Origin: Maribacter sp.
Lineage (GTDB): Bacteria > Bacteroidota > Bacteroidia > Flavobacteriales > Flavobacteriaceae
DNA length: 64,000 nucleotides
Direction of reading: 5' to 3'
NCBI GenBank assembly: GCA_024643345.1
Contig: JAHENB010000008.1
Span: 10,949 to 74,948, forward strand
The notes under the pieces are model-generated. The model worked only from the letters and a program-made list of their open reading frames with translations. It was not told the origin of the DNA and made no database searches. The translations under genes were made by a program, and so were the position numbers. Of the stretch, positions 1-64,000 are shown in pieces; positions within the stretch are counted from its first letter, which is position 1; every line of letters begins with the position of its first letter.

Positions 1-2
1 TT

Positions 3-158
3 TCCCTGCCCTTGAATGCCATGTACCCTGCCTTTCGTGGGCAAAAATTGCCTCAACCCAATTATGATGGTACAATCGTATCGGAAATCGCCTTTTTGAT
101 CGGGAACAAAAAGGCAGAACCTTTTCGTCTGGAAATCGATTGGATTCAACTGCAGTAA
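3..158 (+). CDS. C-terminus of CIA30-family protein (5' end outside window)
   Basis: Open frame from window start to TAA at 156-158: SLPLNAMYPAFRGQKLPQPNYDGTIVSEIAFLIGNKKAEPFRLEIDWIQLQ*, typical CIA30 C-terminus. Confidence 0.7.
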   Translation, partial: SLPLNAMYPAFRGQKLPQPNYDGTIVSEIAFLIGNKKAEPFRLEIDWIQLQ

Positions 159-226
159 GGTTTCTTTAAAGCAAAAAGACCATCCTTGACAGGAATGGAC
201 TTTGCCAACTTAACAAGAAAATTTTT

Positions 227-454
227 TCAACTGTCCTTCAACGATTTCATAGCGATGACGAATCGGTATTTCATATCGGCCTTGATGAGCTGGTCATAGG
301 CCTTGTTGATGTTTTGGATATCGATCATTTCAACATCGGAAACAATCTTGTGTTTTCCACAAAAATCGAGCATTTCCTGGGTTTCCTCGATACCGCCGAT
401 CAATGATCCGGCAATGCGTTTACGGCCCGTGATCATACTGCCCCACAACATCAA
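227..454 (-). pseudogene. C-terminal remnant of NAD(P)-dependent zinc alcohol dehydrogenase
   Basis: 75 aa with [46 protein letters not shown], matches only the last ~70 aa of a ~350-aa ADH; no N-terminal domain upstream. Confidence 0.75.
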
Positions 455-565
455 ATATTCTTACTCAAAAGCTGAAAAAAGCATCAAAACAGGTCGATTG
501 AAAGACTTTTTGTTGAATGTTTCAAAGTCAATAAAATTCATATTTATTTTAATATACCGCTAAAT

Positions 566-1027
566 ATGAGTAACTTAACATGTAATATCTCTAATTTCAA
601 AATCATGGCTACGATCAAATCATTAAACAAATGGGCCAATGCCCATACCTATTACCCCTTGGATCTTGTAAGGGTTGCCCTAGGCGTTTTTCTGTTTATG
701 AAAGGCGTCGATTTTATGTCGAACCAGGCACAAATGATCGCAATGATCAGGCCTTTTGAAGATTTGCCCGGGGGGATGCTCATCTTGCATTACATCGTTC
801 CGGCCCATTTTGTTGGTGGCTTTCTAATTGTCATCGGGCTTTTCACCCGATGGGCCATGTTGATACAGCTGCCCATCTTGATCGGTGCGATATTGGTGAA
901 TTTCCTGGGCGATATGAACACGACCAATCTCATTTTGGCATCGGCAACTTTCTTGGTTTGCGTATTCTTTTTGTTCTATGGTTCGGGCAAGCATTCTGCC
1001 GACTATTACCTGAAAATGCAAAAATAA
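566..1027 (+). CDS. DoxX family membrane protein
   Basis: 153 aa, four hydrophobic segments, DoxX-like RVALGVFLFMKGVDF.. GGFLIVIGLFTRWA. Confidence 0.8.
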   Translation: MSNLTCNISNFKIMATIKSLNKWANAHTYYPLDLVRVALGVFLFMKGVDFMSNQAQMIAMIRPFEDLPGGMLILHYIVPAHFVGGFLIVIGLFTRWAMLIQLPILIGAILVNFLGDMNTTNLILASATFLVCVFFLFYGSGKHSADYYLKMQK

Positions 1028-1099
1028 CGGAACCCTTACATGGTTGGATGCACTTTTTTTCGCTTGGTGCGAAATAATTGCGCCTCAATATTGTACGCG

Positions 1100-1225
1100 T
1101 TAAATCTCTTCCGCCAACCAGGCCTTCATCATGGGCTTCTGTCGAAGCATCCAATATAAGGCGTTCAGATCGGCGCTTATCGCTTTTGATTTTTTAGGAT
1201 GAAATCCTATACTGTTCATATCCAT
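1100..1225 (-). pseudogene. Dps-like remnant (41 codons)
   Basis: Minus-strand frame MDMNSIGFHPKKSKAISADLNALYWMLRQKPMMKAWLAEEI*; first ~22 aa resemble Dps N-termini of Bacteroidota, central ferritin-like helices absent. Confidence 0.45.
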
Positions 1226-1325
1226 GATTCTTGCCTTCAATCCATCATAAATTTATAAAATATATATATGCTTCGTCATAGGTTTTATTGATGGTTTTAT
1301 TAATTTTACACATTCAAACCGAAAC

Positions 1326-2267
1326 ATGACCATTACCCAATTGCAATACGTTTTGGCGGTCGCGGAATACCAAAACTTTACTTTGGCCGCCGAGAAAAGT
1401 TTCGTTACCCAACCTACCTTGAGCATGCAGGTACAGAAGTTGGAGGATGAACTTGATGTCCTTATTTTCGACCGTGGCAAAAAACCGATCGGCATCACCG
1501 AGGTGGGCAAAAAAATTGTTGCCCAGGCGAAGAACATTGTCAATGAAGCCGAGCGCATCAAAGACATCGTCGATCAAGAAAAAGGATTTATTGGCGGGGA
1601 TTTTACCTTGGGCATCATCCCGACCGTAATGCCCACCTTGTTGCCCATGTTCCTGAAAACGTTCATCAATAAATATCCCAAGGTGAACCTGATCATCAAG
1701 GAACAGAGTACCGAGCAAATGATCAGGAACATCCAGGATGGCCATCTCGATGCCGCCATAGCCGCCACTCCCTTGGAAATTGAATTCATCAAGGAACGCC
1801 CATTGTATTACGAGCCTTTTGTAGGGTATGTGCCAAGAAACCACCGCCTGGCAAACGCCTCCCAAATAACCCCTTCCGACCTTGACATTAACGATATCTT
1901 ACTGTTACAGGACGGGCATTGTTTCCGTGATGGGGTGATCAATCTTTGCAAGGCCCCCAGAAATTTGAACGAAGAACATTTTAAGCTTCAGAGCGGAAGT
2001 TTTGAGACCTTGGTGAACCTTGCCAATGAGGGACTGGGCATGACCCTGCTTCCATACTTGAACACCTTGGAACTCGACGATGAAAAAAGAAAGAATTTAA
2101 AATATTTTCAAGAACCGTCGCCGGCCAGGGAGGTAAGTCTCATCTACCATAAAAGTGAACTCAAAATACAGATTACCGAAGCCTTAAAAGATGTCATTTC
2201 CAGTGTGGTCAGGGGCGCAATAACCTTTCAGGACGTGAAGATCATCAGTCCCTTGAACAAAAAATAA
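1326..2267 (+). CDS. oxyR: LysR-family hydrogen-peroxide-responsive regulator (OxyR-like)
   Basis: 313 aa; MTITQLQYVLAVAEYQNFTLAAEKSFVTQPTLSMQVQKLEDELDVLIFDR LysR HTH; LLLQDGHCFRDGVINLC matches the OxyR redox loop with two Cys. Confidence 0.88.
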   Translation: MTITQLQYVLAVAEYQNFTLAAEKSFVTQPTLSMQVQKLEDELDVLIFDRGKKPIGITEVGKKIVAQAKNIVNEAERIKDIVDQEKGFIGGDFTLGIIPTVMPTLLPMFLKTFINKYPKVNLIIKEQSTEQMIRNIQDGHLDAAIAATPLEIEFIKERPLYYEPFVGYVPRNHRLANASQITPSDLDINDILLLQDGHCFRDGVINLCKAPRNLNEEHFKLQSGSFETLVNLANEGLGMTLLPYLNTLELDDEKRKNLKYFQEPSPAREVSLIYHKSELKIQITEALKDVISSVVRGAITFQDVKIISPLNKK

Positions 2268-2291
2268 AAAGCCACTTGGAAGTGGCTTTTT
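2266..2291 (+). terminator. Rho-independent terminator after oxyR
   Basis: AAAAAGCCACTT GG AAGTGGCTTTTT perfect stem with T tail. Confidence 0.85.
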
Positions 2292-2292
2292 G

Positions 2293-2490
2293 TTATGCTC
2301 TTAAATAAATTAAACTTTCCTGTAGTTCCGGTTTATCGTTCAGGAACTGCCTCAACCAGAGTTTCAGTTCCTCAATTTCTTCCGGTAGCAGTCGCTCGAC
2401 CGCTTTTTTCACCTCTTTGCAAAACAATTTTACGTCAAAACTAACTTTTTGGAGTACCGTTTTGGTATACTCCAGCATAGCTCTAGCCAT
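2293..2490 (-). CDS. Small conserved hypothetical protein (65 aa)
   Basis: Complete ORF, amphipathic helical protein, converges on the shared terminator. Confidence 0.65.
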   Translation of the reverse strand: MARAMLEYTKTVLQKVSFDVKLFCKEVKKAVERLLPEEIEELKLWLRQFLNDKPELQESLIYLRA

Positions 2491-2647
2491 ATGTCAAAGT
2501 GTTTAATTTTAATTAGGTTGTTGCTACTAAGTTAACCAATAATTCTATGTTTTTATTGTAACCAAGAAGTTAAAAATTAACTAAATTCGTTTGAGCCCTT
2601 TGGCCACGGGGGAATTGGGCTCCAGAAAAATAATTTTTTCTCCTTTT

Positions 2648-3919
2648 ATGAAGAATCCTATTGTGGTGCTCATTTTTATCGCCCTAATCGGTTGTACCGC
2701 AACAAAACATCGACGAACGGTAAAAGACGTCAAAACCGTTTTACATACCGAACCCTTTCAGAACCAGTTTGCAGGCCTATTTATCATAGAAGCGGATACC
2801 CATGACACGATTTATGATTACAATAGCGAAAAATACTTCACCCCGGCCAGCAATGCCAAAATTTTTACGCTCTATACGGGCATCAGCCTGTTGCCCAAAA
2901 AAATCCCTGCCCTGAAGTATTTGAAGCAAAATGACACGATGTATATTCAAGGTACTGGCGATCCGACCTTGTTACATCCTTACTTTCAAGACAGCAGCGC
3001 CATAAACTTCTTAAAGGGGAATCAAAATATTGCATGGTACCATGCCAACTTCCAAGCCGAGAAATATGGGTCTGGATGGGCCTGGGACGATTATGGCTAT
3101 TACTATCAGGCAGAGCGAAGTGGATTGCCTTTGTATGGAAACGTGCTAACACTGTACCGCAACGATTCCCTTGTGTTGATGCCCTCTATTTTTAAGGATC
3201 GGGTAGGCGAGCCAGACGTTGCGACGATCAACCGTGAGGCAGAAAGCAATGTTTTCTATTATCCCGCAAGCAAGACCGACACCCTTGAAATTCCCTTCAA
3301 GACCGATACTACCTTGACCCGGGAATTGCTCGAGGCGGCGTTGGGCCAAAAGGTTTCCGGGACCGATCGTTTTCCTGGAGGGGAAAAAAGCACGTTGTAC
3401 AGTATTGCCACCGATTCGGTCTATAAAAGAATGATGCGGGAAAGCGATAATTTTCTGGCGGAACAATTATTGATCCTGGCTTCCTCCACCCTCTCGGATA
3501 CGCTCGATGGTACCAAGGCGCAGGCCCATATGCTACAGAACCGATTGGCCGACCTAAGGCAGCCCCCACGCTGGGTCGACGGTTCGGGACTATCGCGATA
3601 CAATCTGTTCACGCCCCAATCAATGGTACATGTTCTCTATAAAATGTATCGGGAGGTTCCCCTTGAGCGCTTGTTCGAACTTTTTCCGGCAGGAGGGGCG
3701 AATGGTACCTTGAAAGACTGGTACGGCGCTAAGGACGCGCCCTATATCTTTGCCAAATCAGGCAGTTTGGGCAACAATTATTGTTTGAGCGGTTACCTTC
3801 GGGCGAAATCGGGCAAAATCTTGATCTTCAGTTTTATGAACAACCACTTCATTGGACCTTCGAGCGAAATAAAAACCAAGATGCAGCTCATTTTTGAAAG
3901 CATTCGGGACCGTTATTGA
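2648..3919 (+). CDS. dacB: D-alanyl-D-alanine carboxypeptidase / PBP4 (S13)
   Basis: ASNAKIFTL (SxxK), SDN, KSGS motifs in order; ORF opens at 2591 but ATG at 2648 with signal/lipobox (ALIGC) is the likelier start. Confidence 0.85.
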   Translation: MKNPIVVLIFIALIGCTATKHRRTVKDVKTVLHTEPFQNQFAGLFIIEADTHDTIYDYNSEKYFTPASNAKIFTLYTGISLLPKKIPALKYLKQNDTMYIQGTGDPTLLHPYFQDSSAINFLKGNQNIAWYHANFQAEKYGSGWAWDDYGYYYQAERSGLPLYGNVLTLYRNDSLVLMPSIFKDRVGEPDVATINREAESNVFYYPASKTDTLEIPFKTDTTLTRELLEAALGQKVSGTDRFPGGEKSTLYSIATDSVYKRMMRESDNFLAEQLLILASSTLSDTLDGTKAQAHMLQNRLADLRQPPRWVDGSGLSRYNLFTPQSMVHVLYKMYREVPLERLFELFPAGGANGTLKDWYGAKDAPYIFAKSGSLGNNYCLSGYLRAKSGKILIFSFMNNHFIGPSSEIKTKMQLIFESIRDRY

Positions 3920-4422
3920 GCCTTCGTAGATGAGGTAACCATGTGTTTAGCAAATTTTTGTCGGAGTACCTGCAATTTTGGATCGATGTACCTTTTACAA
4001 AAAGGCCTTTCGGGATCGGTGCGGTAATAGTTCTCGAACATGGCGCCGGAAGGCCGGAAAGCCTTAAAAGGAAGGATCGTTGTGATCAAGGGCGCATTAA
4101 ATTCAGCTTGTAGCCCATCCCACATTTGTTTCAATGCCTCTTCGTCCTCGGGGTCTAGGGTATAAATGGCAGAACGGTATTTTTGGCGCATGCTATGCCA
4201 GGCAGTACTTTCATGGGTCATTACATGGATCCGAACCAGATCGTGCAGCGCAATTTCCCCGGGGTCATAGGAGACCATGACCGCTTCCGAAAAAGCATCA
4301 TGCTGTCCTTCCGAGGCCACAAAACCCTGTTTTACCTCCAACACTCCCTTTAGCGATTGAAAGACCGCCTCGGTACACCAATGGCATCCCCCACCAAAAC
4401 CGATTTTCTTAATTTCTCCCAT
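3913..4422 (-). CDS. msrA: Peptide-methionine (S)-S-oxide reductase
   Basis: 169 aa; GGGCHWCTEAVF active site and MsrA fold signatures. Confidence 0.88.
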   Translation of the reverse strand: MGEIKKIGFGGGCHWCTEAVFQSLKGVLEVKQGFVASEGQHDAFSEAVMVSYDPGEIALHDLVRIHVMTHESTAWHSMRQKYRSAIYTLDPEDEEALKQMWDGLQAEFNAPLITTILPFKAFRPSGAMFENYYRTDPERPFCKRYIDPKLQVLRQKFAKHMVTSSTKAQ

Positions 4423-4443
4423 GCTGCTTTGGTCGCAAAAACT

Positions 4444-5037
4444 TCATTTGAATAACTTATGCAATTGCGCATATTGCAAAAGGATCACCGTTTTGGCATC
4501 ATTGATATCGCCTTTTTCCATCATATGCAATGCCTCTTCAAAGGGATATTCCAATACCTCGATATTTTCGGTCTCGGATTCGGCGCCTCCGCCTTCACCT
4601 ACTTTCATTAGGTCTTCATAGGTCCCGATAAAGAGATGGAGTATTTCGGTGACCGACCCAGGGGACATGTACACCTCGAAGACCTTATGAACATCACGGA
4701 TGCGGTACCCGGTCTCCTCCTCCACTTCTTTTCGGATGCAGTCCTCAGGATTGTCGCCATCCAAGAGGCCGGCACAGACTTCGATCATCATCCCGTCTTC
4801 ATTGCCGTTCACATAGGTGGGCATACGGAACTGCCGGGTGAGCACCACAGTGCCCTTGTCCCTGTTGTACAAAAGGATGGCCGCCCCATTGCCTCTGTCG
4901 TAGGCTTCCCGTTGTTGGGTTTCCCAACTGCCATCGGATTTTTGATAATCGAAGGTAAATTTGTTGAGGGTGTACCAGTTGTCGGACAACAATTCCTTTT
5001 TGATGTTTCTAATTGGTTTGTTTTTCAAGTGCTGCAT
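4444..5037 (-). CDS. NUDIX hydrolase (NudK-like)
   Basis: 197 aa; canonical Nudix box [22 protein letters not shown]. Confidence 0.82.
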
Positions 5038-5113
5038 TTTTTTATGAAGTCCTAAAGATATTGATTTATCAATCTCACTTTTGAGCTAAAATTTATTCTT
5101 GGACAAATCATAG

Positions 5114-5638
5114 GAAACCAATATCACCAATCTCGAAAGGGATATTAAGATACAGACCGAAAGTATCAGGTATTTTGAACTTATCATCGACCTGACAGAC
5201 CATTACAGACCTTATAACGACTCCCTTCCCGTGTACTTACAAAGGGCAGCTTTTGCACCGGATGTTGTTTTGTCTTCCTCGGCCTTTGAAACCATGAAAT
5301 CATCTGGTTTGGACATCATTCGATCCGATAGTTTGAGACAGGAAATATTAGCCTTGTTCGATGTAGAATATCCGACCCTGATGCAGAATACGAGAAGACT
5401 GGAAGACCAGCTTTCGCCCGCAGTGGTAGTGCCCCTGCACCAAAAGCATTTTAGAAATTATAATGGTACCAGGGTTCCGAACGATTATGACAACTGGGTA
5501 AATGACAAAGCGTTCTTCAATATGTTAAGCTTTAGGCTTGCCCTCAGGCAAAGTTCAACAAGGCACAAAAAAAAGACCTCAAAAAAAACTGAGGATGTGA
5601 TTCAAGCCATTGACCAAGAATTGAATAAAAGGAAGTAA
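5114..5638 (+). pseudogene. 3' fragment of a DUF6090-family gene
   Basis: Frame after an in-frame TAG reads ETNITNLERDIKIQTESIRYFELIIDLTD..MKSSGLDIIRSDSLRQEILALFDVEYPTLMQNTRRLEDQL.., as in the C-terminal part of DUF6090 proteins; the N-terminal TM region (..YAIGEIxLVVIGILIALQINNWNE) is missing. Confidence 0.65.
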
Positions 5639-5981
5639 AAAATGTCAAGTGACCATCCACAAATGATCTACTATTTCAAAAAATCCTCTATTGACATTAC
5701 GGAGCGGACTTTTTGTAAAATACAGGGCCATAACAGTGGCTCAGCAAATTTAAATATCGATATATTCATTCTACACTTTTGGAAAAATCATTTAGGCAGA
5801 CTTTGGTAATGGAATCACCATACCGATCAACCATAAAAACGAGGCCGATATATGAGAACCAAGGGATTGATAGGGTTGAGCGAAATGAAATAGTACGGCA
5901 AAAAGTATTTTACGATGTCGTACCAATTCAAAAGATTTCAATCTTGAACCATTTGCTTCCTAAACTGCGGTTTAACAAACA

Positions 5982-7238
5982 TTACAAAATCATGCCCGCC
6001 GCGACCGTTTCATTGGTACTATCATCAATTAAGATAATACTACCGGTGGTCCTGTTCTCGCGATAGCAATCGTACATCAGTGGTTTTGTGGTTCTTAGGG
6101 TCACTTTACATATATCGTTCATATTCAGGCTGTCATCATCGGTTTTGCTTTTAAGGGTATTGATATCAATTTTGTACAATACTTCCTTGATCATGGCCTT
6201 TTGTTCATTTGAAGTATGCATAATGGTATACTTCGCCCTCGGTCTCGCCGGGTTGTTGTGCAGCCAGCACAGCATCACTTCCATATCCTGTGAAGTTTCC
6301 GGTTTGTTGTTGGAGCGAACGATCATGTCTCCCCTTCCGATATCGATATCATCTTCCAAGGTAATCGCAATTGACATAGGCGCATGTGCCTCCTCCAGCT
6401 CCCCATCGAAGGTATCAATCGATTTTATCTTGGACGTAAAACCGGAAGGCATCACCGTTATCTCATCGCCCAATCTAAAAATACCACTAGCGACCCGTCC
6501 GGCATAGCCCCTATAGTCGAGAAAACCTTCCCTTTGTGGCCTTAATACGGTTTGCACTGGAAATCTGGCGTCTACCTTGTTCAAATCGCTGCTAATGTGC
6601 ATGGTCTCCAAGGTATGCAATAAGGGGGCTCCCTGGTACCAATCCATATTTTCAGATCTATTCACCACATTGTCTCCCAACAAAGCGCTAATGGGGATAA
6701 AGCGAATGTCTTTGATCAAAAATTTTGAAGAAAATTCCTCGAACTGGGAAATGACGTTGTTGTAGGCATCTTCGGTAAAATCTACCAAATCCATCTTGTT
6801 CACGCACACGATGATATGCGGAATTTGCAACAATGAAGCGATAAAGGCATGTCGCTTGGTCTGTTCGATTACCCCGTGCCTTGCATCGACCAAAATAATG
6901 GCCACATTGGCCGTGGAAGCCCCGGTCACCATGTTTCTGGTATATTGAACATGACCTGGGGTATCGGCAATAATAAATTTCCGTTTAGGGGTCGTAAAAT
7001 ATCTATAGGCAACATCAATGGTGATTCCCTGTTCCCGTTCATCGCGCAAACCATCGGTGAACAGGGCCAGGTCGATGCCTTCGTGGCCTCTTCTTTTACT
7101 GGTGTTTTCTATGGAAATCAGCTGATCTTCAAAAATTGATTTGGAATCATATAATAAACGTCCGATGAGCGTGCTTTTTCCGTCATCCACGCTGCCAGCA
7201 GTCGTAAATCGCAAAAGTTGGTTATTATCTATTTTCAT
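5982..7238 (-). CDS. cysN: Sulfate adenylyltransferase subunit 1 (GTPase)
   Basis: 418 aa; GSVDDGKSTLIGRLLYDSK, DTPGHVQYTRNM, NKMDLVD GTPase motifs. Confidence 0.95.
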   Translation of the reverse strand: MKIDNNQLLRFTTAGSVDDGKSTLIGRLLYDSKSIFEDQLISIENTSKRRGHEGIDLALFTDGLRDEREQGITIDVAYRYFTTPKRKFIIADTPGHVQYTRNMVTGASTANVAIILVDARHGVIEQTKRHAFIASLLQIPHIIVCVNKMDLVDFTEDAYNNVISQFEEFSSKFLIKDIRFIPISALLGDNVVNRSENMDWYQGAPLLHTLETMHISSDLNKVDARFPVQTVLRPQREGFLDYRGYAGRVASGIFRLGDEITVMPSGFTSKIKSIDTFDGELEEAHAPMSIAITLEDDIDIGRGDMIVRSNNKPETSQDMEVMLCWLHNNPARPRAKYTIMHTSNEQKAMIKEVLYKIDINTLKSKTDDDSLNMNDICKVTLRTTKPLMYDCYRENRTTGSIILIDDSTNETVAAGMIL

Positions 7239-7290
7239 ACTTGAAATATTGTAATGTAAAGATCCGTAAACTTAAGAAAGAAAGGCCCCG

Positions 7291-8196
7291 CTAAAAATAA
7301 CCTTGCCTCTTCCTGTCTTCCATGGCAGATTCCGACCGTTTGTCATCAGACCGATTGCCCCGCTCCGTGTTGCGCATAGCGGACACCTCGTCGACAATTT
7401 TTTCCAGGGTATCGGCTTCCGACTCGATACCTCCCGTAATCGTGATATCGCCCAAAGTCCTAAAGCGTATTTTCTTGGACAAAACGGCCTCATTTTCTTC
7501 CAAAACCGTAAATTCGGAATAAGGAATCCAAGAGTTGCTTCTCCAGACCACTTCCCTGATATGGGCATAGTACAATGATGGAATTTCAATTTTTTCCCGT
7601 TTGATGTAGTTCCAAACATCCATTTCCGTCCAGTTACTTATGGGAAAGACCCTAAAATGTTCCCCTTCGAAGTACTTTCCATTAAAAATGTTCCACAATT
7701 CAGGGCGTTGATTTTTGGGGTCCCATTGCCCAAATTCATCACGATGCGAGAAAAATCGTTCTTTGGCCCTGGCCTTTTCTTCATCACGTCTGCCACCTCC
7801 AATGGCACAATCTATCTTGTTATTTTCGATCGCATCCAAAAGTGTGGTTATTTGCAGCGCATTGCGCGTGGCATGCTTTCCCCTTTCTTCCGCCACACGA
7901 CCCTGATCGATGGAATCCTGCACAGAGCCCACCAGAAGTTCAACGCCCAAACTATTGATCAGGTCGTCCCTGAATTTTATGGTTTCCGGGAAATTGTGGC
8001 CCGTATCAACATGCATTAAGGGAAATGGGATCTTGGATGGATAAAACGCCTTTTGTGCCAGATGGGTGACCACGATGGAATCCTTGCCACCCGAAAACAA
8101 AATGACCGGTTTTTGAAATTGTGCCCATACTTCACGTAGAACATAAATGGCTTCAGCCTCCAATTCGTCTAAATAATTTAAATAGTATTTGCTCAT
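7291..8196 (-). CDS. cysD: Sulfate adenylyltransferase subunit 2
   Basis: 301 aa; FSGGKDSIVVTHLA PP-loop, C-terminal RKRQGYF. Confidence 0.95.
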   Translation of the reverse strand: MSKYYLNYLDELEAEAIYVLREVWAQFQKPVILFSGGKDSIVVTHLAQKAFYPSKIPFPLMHVDTGHNFPETIKFRDDLINSLGVELLVGSVQDSIDQGRVAEERGKHATRNALQITTLLDAIENNKIDCAIGGGRRDEEKARAKERFFSHRDEFGQWDPKNQRPELWNIFNGKYFEGEHFRVFPISNWTEMDVWNYIKREKIEIPSLYYAHIREVVWRSNSWIPYSEFTVLEENEAVLSKKIRFRTLGDITITGGIESEADTLEKIVDEVSAMRNTERGNRSDDKRSESAMEDRKRQGYF

Positions 8197-8789
8197 TTTC
8201 CTACTTGTAGTTTATTCTTGATTTTAGCGTAAATGATTTCCACGGCCTCGCTTACTGAACTTTCCGGTTTGACTTCAACATCAGGGTCTATGGGGGCCTC
8301 GTAGGGCGCCGATATCCCGGTCATGTTCTTTATTTCTCCACGACGGGCCTTTTGGTACAATCCCTTGACATCCCTTCTTTCGCACTCCTCCAAACTGGTA
8401 TTTACGAATATTTCGAAATAGTTATCCGGTTGTACCGTGTTTTTTATAAAATCCCGGTCTTTTTTATATGGGGCAACGAACGCGGCCAAAACCACTAGTC
8501 CTGCATCAATGAATAGTTTGGCTATTTCACCGATTCTTCGGTTATTTTCAGATCTGTCATCTGGTGAAAAACCCAAGTTTCTGTTGATGCCCCTGCGTAC
8601 ATTGTCGCCATCCAAGATATAAGTCTTAATGCCTTCTTCATATAATTTCTCCTCAAGGGCATTGGCTATAGTCGACTTTCCAGAACCAGACAAGCCCGTG
8701 AAAAATATTAAAAAAGAACCATGCCCATTGGCAACGCTTCTTTCCTTTCTGGTTATCTTATAATCATGTTGAACTATATTTTTTTTCAT
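8193..8789 (-). CDS. cysC: Adenylyl-sulfate kinase
   Basis: 198 aa; GLSGSGKSTIANALE P-loop, LDGDNVRRGINRNLGFSPDDR APS kinase signature; overlaps cysD by 4 nt. Confidence 0.95.
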   Translation of the reverse strand: MKKNIVQHDYKITRKERSVANGHGSFLIFFTGLSGSGKSTIANALEEKLYEEGIKTYILDGDNVRRGINRNLGFSPDDRSENNRRIGEIAKLFIDAGLVVLAAFVAPYKKDRDFIKNTVQPDNYFEIFVNTSLEECERRDVKGLYQKARRGEIKNMTGISAPYEAPIDPDVEVKPESSVSEAVEIIYAKIKNKLQVGK

Positions 8790-9202
8790 CCCTTAAATCT
8801 GTGACTTTTTTCCAAACCAAAATCAAATAAATACCATAATCTTTCATGAAAATAATACAATATCATTTTTGTAAGCACTTCCGCCGCTCCTATTTTTAGT
8901 CCCGTGAACGGGTCGCCCGAAATTATCGAAGCCAAAATAAAAGTGTCCAAACTGCCAATAACCCTCCAACTTAATGTTTTCAGCAAATGTCTTTTTTGGC
9001 TATTGGGCAAATTGATCCTAAACCATAAACGCTCATGGAGGTAGTACAGTACCATTTTGGTTGCCACCTCAGAAACTCCAATTTTTAGACCTACCAATGG
9101 ATCTCCGGAAATGATCCATGATAAGATCATGGTATCCAAGGTTCCGATAAATCTCCAGCTTATCGCTTTGGCAACATGTCGTTTACGGGAACGGTCGGAC
9201 AT
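8786..9202 (-). CDS. Tandem-DUF2061 membrane protein
   Basis: 138 aa with two near-identical halves: RHVAKAISWRFIGTLDTMILSWIISGDPLVGLKIGVSEVATKMVLYYLHERLW / RHLLKTLSWRVIGSLDTFILASIISGDPFTGLKIGAAEVLTKMILYYFHERLW. Confidence 0.88.
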   Translation of the reverse strand: MSDRSRKRHVAKAISWRFIGTLDTMILSWIISGDPLVGLKIGVSEVATKMVLYYLHERLWFRINLPNSQKRHLLKTLSWRVIGSLDTFILASIISGDPFTGLKIGAAEVLTKMILYYFHERLWYLFDFGLEKSHRFKG

Positions 9203-9996
9203 TATTTATGGACTAAGAAATAACTGTTCAATAAATTGTTTTTGTTGTACAACAATTCCTTGTTGGTTTCTTTTGATATTACCGAAAGCCCGACCGCTTT
9301 GCAAATAGCATGTCCTGCCGCCGTGTCCCATTCCATGGTAGGGGCAAACCTCGGATAAATGTCCGCTTTGCCTTCTGCCACCAGACAAAATTTCAAGGAA
9401 CTGCCTTTTGAAACAATATCTATTTCCTTATAATTTGATTTTTGATCTTCTATAAAATTCAAAGTATGGTCATTCATATGTGATCGGCTTCCAACCACCC
9501 TCAGCAGATCTTTATGGTCTTCTGTTGGTGAAATCTTATCATGAACGGCGAAAAAGGACCCGTTTGCAAGATGATCGGAGTCCAGCACCGTTTTGTAGGC
9601 ATTTCCCGATGCGACCTCGGCATAGTAAAGTTCCCGGGTCACCGGGACATAAATTACGCCCATTATGGGAACGCCATGTTCGACCATGGCGATGTTTACT
9701 GTGAATTCTCCATTTCTTTTAATAAATTCCTTGGTCCCGTCCAATGGATCCACGATCCAACAAGTTTTCCACTTCTTGCGTTCCGTAAATTCCAGGTTCC
9801 TGTTTTCCTCACTGATGATGGGGATTTCGGTGGCCTGCAAATAATGATTGATGATAGTGTTCGAAGCGGTGTCCGCTTCCGTTAAAGGGGAGTTGTCTTC
9901 TTTAATATCTATTTCAAAATCTTTCTCATAGATTTTAAGAATTTCCTTTCCGGCCTCAATGGCACTTTTAATACTGATAATCAAATGATCGTGCAC
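9202..9996 (-). CDS. cysQ: 3'(2'),5'-bisphosphate nucleotidase
   Basis: 264 aa; SEENR, VDPLDGTKEFIKR, MEWDTAAGHAI inositol-monophosphatase-family signatures. Confidence 0.92.
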   Translation of the reverse strand: MHDHLIISIKSAIEAGKEILKIYEKDFEIDIKEDNSPLTEADTASNTIINHYLQATEIPIISEENRNLEFTERKKWKTCWIVDPLDGTKEFIKRNGEFTVNIAMVEHGVPIMGVIYVPVTRELYYAEVASGNAYKTVLDSDHLANGSFFAVHDKISPTEDHKDLLRVVGSRSHMNDHTLNFIEDQKSNYKEIDIVSKGSSLKFCLVAEGKADIYPRFAPTMEWDTAAGHAICKAVGLSVISKETNKELLYNKNNLLNSYFLVHK

Positions 9997-10359
9997 AGGG
10001 AACTGATTTAGTAGTTGGATGCTGGATTATTCCTTAATACTCTTGAAAACTAATAAAAACTCTTTAAATAACTGACCAAAACCGATGATTTCTTTTTTTG
10101 ATTGTCTTTCAGCGGAGCCAATTTTGTTCAATTAAAAACCAAAACCAAAACGACAGCTTTAAAATAAATTACGGCGATGCCAAGTGTGGGATCCAAGATC
10201 AGTTTTGCCTCGTAAAATTAATCAACATTTATTTAAGTGATTCTATTCAATGTATCGGCAAAAGTATTAACTTGCTATATGTTAAAAGAACTACCGTTCT
10301 TTTATACCTGTTCTCCCCCCTACCTTAAAAAACAAAACCAACCTTTAAAACGCATTGAC

Positions 10360-12033
10360 ATGAAAAGCCATGTACTTTTTTCTTTAGCCATTATTTTGTT
10401 CCTATCCGTTGCTTGTAAAAATGATAAGCCCGCACAGCAAGAAGCCGAAACCACCGAAATCAGGCAATGGAAGCCCGAAGATACCCGAGCCATTGCCGGC
10501 AACAGGGCTGAACGGGGCTTGATTTCAAAATCAGGATCGGCAACTCCCGGATACGTTTTATTTTCACCCTATACGGGCACCAAAACATTTTTAATGGATA
10601 AAGACGGTAAGATCGTTCATGAATGGAACGGTGAATTGAGCGCCACGCTCAATGGCTACCTTCTTGAAAACGGGCATTTGATCCGGATGGAACGCGATGT
10701 CGATTTTCCAACTTTTGCCGCAGGTGGCGCTGCGGGCAGGTTAAGGGAATATGATTGGGACGGCAATATGGTTTGGGATTTTGAGTATGCCAATGAAAAG
10801 GAATTGATGCATCATGATCTGGAAGTGCTTCCCAATGGTAACATCCTTGCCATTTCATATGAGTTAAAGACGCCAGAAGAGGCCGCGGCTGCCGGTAAAG
10901 ATCCAAATACAATTGCGAAAGCCGGCATTTGGCCCGATAAGATCATCGAAATTAAACCTACTAAACCGTTTGGTGGGGAAATTGTTTGGGAATGGCATAT
11001 GTGGGATCATTTAATCCAGGATTACGACGATTCAAAACCAAATTTCGGGGTGGTGTCGGAACATCCGGAACGGATTGATGTAAATATTAAAAATGATCTT
11101 GATTTTCCGCCAATGCCACCGGAACAGGTGGAAGGAATGAAAAAAGCAGGTATTTTTACATCAAATTTCACTACCGATAACCTTGCTTCCGATATTACCC
11201 ATGTAAATGCGGTAGCTTATCAACCGGAATTAGATCAAATTTCATTCAGCATTAAACATTTTGGAGAGGTATTCATCATAGACCATAGTACTACAACCGA
11301 AGAAGCCAAAGGGAGTGTTGGTGGCAAATGGGGCCATGGAGGCGATTTGTTGTACCGTTGGGGAAATCCTGCAAATTATGGCAGGGGGTCGGAAGCGGAC
11401 CGAAAGCTTTTTAACCAACATGATCTTAAATGGATCCCCAAAGATTACCCCGGTGGCAATAACTTTATAGTATTCAATAATGACATTGCCGATCCGAATA
11501 ACAAGATGCCATCCCCCCTGGGAGCAATGATGGCTACAAGATCGGCAGATCCTGAAGTTTCCATTGCCGATATTGGCAATTATAGCGCTGTTTTTGAAAT
11601 CGCGCTGCCAATGAAAGAGTACGGTGTCTATGATATTCCAAATGCCGGCACCATAGGGCCCTCCGGCCTAGCTTGGGAATATACCTCACCAGATAAATAC
11701 TCGTTTTATTCCCCTATAATGTCTTGTGCCCAGCGCTTGAAAAATGGTAACACCTTAGTTACACAAGGCATCAATGGTCGCATCTTCGAACTTACTCCCG
11801 AAAAGGAAATCGTTTGGGAATATTGGAATCCCTATAAATTTGATTATAAGTTACCAGATGGTGGTGTTGCACAGCCTGGAGGTGCAATTACCCAATATGG
11901 ATTGTTTCGAGCCTTACAATATGATGCGGATTATTCGGCATTCATAGGTAAAAATTTGAAACCCATTGATCCACAACCGGAGCCATTTATCTTTAAAATG
12001 CCACCTCCGCCCTCACAGGATGGTGCACAATAG
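10360..12033 (+). CDS. Aryl-sulfate sulfotransferase (ASST) family lipoprotein, copy 1
   Basis: Signal peptide with lipobox (LSVAC); HHDLEVLPNGNIL, DITHVNAV, QHDLKWIP, RLKNGNTLVTQG.GRIFE as in ASSTs; ORF opens at 10237 but ATG 10360 precedes the signal peptide. Confidence 0.85.
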   Translation: MKSHVLFSLAIILFLSVACKNDKPAQQEAETTEIRQWKPEDTRAIAGNRAERGLISKSGSATPGYVLFSPYTGTKTFLMDKDGKIVHEWNGELSATLNGYLLENGHLIRMERDVDFPTFAAGGAAGRLREYDWDGNMVWDFEYANEKELMHHDLEVLPNGNILAISYELKTPEEAAAAGKDPNTIAKAGIWPDKIIEIKPTKPFGGEIVWEWHMWDHLIQDYDDSKPNFGVVSEHPERIDVNIKNDLDFPPMPPEQVEGMKKAGIFTSNFTTDNLASDITHVNAVAYQPELDQISFSIKHFGEVFIIDHSTTTEEAKGSVGGKWGHGGDLLYRWGNPANYGRGSEADRKLFNQHDLKWIPKDYPGGNNFIVFNNDIADPNNKMPSPLGAMMATRSADPEVSIADIGNYSAVFEIALPMKEYGVYDIPNAGTIGPSGLAWEYTSPDKYSFYSPIMSCAQRLKNGNTLVTQGINGRIFELTPEKEIVWEYWNPYKFDYKLPDGGVAQPGGAITQYGLFRALQYDADYSAFIGKNLKPIDPQPEPFIFKMPPPPSQDGAQ

Positions 12034-12060
12034 AAGGGCCTTGTTTTTAAATGGATTTGT

Positions 12061-12083
12061 TGGGTTACCGTAACGGTAACCCA
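12061..12083. promoter_or_regulatory. Perfect palindrome/hairpin between the two ASST genes
   Basis: TGGGTTACCGT-A-ACGGTAACCCA: 11-bp arms, 1-nt centre; no long T-run follows. Confidence 0.6.
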
Positions 12084-12255
12084 TATTAAATCGTATTGTG
12101 CCAAACAGCAAGAAATTGGAATGCTTTTAATAAAAAAGTCCTGAGGGTAAGCGATATGAAACTTATTTTTAATAAATTCAGCATTGAAAAAATCGAACAA
12201 TTAGACCGATCATCAAAAAAAAGTCTATCCAAACACCTTATTCTGACCAACCAAA

Positions 12256-13929
12256 ATGATAAAAATTAAAAATTTATTTCTTTTAGGGCTGCTCATTGGG
12301 AGCCTCTATTCTTGCAAACAGGAGCCTAAACCCGAACCGGTGGCAGCAGCTACCGAAATCAGGCAATGGAAGCCCGAAGATACGCGAAGTTTGTCGGGCA
12401 TAACCGCCAAAAGGGGCCTTATCCTCAACTCCGAAAAGGGCACTCCAGGGTATGTACTTTATGAGCCTGCCAATGGCACTTACACCTATTTGTTGAACAA
12501 GAACGGTGAGGTAGTGCACGTCTGGAACTCCGATCTTAATTCCATGGATTCCTATCTACTGCCCAATGGGCACTTGATCCGTCTTGAACGTGATGAAAAC
12601 TTTCCCACTTTTGCAGCGGGAGGCCAAGCGGGCCGCATCAAAGAATACGATTGGGATGGAAATGTGGTATGGAACTTCAAATACTATAGTGAGAAAGAAT
12701 TGATCCATCACGATATTGAGATCATGCCAAACGGGAACATCTTGGCGATTTCCTATGAAGCATTGACCCCCGAAGAAGCCATTGCCTTGGGCAAAGACCC
12801 TCAACATATTCCCAAAGCGGGTATTTGGCTAGATAAGATCATAGAGGTCCAACCCACCAAACCCGAAGGGGGAAAGATTGTTTGGGAATGGCACATGAAA
12901 GACCATCTTGTGCAGGATTTTGATGAAACCAAAGCCAACTATGGGGTGGTGGCCGAAAATCCAAGAAAGATAAACATCAATACCCCAAGTGGGGAAGCCG
13001 GGCCGCCCATGACGCAAGAACAGATCGACCATATGAAGCGAACAGGCATGACGACCTCCAATGCCACCGTAGACAACCAGGGATCGGATCTTACCCATAC
13101 CAACGCCATATCTTACAACCCAGACTTAGATCAAATTGTGATCAGCGTGCCCGGATTCAGCGAAATATTCGTGGTGGACCATAGCACCTCCACAGCAGAA
13201 GCCAAGGGCAGTTCGGGAGGCCATGCAAAACTTGGGGGAGATTTGCTTTACCGTTGGGGCCATTCAGTGAATTATGGACGGGGCACCGGAGAAAATCAGA
13301 AACTTTTCGGTCAACATGACGTGAAATGGATACCCAAAGGTTATCCCGGGGAAGGAAATCTGATGGTATTCAATAATGATATCCGCAACCCTGATAATAA
13401 ATTGCCATCAATGTGGGCCGCCCTTGGAAAAGCGGGCTCACCCGAAATGAACGTTGCCATCGGCGATATTGGTAATTATAGTGCCATCTATGAATGGGCC
13501 ATTCCCAAAGATGGTGAGGGCAACTATCCCATCATGGAAGGAGGGGCGTTCGGCCCCGATCAACCCGACTGGTCCTACACGGCTCCGGACAAGTATTCTT
13601 TTTATTCAGCCTTTATTTCCGGGGCACATCGTTTAAAAAATGGCCATACCCTGATCACCTCGGGCATGCAAGGGCGCTTTTTTGAAATAGACCAGAACAA
13701 AGAAGTGGTATGGGAATATTGGAACCCCTATAAATACGATTATAAATTGCCGGATGGATCGGTATCACAGCCCGTGGGGCCATTTGTATACGGAATTTTC
13801 AGAAGTACTTTATATCCGGCCGATTTCGAAGCCTTTAAGGGCAAAACCCTGGCCCCGATATCGCCCCAACCCAAACCCTTTATTTTTAAAATGCCACCAC
13901 CACCTGCAGTACAGGATAGTGTTCAATAA
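12256..13929 (+). CDS. Aryl-sulfate sulfotransferase (ASST) family lipoprotein, copy 2
   Basis: 557 aa paralog of the preceding gene (EIRQWKPEDTR, HHDIEIMPNGNIL, DLTHTNAISY, QHDVKWIP); lipobox LYSC. Confidence 0.86.
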   Translation: MIKIKNLFLLGLLIGSLYSCKQEPKPEPVAAATEIRQWKPEDTRSLSGITAKRGLILNSEKGTPGYVLYEPANGTYTYLLNKNGEVVHVWNSDLNSMDSYLLPNGHLIRLERDENFPTFAAGGQAGRIKEYDWDGNVVWNFKYYSEKELIHHDIEIMPNGNILAISYEALTPEEAIALGKDPQHIPKAGIWLDKIIEVQPTKPEGGKIVWEWHMKDHLVQDFDETKANYGVVAENPRKININTPSGEAGPPMTQEQIDHMKRTGMTTSNATVDNQGSDLTHTNAISYNPDLDQIVISVPGFSEIFVVDHSTSTAEAKGSSGGHAKLGGDLLYRWGHSVNYGRGTGENQKLFGQHDVKWIPKGYPGEGNLMVFNNDIRNPDNKLPSMWAALGKAGSPEMNVAIGDIGNYSAIYEWAIPKDGEGNYPIMEGGAFGPDQPDWSYTAPDKYSFYSAFISGAHRLKNGHTLITSGMQGRFFEIDQNKEVVWEYWNPYKYDYKLPDGSVSQPVGPFVYGIFRSTLYPADFEAFKGKTLAPISPQPKPFIFKMPPPPAVQDSVQ

Positions 13930-13964
13930 AGCAATACAAATAAACCAACTTAAAATCGTTTCAC

Positions 13965-14645
13965 ATGTCTATTAAAATCATTGGTGCAGGATTTCCAAGA
14001 ACCGGTACCACCACCTTAAAAGAATCTTTGGAAACCTTAGGGTACAACCATGTTTACCATATGAAAGAACTTTTGGTAAACCCAGAAAAACTGCATTACT
14101 GGCAAACCTTGTCAGAAACCGGACAAACCGATTGGGAAGCCCTGTATAAGGGTTATGACGCCACGGTCGATTTTCCCGGCTATCCTTGGTATAAGGAACA
14201 TATGGTAAAATATCCCGACGCAAAAGTGATCTTGACCGTGAGGGACTTTGAAGCTTGGTATAAGAGCGTCGATAGCACCGTTTTCAGGGCCGGCCCTCAA
14301 ACCCCTGCCGAAAAAATAAAAATGATGGGCAAGCTGCTGGCCAGTGCCAGGGCGCGAAGGGTAGTCAAATGCATCAAATTCTTTAAAAAGACATTTTTCG
14401 CCAACGAGCTGCAGGGCAAGTTTGAGGATAAGGAATTTGCAAAAAAAATGTGGGAACAGCATATCGCCGATGTGAAAGCCCATGTACCCAAAGACAAATT
14501 ACTGGTCTATGACGTGCGCGACGGTTGGGCGCCCCTTTGCAAGTTTTTGGGAGTAGCGGAACCCGCCGAACCCCTGCCCCATTTGAACAAGAAGGAGAAC
14601 TTTAAGGAAATGCTGCCAAAACTGATGAAAGGAAAAATGGTTTAA
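13965..14645 (+). CDS. Sulfotransferase family protein
   Basis: 226 aa; GAGFPRTGTTTLKESLETLGY 5'-phosphosulfate-binding loop, TVRDFEAWYKSV 3'-phosphate-binding-type motif. Confidence 0.85.
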   Translation: MSIKIIGAGFPRTGTTTLKESLETLGYNHVYHMKELLVNPEKLHYWQTLSETGQTDWEALYKGYDATVDFPGYPWYKEHMVKYPDAKVILTVRDFEAWYKSVDSTVFRAGPQTPAEKIKMMGKLLASARARRVVKCIKFFKKTFFANELQGKFEDKEFAKKMWEQHIADVKAHVPKDKLLVYDVRDGWAPLCKFLGVAEPAEPLPHLNKKENFKEMLPKLMKGKMV

Positions 14646-14677
14646 GTAACCCAATAAAACCTTCTATTAATAATAAA

Positions 14678-14709
14678 ATGCCCCCATTGGTCAGCATCGG
14701 TGGGGGCAT
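14678..14709 (+). terminator. Hairpin after the sulfotransferase gene (possible terminator)
   Basis: ATGCCCCCA..14 nt..TGGGGGCAT stem followed by TGATTTTAA; overlaps the over-extended ORF start of the MFS gene. Confidence 0.5.
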
Positions 14710-14731
14710 TGATTTTAAAAACCAACCTCCT

Positions 14732-15889
14732 ATGAATACCGAAAGCTGGCAAGTAAAAGCGACCTTGTTGTTGGTAAGTAGTCTTACCATTATGTCGATG
14801 ATCACGATCTCGGCCTCCCTTCCCGACATGACCAAAACCTTTTCAGGACTACCCAACGGGCCTGCCCTGGTGAAGCTATCCTTATCTTTTCCCGCACTTT
14901 TTATCGCCATCAGTGCCATGGTGGCCGGTATGGTGATCGATAAATTTGGCCGACTTAAATTGTTGGGGGTCGCATTGATACTCTATGCGGTTGGGGGAAG
15001 TTCGGGGTATTGGCTGAACAATCTCTACCTCATCCTGGCAGGAAGGGCCCTCCTGGGAATTTGTGTCGGTATTACCATGACCATTGTGACCACCCTTGTT
15101 GCGGATTATTATCAGGGAAAATCAAGGCAAAAATTTGCAGGTTTACAAATTGCGGTAATGTCTATTGGGGGTATTATTTTTATTACCCTTGGTGGCTTCT
15201 TGGCCGACATCAATTGGCGGGTACCCTTTTTACTGTATTTTTTTTCCATACTTGTTTTACCGGCAACCTATCTGTATCTAAAGGAACCTAAAGAAAGTGT
15301 CAGCGCCCAACGTAAGGATGCCGTCATAAAATCACCTTCCGTCATTTGGGTGGTGTTCTTTAATATTATGTTGATGTGGGTCATGTTTTTTATTATTCCG
15401 GTGCAAATTCCCTTCTATTTGAAAACCATCGGCGTAGAAAAAAATGCCCTGATTGGAATCGCCATTGCTTCAACAACTTTGTTTTCAGCGATTTCCTCCT
15501 TCTCCTTTTCTAGGATCAAAGATAAGTTCAGCTTTCAGCAGATTTTTGGCATCGGCTATCTTTTGATGGCCCTTGGCTTTGGGAGCATTGCCATTGGCAA
15601 CACCTATGCCATGGTCATGTTAGGGATGCTAATGTCCGGTTTGGGAATGGGGCTCATGATCCCCAATGCCAATGTATGGGTAATGCAATTGGCCCCACCT
15701 GAAATAAGGGGCAAGGAAATTGGCCGTTTGACCACTTTTTGGTTCATGGGGCAGTTTATTTCGCCCATTGTGCTGTTACCATTTTTAGAAACCTTTTCAC
15801 ATTCCCAGCTATTTTATTTGCTGGCCGGTATTTTGATGGTATTAAGTGTTTTATTTTTTGGCACCCATTTCTGGTCATCAAAAAAGTAA
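14732..15889 (+). CDS. MFS transporter
   Basis: 12-TM-like profile, DKFGRLKLLG MFS motif; ATG 14732 preferred over 14678, which lies in the hairpin. Confidence 0.82.
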   Translation: MNTESWQVKATLLLVSSLTIMSMITISASLPDMTKTFSGLPNGPALVKLSLSFPALFIAISAMVAGMVIDKFGRLKLLGVALILYAVGGSSGYWLNNLYLILAGRALLGICVGITMTIVTTLVADYYQGKSRQKFAGLQIAVMSIGGIIFITLGGFLADINWRVPFLLYFFSILVLPATYLYLKEPKESVSAQRKDAVIKSPSVIWVVFFNIMLMWVMFFIIPVQIPFYLKTIGVEKNALIGIAIASTTLFSAISSFSFSRIKDKFSFQQIFGIGYLLMALGFGSIAIGNTYAMVMLGMLMSGLGMGLMIPNANVWVMQLAPPEIRGKEIGRLTTFWFMGQFISPIVLLPFLETFSHSQLFYLLAGILMVLSVLFFGTHFWSSKK

Positions 15890-16016
15890 AAAAACCGTTG
15901 GGTCGATCAATATTTTTGACGGTTATGTTGATTAAAGAATGATCGGATTAGTCATGGCTTCGTAGCCTATCGATTGGGGTCATTATTAATGGAATATTGT
16001 TAATTGTGTACATTTT

Positions 16017-16547
16017 ATGGATCAAAGGCGCTTACATACAAGTACATTGGAAGAATTATACGGTCAAATCGAGGCCGATATCATAAGACAAGATGAACAT
16101 TTTAGAATTGTTCGCCTAAAAGACCATCAAAGCAAAACGAGAACCTTGGGTGTGGTAAGTTTCTTTGATGTTGATGATGCTGCACTTAAAATTGCCCATC
16201 CAAAAATACTGGCTGGCGGTATGTTGGGCAAAACACTTTTTGATGCATCGGTCGCGTTCGACAAGCAATTAATTGGATCATTTATGGTTAAATTGCCCCT
16301 TTGGGCCAAAAAAGAATTCAAAACGCAAAATGAATTGAGCTTGGTCATTTATTCCAAAATATTGGTTCAAGACAGTACCTCTTTGACCGATCAATTCCTA
16401 TATGCCGAATTAATCGAAATCATTCCTCCCGATTTAACCGCTAAATTTGCAAATAAAACCCAACCATTGCCTATCATCGGTGACGAGTTACTTCGATTGG
16501 TCGATGCCGTTGATTTAAGCATAATCAACCAAATAAAAAAAACATGA
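16017..16547 (+). CDS. Hypothetical protein (176 aa), translationally coupled to the downstream monooxygenase
   Basis: Complete ORF; its TGA overlaps the next ATG (ATGA at 16544-16547); no recognised domain. Confidence 0.7.
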   Translation: MDQRRLHTSTLEELYGQIEADIIRQDEHFRIVRLKDHQSKTRTLGVVSFFDVDDAALKIAHPKILAGGMLGKTLFDASVAFDKQLIGSFMVKLPLWAKKEFKTQNELSLVIYSKILVQDSTSLTDQFLYAELIEIIPPDLTAKFANKTQPLPIIGDELLRLVDAVDLSIINQIKKT

Positions 16548-18076
16548 TCAGTTGTATCGTAATAGGAGCAGGACCTGGCGGCATTGTTGCTACCAAAGAA
16601 CTTTTGGAAATAGGGTTCGATGATGTTTTATGTTTAGAACAAGCCAACGGTCTGGGCGGGGTTTTCGCCAAAGGTTATGACAATCTGCAACTGACTTCTT
16701 CGGTAACCTTTAGCATGTTTTCAGATTTTTGGGTCGGAGAAGGCAAAAACCATCATTTCTGGACCAAAGAAGAAGCGGTCGCCTATTGGACCGACTATGC
16801 GATGCATTACGGTGTCCCGGACCATATTCGGTTTGGCGCCAAGGTAACAGCCGTTTCCTCCATTGAAAGCGGTGCTTGGCAAATTGGTCTAGATTCTGGG
16901 GATCAACTGCAGTGCAGGCGCCTGGTTTTGGCGATCGGTAACAACAATGTCCCAAGATTTCCCGATTGGTGCGACAAGCTGACCGATGTTTCTTATTCCC
17001 ATTCCAGGGATTACAAAAATTCCGACCGCTTTAAAGGAAAACGGGTGCTTGTCGTCGGTGGTGGTGAATCGGGTTCGGATGTCGCCTATGAAATTTCGCA
17101 AGTGGCCGAACAGTCCTGGGTAAGTTTAAGGGAATCTACCGGCTGGGTGGTTCCGCGTAAACGTGGCGGTCATGCGGCGGATGTTTCAACTCACCGCGGA
17201 ATTTGGGATTTGCCCCGGGAATATGGGGCCTATTTGAGTCCATTTGTCCTAAAGCTTGAACGTGGCAGAAAGGATCCGGTCTTCGATGCCCTGGCCGATC
17301 TCAACGATAAGGTCCGCGCACGTAATGGCATATGGGGCATTTACGGTACCAAAACCCTGGCTTTGCCCAAGGCCATCGCCAATCACGGATGTAAGGTGGT
17401 GGGAGATATTGTGGATGTAGCGGATGGCGGGCGAAAGCTGAAGACTTCAGATGGTGAAATGTTAAACGACATCGATGCGGTCGTATTCTGCACGGGCTAT
17501 CGCAATAGGGCAGAATTTATGCCGGAAGAACTTCGAGCCTGTGATCCGCGAAAACTTTATAAGCATATGTTCCATCCCGATTATGGTGATCGTATCGCTT
17601 GGATAGGATGGGCCAGACCAGGGTTCGGGAGTCAGTTCCCCATAATGGAAATGCAATCGCGCTATTGCGCCCTTATCTTTAAAGAGGTATTGGCGTTGCC
17701 GGAAACTGGCCAAATGGTACAAATTGCCAAGCAAGATATGGAGGCTTATCAATCGCAATTCGAAGAAAATGCGAATAGGATCCGAAGCTTGGTCGACTAC
17801 CACCGTTTTATGGACGGCCTGGCCAGGATCATCGGGTGCAGGCCCCCTTTGTTCATGTATTTTCTTCGCTATCCAAAACTTTGGTTACACCTTATGTACG
17901 GCCCTACCCAAGCTACACAGTTTAGGTTAAAGGGGCCCGGTAAGAAGTTGGCCTTATCCCATGAAATCATATACAGGTTGCCCATCAGTACTTTCAATCA
18001 TATTGTAAAAGCGGGTTTGCGGGGAAGGGTACGCTATGCCTTTAGGGGCCTATGGCCATCAAGAAATACGATATGA
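16544..18076 (+). CDS. Flavin-containing monooxygenase-like NAD(P)-binding protein
   Basis: 510 aa; GAGPGGIVATKEL FAD motif, VVGGGESGSDVAYEI second nucleotide-binding motif, FCTGYRN. Confidence 0.85.
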   Translation: MISCIVIGAGPGGIVATKELLEIGFDDVLCLEQANGLGGVFAKGYDNLQLTSSVTFSMFSDFWVGEGKNHHFWTKEEAVAYWTDYAMHYGVPDHIRFGAKVTAVSSIESGAWQIGLDSGDQLQCRRLVLAIGNNNVPRFPDWCDKLTDVSYSHSRDYKNSDRFKGKRVLVVGGGESGSDVAYEISQVAEQSWVSLRESTGWVVPRKRGGHAADVSTHRGIWDLPREYGAYLSPFVLKLERGRKDPVFDALADLNDKVRARNGIWGIYGTKTLALPKAIANHGCKVVGDIVDVADGGRKLKTSDGEMLNDIDAVVFCTGYRNRAEFMPEELRACDPRKLYKHMFHPDYGDRIAWIGWARPGFGSQFPIMEMQSRYCALIFKEVLALPETGQMVQIAKQDMEAYQSQFEENANRIRSLVDYHRFMDGLARIIGCRPPLFMYFLRYPKLWLHLMYGPTQATQFRLKGPGKKLALSHEIIYRLPISTFNHIVKAGLRGRVRYAFRGLWPSRNTI

Positions 18077-18125
18077 CCTCCCTATTGAAAATCAAATACT
18101 CGTGGAAAAACCAACAGCCTTTCAA

Positions 18126-19754
18126 ATGAAGACACAATTTGTTCCGAAAGCGCTACTATCATTATTGGTGCTTGGCTTTGCGGGCTGTTCCGGAGCTGCC
18201 TCACCGTCGGCAGATGACCCAAGGCCCAATATCCTGATCTTGGTCGCGGATGATCTCGGTTATGCAGACTTAGGCTGTTATGGTGGCGATATTGCCACGC
18301 CCAATATTGATGCCTTGGCGGCCCGGGGGATCAGATTCAGTAGGTTTCATACCGCACCTATGTGTGCGCCCACAAGGGCAATGCTTTTGACCGGTAATGA
18401 CAACCATATTGCCGGGATGGGTAGACAAAACCTGTCGACTTCCGTATTTGGTTACGAAGGACACTTGACCAATAGGGTGGCCACCATACCGACCTTGCTC
18501 AAACAGGTCGGATATCATACCTATATGGCGGGAAAATGGCACCTTGGCAACCGACCGGAGGACAACCCGCATCACAAAGGTTTTGAAAACTCCTTTGTCT
18601 TGCTCGAAGGGGTTGGAAATCATTACAGCGAACACGAAATTTTTAAGAATGCCCCTGCCTCAATATATACGGAAGATGGGAAAAACACACAATGGCCTGA
18701 AGGCAGTTATTCGACCAACTTCTACACCGATAAACTCATCGCCTATATCGATCAAAATAAGAAAGACCACCAACCTTTTTTTGCCTATGCGGCCTATACC
18801 TCGCCCCATTGGCCGCTGCAGGTCGATAGAAAATATTGGGAGAAATATGAGGGGCGCTTTGACGATGGCTACGACAAACTAAAAGAACAAAGGCTGGAAA
18901 GCCTTAAGAAGGCAGGAATGATACCCTTAGGTGCCACGCTACCTCCAAACCACCCTTCCGTTAGACCATGGGATTCCCTTTCTATTGCCGAAAAGAAAAA
19001 AGAATCGAGAAAAATGGAACTCTATGCGGGGATGGTAGACAATCTGGACGAGAACATCGGTCGAATCATACAGCATTTAAAAGACATCGGCGCCTATGAA
19101 AACACTTTGATCGTCTTTATGTCCGACAATGGGGCGGCGGGAGAGGATTATTACAACGACCCCGATACCAGGGAATCGATTAGCGATTATTATACCGAAG
19201 ATTACAGCATGATGGGGGAAGCCAATTCAATGATTTCCTATGGTTCTGCCTGGGCAGAAGCCGGAACTTCCCCTTTCCGCTATTTCAAAGAGTTTACCAC
19301 CAACGGGGGCATTTTGGCCCCAATGATCATGGCTGGTCCCATGATCACAAGAATAAACGAAGTACATGATGATTTTGTGACCGTGATGGACATTGCCCCA
19401 ACCCTATATGAAGTGGGCAGGGCGAACTACCCCAAAAAACTTGAAGGCAGTACCCTTTATCCCCTAATGGGGACCTCTTTGCTCGCCTTTGCCTCTGGCG
19501 GAACATCGGAAATTCATCATCCTGATTACGTGTTCGGCCTAGAACACTCGGGCTATACCATGCTCAAGAAAGGGCAATGGAAAATAACCAATACCAGCTA
19601 TCCGTTCTCAGAAGCGAATTTCGAGCTCTACGATCTTTCCGATGACCTCGCAGAGCGGCACGATCTAAAAGAACGCGCGCCGGAAAAGTACTTGGAACTT
19701 TTAAAGGAATGGTCGGCTTACTCAGATAACATGCGGTTGCAACTTCCTAGATAG
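18126..19754 (+). CDS. Arylsulfatase (S1 family), lipoprotein
   Basis: ILVADDLGYADLGCYG, MCAPTRAMLLTG (CxPxR FGly motif), MAGKWHLG, FMSDNGA; ORF opens at 18036 inside the FMO gene but ATG 18126 precedes the signal peptide (GFAGC). Confidence 0.92.
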   Translation: MKTQFVPKALLSLLVLGFAGCSGAASPSADDPRPNILILVADDLGYADLGCYGGDIATPNIDALAARGIRFSRFHTAPMCAPTRAMLLTGNDNHIAGMGRQNLSTSVFGYEGHLTNRVATIPTLLKQVGYHTYMAGKWHLGNRPEDNPHHKGFENSFVLLEGVGNHYSEHEIFKNAPASIYTEDGKNTQWPEGSYSTNFYTDKLIAYIDQNKKDHQPFFAYAAYTSPHWPLQVDRKYWEKYEGRFDDGYDKLKEQRLESLKKAGMIPLGATLPPNHPSVRPWDSLSIAEKKKESRKMELYAGMVDNLDENIGRIIQHLKDIGAYENTLIVFMSDNGAAGEDYYNDPDTRESISDYYTEDYSMMGEANSMISYGSAWAEAGTSPFRYFKEFTTNGGILAPMIMAGPMITRINEVHDDFVTVMDIAPTLYEVGRANYPKKLEGSTLYPLMGTSLLAFASGGTSEIHHPDYVFGLEHSGYTMLKKGQWKITNTSYPFSEANFELYDLSDDLAERHDLKERAPEKYLELLKEWSAYSDNMRLQLPR

Positions 19755-19860
19755 ACCCATGAAAACGACCAAAAGCCTAATTCTTAAGTTACGGGAAACC
19801 CCGCCAAAATAAACGAAACGGAACCCATAGAAAAAGCTTTGAAAAGTTAAAATAAATGGC

Positions 19861-19989
19861 ATGAACGGATTCGATATTGTAATGGTCATCGCGGTGATCC
19901 TTTTCGCAAGATTAGGGGTACGCTTGGTCACACGTTATATAAATATGAAAAAGAACAATAAAGATCAGGACGATGCTCAAGATTTTTAG
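19861..19989 (+). CDS. Small predicted single-TM protein (42 aa)
   Basis: MNGFDIVMVIAVILFARLGVRLVTRYINMKKNNKDQDDAQDF*; below the ORF-track cutoff. Confidence 0.35.
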   Translation: MNGFDIVMVIAVILFARLGVRLVTRYINMKKNNKDQDDAQDF

Positions 19990-20089
19990 GAAAATCGGAC
20001 AGGTTTTGATCTCATCGGGCAAAACGGGCAAATATCTGAAGTATGCCATTGGTATGTTTTTGGCACGGATCGAATGGTCGGCACGCTAA
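19973..20089 (+). pseudogene. 5' fragment of a DUF6090-family gene
   Basis: MLKIFRKIGQVLISSGKTGKYLKYAIG then unrelated MFLARIEWSAR*; the first 27 aa match the DUF6090 N-terminus up to the start of the TM helix. Confidence 0.6.
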
Positions 20090-20739
20090 ACCATGACCGC
20101 CCTGTTCAGATACCGCCTGAACGGCAGCATTTCAAGATAAACCTGAATCACCTTCTCCTTAAAATCGGATTGCAATATTTCCGCTTTCGTCAAAGGATGC
20201 ACCACCGCAAAGGTTTTGTGTCGCAACAGATCGATATGGAGATGGTCATTGGAAAATCCCTTTGGGGCATTGGTCAGTTTTTCATCTTCATAAAGGGTCC
20301 CAAAGGTTTTTTGGAAAGCCGGTCTATTGAGGATCTTTTCCAATGCCTCCCCGTCATAGTCAATGGCCTCCCGAATATTCTTTAGGGTCTTGGATCCTGG
20401 CCGCCATAGTCCACCGGCCAAAAGCGATTCTTTAATTCCAATTTGGATATAGAAATCCCCGGTATTCGGCCTTTTGTCGACCCCTGCCCCAAAATGGTCC
20501 TTATAGGTGGGTTTATGGGGGTGGAACATCAAATTATTGTTGATACGGTTGACGCCCTTTTTCCCTGGGGTGGGATAGTATTCCTTATCCAAATGGGACA
20601 ATTCCACGTCCAGATCGTCCAACCAGCTTATGAAACCTTCCCGTACCTCTTGGTACCATTTCCGGTTTTGGTCCATCCACGCCTTGGAATTGTTTTGATC
20701 CAGGGCTTCAAGAAATTGAAAGAGGTTTTTAAAATCCAT
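20086..20739 (-). CDS. DUF2461 domain-containing protein
   Basis: MDFKNLFQFLEALDQNNSKAWMDQNRKWYQEVR..GVNRINNNLMFHPHKPTYKDHFGA; start trimmed from 20928 to 20739. Confidence 0.85.
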   Translation of the reverse strand: MDFKNLFQFLEALDQNNSKAWMDQNRKWYQEVREGFISWLDDLDVELSHLDKEYYPTPGKKGVNRINNNLMFHPHKPTYKDHFGAGVDKRPNTGDFYIQIGIKESLLAGGLWRPGSKTLKNIREAIDYDGEALEKILNRPAFQKTFGTLYEDEKLTNAPKGFSNDHLHIDLLRHKTFAVVHPLTKAEILQSDFKEKVIQVYLEMLPFRRYLNRAVMV

Positions 20740-20740
20740 A

Positions 20741-21547
20741 TTAAAAGCGATTGTCGCCATCCAAAAGATCGCCCAAACCGCCCAAAATACTTCCTTCCCC
20801 CTTGTCCTTGCCGCCGCCTTTGGGCGCCGCGGCCCATACCCGGCCAGCCAAACGACTGAATGGCAAGGACTGGATATATACAGTTCCCGGTCCCCGGAGG
20901 GTCGCAAAAAAGAGGCCTTCCCCTCCAAAAATGGTATTCTTGATCCCTCCTATGAATTCGATATCATAATCCACATCTTTGGTGAAACCCACGATACAGC
21001 CGGTATCGACCTTGAGCACTTCCCCTGGGGCCAAGACTTTCTTGGCCAGGGTACCGCCGGCATGTACAAAGGCCATGCCGTCTCCTTCAAGTTTTTCCAT
21101 GATAAATCCTTCCCCTCCGAAAAGGCCCCTGCCCAAACGCTTGGAGAATTCGATACCTATGGACACCCCTTTGGCCGCACAGAGAAAAGCATCTTTTTGA
21201 CAAATGAACCTGCCCTGGGTTTCCGATAGGTCAATCGGTAAAATTTTTCCGGGATAGGGCGAGGCGAAACTTACTTTCTTTTTACCATGACCGGTATTTA
21301 AAAAGGCGGTCATAAAAAGGCTTTCGCCGGTAAGCACCCTTTTGCCCGCCGAAAATATTTTCCCCAGCACGCTGTTGTCCTGGTTCGATCCGTCGCCGAA
21401 GATGGTGTCCATTTTGATGTCATTGTCCATCATCATAAAACTGCCGGCTTCCGCTACAACGGCCTCCTGGGGATCCAGTTCAATTTCGACATACTGCATT
21501 TCTTCCCCGTAAATATGATAGTCAATTTCGTGATTTGTGTTACCCAT
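20741..21547 (-). CDS. AIM24 / TIGR00266 family protein
   Basis: 268 aa; EAVVAEAGSFMMMDNDIKMDT.., GGEGFIMEKLEGDG, GGTLAKKVLAPGE. Confidence 0.88.
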   Translation of the reverse strand: MGNTNHEIDYHIYGEEMQYVEIELDPQEAVVAEAGSFMMMDNDIKMDTIFGDGSNQDNSVLGKIFSAGKRVLTGESLFMTAFLNTGHGKKKVSFASPYPGKILPIDLSETQGRFICQKDAFLCAAKGVSIGIEFSKRLGRGLFGGEGFIMEKLEGDGMAFVHAGGTLAKKVLAPGEVLKVDTGCIVGFTKDVDYDIEFIGGIKNTIFGGEGLFFATLRGPGTVYIQSLPFSRLAGRVWAAAPKGGGKDKGEGSILGGLGDLLDGDNRF

Positions 21548-21610
21548 ACTGAATCGATTTGTTTTTAATCTTATGCGTGTACATTATTTAGGTTCTGGCT
21601 TCTTCATCTA

Positions 21611-21817
21611 TCAACAACATGTATTGTTTTGCTGTATAGGTGGACATTTGACACTACCGTAGCTGCAAAATACACAACAGTCACCATGTCGTGGTTTTAA
21701 TACTTGCTTACAGTTTTTACACTCATAAAAATATTGGCAAGCATCTGTTGGCATAGTTTCTTCTTTTCTATGTCCGCAATTGGGGCAAGTAATCGTTGAA
21801 TTCAATATCACGTCCAT
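21611..21817 (-). CDS. GDCCVxC domain-containing metal-related small protein
   Basis: 68 aa Cys-rich; HGDCCVFCSYGSVKCPP. Confidence 0.85.
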   Translation of the reverse strand: MDVILNSTITCPNCGHRKEETMPTDACQYFYECKNCKQVLKPRHGDCCVFCSYGSVKCPPIQQNNTCC

Positions 21818-21818
21818 C

Positions 21819-22418
21819 TTATCTTGCCTTTTTATTTGTTACTGAATATCCTGTGCCGTTAATTGCTTTCTGAATTTGAGCAATGTTTATTTTTGAGTTG
21901 TCAAACACTACTATTGCGTTTTTCTTCTTATATGAGGCAGTTGATTTCAATATTCCTGAAAGTTTGTTCACTTCGTGGTTTAGGAGTTCTTCACAACCTG
22001 TACATGTCATTCCACTTATTGAAAATTCGACGGTCTGGACAATGGATTTGTCCACCACAATAATTTGCTTTTCTGTTTTTGGATAGAAAATGGAGGCATA
22101 GTATGGAAAGACAAGCATCAAAGCTGCCAAAAGGGTTATTATACTTAAAAACTTTTTGCTTTGAATAAATTTTGTTTTTTCTTCCCCCTCACAGTTGCAA
22201 TCAGTTTCCTTTTTTGGTTTGAGTTGCCGATACCAAGCAAAACCAAGTGCCAAAATTGTTAAACCGATAAAATAGGGCCTGAATTGTTCTAACCAGGAAA
22301 AGGTCGAAGCAATTCCGCTAGTTCCCACTATAAGAGCCATAACAGGGGTTATGCAACACAAGGAGGCAGCAATCGCTGTTAACAGGCCCCCACCGATAAA
22401 CTTGTTTCCCATCTTCAT
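21819..22418 (-). CDS. merTP: Mercuric transport fusion protein MerTP
   Basis: MerT-like TM region (SLCCITPVMALIVGTSG) fused to HMA domain (FSISGMTCTGCEELLNHEVNKL). Confidence 0.88.
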   Translation of the reverse strand: MKMGNKFIGGGLLTAIAASLCCITPVMALIVGTSGIASTFSWLEQFRPYFIGLTILALGFAWYRQLKPKKETDCNCEGEEKTKFIQSKKFLSIITLLAALMLVFPYYASIFYPKTEKQIIVVDKSIVQTVEFSISGMTCTGCEELLNHEVNKLSGILKSTASYKKKNAIVVFDNSKINIAQIQKAINGTGYSVTNKKAR

Positions 22419-22886
22419 TTGTTTACAAAATTACATTTTCCACTATTCAAATCAGACTGAAGCACAGGATATTAAATTTTCAATTTTGTGTACGTTCCTT
22501 AGATTCTGTTTTGATCTTAATGTTTTCCTATACATATCATAAGTATGGATCGCTTAATCATTGTTACAAAAATAAGGGCCCTATTTAAAAATAGTCCCCC
22601 GTACCATCCTTAAAATCCTTCGGAAATGGTGCTTCAGGCTTCGATGTTCCTAGGTCATAGGGTATTCAAACTTGTTTATCCTTGGCATGAACGATGTATT
22701 TGTTGGAAAGAAATTTTTGACAAATGAAATAGTGAAAAAAATAAAGCCATAATCACGAGTGACGGCCTGCCCGATTCTTGTTAAGTCTTAAGAGATAAGG
22801 TTTTATGTTCAAACTTCTAGAGCAATTTCAAATTTTGGATCATAATTATCGTACCTTATAAAGATTAATCCTAAACCAATCACATT

Positions 22887-23594
22887 ATGAAAAAATTAGT
22901 ATTCTTATTTAGCCTGCTGGTTGCCTGTGCGGTGAATGCCCAGGACAACTATTTTACGACGTATCGGTTTATCGTTGAACCACAGAACGTTGCCACCGTT
23001 CAGAAACTTGTGGAAGACTATTATTCAAAGAATAAACCCGAAGGCGTTTTTGTTCGCCTATTTGAAAACCATTTTCATGATGGGGGGAACATGGCCACCC
23101 ACGCCCTCGTTTTTACAGGCACACAGGAAGCGGTGGGCAATATGTATGCAGGCGGGCCCAATGATTCCTTTGCCCTCTTTTTGACCCGTCTCAACCAGCA
23201 TATCAAAGACGGTGCCGGTGCTATCATGGGGCGCGACCTTGCGGTTCATGGTGTCACAAACAACGAACGCTATCCCTTTCAGCGCTATTATATGTTGGAT
23301 GTGAAGGATACCGAGGCTTTTGACGCCGCCCACAACAAGTTACATGCCCAGCACACGCCCCCGGGGGTCATTGTGGATATGGGTAACATTATCTCAGGTC
23401 AGGCGCCAAACGGGCCCAACCGCTGGGTTATTGTAGGTTTCAAGGATATGAAGTCGGCCATGGGCGGAGTAAATTCCCTGCTCACCGGGAAAACCCTTGC
23501 AGACCGAGAGAAGGCATGGGATGAGTTCGTTGCCAGTAACGGTGGCGTGGAAGTATTGCGCACGGGGATGCGCATACTATTGGGTGCCTGGTAA
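22887..23594 (+). CDS. Secreted hypothetical protein (235 aa)
   Basis: N-terminal signal peptide MKKLVFLFSLLVACAVNAQ; no recognised domain. Confidence 0.75.
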   Translation: MKKLVFLFSLLVACAVNAQDNYFTTYRFIVEPQNVATVQKLVEDYYSKNKPEGVFVRLFENHFHDGGNMATHALVFTGTQEAVGNMYAGGPNDSFALFLTRLNQHIKDGAGAIMGRDLAVHGVTNNERYPFQRYYMLDVKDTEAFDAAHNKLHAQHTPPGVIVDMGNIISGQAPNGPNRWVIVGFKDMKSAMGGVNSLLTGKTLADREKAWDEFVASNGGVEVLRTGMRILLGAW

Positions 23595-23716
23595 CCCAAG
23601 GCTGGCGGCCTGATTCAAAAGCACAAAACTTTTGGTACATTAAATATGAAAGCCTATCAAAGAATCCTTTGGCAGGCTTTTTCTATGTGTAGATGTAATT
23701 TGCAAAAAACTTCGGA

Positions 23717-23887
23717 TCAGCTGTCCCGGCTCGATCCATCCCGGAAGATGGTGTCCATTGTAATCTCATTGTTCATCATCGTATTACTGCCCGCCTCGAC
23801 CACAATGGCTTCCAGGCCATCCGTTTCAATTTCGAAATGTTGCCTTTTTCCCTTATAAAAGTGACAGTCCAATTCGTGCGCGTTCAT
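23717..23887 (-). pseudogene. 5' fragment of a second AIM24-like gene
   Basis: MNAHELDCHFYKGKRQHFEIETDGLEAIVVEAGSNTMMNNEITMDTIFRDGSSRDS* aligns with residues ~1-60 of the intact AIM24 at 20741-21547. Confidence 0.8.
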
Positions 23888-23907
23888 TAGATTCAATTTT
23901 GATTTCA

Positions 23908-24717
23908 CTATTTTCCGAGTTTTAAAATCCTTGTTGCCCCTTGGATCACCAAAATAAAAACTATGGTTCCAATAATCAAATCGGGCTTGTTCGAGTTCAA
24001 CCAATGAACCAAAAGTGCGGCCATTATGACCCCCAGATTGATGATCACATCATTGGAAGTGAAAATCATGCTTGCTTTCATATGTGCTTCCTCTTTGCTT
24101 TTTGATTTTTGAAGTAAGTAAAGGCAGATTCCGTTGGCAATTAAGGCAAAAACCGAAACAATGATCATGGTAGAGAAGTCAGGAAGTTTTTCCACTCCAA
24201 AAAAGCGTCGTAATACTTCACCAAACCCGATGACAGCAAGTATGATTTGAAAATATCCCGCGAGTCTGGCGATTCTCTTTTTCCTTATCAATGTGCCACC
24301 GACCGCAAAAAGACTGATTCCATAGACAAACGAATCCGCAAGCATATCCAAACTATCGGCAACCAGTCCCATTGATTTGGCAATCAAACCGGTGGTCATT
24401 TCAATGATAAAAAAGACAAAGTTGATAGCGAGAACGGTAAGAAGTAGCTTTTTTTGATTAGAATTTTCTTCAAATTCTACTTGGTCGGTTTCTTCGGTTA
24501 TTAATTTATGTCCGCCTAAACCCAATGCAAGGATTGATTGCTCAATTGGATCCGTTGGACCAACATGAAAAACGGCCAATTTTCGATTCGGAATGTCAAA
24601 GTCAAGATGTTTTATGCTTGAAACTCCATCCAATGCCGTTCGGAGGAGGTTTTCCTCCGAAGGACAATCCATTTTCGGTATTTCAAATACCGTTTTTTTC
24701 ATTAGCACATTGGCCAC
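23908..24717 (-). CDS. CDF-type cation transporter with N-terminal HMA-like domain
   Basis: 269 aa; EIPKMDCPSEENLLRTAL HMA-like; SMGLVADSLDMLADSFVYGISLFAVG CDF signature. Confidence 0.85.
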   Translation of the reverse strand: MANVLMKKTVFEIPKMDCPSEENLLRTALDGVSSIKHLDFDIPNRKLAVFHVGPTDPIEQSILALGLGGHKLITEETDQVEFEENSNQKKLLLTVLAINFVFFIIEMTTGLIAKSMGLVADSLDMLADSFVYGISLFAVGGTLIRKKRIARLAGYFQIILAVIGFGEVLRRFFGVEKLPDFSTMIIVSVFALIANGICLYLLQKSKSKEEAHMKASMIFTSNDVIINLGVIMAALLVHWLNSNKPDLIIGTIVFILVIQGATRILKLGK

Positions 24718-24848
24718 CGCCCTTAAAAATTATAATTTAGTTTCAAAATACATTTTATGGATTAGTCTATTTCGTGTGCTTTCGTTTCTTTTTTGTCCTT
24801 TATGGTTTTGATGTGAGTTGCGCAAAGGCCTCAAGTGGTTACAAAGCA

Positions 24849-25328
24849 TTATAAAAAAGAAGCAAGCGCTTTCTTGAGTTCCTCCGGTTTTTGGGTTCCG
24901 ATAAGGTACTTGCCCCCATCTTTTAAATGTAGTGCCAATCCCTGGTTTCCTTTGATATTATATACCGTCCCATATTTGAAGCTGAGCCTGATCCCGTAGC
25001 CCACAAAGCGATATTTAATGATTTCGACCCTTTCGATGTCGTCCCATTTAAACTGTTTGCTAAAGAGGGGGATATATCGAATCGAGATGGTTTTTTCATC
25101 TATTTTGGTAATCAGGGTCATCGACCAAAAGAAAATACAGAACGCCAGCATACCAAAGGCAAAGACAATCAAGCCGATGTTCGACATGGGATGGTTTCCA
25201 AAAGGTTTTTTAAATAGGATCTGTTGAATGATCCCAAAAAGCGGGATGCTCATCGCAAAGAGCGATAGTAGCCAGAGGAAGGCCCTGCCAAACTGTTGTC
25301 TTTCCTTAAATAGCACAGATTTTTCCAT
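24849..25328 (-). CDS. Membrane protein with PH-like domain, hypothetical
   Basis: 159 aa, two TM segments then a beta-rich domain (IRYIPLFSKQFKWDDIERVEI). Confidence 0.6.
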   Translation of the reverse strand: MEKSVLFKERQQFGRAFLWLLSLFAMSIPLFGIIQQILFKKPFGNHPMSNIGLIVFAFGMLAFCIFFWSMTLITKIDEKTISIRYIPLFSKQFKWDDIERVEIIKYRFVGYGIRLSFKYGTVYNIKGNQGLALHLKDGGKYLIGTQKPEELKKALASFL

Positions 25329-25373
25329 CTCAATTATAACTGGCCCATCGGGGCAAATTTAGTAATATGGTCT

Positions 25374-25835
25374 TTATCCCTTCAATTTTACAGCCCACTC
25401 AAAATTGAAAGTGGAGACCACGATCCCGTCTTCATTGAGGCCAACCGAACGCATCCAGCAGGTTTGCCCCTCCCCCGTGGCAACGGTTTTAACAATGGCT
25501 TCTTTGATCAAATGGCCTTCTTCACAAGTGAAGGTGATCTTCCCTGTGGCCTTTTTCGAAAAATTGGCGTTGTTATTGGCCACCAACATGGATATGGACT
25601 TCCCGCTTTCCTGGATATGGTAGGTAGCCAAGGCACCTGTGCACAACTCTGCAGCCATGCCCTGAACCGCCCAAAACATCGATCTGAACGGATTTTGGTT
25701 GATCCATCGGTGGCGAACGGTCGATATGGCACAGTGAGAATCAATGGATTTTAGACGAACCCCGCACCACCAGGCGGCCGGTAATTTAAAAAAAGCAAAA
25801 GTATTGAACTTACCCGCAGTTATTGACATTTCCAA
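25374..25835 (-). CDS. DUF4442 hot-dog-fold thioesterase-like protein
   Basis: 153 aa; HRWINQNPFRSMFWAVQGMAAELCTGAL as in DUF4442. Confidence 0.7.
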   Translation of the reverse strand: MEMSITAGKFNTFAFFKLPAAWWCGVRLKSIDSHCAISTVRHRWINQNPFRSMFWAVQGMAAELCTGALATYHIQESGKSISMLVANNNANFSKKATGKITFTCEEGHLIKEAIVKTVATGEGQTCWMRSVGLNEDGIVVSTFNFEWAVKLKG

Positions 25836-25901
25836 GCATATTTGACTTAAAAGTATTGAAAATAATCGAATATTGAATTGTTAATTATTTGTTAATTATT
25901 A

Positions 25902-25922
25902 GTACTATGTGTTGCATAGTAC
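25902..25922. promoter_or_regulatory. Palindromic candidate operator overlapping a promoter -33 region
   Basis: GTACTATG-TGTTG-CATAGTAC perfect 8-bp arms; TATATTTG at 25936-25943 fits the Bacteroidota -7 consensus TAnnTTTG. Confidence 0.65.
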
Positions 25923-25962
25923 CTTCTTTTGGATATATATTTGTATAAGAAAATAACATGCC

Positions 25963-26445
25963 ATGACTAATACCTTATCAAAACACGAGCGAAACTTATC
26001 GGCCCTGATCCATGCCTCCACTTTTTCAAAGTTCTTTATCCCGTTTGGAAATTTTATTATTCCGTTGGTGCTATGGACCGCCAACAAAAAGGAATACGAA
26101 TTTGTGGATTACAATGGCAAGCAGGCGCTGAACTTCCAAATCAGTATGTTGTTGTATTCCATAGCATTGGGCATTATCAGTATTCCATTTATTATCGGCT
26201 TCTTTCCGGACCTTTTCGACTGGAATCATTTTGGCCTTAACGGTTTGAGCCATTATAATAATTTCAACCTGCATTTTGACCGCGAGGATTTTCATTTTGG
26301 CAAGTGGATGTTACCCATCGGTTTCGCTGGATTGGCCCAAGGGGCGCTGTGGATAGTGAATATCGTATATACGATTTTGGCTACGGTTAGAACCAATGAG
26401 GGACAGACCTTTCAATATCCCATCACCATAAACTTTATAAAATAA
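25963..26445 (+). CDS. DUF4870 domain-containing membrane protein
   Basis: HASTFSKFFIPFGNFIIPLVLWTANKKEYEFVDYNGKQALNFQISM. Confidence 0.88.
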   Translation: MTNTLSKHERNLSALIHASTFSKFFIPFGNFIIPLVLWTANKKEYEFVDYNGKQALNFQISMLLYSIALGIISIPFIIGFFPDLFDWNHFGLNGLSHYNNFNLHFDREDFHFGKWMLPIGFAGLAQGALWIVNIVYTILATVRTNEGQTFQYPITINFIK

Positions 26446-26942
26446 TGAAACGCCTTACCATCATAAAAAACTTCGCTTTCGTTCTATCGATCTTGGCCAT
26501 GGCCCTTACAATAAGTTCCTTTGTGGAAATAGATAAGGGAGCGAACCACCGGCAAAATGAAGATAAGGACTTATTTGAAACCATTTCCAAAATGGACAGC
26601 CTCTATTTCTCGGCCTATAACCATTGTGATCTTGCCACCCAGGCCTCAATGTTATCGGACAGTGTTGAGTTTTATCATGACCAAGGCGGTCTCTCCACTT
26701 CCAAAAAGGATATTTTGGAGAAGACCAAAGAAAATATATGCGGGAAGATCACCAGGGAAGTAGTCGCGGGCAGTATCGAGGTATATCCCATTAAAGACTA
26801 CGGCGCGGTGGAAATTGGAATGCACAAATTCCATAACAATCAGGAACCCACGGGGACCCCGTCACGTGCAAGCAAGTTTATCGTGATATGGCAACAGCAA
26901 AACAACAGTTGGCAAATGGCAAGGGTCATCAGCCTACATTAA
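26445..26942 (+). CDS. NTF2-like (DUF4440-type) protein
   Basis: 165 aa; signal region then FETISKMDSLYFSAYNHCDLATQASMLSDSVEFYHDQGG. Confidence 0.78.
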   Translation: MKRLTIIKNFAFVLSILAMALTISSFVEIDKGANHRQNEDKDLFETISKMDSLYFSAYNHCDLATQASMLSDSVEFYHDQGGLSTSKKDILEKTKENICGKITREVVAGSIEVYPIKDYGAVEIGMHKFHNNQEPTGTPSRASKFIVIWQQQNNSWQMARVISLH

Positions 26943-27017
26943 AAATGTGTCGATACAAAAATGGGTACTCATCACACCCGGTAATAGGAGTTTAACCATC
27001 AATCAAAATCAAACGGA

Positions 27018-27134
27018 ATGTTTATTCATCGATCAGAAAACGAACAGTTAACCCAAGCAGACGATCAGTTCAGAGGCATTGACAAAATCCCCCACATGAG
27101 TCGGTACTGCACCAAAATCAAAATGAAGTTATGA
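27018..27134 (+). CDS. Possible leader ORF (38 aa) overlapping padR
   Basis: MFIHRSENEQLTQADDQFRGIDKIPHMSRYCTKIKMKL* whose TGA overlaps the PadR start (ATGA at 27131-27134). Confidence 0.25.
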   Translation: MFIHRSENEQLTQADDQFRGIDKIPHMSRYCTKIKMKL

Positions 27135-27472
27135 ATGTAGAAAACACAAAAGCACAGATGCGCAAGGGGGTTTTGGAGTATTGCATTCTTTCCGTACTCA
27201 ATGGAAAGGACAAGTATGCCTCCGAAATTCTAGATACCCTGAAAGACGCAAAAATGCTCGTGGTAGAGGGTACGATCTATCCACTGCTCACTAGGTTAAA
27301 GAATGCGGGCTTGCTCAACTACCGTTGGGAAGAATCGACTTCAGGACCCCCAAGAAAGTACTATACTTTAACAGAGACCGGTAAACTGTTCCTTAAGGAA
27401 TTGGATACCACTTGGGATGAACTCAGAAATGCCACGAATCTGGTAACCAACACTAAAAAAAGTAAAAAATGA
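27131..27472 (+). CDS. PadR-family transcriptional regulator
   Basis: 113 aa; MRKGVLEYCILSVLNGKDKYASEILDTL..VVEGTIYPLLTRLKNAGLL. Confidence 0.92.
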   Translation: MNVENTKAQMRKGVLEYCILSVLNGKDKYASEILDTLKDAKMLVVEGTIYPLLTRLKNAGLLNYRWEESTSGPPRKYYTLTETGKLFLKELDTTWDELRNATNLVTNTKKSKK

Positions 27473-29217
27473 ACAAGACAGTAAACATAAATCTCGCCAA
27501 TATCCTTTTTCATATTGATGAAGATGCGTACAATAAAATGAGACGTTACCTGGAGGCCGTAAAACGATCCTTCACCAATACACCGGGGAGCGATGAAATA
27601 TTGGCAGACATAGAGGCACGCATCGCTGAACTTTTCCATGAAAAGTTACAGGACGAACGACAGGTCATTACCCAAAAAGAGGTAGATGAGGTCATCGCCA
27701 TTATGGGGCAACCCGAAGATTATATGGTCGATGAAGACATCTTTGAAGATGAGCCCAGGTCCGCAACGGGCCAAGAGACAAAAAGGGTCAAAAAACTGTA
27801 TCGCGACACCGAGAACAAATATGTGGCCGGCGTATCCGCAGGCTTGGCGCACTATTTCAATGTGGAGCCCGTATGGATACGCCTCGCCTGGATCTTGCTC
27901 ACCGTTGGTTCCAGCGGAGGGTTTATTTTGATCTACGGGTTGCTTTGGATTTTGATACCGGAAGCGGTGACCACCTCCCAAAAACTCGATATGCGCGGTG
28001 AAGCCGTTAATATCAGCAATATAGAGCGAAAGGTAAAGGAAGGTTTTGAAGAGATGGCCGATAAGATCAAAAGTGTCGACTATGATAAGGTAGGGAACAA
28101 AGTGAAGGATAGCGGTAAGACCTTTTTCGATACCGTTGGCGATATCATAATGTTCCTCTTCAAAATTGTTGGTAAATTTATCGGTATCATCCTTATCATT
28201 ATAGGTGCAGCAACCATTATCGGGCTATTCATCGGTATGCTCACCGTAGGGGCGCTCGACTGGATCCATTTGCCGGGCGTTGATTTTTATGACATGGTCA
28301 ATGCCACCAATACCCCGGTCTGGATCGTTTCGTTAATGGCCTTTTTTGCGATTGGCATTCCCTTTTTCTTTCTGCTTTACCTAGGCCTGAAAATCTTGGT
28401 GACCAACTTAAAATCCATCGGGAACATCGCCAAATTTTCCTTATTGGGCCTTTGGTTGATCTCGATCATCGCCTTGATCGTCATGGGCGTTCGGCAGGCC
28501 GCTGCACATGCCTATACGGGCAGTGTTACCCAAGGTGAGGAACTCTATATGGAAAACCTTCAAGATACCCTGAACATTGAATTGGTGTCTTCATCGTTCG
28601 AATATGCCGACCATAGGAACGTGAGCGTGGATGGGATGACCATCAGTACGGATGAAAATGGGGCTGAAGTCTTCGTTTCCAAGGATGTAAGGTTCAATAT
28701 CAAAAAATCGAAGGACTCACTGGTCAGGATCGAAGTGCGCAAAGAAGCAAACGGCCCCTCGTTCAACGAGGCCAAGGCCACTTCGGAGAAGATCGTCTAT
28801 GGTTATGAAATGGAAGGTAATACGCTGCTTTTAGACGACTTCCTGACCACGGCAAGGGAAAACAAGTTCATGGACCAAGAGGTGCGCGCCAATCTTTATT
28901 TACCCGCCGGTACCCTCTTTGGCCTCACCGTCGGAAACAGCAACCGATGCTGGTCGATACGTTCGGAAAACGATCAGGACATGGACGGGTGCGAAGTGTC
29001 CAAATACCTTTGGAAAATGGGTTCCGACGGCGAAATGGACTGCCTCAACTGTCCGGAAAGCAATGACAACGGGGAAAATCAAAATGAAAATAACCGTGTG
29101 ATCATCAACGAAGATGGAATAGACATCAACATCAGGGATAATGGGGAATCCTTTAAAATGAAAATAGATGAAAACGGTGTTGACATCAAGGCCAAGGACA
29201 GTGAAAACAATCGATAA
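27469..29217 (+). CDS. PspC domain-containing membrane protein
   Basis: 582 aa; KKLYRDTENKYVAGVSAGLAHYFNVEPVWIRLAWILLTV. Confidence 0.9.
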   Translation: MNKTVNINLANILFHIDEDAYNKMRRYLEAVKRSFTNTPGSDEILADIEARIAELFHEKLQDERQVITQKEVDEVIAIMGQPEDYMVDEDIFEDEPRSATGQETKRVKKLYRDTENKYVAGVSAGLAHYFNVEPVWIRLAWILLTVGSSGGFILIYGLLWILIPEAVTTSQKLDMRGEAVNISNIERKVKEGFEEMADKIKSVDYDKVGNKVKDSGKTFFDTVGDIIMFLFKIVGKFIGIILIIIGAATIIGLFIGMLTVGALDWIHLPGVDFYDMVNATNTPVWIVSLMAFFAIGIPFFFLLYLGLKILVTNLKSIGNIAKFSLLGLWLISIIALIVMGVRQAAAHAYTGSVTQGEELYMENLQDTLNIELVSSSFEYADHRNVSVDGMTISTDENGAEVFVSKDVRFNIKKSKDSLVRIEVRKEANGPSFNEAKATSEKIVYGYEMEGNTLLLDDFLTTARENKFMDQEVRANLYLPAGTLFGLTVGNSNRCWSIRSENDQDMDGCEVSKYLWKMGSDGEMDCLNCPESNDNGENQNENNRVIINEDGIDINIRDNGESFKMKIDENGVDIKAKDSENNR

Positions 29218-29280
29218 TTACGGTTGGGACACGTATTTCAACAATTCGGTAAACCAAAGTGGCATACCACACAATGAAAC

Positions 29281-30105
29281 ATGAATTTTACATCAATCAA
29301 TAATCAATTGCCGTATGCCATGTCTTTCACAAACAGGGCCACGGCAGCTAAAACTATAACCATGACAGCACTAGTAAAAATTACCATCGCATTATTGCTC
29401 ACCCTCCTTTTGGCCTCCTGTGGCTTTGATATCCAAATTGGCGACATGGATGGGTTCGGATCCGGAAAAAAAGGCAACGGAATCGTCACCAAAGAAATCC
29501 GTAAAGTAAACCAAGAATTTACTGAAATTACCGCTTCTGAAGGTTTGACGGTCTATGTGACCCAGGCCGAGGATTTTGAGATCACAGTGGAGGCCGATGA
29601 AAATATCATCGATCTGATAGGAACAGATGTCAATAATGGTAAATTAAAGGTGCATGCCATTAAAAATATTGGCAGGGCCACGAAAAACGTGTACATATCG
29701 CTTCCCAATGTGGCCGCCCTGAGAGGCTCGAGCGGTGCCCAACTCACTACAAGGAATAGGGTCAAAAGCGATAAGATGGAAATCGACGGCAGCAGCGGTG
29801 CCATCGTAAACATTGAAATCGATGCGGAAGAATTATATATTGAAGCCAGCAGTGGGGCCAATCTTGACATTTCCGGGGCTACCGATTCCGCAGAGGTGGA
29901 AGTAAGCAGTGGCGGCAATATTGATGCCGACGATTTGCAGGCTAAAGATTGCCGGGCCGAGGCCAGTAGTGGGGGCAATGTAACGATCAACGTCTCAGAA
30001 TCCCTTGTAGCGGAGGCCAGCAGTGGGGGTAATATTTCCTATACTGGGCAACCCAAAGTAAGCACAAAGAAAAGTTTTTCGGGAAGCGTTACCCAAAGCA
30101 ACTAA
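29281..30105 (+). CDS. Head GIN domain-containing (DUF2807) lipoprotein
   Basis: 274 aa, lipobox LLLASC, repeated SSGA/SSGG rungs; likely start at an internal ATG (29326 or later). Confidence 0.85.
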   Translation: MNFTSINNQLPYAMSFTNRATAAKTITMTALVKITIALLLTLLLASCGFDIQIGDMDGFGSGKKGNGIVTKEIRKVNQEFTEITASEGLTVYVTQAEDFEITVEADENIIDLIGTDVNNGKLKVHAIKNIGRATKNVYISLPNVAALRGSSGAQLTTRNRVKSDKMEIDGSSGAIVNIEIDAEELYIEASSGANLDISGATDSAEVEVSSGGNIDADDLQAKDCRAEASSGGNVTINVSESLVAEASSGGNISYTGQPKVSTKKSFSGSVTQSN

Positions 30106-30128
30106 ATTCGATCAAAACCAGCTATTCC

Positions 30129-30172
30129 AAACCTTGTTGACCCACTCCCATGGGCCGACAAGGTTTTTTTTT
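30129..30172 (+). terminator. Rho-independent terminator after the PadR-PspC-GIN genes
   Basis: AAACCTTGTTGACCC..GGGCCGACAAGGTTTTTTTTT stem with T-tract. Confidence 0.82.
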
Positions 30173-30215
30173 GTGATGCTCAGGGTTTGTTTATATTAGT
30201 GCAAATATTCAGCAG

Positions 30216-31229
30216 ATGCAGTTGGTCCTTAAAAAATATGTGCTCCCGTTAAAACATACCTTCAGTATTTCAAGAGAGTCCCATGACGAGCAGGATTCGC
30301 TGATCGTGGCGATTTCCCTTGATGGGAAAACTGGGTACGGCGAATCAACCTCCAATCCTTATTATCGCATTACCGTTGCAAGTATGATCGCAGAAATCGA
30401 AGCGGTGCGCAAAGAATTGGAATCGTACCCTTTCAGTACACCGGAAGACCTGCATGCCTTTCTCGTTTCGAAGGGCCTTAGCAATTTTGCGATCTGTGCG
30501 CTAGATCTTGCCGCCCACGATCTTTATGGAAAACGCTTGGGGAAACCACTTTACGAAATTTGGGGTACCCGTATGGACAGATACCCCATCACCAATTATA
30601 CCATAGGTATCGACACCGTTGAAAAAATGGTCGCCAAAATAAAGGAAATGCCCTGGCCTATTTACAAGATCAAATTGGGCACCAAGGACGACATCGACCT
30701 CGTTAAGGCACTGCGCCAACATACCGATGCCATATTTCGGATCGATGCCAACTGTTCATGGTCGGCCAGGGAAACCATAACCAATGCTCCTCAGCTGAAG
30801 GCTTTGGGCGTCGAGTTTTTAGAGCAGCCCCTAAAAGCATCAGACTGGCAAGGGATGGAACGGGTGGCGCACCATAGCGTCTTGCCCGTAATCGCAGATG
30901 AAAGCTGTATCGTGGAAGGGGATGTGAATAAATGTGGGCTCCATTTCAATGGAATCAATATAAAACTTACGAAATGCGGGGGGCTCACCCCTGCCCTGCG
31001 CATGATCAAGGAAGCCAAACAATTGGGGTTAAAGGTCATGGTAGGCTGTATGACAGAATCTACAGTGGGCATTTCAGCCATTGCACAGCTATTGCCACAG
31101 CTCGACTATGTGGACATGGATGGCCCGTTGCTGCTGAGGGAGGATATCGCGGAAGGAGTGAAAATACTGCCCGGCGGAAAATTGCGCTTCCCTGTACAAG
31201 GGGGTAGCGGCATTACCATGCTCAAATGA
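30216..31229 (+). CDS. Dipeptide epimerase (enolase superfamily; L-Ala-D/L-Glu epimerase-like)
   Basis: 337 aa; IYKIKLGTKDDIDLVKALR (KxK), IDANCSW, EQPL, ADESC motifs. Confidence 0.85.
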   Translation: MQLVLKKYVLPLKHTFSISRESHDEQDSLIVAISLDGKTGYGESTSNPYYRITVASMIAEIEAVRKELESYPFSTPEDLHAFLVSKGLSNFAICALDLAAHDLYGKRLGKPLYEIWGTRMDRYPITNYTIGIDTVEKMVAKIKEMPWPIYKIKLGTKDDIDLVKALRQHTDAIFRIDANCSWSARETITNAPQLKALGVEFLEQPLKASDWQGMERVAHHSVLPVIADESCIVEGDVNKCGLHFNGINIKLTKCGGLTPALRMIKEAKQLGLKVMVGCMTESTVGISAIAQLLPQLDYVDMDGPLLLREDIAEGVKILPGGKLRFPVQGGSGITMLK

Positions 31230-32275
31230 TCCATTTTATCGATTCATTTCCGGGAAGGGAAATAATAATTGGCGAAAAACCATTCCTTTACTTTGGTGGC
31301 ACGGCCTATTTGGGCGTTCAGACCCACAACGACTTTCAGCAAACTTTGATCAAGAACATCAAAACCTACGGCACGGGCTATGGGGCCTCACGAAAATCGA
31401 ACGTTCGGTTTTCAATTTTTGATCAAGCGGAACAAACACTGGCCTCATGGGCCGGAAGTGAAGCCTGTACCACGCTATCCTCTGGGTTTTTAGCGGGCCA
31501 ACTTGTCGCACAACATTTTGATCTTCCACAATACAAACGCTTCTATGCGCCCCATTGCCATTCGGCCCTATATATTTCGAAAACTGATAGTTACACTACC
31601 TTCATCGCTATGGACATGGCGATAAGGAAGCACTTGACCACCCATAAAAAAAGTATTCCAGTTGTTTTCATGGACAGTATTGATTTTTCAGGTGGGAATT
31701 ATCCTGGTTTTGAAGGGTTAAGAGCCTTGCCCCTGCAACAGTTGGTCTTAGTGGTCGACGATTCCCATGGTATCGGTATCGTAGGGGATCAAGGTGCCGG
31801 TGTTTACCGTAGCCTTAAAAAATTGCATCCAAAAGATTTGGTGGTATGCTGCTCCTTGGGCAAAGGATTTGGACTGCAGGCCGGGGCGATCTTTGGGAGT
31901 CAAAACAGGATCGATCTATTGACCGCCACCGATTTTTTCGGTGGGGCGAGTCCGTCGGCCCCTGCAGCCATGGCAACATTTTTACAGAGCCAAAGTCTTT
32001 TACATGGCCAAAGGGCCCTTTTGCAAAAGAACATCGATTTTTTCCTAGCGGCACTTCGTAATCCCGGGCATTTCAAATATATGCCCAACCATCCCACCTT
32101 TGGTTATGACGATGCCCATTTGACCCAATACCTGTACGATCATGGGATCATAACAACGAACTTCCAATATCCAAATGAATCGGCATCGGTAATGAGCCGC
32201 ATCGTGCTCAGTGCGGCACATCGGCAGGAAGATCTCTTTAAATTGGCAGCCTCGGTCAATGACTTCATCGGTTGA
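31226..32275 (+). CDS. PLP-dependent aminotransferase-fold enzyme (KBL/BioF-like)
   Basis: 349 aa; GASRKSNVRFSIFDQAEQTLA, VVDDSHGIGI, CSLGKGFG (PLP Lys). Confidence 0.82.
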   Translation: MIHFIDSFPGREIIIGEKPFLYFGGTAYLGVQTHNDFQQTLIKNIKTYGTGYGASRKSNVRFSIFDQAEQTLASWAGSEACTTLSSGFLAGQLVAQHFDLPQYKRFYAPHCHSALYISKTDSYTTFIAMDMAIRKHLTTHKKSIPVVFMDSIDFSGGNYPGFEGLRALPLQQLVLVVDDSHGIGIVGDQGAGVYRSLKKLHPKDLVVCCSLGKGFGLQAGAIFGSQNRIDLLTATDFFGGASPSAPAAMATFLQSQSLLHGQRALLQKNIDFFLAALRNPGHFKYMPNHPTFGYDDAHLTQYLYDHGIITTNFQYPNESASVMSRIVLSAAHRQEDLFKLAASVNDFIG

Positions 32276-32398
32276 GATTTTTCCAAGGGTCCTACAATCG
32301 GCAGATCCGTAATATTTCCAACTTCTTTTTGTTAAATTAAAAAATAATAATTGTATCTTTTAGGTATTGCAATAGCCACTAACTAAAAGAACACGATT

Positions 32399-32845
32399 AT
32401 GAAAAAAATATTAGGATTGGTTTTCCTCCTATTGATTCTGGTTTCAGCTACCGAATTAACCAAACCAACACAGCAAACCCCACTCACTTTGGAGGGCAGT
32501 TGGGAACTTATCAATCGCTTTAATTACGACGGTCTAAACGTATCCGACACCATCCCCAATTTAAATGGGTACCGACAAGTGAAAATATATAGTAAAGGAA
32601 AGGTAATGTGGACCAGATATGCCCCGGACGACCCTGCAGATTGGTTCGGATATGGCACTTATACCAATACCGATAATCGCTTGGAAGAACGATTGGAATA
32701 TGGTTCAAAACCCATGATGCAAGCCATTGATACCATACAGACCTTCGTTTTTGAACTGGTGCTCTATAAGGACAGTTACAGCCAGATTACTTTGGATGAA
32801 GACGGAAACCGAACCTTTTCCGAAAACTACAAGCGCATCGACTAA
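32399..32845 (+). CDS. Secreted hypothetical protein (lipocalin-like length)
   Basis: 148 aa with signal peptide; LEGSWELINRFNYDG. Confidence 0.6.
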   Translation: MKKILGLVFLLLILVSATELTKPTQQTPLTLEGSWELINRFNYDGLNVSDTIPNLNGYRQVKIYSKGKVMWTRYAPDDPADWFGYGTYTNTDNRLEERLEYGSKPMMQAIDTIQTFVFELVLYKDSYSQITLDEDGNRTFSENYKRID

Positions 32846-32854
32846 AACCTAAAC

Positions 32855-33841
32855 CTACTGCTGTGCCACTTCATGTGGTGACTCCACAGTGGCCAAGTAA
32901 CGTTCTGCATCCAAGGCGGCCATACATCCGGTGCCTGCGGCGGTTACCGCCTGTCGATATTCTTTGTCCTGGGCATCCCCACTGGCAAATACGCCGGGTT
33001 TGTTGGTTTTGGTGCTTTTCCCTTTGGTTATGATATAGCCGGTTTCATCCATATCCAACTGCCCTTTGAAGATGTCGGTATTCGGTTTGTGGCCGATGGC
33101 GATGAACAGTCCGGTAATGGTTATTTCCTCTTTTTTTCCGGTCTGGTTGTTCACCATGCGAAGTCCTTCCACTACTTGATCCCCCAGAACCTCGTCTATT
33201 TCGGTATTGTACTTTATCTCAATATTTTTCAAGCTGCTTAACCGATGTTGCATGGCCTTTGAAGCCCGCATAAAATCTTTACGTACCAACATCGTCACTT
33301 TGTTGCAAATATTCGCCAAATAAGAGGCCTCCTCGGCAGCCGTGTCACCAGCTCCCACGATGGCTACGTCCTGGCCTTTGTAGAAGAAGCCGTCACATAC
33401 GGCACAGGCAGATACGCCCCCGCCCCTAAGCCGTTGCTCACTTGGGATATTAAGATATTTGGCTGTGGCGCCCGTTGCTATAATAATGGTCTCCGCTTCG
33501 ATCTGCTTTTCATAATCCACGGTAACCTTATGAATACCACCAACCTCATCGTTCAATTCCACAGCAGTCACCATCCCGATACGAACCTCAGTACCGAAAC
33601 GTTCAGCTTGTTGTTGCAATTGCACCATCATGGTAGGCCCATCCACCCCGTCCGGATACCCTGGAAAGTTATCCACTTCAGTGGTCGTGGTCAATTGCCC
33701 ACCCGGTTCCATCCCGGTATATACGACAGGTTTTAAGTCGGCCCTTGCCGCATAGATGGCAGCGGTATAACCCGCCGGACCAGATCCGATAATCAATGTT
33801 TTAATTCTTTCAATTTGCTCAGACATAATCAATCGATTCAA
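32855..33841 (-). CDS. trxB: Thioredoxin-disulfide reductase
   Basis: GSGPAGYTAAIYAARA, ACAVCDGFF (CxxC), GDAQD. Confidence 0.95.
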   Translation of the reverse strand: MNRLIMSEQIERIKTLIIGSGPAGYTAAIYAARADLKPVVYTGMEPGGQLTTTTEVDNFPGYPDGVDGPTMMVQLQQQAERFGTEVRIGMVTAVELNDEVGGIHKVTVDYEKQIEAETIIIATGATAKYLNIPSEQRLRGGGVSACAVCDGFFYKGQDVAIVGAGDTAAEEASYLANICNKVTMLVRKDFMRASKAMQHRLSSLKNIEIKYNTEIDEVLGDQVVEGLRMVNNQTGKKEEITITGLFIAIGHKPNTDIFKGQLDMDETGYIITKGKSTKTNKPGVFASGDAQDKEYRQAVTAAGTGCMAALDAERYLATVESPHEVAQQ

Positions 33842-34168
33842 TTATACACTTTTGACAAAAGTAAGTTTTTTGAAAAAAAACTTTGCGGTTAGTTATTAAA
33901 AGTTATTAGGCTTTTAGGCAAAAAATATGCCTTTAGACCTTCCAATAACTTCTTCCCTGTTTAGCCGTAATTCCCTGCCGAAACTTACGATGTACCGCTT
34001 AGCGAAATATATTCTTATCTTTGTTGATTCCCCTACTTGAAATGAACATCATTGGAAATTGAATTTTAAGACTTTCTCCCATCGGGCCAAAGAAATGCTA
34101 AAGCTGACCTGTGTCAGTTATATAGAGCGGTGGAGTCTGTAAATTTGCAATGCAGAAAAAGAAACGCC

Positions 34169-34870
34169 ATGGTAAATAAAATATTGAGAACCGTAGTGGT
34201 CGACGACTCCGAACTACAATTAAAAGTTTTATCTAAATTGATAGAAAAACATCCTAGCCTGATACTTGATGGGGTGTATGGAAGTGGGATGGCGGCCCAA
34301 AAAGGATTGAAGGACCGCGAGGTAGATTTGATTTTTCTAGATGTGGAAATGCCGATCATCAACGGTTTCGATTTTTTGGACAGTTTTGAAAATCGCCCAC
34401 AAATCATTTTGATTTCCGGCAAGTCTGAATACGCCCTAAAGGCATTTGATTACGATGTCACCGATTATTTACAGAAACCCATAGGACAACCGCGTTTTAA
34501 TGTCGCCGTTCAAAGGGCGGTAAACAACCATGTACAACTTTCCGATGAGGCCCAAGAGCAGGAATATATTTTCGTAAATAGCAACCTTCAAAAGAAAAAA
34601 GTATATCTCGACGACATTAAATGGATCGAGGCGCTGGGCGATTACATCAAGCTCATTACCGAAAACGGTATGTTAATGGTGCTTTCCACCATGAAATCAT
34701 TTTTGAAGAAACTGCCCGAAGAACAGTTTATCCGTATCCATAAATCCTATGCCGTCAACGTGGGCCGCATCGACAAGTTCAACAGCACCGGTGTGGAAAT
34801 CGGCGGGGTACAGATTCCCATGAGCCGCCTACATAAAGACCAATTGGAAAAAGCCCTTTTGCACGATTAG
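34169..34870 (+). CDS. LytTR-family response regulator
   Basis: RTVVVDDSELQ, FLDVEMP receiver; LytTR: IKWIEALGDYIKLITENG..RIHKSYAVNVGRI. Confidence 0.92.
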   Translation: MVNKILRTVVVDDSELQLKVLSKLIEKHPSLILDGVYGSGMAAQKGLKDREVDLIFLDVEMPIINGFDFLDSFENRPQIILISGKSEYALKAFDYDVTDYLQKPIGQPRFNVAVQRAVNNHVQLSDEAQEQEYIFVNSNLQKKKVYLDDIKWIEALGDYIKLITENGMLMVLSTMKSFLKKLPEEQFIRIHKSYAVNVGRIDKFNSTGVEIGGVQIPMSRLHKDQLEKALLHD

Positions 34871-34905
34871 CCGTTCGATTTACCTAAATCCCGGTATTCT
34901 TGTTT

Positions 34906-36048
34906 CTAATTCTGCACCATGCTACACGAGGTTCCTTGACTTGGCAGCACTTCATAGGCTTCCAAATCGATTGTATAGGCCTCTTGATATGAAAGGGTTG
35001 CCATAGCGATAAACTCATCCACAAAAGATCCATGTACCAAATTCAAGGTGCAGCCCCCAAATCCGCCACCGGTTTGCCGGGCACCCAAAATCTCGGGTAA
35101 ATCTTTTGTGAAATCGACCAAAAAATCGGATTCAACACAACTTACCTCATAGTCTTTCCGAATGCCTTCATGGGCCTCGTACAATAATTGACCTACTTTT
35201 TGGAGATTGTTTTGCTTTAAGGCCTCTGCCATTTGAAGCACCCTTTCGTTTTCCTTTAAGACGAAGTCACAACGCCTATAGGTGATGTCTCCCATGATTG
35301 CCTTACAGCTATCCAACATGGAACCTGTGACCTCCCGCAATGATTTTAAGGTAGGGTATCGCCGTCTCAAAACGGCCAAGCCCTCCTCACATTGGCGTTT
35401 GCGAACGTTATATTCGCTGCTCGCCAAATTATGGACCACCTTGGTGTTGAGCAATATAATTTTGTAGGGATTCAAATTGATCGGAATCATTTCATAGTCC
35501 AGCGATCTACAGTCGAGCAGGATGGCATGCCCTGCCTTGCCCATCACCGAAGCGAATTGATCCATAATACCGCATTGTGTGCCCACATAGGTATGTTCGG
35601 CCGCTTGGGAAAGCTTGACCATTTCCAGTTTGTCGAGCCCTAAGTTGAAAAGTTGGTTCAGCCCATATGCCATTCCGCACTCCAGGGCTGCAGAGGAACT
35701 GAGACCTGATCCGATTGGTAAATCACTTTCCAATACACAGTCAAATCCGCCCAAGCGATCACCCCGTTTTACGATTTCATGAACCACCCCCAAAATATAA
35801 TTCTCCCATGTCACTTGGCTGGGCGCTAAAAGTGATAGATCGAATTCGAAACCGGTATTGAAATTTTTGCTAAAGACTCGGCAGTTCTTTTGGGAACCGT
35901 TTCGCTGAAATTGCAAGCTTATTTTTTTTTCGATAGCGGCCGGAAGCACATAGCCCATGTTATAATCGGTATGTTCCCCTATCAAATTGATCCTTCCGGG
36001 AGATGCCACCACCAATTCAGGAGTAAAATATGTTGGAAACCCTTTCAT
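34906..36048 (-). CDS. galK: Galactokinase (N-terminus appears short)
   Basis: VASPGRINLIGEHTDYNMGYVLPAA, LPIGSGLSSSAALE, TGGGFGGCTLNLV; first ATG in likely frame context at 36048. Confidence 0.88.
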   Translation of the reverse strand: MKGFPTYFTPELVVASPGRINLIGEHTDYNMGYVLPAAIEKKISLQFQRNGSQKNCRVFSKNFNTGFEFDLSLLAPSQVTWENYILGVVHEIVKRGDRLGGFDCVLESDLPIGSGLSSSAALECGMAYGLNQLFNLGLDKLEMVKLSQAAEHTYVGTQCGIMDQFASVMGKAGHAILLDCRSLDYEMIPINLNPYKIILLNTKVVHNLASSEYNVRKRQCEEGLAVLRRRYPTLKSLREVTGSMLDSCKAIMGDITYRRCDFVLKENERVLQMAEALKQNNLQKVGQLLYEAHEGIRKDYEVSCVESDFLVDFTKDLPEILGARQTGGGFGGCTLNLVHGSFVDEFIAMATLSYQEAYTIDLEAYEVLPSQGTSCSMVQN

Positions 36049-36050
36049 AC

Positions 36051-37202
36051 TTATGGTCGGGGTTTTTGCGAACGAGCCATATCCACAGTAGCAACGGTTC
36101 GAAATCCGAGATGCTCCTGCGAAGAATCCAAACTGGTAGCCATTCTTGCGGAGATACGGTAACTGGCACAATAGGAGGCACTGCACAAATAAGAACCCCC
36201 TTTGACCACCTTTTCCCTTGCATAGGGATCTCTTTCATTAAATGGAGCCTCTGGACCCATCGGATTGTAAACAGGTACCTGACGCATGGCCATGGTATCA
36301 TAATAATTGGTATTGTACCAATCACTGGTCCACTCCCAAACATTGCCCGCCATATCGTAAAGGCCCAGGCGATTTGGTGGAAAAGTCTTTACGGGGGCTC
36401 TGTTTTCAAAACCATCTTCCCTGGAATTGCTTACAGGAAATTGGCCGTTCCAGGTATTGGCCATTTCGGGAAGGACATTGGGGTCGTTGCCCCAAGTAAA
36501 TACCGATGCCAAATCTGCCCCTCTTGCCGCAAGTTCCCACTCTGCCTCGGTTGGAAGCCTTCTGCCCGCCCAATTGCAGTAGGCCAGGGCATCATCGTAA
36601 GCGATATGCACCACCGGCTCGTTATCCTTGCCTTCGATGTCGCTTCCGGGACCGTTCGGATGCTTCCAGTTCGCCCCAATGGTCCATCGCCACCATTGTG
36701 AAAAATCGTAAAGGTTGGTGACTGGCTCTTTGGTTTTTTTAAAGGTCAAAGAACCCGGTTGCATGATGCTGTCATGGGGTTTTGGGGTCCCTTCAGGAAG
36801 TTGTTTTTTTAATTCCTCCCAATCTATTTCCTGCTCGGCCACGGTTTTATATCCGGTTGCGGCGACAAATATTTTAAATTGGGCATTGGTTACTTCGGTC
36901 TCATCCATAAAAAAACCGTCCACAATAACACCGTGTGCAGGTTTTTCATGCGACATTGCCATTTGATCTTGGGGTACCGCTCCTTGTTCGAATGCCCCGC
37001 CCGGTATCCAGACCATCCCTTTGGGGGTTGTTACATCCTCGGGCCGCTCGAACAATAACGTTATATTTTTAGTGAGCTTGGGCTCGTTGGCAATATTGGT
37101 CGAAGCGTTCTTCTCTATTGATTGGCCTGGTTTTTCCTGTTTGCAGCCCAAAAGGAAAACACTGCTTAAAAACAGAAAAAACATATAAGGTTGAAGGCGC
37201 AT
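36051..37202 (-). CDS. Formylglycine-generating-enzyme-like (SUMF1) lipoprotein
   Basis: 383 aa; lipobox LLGC, MVWIPGGAFEQGA, GNVWEWTSDWY, GGSYLCSASYCASYR with both catalytic-type Cys. Confidence 0.9.
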   Translation of the reverse strand: MRLQPYMFFLFLSSVFLLGCKQEKPGQSIEKNASTNIANEPKLTKNITLLFERPEDVTTPKGMVWIPGGAFEQGAVPQDQMAMSHEKPAHGVIVDGFFMDETEVTNAQFKIFVAATGYKTVAEQEIDWEELKKQLPEGTPKPHDSIMQPGSLTFKKTKEPVTNLYDFSQWWRWTIGANWKHPNGPGSDIEGKDNEPVVHIAYDDALAYCNWAGRRLPTEAEWELAARGADLASVFTWGNDPNVLPEMANTWNGQFPVSNSREDGFENRAPVKTFPPNRLGLYDMAGNVWEWTSDWYNTNYYDTMAMRQVPVYNPMGPEAPFNERDPYAREKVVKGGSYLCSASYCASYRISARMATSLDSSQEHLGFRTVATVDMARSQKPRP

Positions 37203-37232
37203 GATGTAAACAATTCGATTCGAAGGTCAAAG

Positions 37233-38816
37233 TTAATCCAATTTTTCGGCTAGGAGGCCATCGTCGATGAGCGGTATCTGGAAGTCTTGCATTTCTGGAC
37301 GGTCGCGTTCCCTCTCGAATATTTTAGCAGCGTTTTTCAATATTTCGGGATGCATTAGCGCAACATTGCGGGTTTCTGTGGAATCTTCTTTCAGGTTATA
37401 TAGTTCGAGCGTCGGATCCTCCTTATTCATGAGGTTCCGTCGAATGAGTTTCCAATCGCCCATGCGCAAGGCTACCTGACCACCATAACTAGGAAATTCC
37501 CAATACAGGAAGTCATGTATTTTTTGATCTCCTTTCTTCAAGAGGGTGGGCAACATACTGATGCCATCGTTATCTGATGGTACAGGGTAGCCGGTCACCT
37601 CGGCTAAGGTGGCCAGGATGTCGTATTGTGCAGAGATCAGATCGGATCGGCTGCCAGCCCCTATCTTTCCAGGCCAGGAAGCGATCATTGGCACCCGGAT
37701 GCCCCCTTCATATAAAAAGCCTTTGGCCCTGCCGTATCTGCCATCGAAGGGGTGTGCACTATCGAACCATTCTGGATCGGCGCCCCCTGCATAGCTCGGG
37801 CCATTGTCGGACGTAAATATGATCAAAGTATTTTCATAGATCTTCTCGGCCTTTAATTGTTGTACCAACTTGCCAATGTTCTCATCCAAATAGGAAATCA
37901 TTGCCGCATATGCCGCATGCGGATTTTTATGTGGAAAATAACCCCCGGGGTTCCCTGCCAGATAAGGCTCCTCGTCTCCGAATTTTTCGATATAATAATC
38001 TACCCATCGCTGTGGTGCCTGCAGTGCGACATGCGGAATGGGACTGGCCCAATACAAAAAGAAAGGTTCTTTTTTATGCTGGTCCACAAAATCGGTCAAA
38101 GCCTTGAACATTAGATCTGGGGCATAATCCTTAAGTGTGAAATCGGCATAATTGGCAGGGTCCTTTGGATCGGCGCCCATTGGAAAAGCCGTATTCGGGG
38201 CAATGGTATCATTTCTTAGATGTACCCTGCTCCTATTATGGTAGAGATGCAAAGGATAATAGGTATGGGCCTGCCGCTGGCAGTTGAAACCGTAAAAAAA
38301 ATCAAAACCCATTTCGTTGGGAATGGAAGCCGTGTGGGGAGCGCCCAGGCCCCATTTGCCTACCATGCCAGTGGCATAGCCTACTTTCTTAAGCCGGTGC
38401 GCCATGGTAACCGTACTGTCGGGCATGGGCCCCTGCCCCTCCAAAGTTGAATCTTTGGCCATCGCGCGATAATTCCAAACATCGCCCCGTTCGCCCCATT
38501 CAAAATTGCTTCGGATGAAGGCGTGGCCCGCGTGCCTTCCCGTCAACAGCATATGTCGTGCCGGGGCACATACCGGGGCACTGCTGTAGTGTTGGGTAAA
38601 GAGCATGCCTGATCTGGCCAGGGCATCGATGTTTGGCGTCTCGATCTTTTGCTGGCCATAGGCCCCTATATCGGCATACCCAAGGTCATCGGCCAAAATA
38701 TAGATGATATTGGGCTTTGGCGAATGCTCCTCCAAAGGCACATCGGTATTTCTGTTACAGGACAAAAATATTGTCCCCGCCAAGAGCAGGGACAAAGAAA
38801 AATTATCAATTTGCAT
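37233..38816 (-). CDS. Sulfatase (S1 family)
   Basis: 527 aa; YILADDLGYADIGAYG, APVCAPARHMLLTG (CxPxR), GMVGKWGLG, FTSDNGP. Confidence 0.93.
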   Translation of the reverse strand: MQIDNFSLSLLLAGTIFLSCNRNTDVPLEEHSPKPNIIYILADDLGYADIGAYGQQKIETPNIDALARSGMLFTQHYSSAPVCAPARHMLLTGRHAGHAFIRSNFEWGERGDVWNYRAMAKDSTLEGQGPMPDSTVTMAHRLKKVGYATGMVGKWGLGAPHTASIPNEMGFDFFYGFNCQRQAHTYYPLHLYHNRSRVHLRNDTIAPNTAFPMGADPKDPANYADFTLKDYAPDLMFKALTDFVDQHKKEPFFLYWASPIPHVALQAPQRWVDYYIEKFGDEEPYLAGNPGGYFPHKNPHAAYAAMISYLDENIGKLVQQLKAEKIYENTLIIFTSDNGPSYAGGADPEWFDSAHPFDGRYGRAKGFLYEGGIRVPMIASWPGKIGAGSRSDLISAQYDILATLAEVTGYPVPSDNDGISMLPTLLKKGDQKIHDFLYWEFPSYGGQVALRMGDWKLIRRNLMNKEDPTLELYNLKEDSTETRNVALMHPEILKNAAKIFERERDRPEMQDFQIPLIDDGLLAEKLD

Positions 38817-38833
38817 TCGTGTAAGTTTCGAAG

Positions 38834-40183
38834 TTACATCACAATGGTCTTTCCTGGTATAGGGATGTTATATGTTCCATCTGCATTCGGTTGTACCGGT
38901 GCCGGGGAGTCCCATGTGAGCTGATCTGGCGCCAAATCGAGATTCGATTGCATGGCCTCGTCCCATTTGATCACCTGTCCGGAATAGGTGGCCATTCTTC
39001 CAATAATTGCGCTCATGGTGCTTTTTGCCCCGTTTTCGGCATCGGAAATGACCCCTCCGTTCCGAATGGATTCAAATAATTTAATATGTTCTACCTGATA
39101 GGGATTCGGGTCGTCCTTGCCCCTGTGTTCGAACAGTGTATTGCCGCTCCAGTCTTTTAAAGTGGCATTATCGCCTTCAGTTGAAACCGTGCCCTTGGTG
39201 CCCTGAAAGAATTCCGAGACCCTGCTCATGGTATCGGGCTGGTGCCTGCATTGGCTGGCAATGACCGCCCCACTTGGATAGGTATACTCAACAAAGTGAT
39301 GGTCGAAGATCTCACCATGGTCTTTGCCCATGCGAACCTGTCTGCCACCCATACCTTGGGCAGAGATGGGATATTCGCCCACAAACCAGTTGGCCACATC
39401 GATATTATGGATGTGCTGCTCCAAAATATGATCCCCACACAACCAGTTGAAATAATACCAGTTTCTCATCTGGTATTCAAGCTCACTCTGCCCGGGTTTT
39501 CGCTCCCGTACCCATACTCCGGCCCCATCCCAATAGACTTGTCCGGAAACGATTTTTCCTATAGCATCCTTTTTCAATTGATCCATCGCCGCTAGGTAGC
39601 TATCCTGATAATGGCGTTGCAGCCCTACCACCACATTGAGTTTTTTGTCTTTGGCCATTTGTGCAGCGGCCAACACTTTTCGAACGCCGGGCACATCGGT
39701 GGCGACGGGTTTTTCCATGAACACGTGCTTGCCATTATTGATCGCATACTCGAAGTGCTGCGGACGAAAACCCGGAGGTGTTGCCAAAATGACCACGTCG
39801 GCCAGGTCGATCGCCTTTTCTGCCGCATCAAAACCAACGAATTGGTTGGCTTCCTTCACGTTTACCTTCTTGCTTCCGCCCATCTCCTTGGAGATGTTCA
39901 TAAGGCTACTTTTCAAATTATCCTCAAAGGCATCGGCCATGGCCACCAGTTCAACATTGTCGTCGGCCTTCAAGGCCTGTACGGCGGCGCCGGTTCCGCG
40001 GCCCCCACAACCGACCAAGGCGATTTTTAATTTCTTATCATTGAATACGTTCACCATGGCGTTCATCTGCATATTGGGCAACAACATGGCTCCTCCCGTA
40101 AATAGGGCGGTACTTTTCACAAAATTCCTTCGGGTATTTTTGTTGTCGGTCTTTTGGGATTGATCCGGATTTAATTTATTCAT
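38834..40183 (-). CDS. Gfo/Idh/MocA family oxidoreductase with Tat signal
   Basis: TRRNFVKSTALFTGG twin-Arg; KIALVGCGGRGTGAAVQAL; EKPVATDVPGVR. Confidence 0.9.
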   Translation of the reverse strand: MNKLNPDQSQKTDNKNTRRNFVKSTALFTGGAMLLPNMQMNAMVNVFNDKKLKIALVGCGGRGTGAAVQALKADDNVELVAMADAFEDNLKSSLMNISKEMGGSKKVNVKEANQFVGFDAAEKAIDLADVVILATPPGFRPQHFEYAINNGKHVFMEKPVATDVPGVRKVLAAAQMAKDKKLNVVVGLQRHYQDSYLAAMDQLKKDAIGKIVSGQVYWDGAGVWVRERKPGQSELEYQMRNWYYFNWLCGDHILEQHIHNIDVANWFVGEYPISAQGMGGRQVRMGKDHGEIFDHHFVEYTYPSGAVIASQCRHQPDTMSRVSEFFQGTKGTVSTEGDNATLKDWSGNTLFEHRGKDDPNPYQVEHIKLFESIRNGGVISDAENGAKSTMSAIIGRMATYSGQVIKWDEAMQSNLDLAPDQLTWDSPAPVQPNADGTYNIPIPGKTIVM

Positions 40184-40332
40184 CGTTGTTTTATTTGGTT
40201 GACATTTTAAAAAGGTGCGACGGTTAAGATAGAACTTTATTTTAAGATAAACAATGGCGCTTCAGCTACTTCTTCGGCCGATAGGGCGACACGCTTATAT
40301 TCGTTGTCACTTTCGGCCGCAACAAGCCTGCC

Positions 40333-40428
40333 TTAGCTATCCAAGGACTTCGGTCCGTTTACATTGCCATGGGCTTTTGACAAGTATTCCTTTTCAAAGT
40401 TATGGGTGTCGAATACGGCAACTTTCAT
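40333..40428 (-). pseudogene. 5' remnant of a D-lactate dehydrogenase-like gene
   Basis: MKVAVFDTHNFEKEYLSKAHGNVNGPKSLDS* resembles the first ~20 aa of D-LDH (MKxAVFSTKxYDxxxLxxAN); no Rossmann domain follows. Confidence 0.5.
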
Positions 40429-40459
40429 GAGAATTCATGATCATCCATGGAAACCTTAA

Positions 40460-42865
40460 TTACTGCGCGGCCATTCCCAGGCTTACCCTGTTCGCTTCTG
40501 CCATATTGATGTTCTCGATACCCGTAATGAGTGCATCGGGATTGAAGCTGATCGAGTTGATTCCATTTTCAACCAAAAACTGTGCGAACTCGGGATAATC
40601 ACTGGGAGCTTGGCCGCACAATCCTATTTTGGTATGGGTCTTGTGGGCCGAGGCGATGACCATGGAAATCATTTTTTTAATGCCAGGATCATTGATGTCA
40701 AAGATGTCACTGAGCAATTCGGAATCCCTATCCACGCCCAATGTCAATTGGGTCAGATCATTGGAGCCAATCGAGAAACCATCGAAGAATTGGGCAAATT
40801 CCTCCGCCAAAATAACGTTGTTGGGTATTTCAGTCATCATGTACAATTGCAGTCCATTTTCGCCCCGCTTCAATCCATACCCGTGCATGAGATCTACCAC
40901 TTTCCTGGCTTCTTTCAAGGTGCGACAAAACGGAATCATGATTTTTACATTTTCCAAGCCCATGGCTTCACGCACCATTTTCATGGCCCTGCACTCCAAT
41001 TCGAAAGCCTCTTGATATTTGGGATGGTAGTAGCGCGAAGCGCCGCGAAACCCGATCATGGGATTTGATTCGATAGGTTCGAACTGCTGTCCACCGATCA
41101 GATTGGCATATTCATTGGATTTAAAATCGCTCATACGAACGATGACGTTTTTTGGATGGAACGCCGCTGCAATCGTGGCCACGCCTTCCGCCAGCTTTTG
41201 TACAAAATAATCGGCTTTGTTCGGAAAGTGATGGGTAAGCTTTTGAATCTTTTCCCTGACCTTTTCATCTTCGATAAGGTCAAAATGTTTTAAGGCCATT
41301 GGGTGTATCTGGATGGCGTTGTTGATGACAAATTCCAACCGCATCAGGCCTACCCCTGCGGTGGGATAAAACGAAAGCAGAAAGGCTTGGTCGGGATCGG
41401 CCAAAATAAGCATCGGCTCGGTTTTGGGCGTTTTTAAGGTCGAGATATCCACTTCCTTTTCCTCCCATTTTAAAATACCTTCATAAACATTACCGGTATC
41501 GCCCTCAGCGCAAGAAATGGTTATTTCCTGGCCGTCATGTATCATTTTGGTAGCGTTCTCGGTTCCCACAATGGCCGCGGCCCCGACCTCGCGTGCCACG
41601 ATCGCGGCATGGCTGGTACGTCCGCCTTGGTCTGTGATGATGCCCCCTGCTTTTTTTAAGATGGGATCCCAATCGGGATTGGTCTTTTCCGTCACCAAGA
41701 TTTCCCCTTCCCTGAGTTTATGGGCTTCTGTGGGCGAATGTAAGATTCTTGCCTTTCCGGCGGATATTTTATTGCCGAGCCCCATTCCATTGGTGATCAC
41801 CTTTCCTTTTTCCAATAGTTTGTACGTGACAATGCGCAGCCTGTTCTCATTGCTGCCATAAATCGTCTCCGGGCGTGCCTGAACTATAAAAAGCTCGTTC
41901 AGCAAGCCATCCTTTGCCCATTCAAGATCCATAGGCCTTCCATAATGTTCTTCAATGATCATGGACCATTCCGCCAATTTAAGGACTTCCGTATCGGTCA
42001 GCACGAATTGTTCCTGTTTGTCAAGAGCGGTATTAAGGTTCAAGGTACCGCTGCCCGAGCTGTCATAAACCATTGTTTTTTCCTTACTACCCAGCTTTCT
42101 TGAAATAATGGGTTGTTTGACGCCTTTTCTCATACTGGGCTTAAAGACGAAAAACTCATCGGGATTGATGCTGCCCTGCACAATATTTTCCCCAAGGCCC
42201 CAAACCCCGGAAACCAATACCACTTTGTCAAAACCGGAATCAGGATCTAAGGTGAAATTGACGCCCGAGCTTGCCAGATCTGAACGTACCATTAACTGAA
42301 CCCCAATGGAAAGGGCCACCTTCTGGTGATCGAACCCGTTGTCTTCGCGATATTTTATGGCGCGATCCGTAAAGAGGGAGGCATAGCACTTTTGGCAAGC
42401 TTCCAACAATTCGTTTACTCCCTTAACGTTGAGATAGCTTTCCTGCTGCCCGGCAAAACTCGCCTTCGGAAGGTCCTCAGCAGTGGCACTGCTCCGAACG
42501 GCCAGTGAAATGGCACTGCCATATGTTTTTTGTAAATCTTCATATCCTAACCGAATGGCCTCCTTAATGGCCGATGGCAGGGGAACTTTCGCAAAGCTAT
42601 TCCGGATATGGCCGCCCACTTGCCTTAAATTCGAAAAATCCTTTTTGTCCAGTTTATCGAGTTCGTTGAATATGGCTTCCTTCAGGCCCAATTGCGCAAG
42701 GTAATGCCAATAGGCAGCTGAGGTAACGGCAAATCCGTCGGGAATTTTCACCCCCTTGGAACCCAGTTTTTGGAACATTTCGCCCAATGAGGCATTTTTG
42801 CCCCCGACCTCGGGAATGTCGGTCAGCGCAATCTCATTAAATTTTTTGATAAAATTTTTCATCAT
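40460..42865 (-). CDS. ppsA: Phosphoenolpyruvate synthase
   Basis: 801 aa; GGKNASLGEM, GGRTSHAAIVARE, LCGQAPSD. Confidence 0.95.
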   Translation of the reverse strand: MMKNFIKKFNEIALTDIPEVGGKNASLGEMFQKLGSKGVKIPDGFAVTSAAYWHYLAQLGLKEAIFNELDKLDKKDFSNLRQVGGHIRNSFAKVPLPSAIKEAIRLGYEDLQKTYGSAISLAVRSSATAEDLPKASFAGQQESYLNVKGVNELLEACQKCYASLFTDRAIKYREDNGFDHQKVALSIGVQLMVRSDLASSGVNFTLDPDSGFDKVVLVSGVWGLGENIVQGSINPDEFFVFKPSMRKGVKQPIISRKLGSKEKTMVYDSSGSGTLNLNTALDKQEQFVLTDTEVLKLAEWSMIIEEHYGRPMDLEWAKDGLLNELFIVQARPETIYGSNENRLRIVTYKLLEKGKVITNGMGLGNKISAGKARILHSPTEAHKLREGEILVTEKTNPDWDPILKKAGGIITDQGGRTSHAAIVAREVGAAAIVGTENATKMIHDGQEITISCAEGDTGNVYEGILKWEEKEVDISTLKTPKTEPMLILADPDQAFLLSFYPTAGVGLMRLEFVINNAIQIHPMALKHFDLIEDEKVREKIQKLTHHFPNKADYFVQKLAEGVATIAAAFHPKNVIVRMSDFKSNEYANLIGGQQFEPIESNPMIGFRGASRYYHPKYQEAFELECRAMKMVREAMGLENVKIMIPFCRTLKEARKVVDLMHGYGLKRGENGLQLYMMTEIPNNVILAEEFAQFFDGFSIGSNDLTQLTLGVDRDSELLSDIFDINDPGIKKMISMVIASAHKTHTKIGLCGQAPSDYPEFAQFLVENGINSISFNPDALITGIENINMAEANRVSLGMAAQ

Positions 42866-43261
42866 GGCGGTATTTTAAGATGGCAACGGCAATCTTTGGA
42901 AACACAAATATCAATTGGTTTATGTGATTTTGAAATGACTTTTATCATTGGTGAAAGTCTTGCAGGGGAGAATTGCGCTTGGCATCAGGTTTGGAAGCGT
43001 TGAAATAGTGCAAACCAAGCACTCAGTATTAAGGGAGTTACCCTATCATAAAGATATTGGATCTAAAGGCGCTGATACGCTAAAAAACAATCAGACAAGA
43101 AAAAAGCTAATGGCAACATTCATTTTTCCAAAAGATCTACTCCAAAAAAGGTCTTTTTTTTAATGACCAATAGGCATGTACCGGGCGTCTGTAAATTTTC
43201 GGGATGCCTACAGGTAGTTGCAATCGAAAATACGGGGACCATTGATGGGTCTATTTTCATT

Positions 43262-43714
43262 TTAGGTCTCTTTTCGTTTCCCTTTGATATGCCGTATTTT
43301 GATTCGATAAACGACCGGAACTCCCCCTGAATAAGTCTTGCTCGAGAATTCGCTAATAAACTCGGGATGCTTGTGCTCCTTCACGTTCAAGATATTTTTT
43401 ACCCCTTCGGCAAATAGATGCAATAGGTGCTTGGCATTGCTGCCTTTGATTTCCTCATAAGTACCGTGAACCAATACCGATTGCCAGTTACTGTTCGAAA
43501 CTATTTCCTCCACCTGCAATGAAACCGATCCGTTTTTGCGCATGGCATTTATTTTATGCCCTTCTTCGGAATAGCTGATAATCGTATTGTCGGATGGATT
43601 GTAATAATAGGTAATGGGGATGACATACGGTTCGCTTTGTGAAATGTAGCCCAAGTGGCCAATATAATTGTTCTTGAGAATTCGGATGCTTTCGTTTGAT
43701 GTTAGATCGGTCAT
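43262..43714 (-). CDS. Pyridoxamine 5'-phosphate oxidase-family (FMN-binding split barrel) protein
   Basis: 150 aa; YIGHLGYISQSEPYVIPITYYYNPSDNTIISYSEEGHKINAMRKN. Confidence 0.8.
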   Translation of the reverse strand: MTDLTSNESIRILKNNYIGHLGYISQSEPYVIPITYYYNPSDNTIISYSEEGHKINAMRKNGSVSLQVEEIVSNSNWQSVLVHGTYEEIKGSNAKHLLHLFAEGVKNILNVKEHKHPEFISEFSSKTYSGGVPVVYRIKIRHIKGKRKET

Positions 43715-43826
43715 GGATACTTCAATTTTGTAATTATTGATTCCTATATTTCAATGGATTTCCCTTTCAAAAATACCAATACAAATGTATAACCCTCAAA
43801 TGAGATTGGCGTTTATTGTTTTGAAA

Positions 43827-46364
43827 TCAGTGCTGCCAACTGATCATATTGTCTTCCAAAGGCACCGAAATACCCTCATAATTGGGTATGGCCCTGGCGG
43901 TAAAATCCGTGGCCGGCCTTGGGGTCATCAATTGGGCGTGGTACATATAGTCCCCTTTTTTTTGTTGGGCCTCGTTCTTCATTTCCACAATTTCGGGATC
44001 GCCCCCTTCAATGCCATCTGCAAATAGTTGTACCAATATGGTTTCGGGTTTTATGCTGCCCAATGAAACGGGTAATTGGAACCGATACCCCCCCACATCC
44101 TCAGTGATCTGTGATTCCCCAAAATGTATTTGTCCCCAATTACTTCTATGTTCCTGCCGTACGGCCACAATTTTTTTTCCAAGCAATCCTTTATTCTCTG
44201 CCCTTTTTTTGAAGTTGGTGGCAGCAGGCAGATAATAGTGATCTGTATATTCCCGAACCGTCCTATTGGATGAAAATTGGGGCGTAAGCAATTTCATGCT
44301 GTGCCTCATTTTTGTTGTCCACTGCTGGGGTATCCCATCTGCATCACGATCATAAAATGCGGGAATCACTTCTTGTTCCAATAAACTATATAACCTTTCT
44401 GCCTCGGCATGGTCCCAGGAAGGGTCATTGTCATGTTCTTGCCCGTCACCCAAGGCCCAGCCTACTTCGGGGGCATAAGCTTCGGCCCACCATCCGTCCA
44501 ATTCCGACAAATTGATGCCCCCGTTGACAAGAACCTTCATGCCACTTGTCCCGCAGGCTTCCCAAGGCCTTCTCGGGGTATTGATCCAAAGATCCGCACC
44601 TTGTACCAACTGTTCCGTGAGCAACATATCGCAATCACTTAAAAAAACGACATGTCGGTATACATTATATTGTTGAATGAATTGTACCCATTGCCGAATC
44701 AGGTCTTTGCTTGCCTCATCATATGGAGGTGCCTTTCCCGCAACCACCAATTGTACCGGGTGCTCTGGATTCGTTAAAAGGCGCACCAAACGTTCCTTGT
44801 CATATAAAAGCAAATTCGGACGTTTGTAGGGCACAAAACGCCGTGCGAATCCCAACGTCAACGTATTGGGATCAAAGACATCTTTTGCCATTGCCATAAG
44901 ATTGGATCCCTCGGTTGAGACCAATGATTGGTTTTCAAATCGCTGACGGACATAATTCACCAATTGGTTCCTTGAATCGTTTCGAAGTTGCCAAAGGTCT
45001 GCATCGGATACTCCGAAAATATGTTTCTCAACATGGGTCAGATCACCTCGCCATCGTTCTTTACCGCATGCCTTTGTCCAGATCCTGTCCGCAAATTCCG
45101 AATCCCAAGCGGGCATATGTACCCCGTTGGTCACATGGCCGACGGGCACTTCTGCAATGGGCCATCTTGGAAATAGATTTCTGAAAAGTTGGCGGCTTAC
45201 GGTTCCGTGCAGTCGACTTACCCCATTTACGGCCCCACTGCCATGAATGGCCAATAAAGCCATATTGAAACCTTCCGAGAAATTTAAGGGATTCTCCCTT
45301 CCAAGGGCCATCAGTTCATCAAAATGAAGATCCAGTTCATTTTTTGCATATTCTGCAAAGAACCGCCACATCAAAGAAGGGTCAAAGCAATCGAATCCAG
45401 CGGATACGGCAGTGTGGGTGGTAAATATATTTCCCGCTCTTGTAACCGACAGGGCAGATTCAAAGGTAACCCCCGTTTCTTTCATAAAATCTTTCGCACG
45501 TTCCAATATCAGAAAAGCCGCATGGCCCTCGTTCAGGTGACAAACTTCAGGCTTGATGTTCAAGGCGCTTAATAATTTCCATCCACCGATACCTAGGATA
45601 ATCTCTTGTTGGATCCGCAGATCCTGTCCGCCGCCATACACCTCGCTCGTGATACCCCGGTCGATCGGTAAATTTGAAGGGTCGTTGCTGTCCAATAGAT
45701 ATAGTTTTACGCGCCCGACCTGGACCTGCCAAGTTCGGAGCCAAACGGTATGATCGGAAATTTTGATCTTTAAACGCAACCACTCGCCATTGGGAAGCCG
45801 CAAAGGGGTTACCGGAAGTTGCCCGGGGTCGTTATATGGAAAATAGGCCTGTTGCGTTCCATTTCGATCGATCACTTGCCTAAAATAACCTTGCTGATAC
45901 AATATTCCGATGGCCACTACAGGCACGCCCAGGTCGCTTGCCGATTTCATCTGATCGCCGGCCACGTTTCCCAAGCCGCCTACATAAATGGGCAATGCTT
46001 CGCTCAACATAAATTCCATACTGAAATAGGCGACACAGCTCAGATCACAATTGGGACGGTTCTCTTGAAACCAGGTGGGTTCTGAAAAAGATCTTGCTTT
46101 CAATGCCAACAATGTGTCTACCTTTTCACGAAATGAAGGATTCGCCAACTGAGAAATCAAGCGATCATGGGATACATTTTGAAGTACGATCCAAGGATTA
46201 TGGGTTTCCATCCACAGATCTGGATCGAGACGATACCATAGTTCATCCACGGCATGGTTCCAAGACCAATACAAATCCAGCGCCAACTCGGCCAAGGATT
46301 CAACACCTTCAATATCCAATGGCAAAAAACCATATAGCGGGTTGGTGTTCATTGGTTTTTCCAT
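43827..46364 (-). CDS. glgP: Alpha-glucan (glycogen/starch) phosphorylase
   Basis: 845 aa; NEGHAAFLILERA, TTHTAVSAGFD, PRRPWEACGTSGMKVLVNG. Confidence 0.93.
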   Translation of the reverse strand: MEKPMNTNPLYGFLPLDIEGVESLAELALDLYWSWNHAVDELWYRLDPDLWMETHNPWIVLQNVSHDRLISQLANPSFREKVDTLLALKARSFSEPTWFQENRPNCDLSCVAYFSMEFMLSEALPIYVGGLGNVAGDQMKSASDLGVPVVAIGILYQQGYFRQVIDRNGTQQAYFPYNDPGQLPVTPLRLPNGEWLRLKIKISDHTVWLRTWQVQVGRVKLYLLDSNDPSNLPIDRGITSEVYGGGQDLRIQQEIILGIGGWKLLSALNIKPEVCHLNEGHAAFLILERAKDFMKETGVTFESALSVTRAGNIFTTHTAVSAGFDCFDPSLMWRFFAEYAKNELDLHFDELMALGRENPLNFSEGFNMALLAIHGSGAVNGVSRLHGTVSRQLFRNLFPRWPIAEVPVGHVTNGVHMPAWDSEFADRIWTKACGKERWRGDLTHVEKHIFGVSDADLWQLRNDSRNQLVNYVRQRFENQSLVSTEGSNLMAMAKDVFDPNTLTLGFARRFVPYKRPNLLLYDKERLVRLLTNPEHPVQLVVAGKAPPYDEASKDLIRQWVQFIQQYNVYRHVVFLSDCDMLLTEQLVQGADLWINTPRRPWEACGTSGMKVLVNGGINLSELDGWWAEAYAPEVGWALGDGQEHDNDPSWDHAEAERLYSLLEQEVIPAFYDRDADGIPQQWTTKMRHSMKLLTPQFSSNRTVREYTDHYYLPAATNFKKRAENKGLLGKKIVAVRQEHRSNWGQIHFGESQITEDVGGYRFQLPVSLGSIKPETILVQLFADGIEGGDPEIVEMKNEAQQKKGDYMYHAQLMTPRPATDFTARAIPNYEGISVPLEDNMISWQH

Positions 46365-46588
46365 ATTTCTTTTTAGCCCATAACGATTTTGGTTCAGGCA
46401 ACATCTGAATTACACTGAACTCAAACATCCATGGCCGTTAAAGGTAAAAAGAAGCAATGCCTTCGCTAATGACCAATATCATTTGTACAGAAAATGGTCC
46501 TTTATTTTCATGATGAAAACGAACCGAAATATCCAGTAAATGCAGAAGGATATTGGAAGATGGGCAACCTAACCCAAGAACATGTTCC

Positions 46589-47149
46589 TTATTGCTGGGC
46601 CATTTCCAAATTAATGGTCATCGCAACCTCATCTCCCACAGGGGCTCTGTCTGCGCCAACGTTAAAATCTTGACGGTTTAGCGTTCCGGTCAGCTTTAAT
46701 CCTGCTTTCAGCTTTTGGCTCCGCTGATCCGTGATGATCCCGTTTAGTTTACCCTCGAGCATAACAGACTTGGTAACTCCATGCAGATTGAGGTCACCTT
46801 TTAATATAAAGGTTTTGTCTCCCGTTTTTTCATAGGAGGTAGTAGTGAATGTCATGGTAGGATAGGCGGCCACTTCAAAAAAACGGTCACTTCTTAAATC
46901 ATCGTCCCTTCTTGCATTGTCTGTATCTACACTTGTAGTTTGAATACTTACTTTGAAAGAAGGCGAATCGAAAGCATCACTGGCCGTCGCTTCGATATCG
47001 AAATCAGCAAATTTTCCCTGCACTTCTGAGATCATCAGGTGCGTGATGCTAAAATTGATGCTCGAATGGGCCTTATCTGCCTTCCATGTACTCTGCGCCG
47101 AAAGGGTGGCACCAATCATTAAGATTGAAACTAAAATCGATTTTCCCAT
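46589..47149 (-). CDS. YceI family protein
   Basis: WKADKAHSSINFSITHLMISEVQGKFADFD. Confidence 0.9.
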   Translation of the reverse strand: MGKSILVSILMIGATLSAQSTWKADKAHSSINFSITHLMISEVQGKFADFDIEATASDAFDSPSFKVSIQTTSVDTDNARRDDDLRSDRFFEVAAYPTMTFTTTSYEKTGDKTFILKGDLNLHGVTKSVMLEGKLNGIITDQRSQKLKAGLKLTGTLNRQDFNVGADRAPVGDEVAMTINLEMAQQ

Positions 47150-47228
47150 GATGTATGAAATTGATTATTAATGAATCCTCTTTTGTTTTTTTCTTGTCCA
47201 ATGCCTTTCACCTCCTGTCCAAAGGTTT

Positions 47229-47741
47229 TCATTCCGATGGCGGGGGACCTTGTCTTTTTGGCATGACAAGGCTATCCGCCGGATAGCTATTTTTCAGATA
47301 GGTCATTTGGGCCTTGGCCCAATCAGTGATTTTTTCGCGTTGATCGTCGGTGAGCTTCGCTTCCGAATGAAGGCCTAAATACGTATAGTCGGCTAAGGGC
47401 ATCTCCTTTTTCTCCACCATTTCAATGGTCTCTTCGAACTTATGGTTTTGGATGGCAATGGGCATTTTGGTAAAGGTGGAAAAATTCAAGTGTCTTTTCC
47501 CATCCACAACATGATCGTTGAGCCACCACGCCACAGGTTGAACATTGGCGTACCAAGGGTATTCTGTTTTGTTTGAATGGCAGTCATTACAGGAAACCTG
47601 TAGAAGTTGAGCAACATCTTCCGAAACTGGATATTTGGTGGCAATATCATAGGTTAAATCGTTCGACTCATTTCTGTCGGGACGGATAAATTGGATAATT
47701 ATCAAAACGATTCCCAATCCTATTAAAATTTTTTTCAGCAT
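47229..47741 (-). CDS. Haem-binding domain-containing protein
   Basis: 170 aa; VSCNDCHSNKTEYPWYANVQPVAWWLNDHV. Confidence 0.88.
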   Translation of the reverse strand: MLKKILIGLGIVLIIIQFIRPDRNESNDLTYDIATKYPVSEDVAQLLQVSCNDCHSNKTEYPWYANVQPVAWWLNDHVVDGKRHLNFSTFTKMPIAIQNHKFEETIEMVEKKEMPLADYTYLGLHSEAKLTDDQREKITDWAKAQMTYLKNSYPADSLVMPKRQGPPPSE

Positions 47742-47820
47742 CTCAAACGGAATTTTGTTATAACACTTAAACCTTTATGCTATGACATCAGATTTATCAA
47801 AAGGTTTAATCCATATTTAA

Positions 47821-50130
47821 TTATTTGTATTTGGATACCCGGGCGTCATCAATTACCCCTTTCCAGTTCAACCCAAAGGCAAAATCGTAGGAGCTACCCT
47901 CAGAATCGACATATGGTCTCATATCCCTGGGTACGTCTTCGAATTGTTCTTCCACCGTTTTCATATCGGCAGGCATTTGGAAGGGCAGTAAGGCCGAGGG
48001 CTCGGCAGCACCGGAAATAATGTCCATCAAAGCCTGGTCCTGAACTCCCATATGCACTACAATAGCCGATGCATTGACCTCGACTTCAGAAAAAACCATG
48101 GGTTTTGAAATATTCACGATCACGATGACCGGTTTGGTCCCCATTTCCTTTTTGGTGTCGTTCACCATTTTCATATCGGTTACATTCGAAGACGTTATGG
48201 TTTTGTCCTTGTATGAGCGGTTTGTAAAATCTTCCAACGGGCTTCCTCCCGCCAAACTGGTCGCCCGGGCATCCATTGCGGAATAGGGTGCATATTGCAG
48301 GCTGATGGGCACATAACCATTGCCGCCCTTGGCCAGATCTTCCCTATCGTAGCCTACGCCACCATCCGGACTTTGAATGCCCACCAAAGCGAAGTCGGCA
48401 TCTTTTGGATTATAGACCACCTCAAAATATTTGGCCAAAACCTCCATATTAAAAGGATATTCTGTTTTTTCCGGAGTTTCCATGCCGAACCAGTTCTTAC
48501 TGGCAGCAATATACCTTTGGGGTACATATACCTTTTGTCTCGTTTTTATTGGCAGGGTATTTTTTTGGTTCTTGAGCATCACAATAGAGCGAAGTTGCGC
48601 ATCATAACCCGCCTTCATGAACTCGGGATTGCCGACAATTTTTTCGGTTTCCGCCACTTCCAGGTAGGGGTTTTCGAAAAGGCCCACCCTAAAAATATTT
48701 TTCAGCAGTCGAACCGCCGAGGTTTCATAACGTTGGCGCATAAATAGCTCCCCATGGTCTGCAACGCCCAACCGATAGGCCTCGAGAACTGGTCCCATAT
48801 CGTTGTTGCCGCCAAATTGGTCAACTCCCGCCTCGATGACCTTATAATGGCGTTCGGCAACGGTCATGGTCTCCACGCCCCAACTTTTGCCTTCGAACAA
48901 ATCAACGGCGGTCACATCGCGTGTAACGCCCCAATCGGTGCATACTACGCCATCATAACCATATTGGCCCCTTAAAAGATCCGTGATAAGGTATTGGTTG
49001 AACGCATTACCTACATTGTCACCGTTTTTTTTGTCCCGACCAAAGGAAATCGTATAATAGGGCATCACTGCAGAAGCCATTTTCGTGCTACCTTCCAATT
49101 TAAAGGCACCTTCCGTAAAGGGTTTTAAATGATCCATTAAATTATTTCCAGGATAAACGGCATAGGCCCCATAGCCAAAATGCCCGTCCCTACCCCCTTC
49201 TTCGGGGCCTCCGCCCGGCCAATGCTTGACCATAGCGTTCACACTTTGATAGCCCCAACCCTGATCTTTCCCAGAGGATTGGAATCCATCGACATAAGCC
49301 CGTGCCATATCGGTAGCTAAATCGGGGTCTTCGCCCATGGTTCCACTAAATCGGCTCCAGCGCGGTTCGGTTCCAAGGTCGATCTGAGGCGACAATGCGG
49401 TTGAAATCCCCAGAGCCCTGTATTCTTCTGATGCAATTTCACCAAATTGGCGCATCAGCCCTGGATCAAAAGAAGCGGCTATTCCCAGGGTACCCGGCCA
49501 CATTGAAATATCACCACCCGCACCTGCATTGAATTCGGCGTAGGAATCACTCCCATGCCTTGGATCTGAGCTGGTATTGACCGGAATACCCAGACCAAGG
49601 CCCTCCACATAAGCCTGTGCATTATTGTTCCATTGGGCAGCAACACTGGGGTTTTCAACACTTGTGACCAAAACATGCCTTACATGGTCTTCATTAAGGA
49701 ACTGCTTTTGCCCATCCGAGAGATCACTGGCCATGGCGCCACTTTCTTCAAAAGGTTTACCGTTATAGGTAACTGGGCCAAATCTACTTCCTCTGGCTGG
49801 AATGGATTGATGTGAACTATATAACATCAGGCCGGCAATATCTTCCAAAGACATTTTGTGGGCCAGGTCAATGGCGCGATCATCGGCCGATAAACGCCAA
49901 TCTTCATAGGCATCCAGTTTTCCATCCTTGTTCAAATCCTTGAAGGCATATTGATCTACCGTAAGAAGTTTAACCCCGGAAGTTTTGTTATAACCAAGGG
50001 TCTTGCCACCTATATTGTTCACCAGGGTATGGTCTCCCTTATCTTCTTCGGTGAATTTTGGGCTGCAGCTTGTGGCCAAAACAGCAATGCCCATAACCCA
50101 TACCGAACTTGTTCTTTTAAAAATTTTCAT
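47821..50130 (-). CDS. Glycoside hydrolase family 3 lipoprotein
   Basis: 769 aa; lipobox ATSC; VCTDWGVTRD nucleophile region, KHWPGGG; N-terminal DLNKDGKLDAYEDW. Confidence 0.9.
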   Translation of the reverse strand: MKIFKRTSSVWVMGIAVLATSCSPKFTEEDKGDHTLVNNIGGKTLGYNKTSGVKLLTVDQYAFKDLNKDGKLDAYEDWRLSADDRAIDLAHKMSLEDIAGLMLYSSHQSIPARGSRFGPVTYNGKPFEESGAMASDLSDGQKQFLNEDHVRHVLVTSVENPSVAAQWNNNAQAYVEGLGLGIPVNTSSDPRHGSDSYAEFNAGAGGDISMWPGTLGIAASFDPGLMRQFGEIASEEYRALGISTALSPQIDLGTEPRWSRFSGTMGEDPDLATDMARAYVDGFQSSGKDQGWGYQSVNAMVKHWPGGGPEEGGRDGHFGYGAYAVYPGNNLMDHLKPFTEGAFKLEGSTKMASAVMPYYTISFGRDKKNGDNVGNAFNQYLITDLLRGQYGYDGVVCTDWGVTRDVTAVDLFEGKSWGVETMTVAERHYKVIEAGVDQFGGNNDMGPVLEAYRLGVADHGELFMRQRYETSAVRLLKNIFRVGLFENPYLEVAETEKIVGNPEFMKAGYDAQLRSIVMLKNQKNTLPIKTRQKVYVPQRYIAASKNWFGMETPEKTEYPFNMEVLAKYFEVVYNPKDADFALVGIQSPDGGVGYDREDLAKGGNGYVPISLQYAPYSAMDARATSLAGGSPLEDFTNRSYKDKTITSSNVTDMKMVNDTKKEMGTKPVIVIVNISKPMVFSEVEVNASAIVVHMGVQDQALMDIISGAAEPSALLPFQMPADMKTVEEQFEDVPRDMRPYVDSEGSSYDFAFGLNWKGVIDDARVSKYK

Positions 50131-50151
50131 TGTTGATCTATGATTTTAAAA

Positions 50152-51771
50152 TTATTGGTTGGCGATTAAAGCAAACAACTCCTTATCCAACTGCGGTTTC
50201 ACCTCACAGGTTATGTCAAAATGCATCGTTGCGGTATTGGTGCTATTATACATAGGCCATTCGGGAATTCCACTATGGTTGGGATTTCCGGTTTTTGCAA
50301 AATTGATCCATGACTGGCTTACCTTGGCCGCAAGTTCATGTGCTGCCCGACCACCTCCGGTCATCTGGTTGGCCAAGGCGATATTATCAAAGACAAAGGG
50401 CAGTTCCATGCAGTGCAGGGCCTTGTATTTTCCGTCAAAAACAGGCGATTGCCATGTAAAAAGATACATGAATACCGGGGCTCCGCCCTTCAAATCAGAT
50501 TTGGTATTGGCCTGCACCACTGCCCCGGGCCTGAAGGTGGTGTCGACATCCAAAAGATCTTTGGGTTGGGTATCATTGGGATATGCCTTCTTCACGGCTG
50601 CAATGTATGCCTCGGCTTTATCTTTGTACTGTTCCTTGATATGCGCCATAATCTGATCCTGGGTCGCCCCCATAAATCGCATATTGGCAAAGGGGGCAAA
50701 CTCATTCTTTACGGTTCCGATCATTAAAGGAACTTCTTTTGATAGGGCATAAGCTTCTTCGGAAGAAGTCTGAAAAGGTATATCTTGCCCATCCACACTG
50801 GGGCCCCAGTTCAATCCAAAGCCAAAGATGGGCTTCCCTTCGGCCTTCATCTTCGCTTCAATGCTTTTTAAGGCCTTGCTACTGGCCTCGGCCAATTGCT
50901 CAAAGGGAATGGTTTGTAAGCTATCCACTTGGGAGGCGGTGAGACCCAAAATATTTAAAGTTTCCGCGGCGATTCTTTGGGTATCTTCTTTGGTCGAAAC
51001 CCCGCCCCTAAAGGCCCCACTTTGATTGATGGCCTTATGGAACAAGCCATTTGCTTTGGGCATGGCCATAAGGGTATTTACTTTGGCCCCCCCACCCGAT
51101 TGGCCAAAGATGGTCACATTGTTCGGGTCGCCGCCGAAGTTGGCAATATTGGTTTTCACCCACTCCAATGCCGATACGATATCAAGCATACTGTTATTCG
51201 CCGAATGTTGATATTTCTCACCATAGGCCGACAGATCCAAAAAGCCCAGAACATTCAAACGATGGTTGATGGAAACCACCACAACATCACCTTTTTTACT
51301 CAGGTTTTCCCCATCCGTGGAAGGCAGTTCCTGACTCGACCCCGCAGTGTAGCCTCCACCATGGATCCAAAATAAGACGGGTCTCTTTTTGCCGTCGGTG
51401 ATACTTGGGGTCCAAACATTGATTCTTAAACAATCTTCGTTGGTGTAGCCCCAGTCGTGATCGAAAACAAATTCGGGTTCGTCTTGAACCATCGTGGTAG
51501 GGGTCAATAGTGGGGCAACCGGGCCATAGGAGGTTGAACTACGAATCCCATCCCAGGGTGAAGGTTTTTCCGGGGCTTCAAAACGTTTGGCCTGGGCATA
51601 GGGAATACCTTTATAGGTGAAGGTACCGTCATGGATATAACCCCGTACTTTTCCTGATTCGGTTTGGGTTACAGCCACGTTTTCCCCAGTTTTAATTTCA
51701 CCCTGAGCCATTGCACCGAATGTGGAGGACACCATGGCCAATGCCATCAACAAACTTTTAATTTTTTTCAT
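50152..51771 (-). CDS. Type-B carboxylesterase, secreted
   Basis: 539 aa; FWIHGGGYTAGS, IFGQSGGGAKV (GxSxG). Confidence 0.9.
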   Translation of the reverse strand: MKKIKSLLMALAMVSSTFGAMAQGEIKTGENVAVTQTESGKVRGYIHDGTFTYKGIPYAQAKRFEAPEKPSPWDGIRSSTSYGPVAPLLTPTTMVQDEPEFVFDHDWGYTNEDCLRINVWTPSITDGKKRPVLFWIHGGGYTAGSSQELPSTDGENLSKKGDVVVVSINHRLNVLGFLDLSAYGEKYQHSANNSMLDIVSALEWVKTNIANFGGDPNNVTIFGQSGGGAKVNTLMAMPKANGLFHKAINQSGAFRGGVSTKEDTQRIAAETLNILGLTASQVDSLQTIPFEQLAEASSKALKSIEAKMKAEGKPIFGFGLNWGPSVDGQDIPFQTSSEEAYALSKEVPLMIGTVKNEFAPFANMRFMGATQDQIMAHIKEQYKDKAEAYIAAVKKAYPNDTQPKDLLDVDTTFRPGAVVQANTKSDLKGGAPVFMYLFTWQSPVFDGKYKALHCMELPFVFDNIALANQMTGGGRAAHELAAKVSQSWINFAKTGNPNHSGIPEWPMYNSTNTATMHFDITCEVKPQLDKELFALIANQ

Positions 51772-51845
51772 CTTCTTTAAATTGTGTTATTATTATGGTT
51801 GTTATGCTATTGATTTATCTTCAGTTTAAGTGTTCGAAACCGTTC

Positions 51846-52643
51846 TTAGGTTTGTGCCGGGTTCAATATCCCGGCTTTGTTTTTGACAAAACTGTAGAGA
51901 TAGGGCGCTTTATGGGCCTTACCCATAAAAAGTTTGTCATGTCTTATAAGGATATCCATCCCAAGGATTTTTCGCTGAAAGGAAGAACGGCGCAATTTTT
52001 CTCCCAAAACGGCCTCGTACACCTTTTGTAACTGCTTCATGGTGAACAAGGGCGGTAAAAGGTTCATGCCTACCAGTTTTGTCTCAAGATTATCCCTCAA
52101 GTTCTGCAAGGCTTTTTCGACGATCTGTTGATGGTCCATCATCAAAGGGGGCAAGGTATCAACAGCATACCAATTGATGGAATCGGAAAGCTGATCGGGA
52201 ACCGGTGTCACCTCATCGTAATTGATCAAGGCATAATAAGCGACTGAAATGAAACGATCTAATAACCAATTTCCCGCCTCTATTTCATAACCATTGGCTT
52301 CCAAAATGGTCTGCATCGCCTCGGGTACCATTCTGGAGACATCGCCAAAGGTGTGGAACTGTTCAAGGTAGATGTTGTCCAATCCGGTTCTCTCGTACAA
52401 CCCCCTTTTAACGGCATCATCCACACTTTCATTTCGCTTCACGAAACCGCCGGGAAGAGCAAATAAACCGGTATTATGATATTCCAGTATCAATATTCTA
52501 AGCTGCTCTCCATTGAATCCAAAGATGACCGAATCATACGCCAGATTAGGGATATACGTTTCAGTTGATGGTAGTTCTCTCCTATTTTTGTTTCTCAAAA
52601 AGATAATTTTAATCAAATAAATGATAAAATTTAAAGAAAACAA
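51846..52643 (-). CDS. Nudix-domain protein with C-terminal wHTH-like region (putative NrtR/AraR-type regulator)
   Basis: 265 aa; Nudix fold ILILEYHNTGLFALPGGFVKRNESVDDAVKRGLYERTGL with degenerate Nudix box; C-terminal FTMKQLQKVYEAVLGEKLRRSSFQRKIL. Confidence 0.78.
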   Translation of the reverse strand: MFSLNFIIYLIKIIFLRNKNRRELPSTETYIPNLAYDSVIFGFNGEQLRILILEYHNTGLFALPGGFVKRNESVDDAVKRGLYERTGLDNIYLEQFHTFGDVSRMVPEAMQTILEANGYEIEAGNWLLDRFISVAYYALINYDEVTPVPDQLSDSINWYAVDTLPPLMMDHQQIVEKALQNLRDNLETKLVGMNLLPPLFTMKQLQKVYEAVLGEKLRRSSFQRKILGMDILIRHDKLFMGKAHKAPYLYSFVKNKAGILNPAQT

Positions 52644-52692
52644 AGTATTATTGTAACAAATTGAGACAATAAAGAACCTTTAACTATTTCCA

Positions 52693-54324
52693 ATGAAAAA
52701 TTTACTCCTTTTCACAGTTGCGATACTGATGGCAAGCCATACGGCAGTGGCCCAGAACAAAAACGCCTTTCCGGTACAAGTAAAACTTGAAAACGGGATC
52801 ATCGAGGGCAACTACGATACCCATACCGGTATCCAGACCTACTTTGGCGTGCCCTTTGCCAAACCGCCCGTTGGTGAATTACGATGGAAAGCACCCCAGC
52901 CTTTAGATACGTGGAGCGGTGTAAAAGAAACCAAATCCTTTGGTCCCAGACCGATGCAGACCATGGTTTTTGGGGATATGAAATCGCGTTCCGATGGGGT
53001 CAGCGAAGACTGCCTCTATTTGAACATTTGGACCCCCGCGAACAGAAATTTAAAAAATCTGCCTGTATTGGTCTATTTCTTCGGCGGTGGCAACGTGGCC
53101 GGAGATGCTTCGGAGTACCGATATGATGGTGAAAGCATGGCCAAAAAGGGAATGGTCGTGGTCACCACGAACTATCGTCTGAACATTTTTGGATTTTTCG
53201 CCCATCCTGAACTCAGTAAGGAAGCCTCCTATGGGGCATCCGGAAATTATGGACTCCTTGATCAAAATATGGCCTTACGATGGGTGCAAAAAAATATTGC
53301 GGCCTTTGGAGGCGATGCAACCAAAGTTACAATAGCCGGGGAATCTGCAGGTTCTATAGGGGTTAGTCAGCAAATGGCCTCTCCCCTTTCCAAAAATCTG
53401 ATCGCCGGGGCCATTGGGGAGAGCGGTGCGGGAATTAACCCAACCATGGCGCCCGTACCCTTAAAAGAGGCCGAAAAAATAGGATTGGAATTTTCGCAAA
53501 AAGCCGGTTATCCTAGCCTTTCCCAATTGAGGGCGTTGAGCACCCGTGAAATCTATGAAATCTACAACGAATCAAAGCGCTTTGGTTTTCCTGCGGTGAT
53601 CGACGGATATTTTTTGACCAAGACATTGCCGGAAACCTTCAGCCTAAAAGAGCAGGCCCAAGTGCCCCTCTTATTGGGGTGGAATTCAGCCGAAATCCCG
53701 GGCATGGCCTTTATGCAAGGTCAGCCCTATACCGAGGAAAACTATATCGCCAAGGTTAAGGAAACCTATCCGGAGAAATATGCCGAGGTGTTGAAGTTAT
53801 ATCCATATGGGTCTGAAAAAGAAATAGAACGCTCGGCCACAGATCTGGCTTCTGATCGATTTATAGCCTATAGCACTTGGAAATGGTTCGACCTGCACCG
53901 CCAAAACAGTGGCCAACCCGTGTATCGTTATCTTTACAGTAAACTTAGGCCCCCCTTGGTGAATCAAAATCTCGCTTCGGGACTTGCGGGAGGTACGGTC
54001 GAGAAAAACCCTGATGCGCCCCAGGCGCCTGGGCCCATAGGCGCACCCCATGCCTGTGAGATCGAATATTGTATGGGCAATCTTCATTTGGTCGATGACT
54101 ATGCTTGGACGGCCGATGATTACAAAACATCCCTTGACATGCAGAACTACTTTGCGAATTTCATCAAAACCGGCAATCCGAACCAAGCCGATCTTCCCGA
54201 ATGGACGGCGGCCAAAGCCAATGATCCAATGCCCCCGGTGATGGTCATCGATACCCAAAGCAAACTGATCAAGGCAGAAAACGATGCCAGATATCTATTT
54301 TTGGACAAGGTCTACCTTAAATAA
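52693..54324 (+). CDS. Type-B carboxylesterase, secreted
   Basis: 543 aa; signal peptide; TIAGESAGSIGV (GxSxG), QTYFGVPFAKPPVGELRWKAPQP. Confidence 0.9.
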   Translation: MKNLLLFTVAILMASHTAVAQNKNAFPVQVKLENGIIEGNYDTHTGIQTYFGVPFAKPPVGELRWKAPQPLDTWSGVKETKSFGPRPMQTMVFGDMKSRSDGVSEDCLYLNIWTPANRNLKNLPVLVYFFGGGNVAGDASEYRYDGESMAKKGMVVVTTNYRLNIFGFFAHPELSKEASYGASGNYGLLDQNMALRWVQKNIAAFGGDATKVTIAGESAGSIGVSQQMASPLSKNLIAGAIGESGAGINPTMAPVPLKEAEKIGLEFSQKAGYPSLSQLRALSTREIYEIYNESKRFGFPAVIDGYFLTKTLPETFSLKEQAQVPLLLGWNSAEIPGMAFMQGQPYTEENYIAKVKETYPEKYAEVLKLYPYGSEKEIERSATDLASDRFIAYSTWKWFDLHRQNSGQPVYRYLYSKLRPPLVNQNLASGLAGGTVEKNPDAPQAPGPIGAPHACEIEYCMGNLHLVDDYAWTADDYKTSLDMQNYFANFIKTGNPNQADLPEWTAAKANDPMPPVMVIDTQSKLIKAENDARYLFLDKVYLK

Positions 54325-55626
54325 ATGATCCTGCTAACCGGTATAACGATCACGATTGTTTTATTGGCTCTTATTCTTTCAAAGAAGGTAAGTGCTTTGT
54401 CGGCTCTCGTTTTGGTTCCCGTTTGCGGTGCGCTGCTGGCCGGTTTTGGAACCGAGACCGCTAAATTCGCCATAACGGGCATTCAAAACATTGCTCCCAT
54501 AGTGGCGATGTTCGTTTTTGCCATCCTATTTTTTGGGGTCTTGACCGATGCCGGTATGTTCGACCCAATCATCAACGCCATTCTTAAAGTGGTAGGGCTA
54601 AATCCTATTAGAATTACGATCGGTGCCGCAGTACTGGCGATGATCGTGCATTTGGATGGTTCGGGAGCCGTTACTTTTTTGATCGCCGTTCCGGCCATGT
54701 TGCCTTTATTTGACAAATTGGGGATGGACCGCCGGGTATTGGCATGCGTGGTCGCATTGGGTGCGGGCACCATGAATTTGGTACCTTGGGGCGGCCCCAC
54801 CTTAAGGGCCGCCACCGCACTCCAAGTGGGCATTACAGATCTTTATACCCCCGTGATGGTCCCGCAACTTTTCGGATTGCTTTTTGTGTTGCTGGTGGCA
54901 TGGTATTTGGGCAAGAAAGAAGCCAAAAGATTAGACCTTATCGATTCAGAACCAAAACATTCCAATTATTCAAGAGTACTGACCGAAGCTGAGGAAAAAC
55001 TTCGGAGGCCGAAATTATTTTGGTTCAATATTTTGTTGACCCTATTGGTAATCGCCACCTTAATATCGGGGATCATAGCCCCGGCCATCCTATTCATGTT
55101 GGGTGCCATTATAGCGCTCATGGTAAATTATCCAAGGCTTTCTGAACAAAAAAACAGAATTGATGCGCATGCCAGAGCTTCGTTGCTCATGGCGAGTATT
55201 TTATTGGCCGCAGGTGTGTTCACGGGAATTATGACCGAATCGGGCATGATTTCGGAAATGGCAAGTGCCGCCGCCACTGTAATTCCTACCCAGGCAGCCC
55301 AACACATTCCCGTCTTGATGGCGGTCAGCAGTATGCCTTTAAGCCTTGTTTTTGATCCTGATTCTTTTTATTTTGGGTTTTTACCGGTAATTGCAGAAGT
55401 GGGGAATCAAATGGGTGTTGCTCCCATAAGCGTGGGTCAAGCTGCCATACTGGGCCAAATGACCACAGGTTTTCCCCTTAGCCCGTTAACCGCTACCACC
55501 TTTCTATTGATCGGATTGGCCAAGGTGGATCTGGCGGAACACCAACGATTCACCTTTAAGTATGCCTTTGCCACGACCCTTGTGATGACCATGGTGGCCA
55601 TCTTGATCGGGACCATTCCGTTTTGA
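54325..55626 (+). CDS. CitMHS-family transporter
   Basis: 433 aa polytopic; [50 protein letters not shown]. Confidence 0.85.
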
Positions 55627-55648
55627 TTGCCGGGGTAAAAGAACATTT

Positions 55649-57001
55649 ATGTCAAAGCAAATAAAATCATCAATAAAAATTGGCTCTGGTGCGGGCTATT
55701 CGGGGGATCGATTGGATCCTGCCCTGGAATTGATGAAAAGAGGGGATTTGGATTATATCTGTTTTGAGGGTCTTGCTGAAAGGACCATAGCCCTGGCGCA
55801 GAAATCAAAAATGGCGGACCCATCGAAAGGCTATAATGAACTTCTCACATATAGAATGGAACAGCTGCTGCCTTTGGCCCACAAGAATAAAATAAAGGTG
55901 ATAACCAATATGGGTGCTGCAAATCCATCAGCGGCAAAAATGGCCGTAGCCGGCCAAGCTGAAAAACTGCGATTAAAAGGGTTGAAAATTGCGGCAGTTT
56001 TGGGCGATGACATCTATGGGAACATAAAAACCTATATGGATCTACCCATACTGGAAACGGGTCGACCCCTGGCTTCCCTCAAAGGCAAAATACTATCTGC
56101 CAATGCCTATTTGGGCTATGGTGGCATAGTCGAGGCCCTGGTCAATGAAGCGGATATCATAATTACAGGGAGGGTCGCGGACCCATCGATCTTCCTGGCC
56201 CCAATGGTATTCGAATTTGGATGGAATATGAACCAAATCGAAAAGTTGGGCATAGGAACCCTTGTTGGCCATCTATTGGAATGCGCCGGACAGGTTACGG
56301 GCGGTTATTTTGCCGACCCTGGGAAGAAGGAAGTACCCGAACTTTGGAATTTGGGCTTCCCATATGTACAAATTGATCGCAGTGGACAGGGTTATGTTTC
56401 CAAATTGGATGGTACAGGGGGTCTGGTGACGCGGGCCACCTGCACGGAGCAGCTGCTTTATGAAATCCACGACCCACGACATTATATAACGCCTGATTGC
56501 GTAGCGGATTTCTCCAATGTGGAATTCAACGAAATTGAAAAGGACAAAGTATCCTTTACAGGAGCAACGGCAAAACAACCTACAGACACCTATAAGGTCA
56601 GCGTGGGGTATCGAAATGGCTATCTGGGGGAAGGCCAGATGAGCTATGGGGGGACGAATGGTCTGCAAAGGGCATTGCTGGCCAAAGAAGTGGTGCAAAA
56701 AAGACTGGCTCGGCTACCTTTTCCCATTGAGGAACTTCGCTTTGATCTGATAGGTATCAACGCCCTTTTGGACCAGGGCCTCCCATCTGGTTCCCCGATC
56801 GAAGTACGATTGCGCGTGGCGGGCAAAACCGGAACCGCACAACAGGCACAGCGCCTTGCCAATGAGGTGGAAACCCTTTATACCAATGGTCCGGCCGGAG
56901 GGGGAGGTGCCTCAAAAAATGTTGAGGAAATCATTTCCATTGCCTCTATCTTGGTGCCAAAAAAAGACATAGACATCTCCATTGAATATCTAAACATTTG
57001 A
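55649..57001 (+). CDS. Acyclic terpene utilization AtuA-family protein
   Basis: 450 aa; IGSGAGYSGDRLDPALELMKRGDLDYICFEGLAERT, ITNMGAANPSAAK, ITGRVADPSIFLAPM. Confidence 0.9.
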   Translation: MSKQIKSSIKIGSGAGYSGDRLDPALELMKRGDLDYICFEGLAERTIALAQKSKMADPSKGYNELLTYRMEQLLPLAHKNKIKVITNMGAANPSAAKMAVAGQAEKLRLKGLKIAAVLGDDIYGNIKTYMDLPILETGRPLASLKGKILSANAYLGYGGIVEALVNEADIIITGRVADPSIFLAPMVFEFGWNMNQIEKLGIGTLVGHLLECAGQVTGGYFADPGKKEVPELWNLGFPYVQIDRSGQGYVSKLDGTGGLVTRATCTEQLLYEIHDPRHYITPDCVADFSNVEFNEIEKDKVSFTGATAKQPTDTYKVSVGYRNGYLGEGQMSYGGTNGLQRALLAKEVVQKRLARLPFPIEELRFDLIGINALLDQGLPSGSPIEVRLRVAGKTGTAQQAQRLANEVETLYTNGPAGGGGASKNVEEIISIASILVPKKDIDISIEYLNI

Positions 57002-57003
57002 CC

Positions 57004-57303
57004 ATGAAACTATGGGACATTGCACATGCGAGAACAGGCGATAAGGGAAATATCAGCAATATTTCCCTTATTGTACATGACTTAAGGGACTTTGCGCTTA
57101 TTGAGGAAAAAGTGACCGCGGAAGCGGTAAAAAATTGGTACCAAGACCTTGTGAAAGGTCAGGTCATTCGATACGAACTCCCGCAACTTGGGGCGCTTAA
57201 TTTCGTAATGTACGATGCTTTGGGCGGTGGGGTAACCAGCTCAACCGCTCTTGATAAACATGGAAAAACCCTGGGTGCCTATTTATTGGAAATGCCCCTG
57301 TAA
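57004..57303 (+). CDS. AtuA-like small (ferredoxin-fold) domain protein
   Basis: ~99 aa; MKLWDIAHARTGDKGNISNISLIVHD, usually a C-terminal AtuA domain. Confidence 0.82.
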   Translation: MKLWDIAHARTGDKGNISNISLIVHDLRDFALIEEKVTAEAVKNWYQDLVKGQVIRYELPQLGALNFVMYDALGGGVTSSTALDKHGKTLGAYLLEMPL

Positions 57304-57316
57304 TAATATTATCGCT

Positions 57317-58348
57317 ATGAAAAAAGTATGTGTATTTCTCTTGATCATTTGTTATGCCTCAACCCTTTCGGGTCAAAAAGGTTTAAAGGGTACCGTAGTG
57401 ACCGATGCTGTCTATTCCAAAAATCTTGAAAACAATTTTGGTGAAAACCCCACACGTTCGGTTTCGGTGTACTTACCCCCAAATTATGATGTTTCCGATA
57501 AAAAATATCCGGTCATCTACTTTCTCCATGGCTTTTTAACCGATGATAAATTGATGGGACAAATGAAAGACCTGCTCGATTATGCAATTGAAGCCCATAA
57601 AATTGACCCATTCATCATGGTGATACCTGATGAGAAAACGACTTATGACGGGAGTTTTTATTCCAACTCGGGCGTATTTGGAAATTGGGAAGATTTCACT
57701 GTTTTTGATCTGGTTTCTTACATGGATTCCCATTATCGCACCTTCGCCAAAAAAGAGAGTCGCGGTATTACCGGCCACAGCATGGGCGGCTATGGGGCAT
57801 TGAAACTCGCCATGAAACATCCGGATGTCTTTGGGGCCGTTTACGCCATAAGCCCGGGGGCATTGGCGATCGTTCGGGAATATGGCCCGAATAGCAATAC
57901 CTTCAAAGAGTTTTCAAAGGTTAAATCGATGGAAGATCTTGAAAAGACCTATTTTGGAAAAGTCATGGTTGCCTTTGGAAGGGCTTGGTCCCCCAATCCT
58001 AACAAGCCTCCCTTCTATTGTGATGTTCCATTTGAATATGTCAACGATGAATTGGCCGTAAACCAGGAGGTGTTGAAAAAATGGCATAGCAATATGCCGA
58101 CCTATATGATCGCAGACTACATTGATAATCTGAATAAGCTCAAGGCCATAAAGTTGGATTGGGGCCGAAATGCGGGCGAACGATTTACCATTCAATGCAA
58201 AATGTTTAGCCAACAGCTTGAAAATGCCGGCGTCACCCATTTTTCAGAGGAATATATAGGTACCCATGTCAGTGATATTTATACCAAAGAAGGACGTATC
58301 CCCCAACAGGTGCTGCCGTTCTTTGATTTATATCTGGACTTCGATTGA
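57317..58348 (+). CDS. Esterase family (alpha/beta hydrolase, EstD-like), secreted
   Basis: YPVIYFLHGFLTDD, GITGHSMGGYGALKLAMKHP; ATG 57317 with signal peptide. Confidence 0.88.
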   Translation: MKKVCVFLLIICYASTLSGQKGLKGTVVTDAVYSKNLENNFGENPTRSVSVYLPPNYDVSDKKYPVIYFLHGFLTDDKLMGQMKDLLDYAIEAHKIDPFIMVIPDEKTTYDGSFYSNSGVFGNWEDFTVFDLVSYMDSHYRTFAKKESRGITGHSMGGYGALKLAMKHPDVFGAVYAISPGALAIVREYGPNSNTFKEFSKVKSMEDLEKTYFGKVMVAFGRAWSPNPNKPPFYCDVPFEYVNDELAVNQEVLKKWHSNMPTYMIADYIDNLNKLKAIKLDWGRNAGERFTIQCKMFSQQLENAGVTHFSEEYIGTHVSDIYTKEGRIPQQVLPFFDLYLDFD

Positions 58349-58388
58349 TTTGAACGCAGGATTTACACGAATGGCATCAAGGATGCGT

Positions 58389-61300
58389 TCATTCGGTTAT
58401 TTTAAAATTGTAATGTCCTGAGACCAATTCCAGAACAACCTCATCCCCTTCTTTTTGATGAATTGTAATGTCCTTTGTTTTTTTTAATTTTTTGCCGTTC
58501 AGGGTAACCTTCGCAATTGAATTTGTCTTTAATCGTAAGGTTGCCGAGGTATTGGCCGGAACGGTGGTAGAATAGGTCCAGCCGGTATCTTCCCATTGCC
58601 ATGCACTTTGGATACGGCCATGCATGCTGTCGTAATAGCCTTTCGCCCAGGTCATTTTTTTATCCGGATCTGGGGTTGGCCGCAAAATAAAATGCTTGAA
58701 ACCTGGATGGTCAGGGTCACGTTGAATGCCCAGGGAGTAATTGTACATCCAGGCGGCCACGGCGCCAAAGGAATAATGGTTGAAGGAGTTCATACTATTG
58801 TTGCCGCCGAAACCATTCTCCAAGGTATATGAATTTAAGCGTTCCCAAATGGTCGTGGCCCCGTTCTCTACGGAATACAACCATGAAGGATAGGAAGTTT
58901 GCCGCAACAAACGATAGGCGATCGCATCCTGCCCGTTTTCGGACAAGGCTTGGTTCAGGGAAGCCGTACCGATAAACCCGGTCATCAGGGAATATTCAGG
59001 GCGCAATGCACCCAGCTCATCCTCATTCGATCGCTCTATGCTCCCCACTAGGTTCTGTACCAGCTTCGCTTTGTTTGTATCATCAACCACATTGAGATCC
59101 AAAGGAATCGCATAAGATGCCTGTGTATCCACAAAATCGCCTGCCTTTTTCCTTTTTTCTTCGGGTAGGGGTGGTCCAAAACGAAGGCTTTGATTCCCCA
59201 AATGAATCGTTTTTCCCGAAGCGCCATCTATATAGGTCTTATTGAAAAATGCCTTTCGATCTTGGTATTGTTTTTCAAAGTTCGTGGCCTCTCCGGTTTT
59301 ACCCAACAGACGGGCAGTCTTTGCCAAGATTTCAAGATCGTACAGATGGTAGGCCGCCCAAAGCCCAGTGTCCTCGTTTTTATAGCCTTCGGGACTCAGC
59401 CAATCGCCCAATGGTCCTTCATTTAAAACTCCTGTTTCAGGGTCGATTTTAGAATTCAAGAATTCCACATAGCGTTTCATGGCATCGTAATGCGCGCGCA
59501 ACAATTCCAAATCGCCGTATTGTTGATATACTTCCCAGGCAACTATGATACCGGCACTCCCCCAAAGCGTTCCTCCAAAACCACCGCCAACGGGAGCAAC
59601 ATCGGTAAAACGACCGTCTTCCCTTTGGATATCCCGCATGGCGAGCATCTGCCGATTTAGAAAAGGCCCCACATCGGCTAGATAGGTCGAGGCCTTTGAA
59701 AAGACATTGATGTCCCCGCTCCAGCCCATGCGTTCGTTTCGTGCAGGCGTATCGGTGGGGATCGATAAGAAATTGCCCCGGAGCGACCAGGTAATATTTT
59801 CCCAAAGCTTGTTCACCATTGCGTTAGAGGTTTCATAGCTTGAGGACAGTTCCTTAATGGAGCTTACCACCAAACCCTTCACATTTTCTAAGGGCAAGGC
59901 TTTGTCTATGCCCGTAATTTCCAAAAAGCGATAGCCATGAAAGGTAAATCGGGGCCGTATGGTTTCCACGCCCCCTTTTCGGATATAGAGGTCTTGGGCT
60001 AGGGCCGCCCTTATGTTTTCGAGCATCACCATCCCCGTGTTTTCTCCGTATTCCGATAAATCGGGATACTTTACTTCGGCGTACCGGAGCGTTATGGTAT
60101 CCCCTGCACTACCATTGGGGATTTGCAGCTGCGGAAACCCCACCATGTTCTGTCCCATGTCATAGACAAATACCCCTGGGCGCACTTGTTCGACACTCTT
60201 GGCGACAAGGGACTTTACTATTGTAGCGTTTTCCCCTATTTGCCCCATGAGCTTCAAATCACCATAATTGAATTTGTCGTTTTGAAAGGTCGTTCCCTCC
60301 AAAGGCACCTCTTTGGCCGATTTCCATTGACCATCATCATACTCTGCAGTTGCCCAGCCCGCTATATCTTTTTCCTTGGCAGCGTCATAAACTTCGCCCT
60401 GGAAAAAGCTGCCGTAACGTAGGGGACCGTCGGTAAACAATTCCCAATCGGTATCATTGGTGGTCATCACTTGCTCCGAGCCATCCGCATAGGTAATGAT
60501 CAATTGTGCCAGAAGGGATTGCCGATCACCAAAATAATTCCAGTTTTCACCACTATAGGTAATGTTGCCGCTCCACCAGCCTTCACTGAGCCAGGCCCCC
60601 AAAGCATTGTCGGCACCCGATAAAACCTTTTCGGTCACATCATAGGTCTGGTACATTTGGGTCTTGTTATATTGCGTTAGCCCGGGATTGAAATAATCAT
60701 TTCCGATGCGCTCTCCATTGATATACACTTCATAGATCCCCCTTGCGGTGGCATATAGCCTTGCTTTTGCCACTGGTTTGTTCTCGACCCTGAATTCGGT
60801 GCGCAACATGGGCGCGGCATTACGGCTCGGATCGGCCAGCACCAAATTGCCCTTGTCACCTCCGATGATTTCGTAGGCCCCGTCTTGTACCAAAAAGTTG
60901 TTCTTTTCCACTACCGCCTTCTTAAATAATCCCTGGTAATTGCCCTCGGCCCTTAGGTCTTCCGAATAGATAACGTTGGAAGGCGCCCTAAAATTCCGGA
61001 TGCGCAGATCCGAAAAACGGGCCTTTTGGCCCGCATCCGAATAAAAGCCGATATCGGCCAACATGGGAAAACTGATATAGTCGTTGCCCTTCCCGACGGG
61101 ATTCAGGTTGAATCCGATTTTGCCGCGAGGTGGGGGCATGGTATCATCGTTACCGGAAATTTTGTTCTCTTCTGAGGAACCATCCAGGTATACCTGGAAC
61201 AACCCAAAATTACATTCGGCAAAAAAAGTATGCGGTTCATACTTATTGTCCCTGTTGATAATATTTAATGGAATATCGTAGGTTCTAAAGGGCACGTCGG

Positions 61301-62033
61301 CATTATCTCCCGGGGCATAACCGATGCGATACACCTTAAATTTAGCCAAATTGGTTTCGGTGCCGTCCACTCCGGAAATATCCAATTCAAAGCGGATATA
61401 GCTTTGATCCTTTTGGGTTTCCACCCCTTGAATGTTCTTGTCACGATCTAGGAGCCTTTGGTCATTGCCGCCAAAAACAAAGGATGCTTTGGTGCTTTTC
61501 GATTTTTGATCGATCTGTAATGTGTATTCCATTTTAAAGACCGACAGGTAATGTGAATACAACACCATGTCTTCATCCCCGCCACCGATCCATTGGGCAT
61601 TGTGCCATTCTGCGGCATTGGGATCGGAATCGAGCATTCCGGTTTCGAACCAAGAAGATCCCGTACTCGATTTCCCCTCTTCGTCCCAAATGGTAACCAC
61701 CCAAACGTAGCGAGTAGTCGGCAAGAGTTTTTGACCCTTATACGAAATGCCCATTGCATCGGTTGAAAGCACCTTTCCCGAATCCCATACCAAATCTTTG
61801 GATTCATTGGTGACCTTGATTTGATAGGCTGTTTGGAACTGGCCCCTTTTCATGGGGCCGGTCACCATTTGCCAACTGAAACGGGGCGTGGCAACATCAA
61901 TGCCCAAAGGCGTTTCCCGGTATTCGACTTGCAATTGTTTTGGTGGGATTTGTGCCGTTAAGGTTTCCGGATGAAAAACCATGAGGAATAATAAGGATGC
62001 CACAATAAATTTTGCAAGAACGGTCGGTTTCAT
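58389..62033 (-). CDS. Alpha-L-rhamnosidase (GH78), secreted
   Basis: Rhamnosid_N ARLYATARGIYEVYINGERIGNDYFNPGLTQYNKT; catalytic DTPARNERMGWSGD; start trimmed from 62066. Confidence 0.93.
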   Translation of the reverse strand: MKPTVLAKFIVASLLFLMVFHPETLTAQIPPKQLQVEYRETPLGIDVATPRFSWQMVTGPMKRGQFQTAYQIKVTNESKDLVWDSGKVLSTDAMGISYKGQKLLPTTRYVWVVTIWDEEGKSSTGSSWFETGMLDSDPNAAEWHNAQWIGGGDEDMVLYSHYLSVFKMEYTLQIDQKSKSTKASFVFGGNDQRLLDRDKNIQGVETQKDQSYIRFELDISGVDGTETNLAKFKVYRIGYAPGDNADVPFRTYDIPLNIINRDNKYEPHTFFAECNFGLFQVYLDGSSEENKISGNDDTMPPPRGKIGFNLNPVGKGNDYISFPMLADIGFYSDAGQKARFSDLRIRNFRAPSNVIYSEDLRAEGNYQGLFKKAVVEKNNFLVQDGAYEIIGGDKGNLVLADPSRNAAPMLRTEFRVENKPVAKARLYATARGIYEVYINGERIGNDYFNPGLTQYNKTQMYQTYDVTEKVLSGADNALGAWLSEGWWSGNITYSGENWNYFGDRQSLLAQLIITYADGSEQVMTTNDTDWELFTDGPLRYGSFFQGEVYDAAKEKDIAGWATAEYDDGQWKSAKEVPLEGTTFQNDKFNYGDLKLMGQIGENATIVKSLVAKSVEQVRPGVFVYDMGQNMVGFPQLQIPNGSAGDTITLRYAEVKYPDLSEYGENTGMVMLENIRAALAQDLYIRKGGVETIRPRFTFHGYRFLEITGIDKALPLENVKGLVVSSIKELSSSYETSNAMVNKLWENITWSLRGNFLSIPTDTPARNERMGWSGDINVFSKASTYLADVGPFLNRQMLAMRDIQREDGRFTDVAPVGGGFGGTLWGSAGIIVAWEVYQQYGDLELLRAHYDAMKRYVEFLNSKIDPETGVLNEGPLGDWLSPEGYKNEDTGLWAAYHLYDLEILAKTARLLGKTGEATNFEKQYQDRKAFFNKTYIDGASGKTIHLGNQSLRFGPPLPEEKRKKAGDFVDTQASYAIPLDLNVVDDTNKAKLVQNLVGSIERSNEDELGALRPEYSLMTGFIGTASLNQALSENGQDAIAYRLLRQTSYPSWLYSVENGATTIWERLNSYTLENGFGGNNSMNSFNHYSFGAVAAWMYNYSLGIQRDPDHPGFKHFILRPTPDPDKKMTWAKGYYDSMHGRIQSAWQWEDTGWTYSTTVPANTSATLRLKTNSIAKVTLNGKKLKKTKDITIHQKEGDEVVLELVSGHYNFKITE

Positions 62034-62101
62034 TTTAAATCGATTTAAAAATAGGTGGGATTGCATTGTTTACAAGATTACCCAATATACGTCATTATAC
62101 T

Positions 62102-62290
62102 GTTCTGTACTGTTAGGGAATGTTGAAAGAAGTGGGGACAGATGCATCGAAAACTTTCGACTGATCTCACAATGGCATCCAAATGGAATGGATCATTTAT
62201 GCAATAAAACCGTTTTGAAATGTTGGCAATTGGTGGTGAACCGATATCTTTTTGATCATGGCCCCAACCATTTACCGAACAGTACAGAAC
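62102..62290. repeat. 13-nt inverted repeat in the divergent GH78 intergenic region
   Basis: GTTCTGTACTGTT (62102-62114) and AACAGTACAGAAC (62278-62290), exact reverse complements. Confidence 0.6.
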
Positions 62291-62475
62291 GCCCATTCCG
62301 AAAACGATGGTTACATTTGGATTCAATGGTGAAGTTAAAAAACAATTTGAAATCAGGACCTATTGCAGCATGGATTGTTCGCCTAAAATCAAAAAGCCGT
62401 CTTTCGGGCAAACCATCAAACAGAGATCAACGCATTGCCATAAGCGATATATACAGTTATACCAAATATTCTAAA

Positions 62476-64000
62476 ATGCAAAAAACCATTAAACCCTTAA
62501 TGATTTCGATGGTCTTGCTCTGTTCCTTTACAAGCTTTGCCCAAGAAATAGCCCCAGAATTTTCCCAAAAAATGTGGCAGGCACAATGGGTGCAGGTGCC
62601 CGATACAGATGGGAAAGATTATGGGGTATATCTGTTCCGAAAGCAAATTGAAATCGAAAAGATACCGAGCGCATTGCCGGTTTATATCTCGGCCGATAAT
62701 AAGTATGAACTGTATGTCAACGAAGCCTTGGTTTCTCGAGGGCCGAATAAAGGGGACCTATCACATTGGAATTTCGAGATATTGGATCTTGCCGCTTTTC
62801 TCAAAAAGGGAAAAAATACGGTCGCGGCCAAGATCTGGAACGAGGGCAGTCATCGACAAGAGGCCCAACTTTCATTCAATACGGGTTTTATCCTTCAAGG
62901 GGCCAGCCCCGAAACAGCCGTGCTGAATACGGATAGCAGTTGGAAATGTGTTCAGGATACAAGCTACAGTCCTATTTTGATAAGCGATTATATGCCCAGA
63001 CCTGGTCTGTTGTTGTTGCCCGGCTATTACGTGGCGGGACCCGGTGAAAAAGTGGACATGTCCAAAAAATACGTGGGTTGGAAAACCGATTCCTTTGACG
63101 ACGGCAAATGGAAGAACGCACAATTCATATCGCCCGGAATTCCACGGAATACCGTGGGCCTCGATGCCGGAAATTCCTGGCGCCTGGTGCCCTCCACCTT
63201 GCCACCTATGGAAACTGTGGCCCAGCGATTCAAAAAATTGAGAAAGGCCGATGGGGTTACGATTTCTCCAGACTTTCCCGAGAAATCGGCAGCCATTGAA
63301 ATTCCCGCCAATATCTCCGCGTCCCTATTATTGGACCAGACGTATTTGACCAACGCCTATCCTACGCTTACCTTTAGTGGAGGCAAAAAAAGCATTATAT
63401 CCCTTACGTATGCCGAAGCCCTTTATGATGCCCAAAGTTCAAAAGGTGACAGGAACAAAATTGATGGCAAAACGATGATCGGAAGAACGGACAGTTTACT
63501 GTCAAGTGGGGCACAAAAGCAAGAGTTTACCCCAATTTCGTACCGCACTTACAGGTACTTGGAGGTAACCATAAAGACCGAAGACGACCCTCTTGTCATT
63601 GACGATATTTCCTCTGTGGCGGTCGGTTATCCCTTTAAAATGAACGCCACGCTCAAAACTTCCATTCCGGAAATGGATCAAATGATGGACATCGGCTGGC
63701 GCACCGCCAAGCTCTGTGCCATGGATACTTATATGGATTGCCCCTATTGGGAGCAATTGCAATATATTGGGGATACCCGAATCCAGGCCATGGTATCGCT
63801 TTACAACAGTGGGGACGATCAATTGGTTAAACATGCACTCGACCTGATCGATTTCTCGAGGCAACCGGAGGGCATTACCCTAAGCCGTTATCCGACCCAA
63901 AATGCGCAAATCATCACGCCCTTTTCCCTATGGTATATCGGGATGTTGTACGACTATATGATGTACGGCAACGATAGGGACTTCATCAAGAACAAACTCT
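62476..64000 (+). CDS. Second GH78-like alpha-L-rhamnosidase (3' end outside window)
   Basis: Open frame from ATG 62476 (MQKTIKPLMISMVLLCSFTSFAQ signal) to window end; IEIPANISASLLLDQTY, TYRYLEVTI, MDCPYWEQLQYIGDTRIQ; absent from ORF track because no stop. Confidence 0.85.
   Translation, partial: MQKTIKPLMISMVLLCSFTSFAQEIAPEFSQKMWQAQWVQVPDTDGKDYGVYLFRKQIEIEKIPSALPVYISADNKYELYVNEALVSRGPNKGDLSHWNFEILDLAAFLKKGKNTVAAKIWNEGSHRQEAQLSFNTGFILQGASPETAVLNTDSSWKCVQDTSYSPILISDYMPRPGLLLLPGYYVAGPGEKVDMSKKYVGWKTDSFDDGKWKNAQFISPGIPRNTVGLDAGNSWRLVPSTLPPMETVAQRFKKLRKADGVTISPDFPEKSAAIEIPANISASLLLDQTYLTNAYPTLTFSGGKKSIISLTYAEALYDAQSSKGDRNKIDGKTMIGRTDSLLSSGAQKQEFTPISYRTYRYLEVTIKTEDDPLVIDDISSVAVGYPFKMNATLKTSIPEMDQMMDIGWRTAKLCAMDTYMDCPYWEQLQYIGDTRIQAMVSLYNSGDDQLVKHALDLIDFSRQPEGITLSRYPTQNAQIITPFSLWYIGMLYDYMMYGNDRDFIKNKL

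Follow-up and report, generated by a model that had tools for sequence, protein, structure and literature searches.

We propose that the gene set at the end of the window (the whole 64,000-nucleotide stretch of DNA that was analysed) serves the catabolism of an acylated glycoside by ester cleavage, acid import and a lyase split, a reading to which we assign a probability of roughly 0.55. The exported carboxylesterases CE1 and CE2, the PF00756 esterase (Est) and the GH3 enzyme, probably joined by the neighbouring GH78 rhamnosidases, would take the compound apart, either in the periplasm or extracellularly. A short hydroxy-dicarboxylic or tricarboxylic acid released in this way, citrate-like in being a tertiary hydroxy acid, would be imported by CitMHS and split by AtuA and AtuA_ferredoxin (AtuA_fd) into acetate and an oxoacid usable by central metabolism. 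A NUDIX–winged-helix regulator acting on a single palindrome between two divergent operons may control the set.

Pfam searches verified the gene content listed in an earlier note on this DNA (Table 1): a GH3 enzyme, a pair of COesterases, CitMHS, AtuA with AtuA_ferredoxin encoded by a gene of its own, a PF00756 esterase and two GH78 enzymes. The NUDIX–winged-helix regulator had been overlooked. The genes form two divergent operons, NUDIX–CE1–GH3 and CE2–CitMHS–AtuA–AtuA_fd–Est, the latter tightly packed with gaps of 0, 22, −4 and about 16 bp. As judged by eye, the N-termini of CE1, CE2, Est and both GH78 proteins resemble signal peptides, in agreement with the secreted esterases postulated earlier, and that of GH3 resembles a lipobox. 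AtuA had also been described as split; it and AtuA_fd are indeed separate genes, but this is the usual form in the clade rather than a peculiarity, AtuA_fd adjoining AtuA in 80 of 80 scan loci.

Table 1. Features of the locus (positions in the window).
Feature	Position	Strand	Basis and remarks
GH3 glycoside hydrolase	47821..50130	-	PF00933/PF01915; lipoprotein-like (lipobox-like) N-terminus
CE1 carboxylesterase (COesterase), exported (by eye)	50152..51771	-	PF00135, E 1.6e-97
NUDIX + winged-helix regulator (NrtR/AraR type)	51846..52643	-	PF21906 (NrtR_WHD), PF00293; exact start uncertain
Operator-like palindrome TATTGTCTCAATTTGTTACAATA (minus-strand reading), 23 bp	52649..52671		Only 0-mismatch copy in the genome
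CE2 carboxylesterase (COesterase), exported (by eye)	52693..54324	+	PF00135; first gene of + operon
CitMHS carboxylate:H+ symporter (by family)	54325..55626	+	Pfam; TIGR00784, 437 bits (curated cut-off 260)
AtuA, proposed large subunit of a CmlA-like hydroxy-acid lyase	55649..57001	+	PF07287, E 1.6e-149
AtuA_ferredoxin small subunit	56998..57303	+	PF23544, E 7e-35; likely start ATG 57004; 4-bp overlap with AtuA
PF00756 esterase (Est), exported (by eye)	57320..58348	+	Pfam; last gene of + operon
GH78 alpha-L-rhamnosidase a	58389..62066	-	PF17389/PF05592
GH78-like alpha-L-rhamnosidase b	62476..64000	+	Pfam; cut by window end, complete (799 aa) in L002:1425-3824

The locus resembles a canonical SusCD PUL in combining glycoside hydrolases and esterases with a dedicated regulator, but the contig of the window lacks SusCD; a version containing it occurs in Mangrovimonas (L050), where the same module lies inside a SusCD run. 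As had been stated earlier, no SusC/SusD pair is present in the window, and a genome-wide profile search gave no SusD (PF07980) match on its contig (C17, 107.8 kb), the SusD matches being confined to other contigs (C27, C12, C9, C58, C33, C34 and C59). Extension of the contig past 64 kb, which the earlier note had advised, added further genes, among them a GH106 enzyme and a rhamnose-catabolism operon with a separate GntR regulator beside them, and again no SusCD.

The assignment of AtuA draws on fold and profile comparisons. A structure model built from 62 sequences (pLDDT 95), which superseded a model from six sequences (pLDDT 79), gave a single significant match in the PDB, to the citramalate lyase–ADP–pyruvate entry 9evf_A (E 6.1e-27, TM 0.74), and the AtuA sequence profile also matched this chain (E 1.2e-7). 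The link to CmlA surfaced only in these profile and fold searches; the single AtuA sequence found no match in the PDB. Alignment with E. coli CmlA by hhalign (E 7.5e-10, 331 columns) showed the motifs GRxxDP, LEC and LYExxDP in common, at an identity of 15–23%. Invariant residues of AtuA are G174, R175, D178, E211, C212, K252, E267, Y271, E272, P276 and K316. CmlA, too, belongs to PF07287; its gene lies behind that of methylaspartate ammonia-lyase, and its partner is a 105-aa DUF4387 protein deposited as CmlB. From the sequence profiles and the model we infer that AtuA and AtuA_fd may form a two-subunit hydroxy-acid lyase of the CmlAB superfamily. To our knowledge, no member of the AtuA clade that accompanies CitMHS has a known activity. 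Both CmlAB (PDB 9erq/9evf; mal-linked cluster of E. coli) and the present pair have a PF07287 large subunit with the CmlA fold and, directly downstream of its gene, a gene for a small partner of about 100 aa. They differ in that the small subunit is DUF4387 in CmlAB and PF23544 here, and in that the context of CmlAB is glutamate fermentation rather than ester uptake. AtuA_fd found no match in the PDB, and a common origin with CmlB was rejected, there being no detectable similarity between the two (hhalign E 0.26).

At a distance of no more than 1.5 kb, AtuA is accompanied by CitMHS in 63 of the 80 scan loci, and likewise in 6/6 same-class and 4/5 same-family loci, compared with 0/34 for the 35–40%-identical AtuA clade of the same phylum; genes in the relatives' loci were called by a homology-ranked gene caller. 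The co-occurrence is clear enough to sustain the earlier scheme in which exported hydrolases, acid import and AtuA belong together. The pairing spans Bacteroidota, Firmicutes, Proteobacteria and one archaeon, and the CitMHS–AtuA–AtuA_fd set is also plasmid-borne in Azospirillum, Mycetohabitans, Spirosoma and the archaeon Haladaptatus. Trees and AU tests assign the CitMHS of the window to the Eudoraea/G500 type and its AtuA to the G604/Mongoliibacter/Maribacter type. Since both the operator described below and this co-occurrence are conserved, the gene arrangement reflects more than chance. The CitMHS–AtuA–AtuA_fd import-and-split core recurs, so far unaccounted for, across bacteria and also in one archaeon, and none of the papers searched names CitMHS and AtuA together. 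The name of the large DUF1446/AtuA family is misleading; tying the operon to the citramalate lyase fold provides a function that can be tested for an enzyme encoded by two genes in several bacterial phyla and one archaeon, as examined here. For Bacteroidota without SusCD at the locus, it also offers a concrete catabolic role for acyl groups carried by glycosides of plant or algal type.

The family name had earlier led to the suggestion of a terpenoid aglycone, with AtuA taking part in acyclic (citronellate/geraniate-type) terpenoid catabolism. We regard this as very improbable and have rejected it: the name is its basis, and no Atu-pathway partners accompany the gene. Genes for geranyl-CoA carboxylase (atuC/F), a hydratase and a CoA ligase were absent from the scanned locus and the downstream contig genes, and the window AtuA belongs to a separate clade which travels with CitMHS, a symporter for small carboxylates, and not with atuBCDEFGH-type genes. 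AtuA of the acyclic terpene utilization pathway does share the Pfam family as regards its large part. The Thauera protein, however, is a 615-aa polypeptide of a geranyl-CoA carboxylase pathway (PMC4847356), whereas the window has two genes together with CitMHS and esterases.

Our leading candidate for the acid is 3-hydroxy-3-methylglutarate (HMG), which would be split into acetate and acetoacetate; citramalate comes next. HMG is a known acyl group of rhamnosides, as in the HMG-acylated rhamnoglucosides brutieridin and melitidin (PMC7908980). A hint to the lyase product comes from genes for 3-oxoacid/acetate CoA-transferase, in several cases accompanied by a thiolase, which follow AtuA–AtuA_fd in about 10 of 85 loci (AtoD model PRK09920 above cut-off in L057 and L104) and which also occur in Azospirillum. 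This association was observed in Clostridia, Bacilli and Proteobacteria and in no Bacteroidota; in the window genome, a pair of CoA-transferase genes lies away from the locus. These thiolase neighbours point to an acetoacetyl product and so away from citrate, which CitMHS might otherwise import after its release from citrate esters (or a tricarballylate-like acid), with AtuA as an alternative citrate lyase. The symporter model scores far above its cut-off and cleavage to acetate and oxaloacetate is the same chemistry, but in aerobes imported citrate enters the TCA cycle without need of a lyase, and we think citrate use unlikely.

The same CoA-transferase (AtoDA) and thiolase neighbours would also suit the scavenging of 3-hydroxybutyrate-type compounds, in which the esterases would be oligo- or polyhydroxyalkanoate hydrolases, CitMHS would import 3-hydroxy acids and AtuA would start their conversion to acetoacetate for the CoA-transferase and thiolase. 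On two Microvirga plasmids a PF10605 3-hydroxybutyrate-oligomer hydrolase adjoins AtuA–AtuA_fd, which points to a hydroxy acid other than HMG, and Est weakly resembles a PHA depolymerase, below cut-off. Against this, AtuA has the fold of a lyase that releases acetate and gave no significant dehydrogenase match in the fold search, no 3-hydroxybutyrate dehydrogenase was identified beside the module in Bacteroidota, and GH78, GH3 and the sugar genes are left unexplained; it seems to us an improbable account. Returning to HMG, we tentatively suggest, with considerable doubt, that AtuA/AtuA_fd and CitMHS may constitute a pathway that is widespread but has so far gone undescribed. In it, a two-subunit lyase would act without CoA on free HMG, or on a closely similar tertiary hydroxy acid, and yield acetate and acetoacetate; in Bacteroidota, esterases and rhamnosidases breaking down HMG-acylated glycosides would feed the pathway.

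The regulator combines a NUDIX domain (PF00293) with the NrtR winged helix (PF21906). Its NUDIX box, read by eye, is degenerate (RGLYERTG compared with REUxEExG), and the protein is probably a ligand sensor. The perfect 23-bp palindrome, its predicted operator, has one copy genome-wide, between the two divergent operons, and homologous loci keep the palindrome core and about 15 bp of flank; regulator homologues are 65–71% identical in L038, L088, L092, L137 and L141. BtAraR and NrtR likewise join a NUDIX-like ligand domain to a winged helix, adjoin a catabolic gene set and have a palindromic operator-like site. Their operator, TATTGTCTCA-N7-ACAATA (PMC4666351), differs from that of the window, as do their target genes. 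The NUDIX2 palindrome (L002:6309-6335) has no further copy in L002 or the window.

The rhamnoside part of the earlier proposal stands less firmly. In this genome the NUDIX operator was searched for and is absent at both GH78 promoters and downstream, because of which the GH78s are linked to the module here by proximity only. The co-occurrence of AtuA, CitMHS and GH78, put forward as a check, is strong for the first two, but GH78 is missing from most AtuA loci. Two independent neighbours may instead adjoin, which we consider rather less likely than not: a NUDIX-controlled ester/acid module (CE1, GH3, CE2, CitMHS, AtuA, AtuA_fd, Est), and next to it a rhamnoside locus of no relation to the module (two GH78s, GH106 and the rhamnose operon). 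The separate GntR regulator at the GH106/rha genes speaks for this. Relatives argue for a connection: a GH78a homologue directly follows the NUDIX regulator in G500 (L141), GH78 and GH3 lie beside AtuA in Catalimonadaceae JC749 (L048), and a decayed GH78 fragment occupies the same position behind the regulator in strain CP2B (L092). The rhamnose operon downstream accords with the rhamnoside part of the earlier proposal. At issue here is how far the locus extends, and two neighbours would be compatible with the lyase reading.

Homologues of the remaining genes are well conserved, with identities of 76% for CE1 (G604, Eudoraea and CP2B loci), 69–80% for CE2 (six loci) and 70–82% for Est (G604, G500, Eudoraea, Maribacter, G558 and Mangrovimonas loci). 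GH3 homologues are 62% identical in L137 and 66% in L048, and those of GH78a 62% in L048 and 59–60% in L141.

The genes listed in the earlier note (GH3, the COesterases, CitMHS, AtuA, the esterase and the GH78s) were all found by Pfam where it had placed them. AtuA is encoded by two neighbouring genes, AtuA and its small partner AtuA_fd, which overlap by 4 bp. The window contains two divergent operons, with the NUDIX regulator, the exported COesterase CE1 and GH3 on the minus strand, and the exported COesterase CE2, CitMHS, AtuA, AtuA_fd and the PF00756 esterase (Est) on the plus strand, the latter with successive intergenic gaps of 0, 22, −4 and ~16 bp. The α-L-rhamnosidases GH78a (minus) and GH78b (plus) come after these operons.

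Features of the locus and, in order, of the contig downstream of the window end (loci L002 and L004)
Feature	Position	Strand	Remark
NUDIX + NrtR winged-helix regulator	51846–52643	−	Pfam; missed in the earlier note
Perfect palindrome	52649–52671		Single in the window genome
AtuA (PF07287)	55649–57001	+	Pfam
AtuA_fd (PF23544)	56998–57303	+	Pfam
Remainder of GH78b	Downstream, 1
Sde182-type protein	Downstream, 2
Second NUDIX-wHTH regulator	Downstream, 3
ThuA-GSDH-cytochrome c protein	Downstream, 4
GH2	Downstream, 5
GntR-type regulator	Downstream, 6
GH106 rhamnosidase	Downstream, 7
Rhamnulose-1-phosphate aldolase/dehydrogenase fusion	Downstream, 8		TIGR02632 over cut-off
L-Rhamnose-isomerase-like protein	Downstream, 9		Best models under their cut-offs
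FGGY kinase	Downstream, 10

A search of the PDB with the single AtuA sequence gave no solved relative. The model built from a 62-sequence alignment (pLDDT 95) had a sole significant match in a fold search of the PDB, 9evf_A, a citramalate lyase structure that also contains ADP and pyruvate (E = 6.1e-27, TM 0.74), and an earlier, weaker model returned the same single match. The AtuA sequence profile also matches this entry, which is deposited as 'AtuA family protein / citramalate lyase subunit A (cmlA)', and GRxxDP, LEC and LYExxDP are preserved in the AtuA–CmlA alignment. The E. coli cmlA gene lies within the methylaspartate ammonia-lyase cluster, for which no citramalate lyase was known in 2015 (PMC4682846); the next gene, of the DUF4387 family, is deposited as CmlB. 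The AtuA of the terpene pathway has tentatively been given an acetate-releasing lyase step on 3-hydroxy-3-alkylglutaryl-CoA (PMC4847356), an independent assignment that resembles that of CmlA in the release of acetate from a tertiary hydroxy acid. In our view, the most valuable point is that the CitMHS-AtuA-AtuA_fd core is probably a citramalate-lyase-like enzyme together with its own importer.

The co-occurrence of AtuA with CitMHS, a check proposed in the earlier note, was borne out. A GTDB genome scan gave 80 AtuA loci from Bacteroidota, Firmicutes, Proteobacteria, Spirochaetota and Synergistota; AtuA_fd adjoins AtuA in all 80 and CitMHS lies within 1.5 kb in 63, with a further scan locus (L092) having it one gene distant. 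In the other Bacteroidota AtuA clade (35–40% identity) CitMHS was in reach in 0 of 34 loci, most of which had 1.5-kb flanks only. Same-class relatives of the window AtuA at ≥ ~50% identity occur in few genomes, and the CitMHS-AtuA-AtuA_fd order, with esterases close by, was present in 6/6 same-class loci examined. Any AtuA was found in only seven of 400 genomes of the window's own family and it is absent from three genomes of the genus; the locus is thus an accessory trait. Annotated plasmids of Azospirillum, Mycetohabitans, Spirosoma and the archaeon Haladaptatus keep the same order; on others TRAP, TTT or ABC transporters stand in for CitMHS. In the Microvirga plasmid loci (L130:13307–18550 and L136), AtuA-AtuA_fd precede a TTT transporter binding protein and a 3HB-oligomer hydrolase, with a tannase in L130; this is another esterase-transporter-AtuA set. 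Three gut-type loci (L068, L074 and L118) carry a ceramidase-like gene and a 3-hydroxyacyl-CoA dehydrogenase in place of CitMHS; their AtuA substrate likely differs.

Most of CE1, NUDIX, CE2, CitMHS, AtuA, AtuA_fd and Est recur in G604, G500, Eudoraea (one locus, L088 = L140), CP2B and G076, mostly at 65–82% identity to the window, AtuA, AtuA_fd and CitMHS excepted. The palindrome TATTGTCTCANNTNNNNACAATA stands beside the NUDIX gene in each of these five loci, and in G604 another copy lies upstream of CE2. The catabolic locus is real, and both it and its operator-like palindrome are conserved. The G500 homologue of GH78a is the gene directly behind NUDIX, decayed GH78a fragments occupy that place in CP2B (L092:4196–4580, minus), and in Catalimonadaceae JC749 GH3 (66%) and GH78a (62%) are next to AtuA. 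Relatives thus show a real link to GH78, although no NUDIX operator was found at the promoters of the window GH78a and GH78b. In Mangrovimonas (L050/L051) a TonB-dependent barrel and SusD lie upstream on the same strand and form one co-directional run with esterases, GH3, CitMHS, AtuA, AtuA_fd and two COesterases, so that the module sits inside a PUL-like locus.

The two trees place the window differently: its AtuA falls in a group with G604, Mongoliibacter and Maribacter (support 99/96), its CitMHS in one with G500, Eudoraea and CP2B (100/99). Forcing the alternative grouping, with groups named post hoc from the trees, was rejected for both AtuA (p-AU 1.6e-57) and CitMHS (p-AU 6e-4). AtuA_fd tracks AtuA, with 82% identity to G604 and ~60% to Eudoraea and G500. 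It thus appears that AtuA and AtuA_fd were swapped together within an otherwise common locus, which fits their being two subunits of one enzyme, interchangeable between both versions.

The earlier note had found no SusCD pair, and this held on the whole contig (107,777 bp, with the window at 10949–74948): SusD had no match here and matched seven other contigs of the genome. The downstream GH106, aldolase/dehydrogenase fusion, isomerase-like protein and FGGY kinase indicate that rhamnose catabolism is encoded within ~40 kb. A perfect palindrome with 12-bp arms, ATTTTAATGTCT-N7-AGACATTAAAAT, precedes the second NUDIX-wHTH gene (L002:6307–6337), with no further copy in L002 or the window.

As a family, CitMHS symporters take up citrate-like acids. 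About ten of 85 loci, none of them Bacteroidota, have 3-oxoacid/acetate CoA-transferase genes after AtuA-AtuA_fd, often plus thiolase, neighbours that would fit acetoacetate, as from cleavage of 3-hydroxy-3-methylglutarate (HMG), over pyruvate or oxaloacetate. Plants are known to make rhamnoglucosides acylated with HMG (PMC7908980); their use would require uptake of the acid as well as an esterase, GH78, GH3 and an enzyme that cleaves HMG, and the locus content matches. From gene content, HMG may be the acid. The 3HB-oligomer hydrolase of the Microvirga loci hints at 3-hydroxybutyrate esters as another substrate type. The scheme of the earlier note, from esterases and glycosidases through acid import to AtuA, is supported, but its terpenoid reading is not.

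Elsewhere in the window, inspection by eye of 5982–14645 showed sulfate-activation-type genes (at ~6–9 kb), then two tandem paralogues with an EIRQWKPEDTR motif and a sulfotransferase-like gene. At 16544–19754 a sulfatase adjoins a flavin monooxygenase-like gene.
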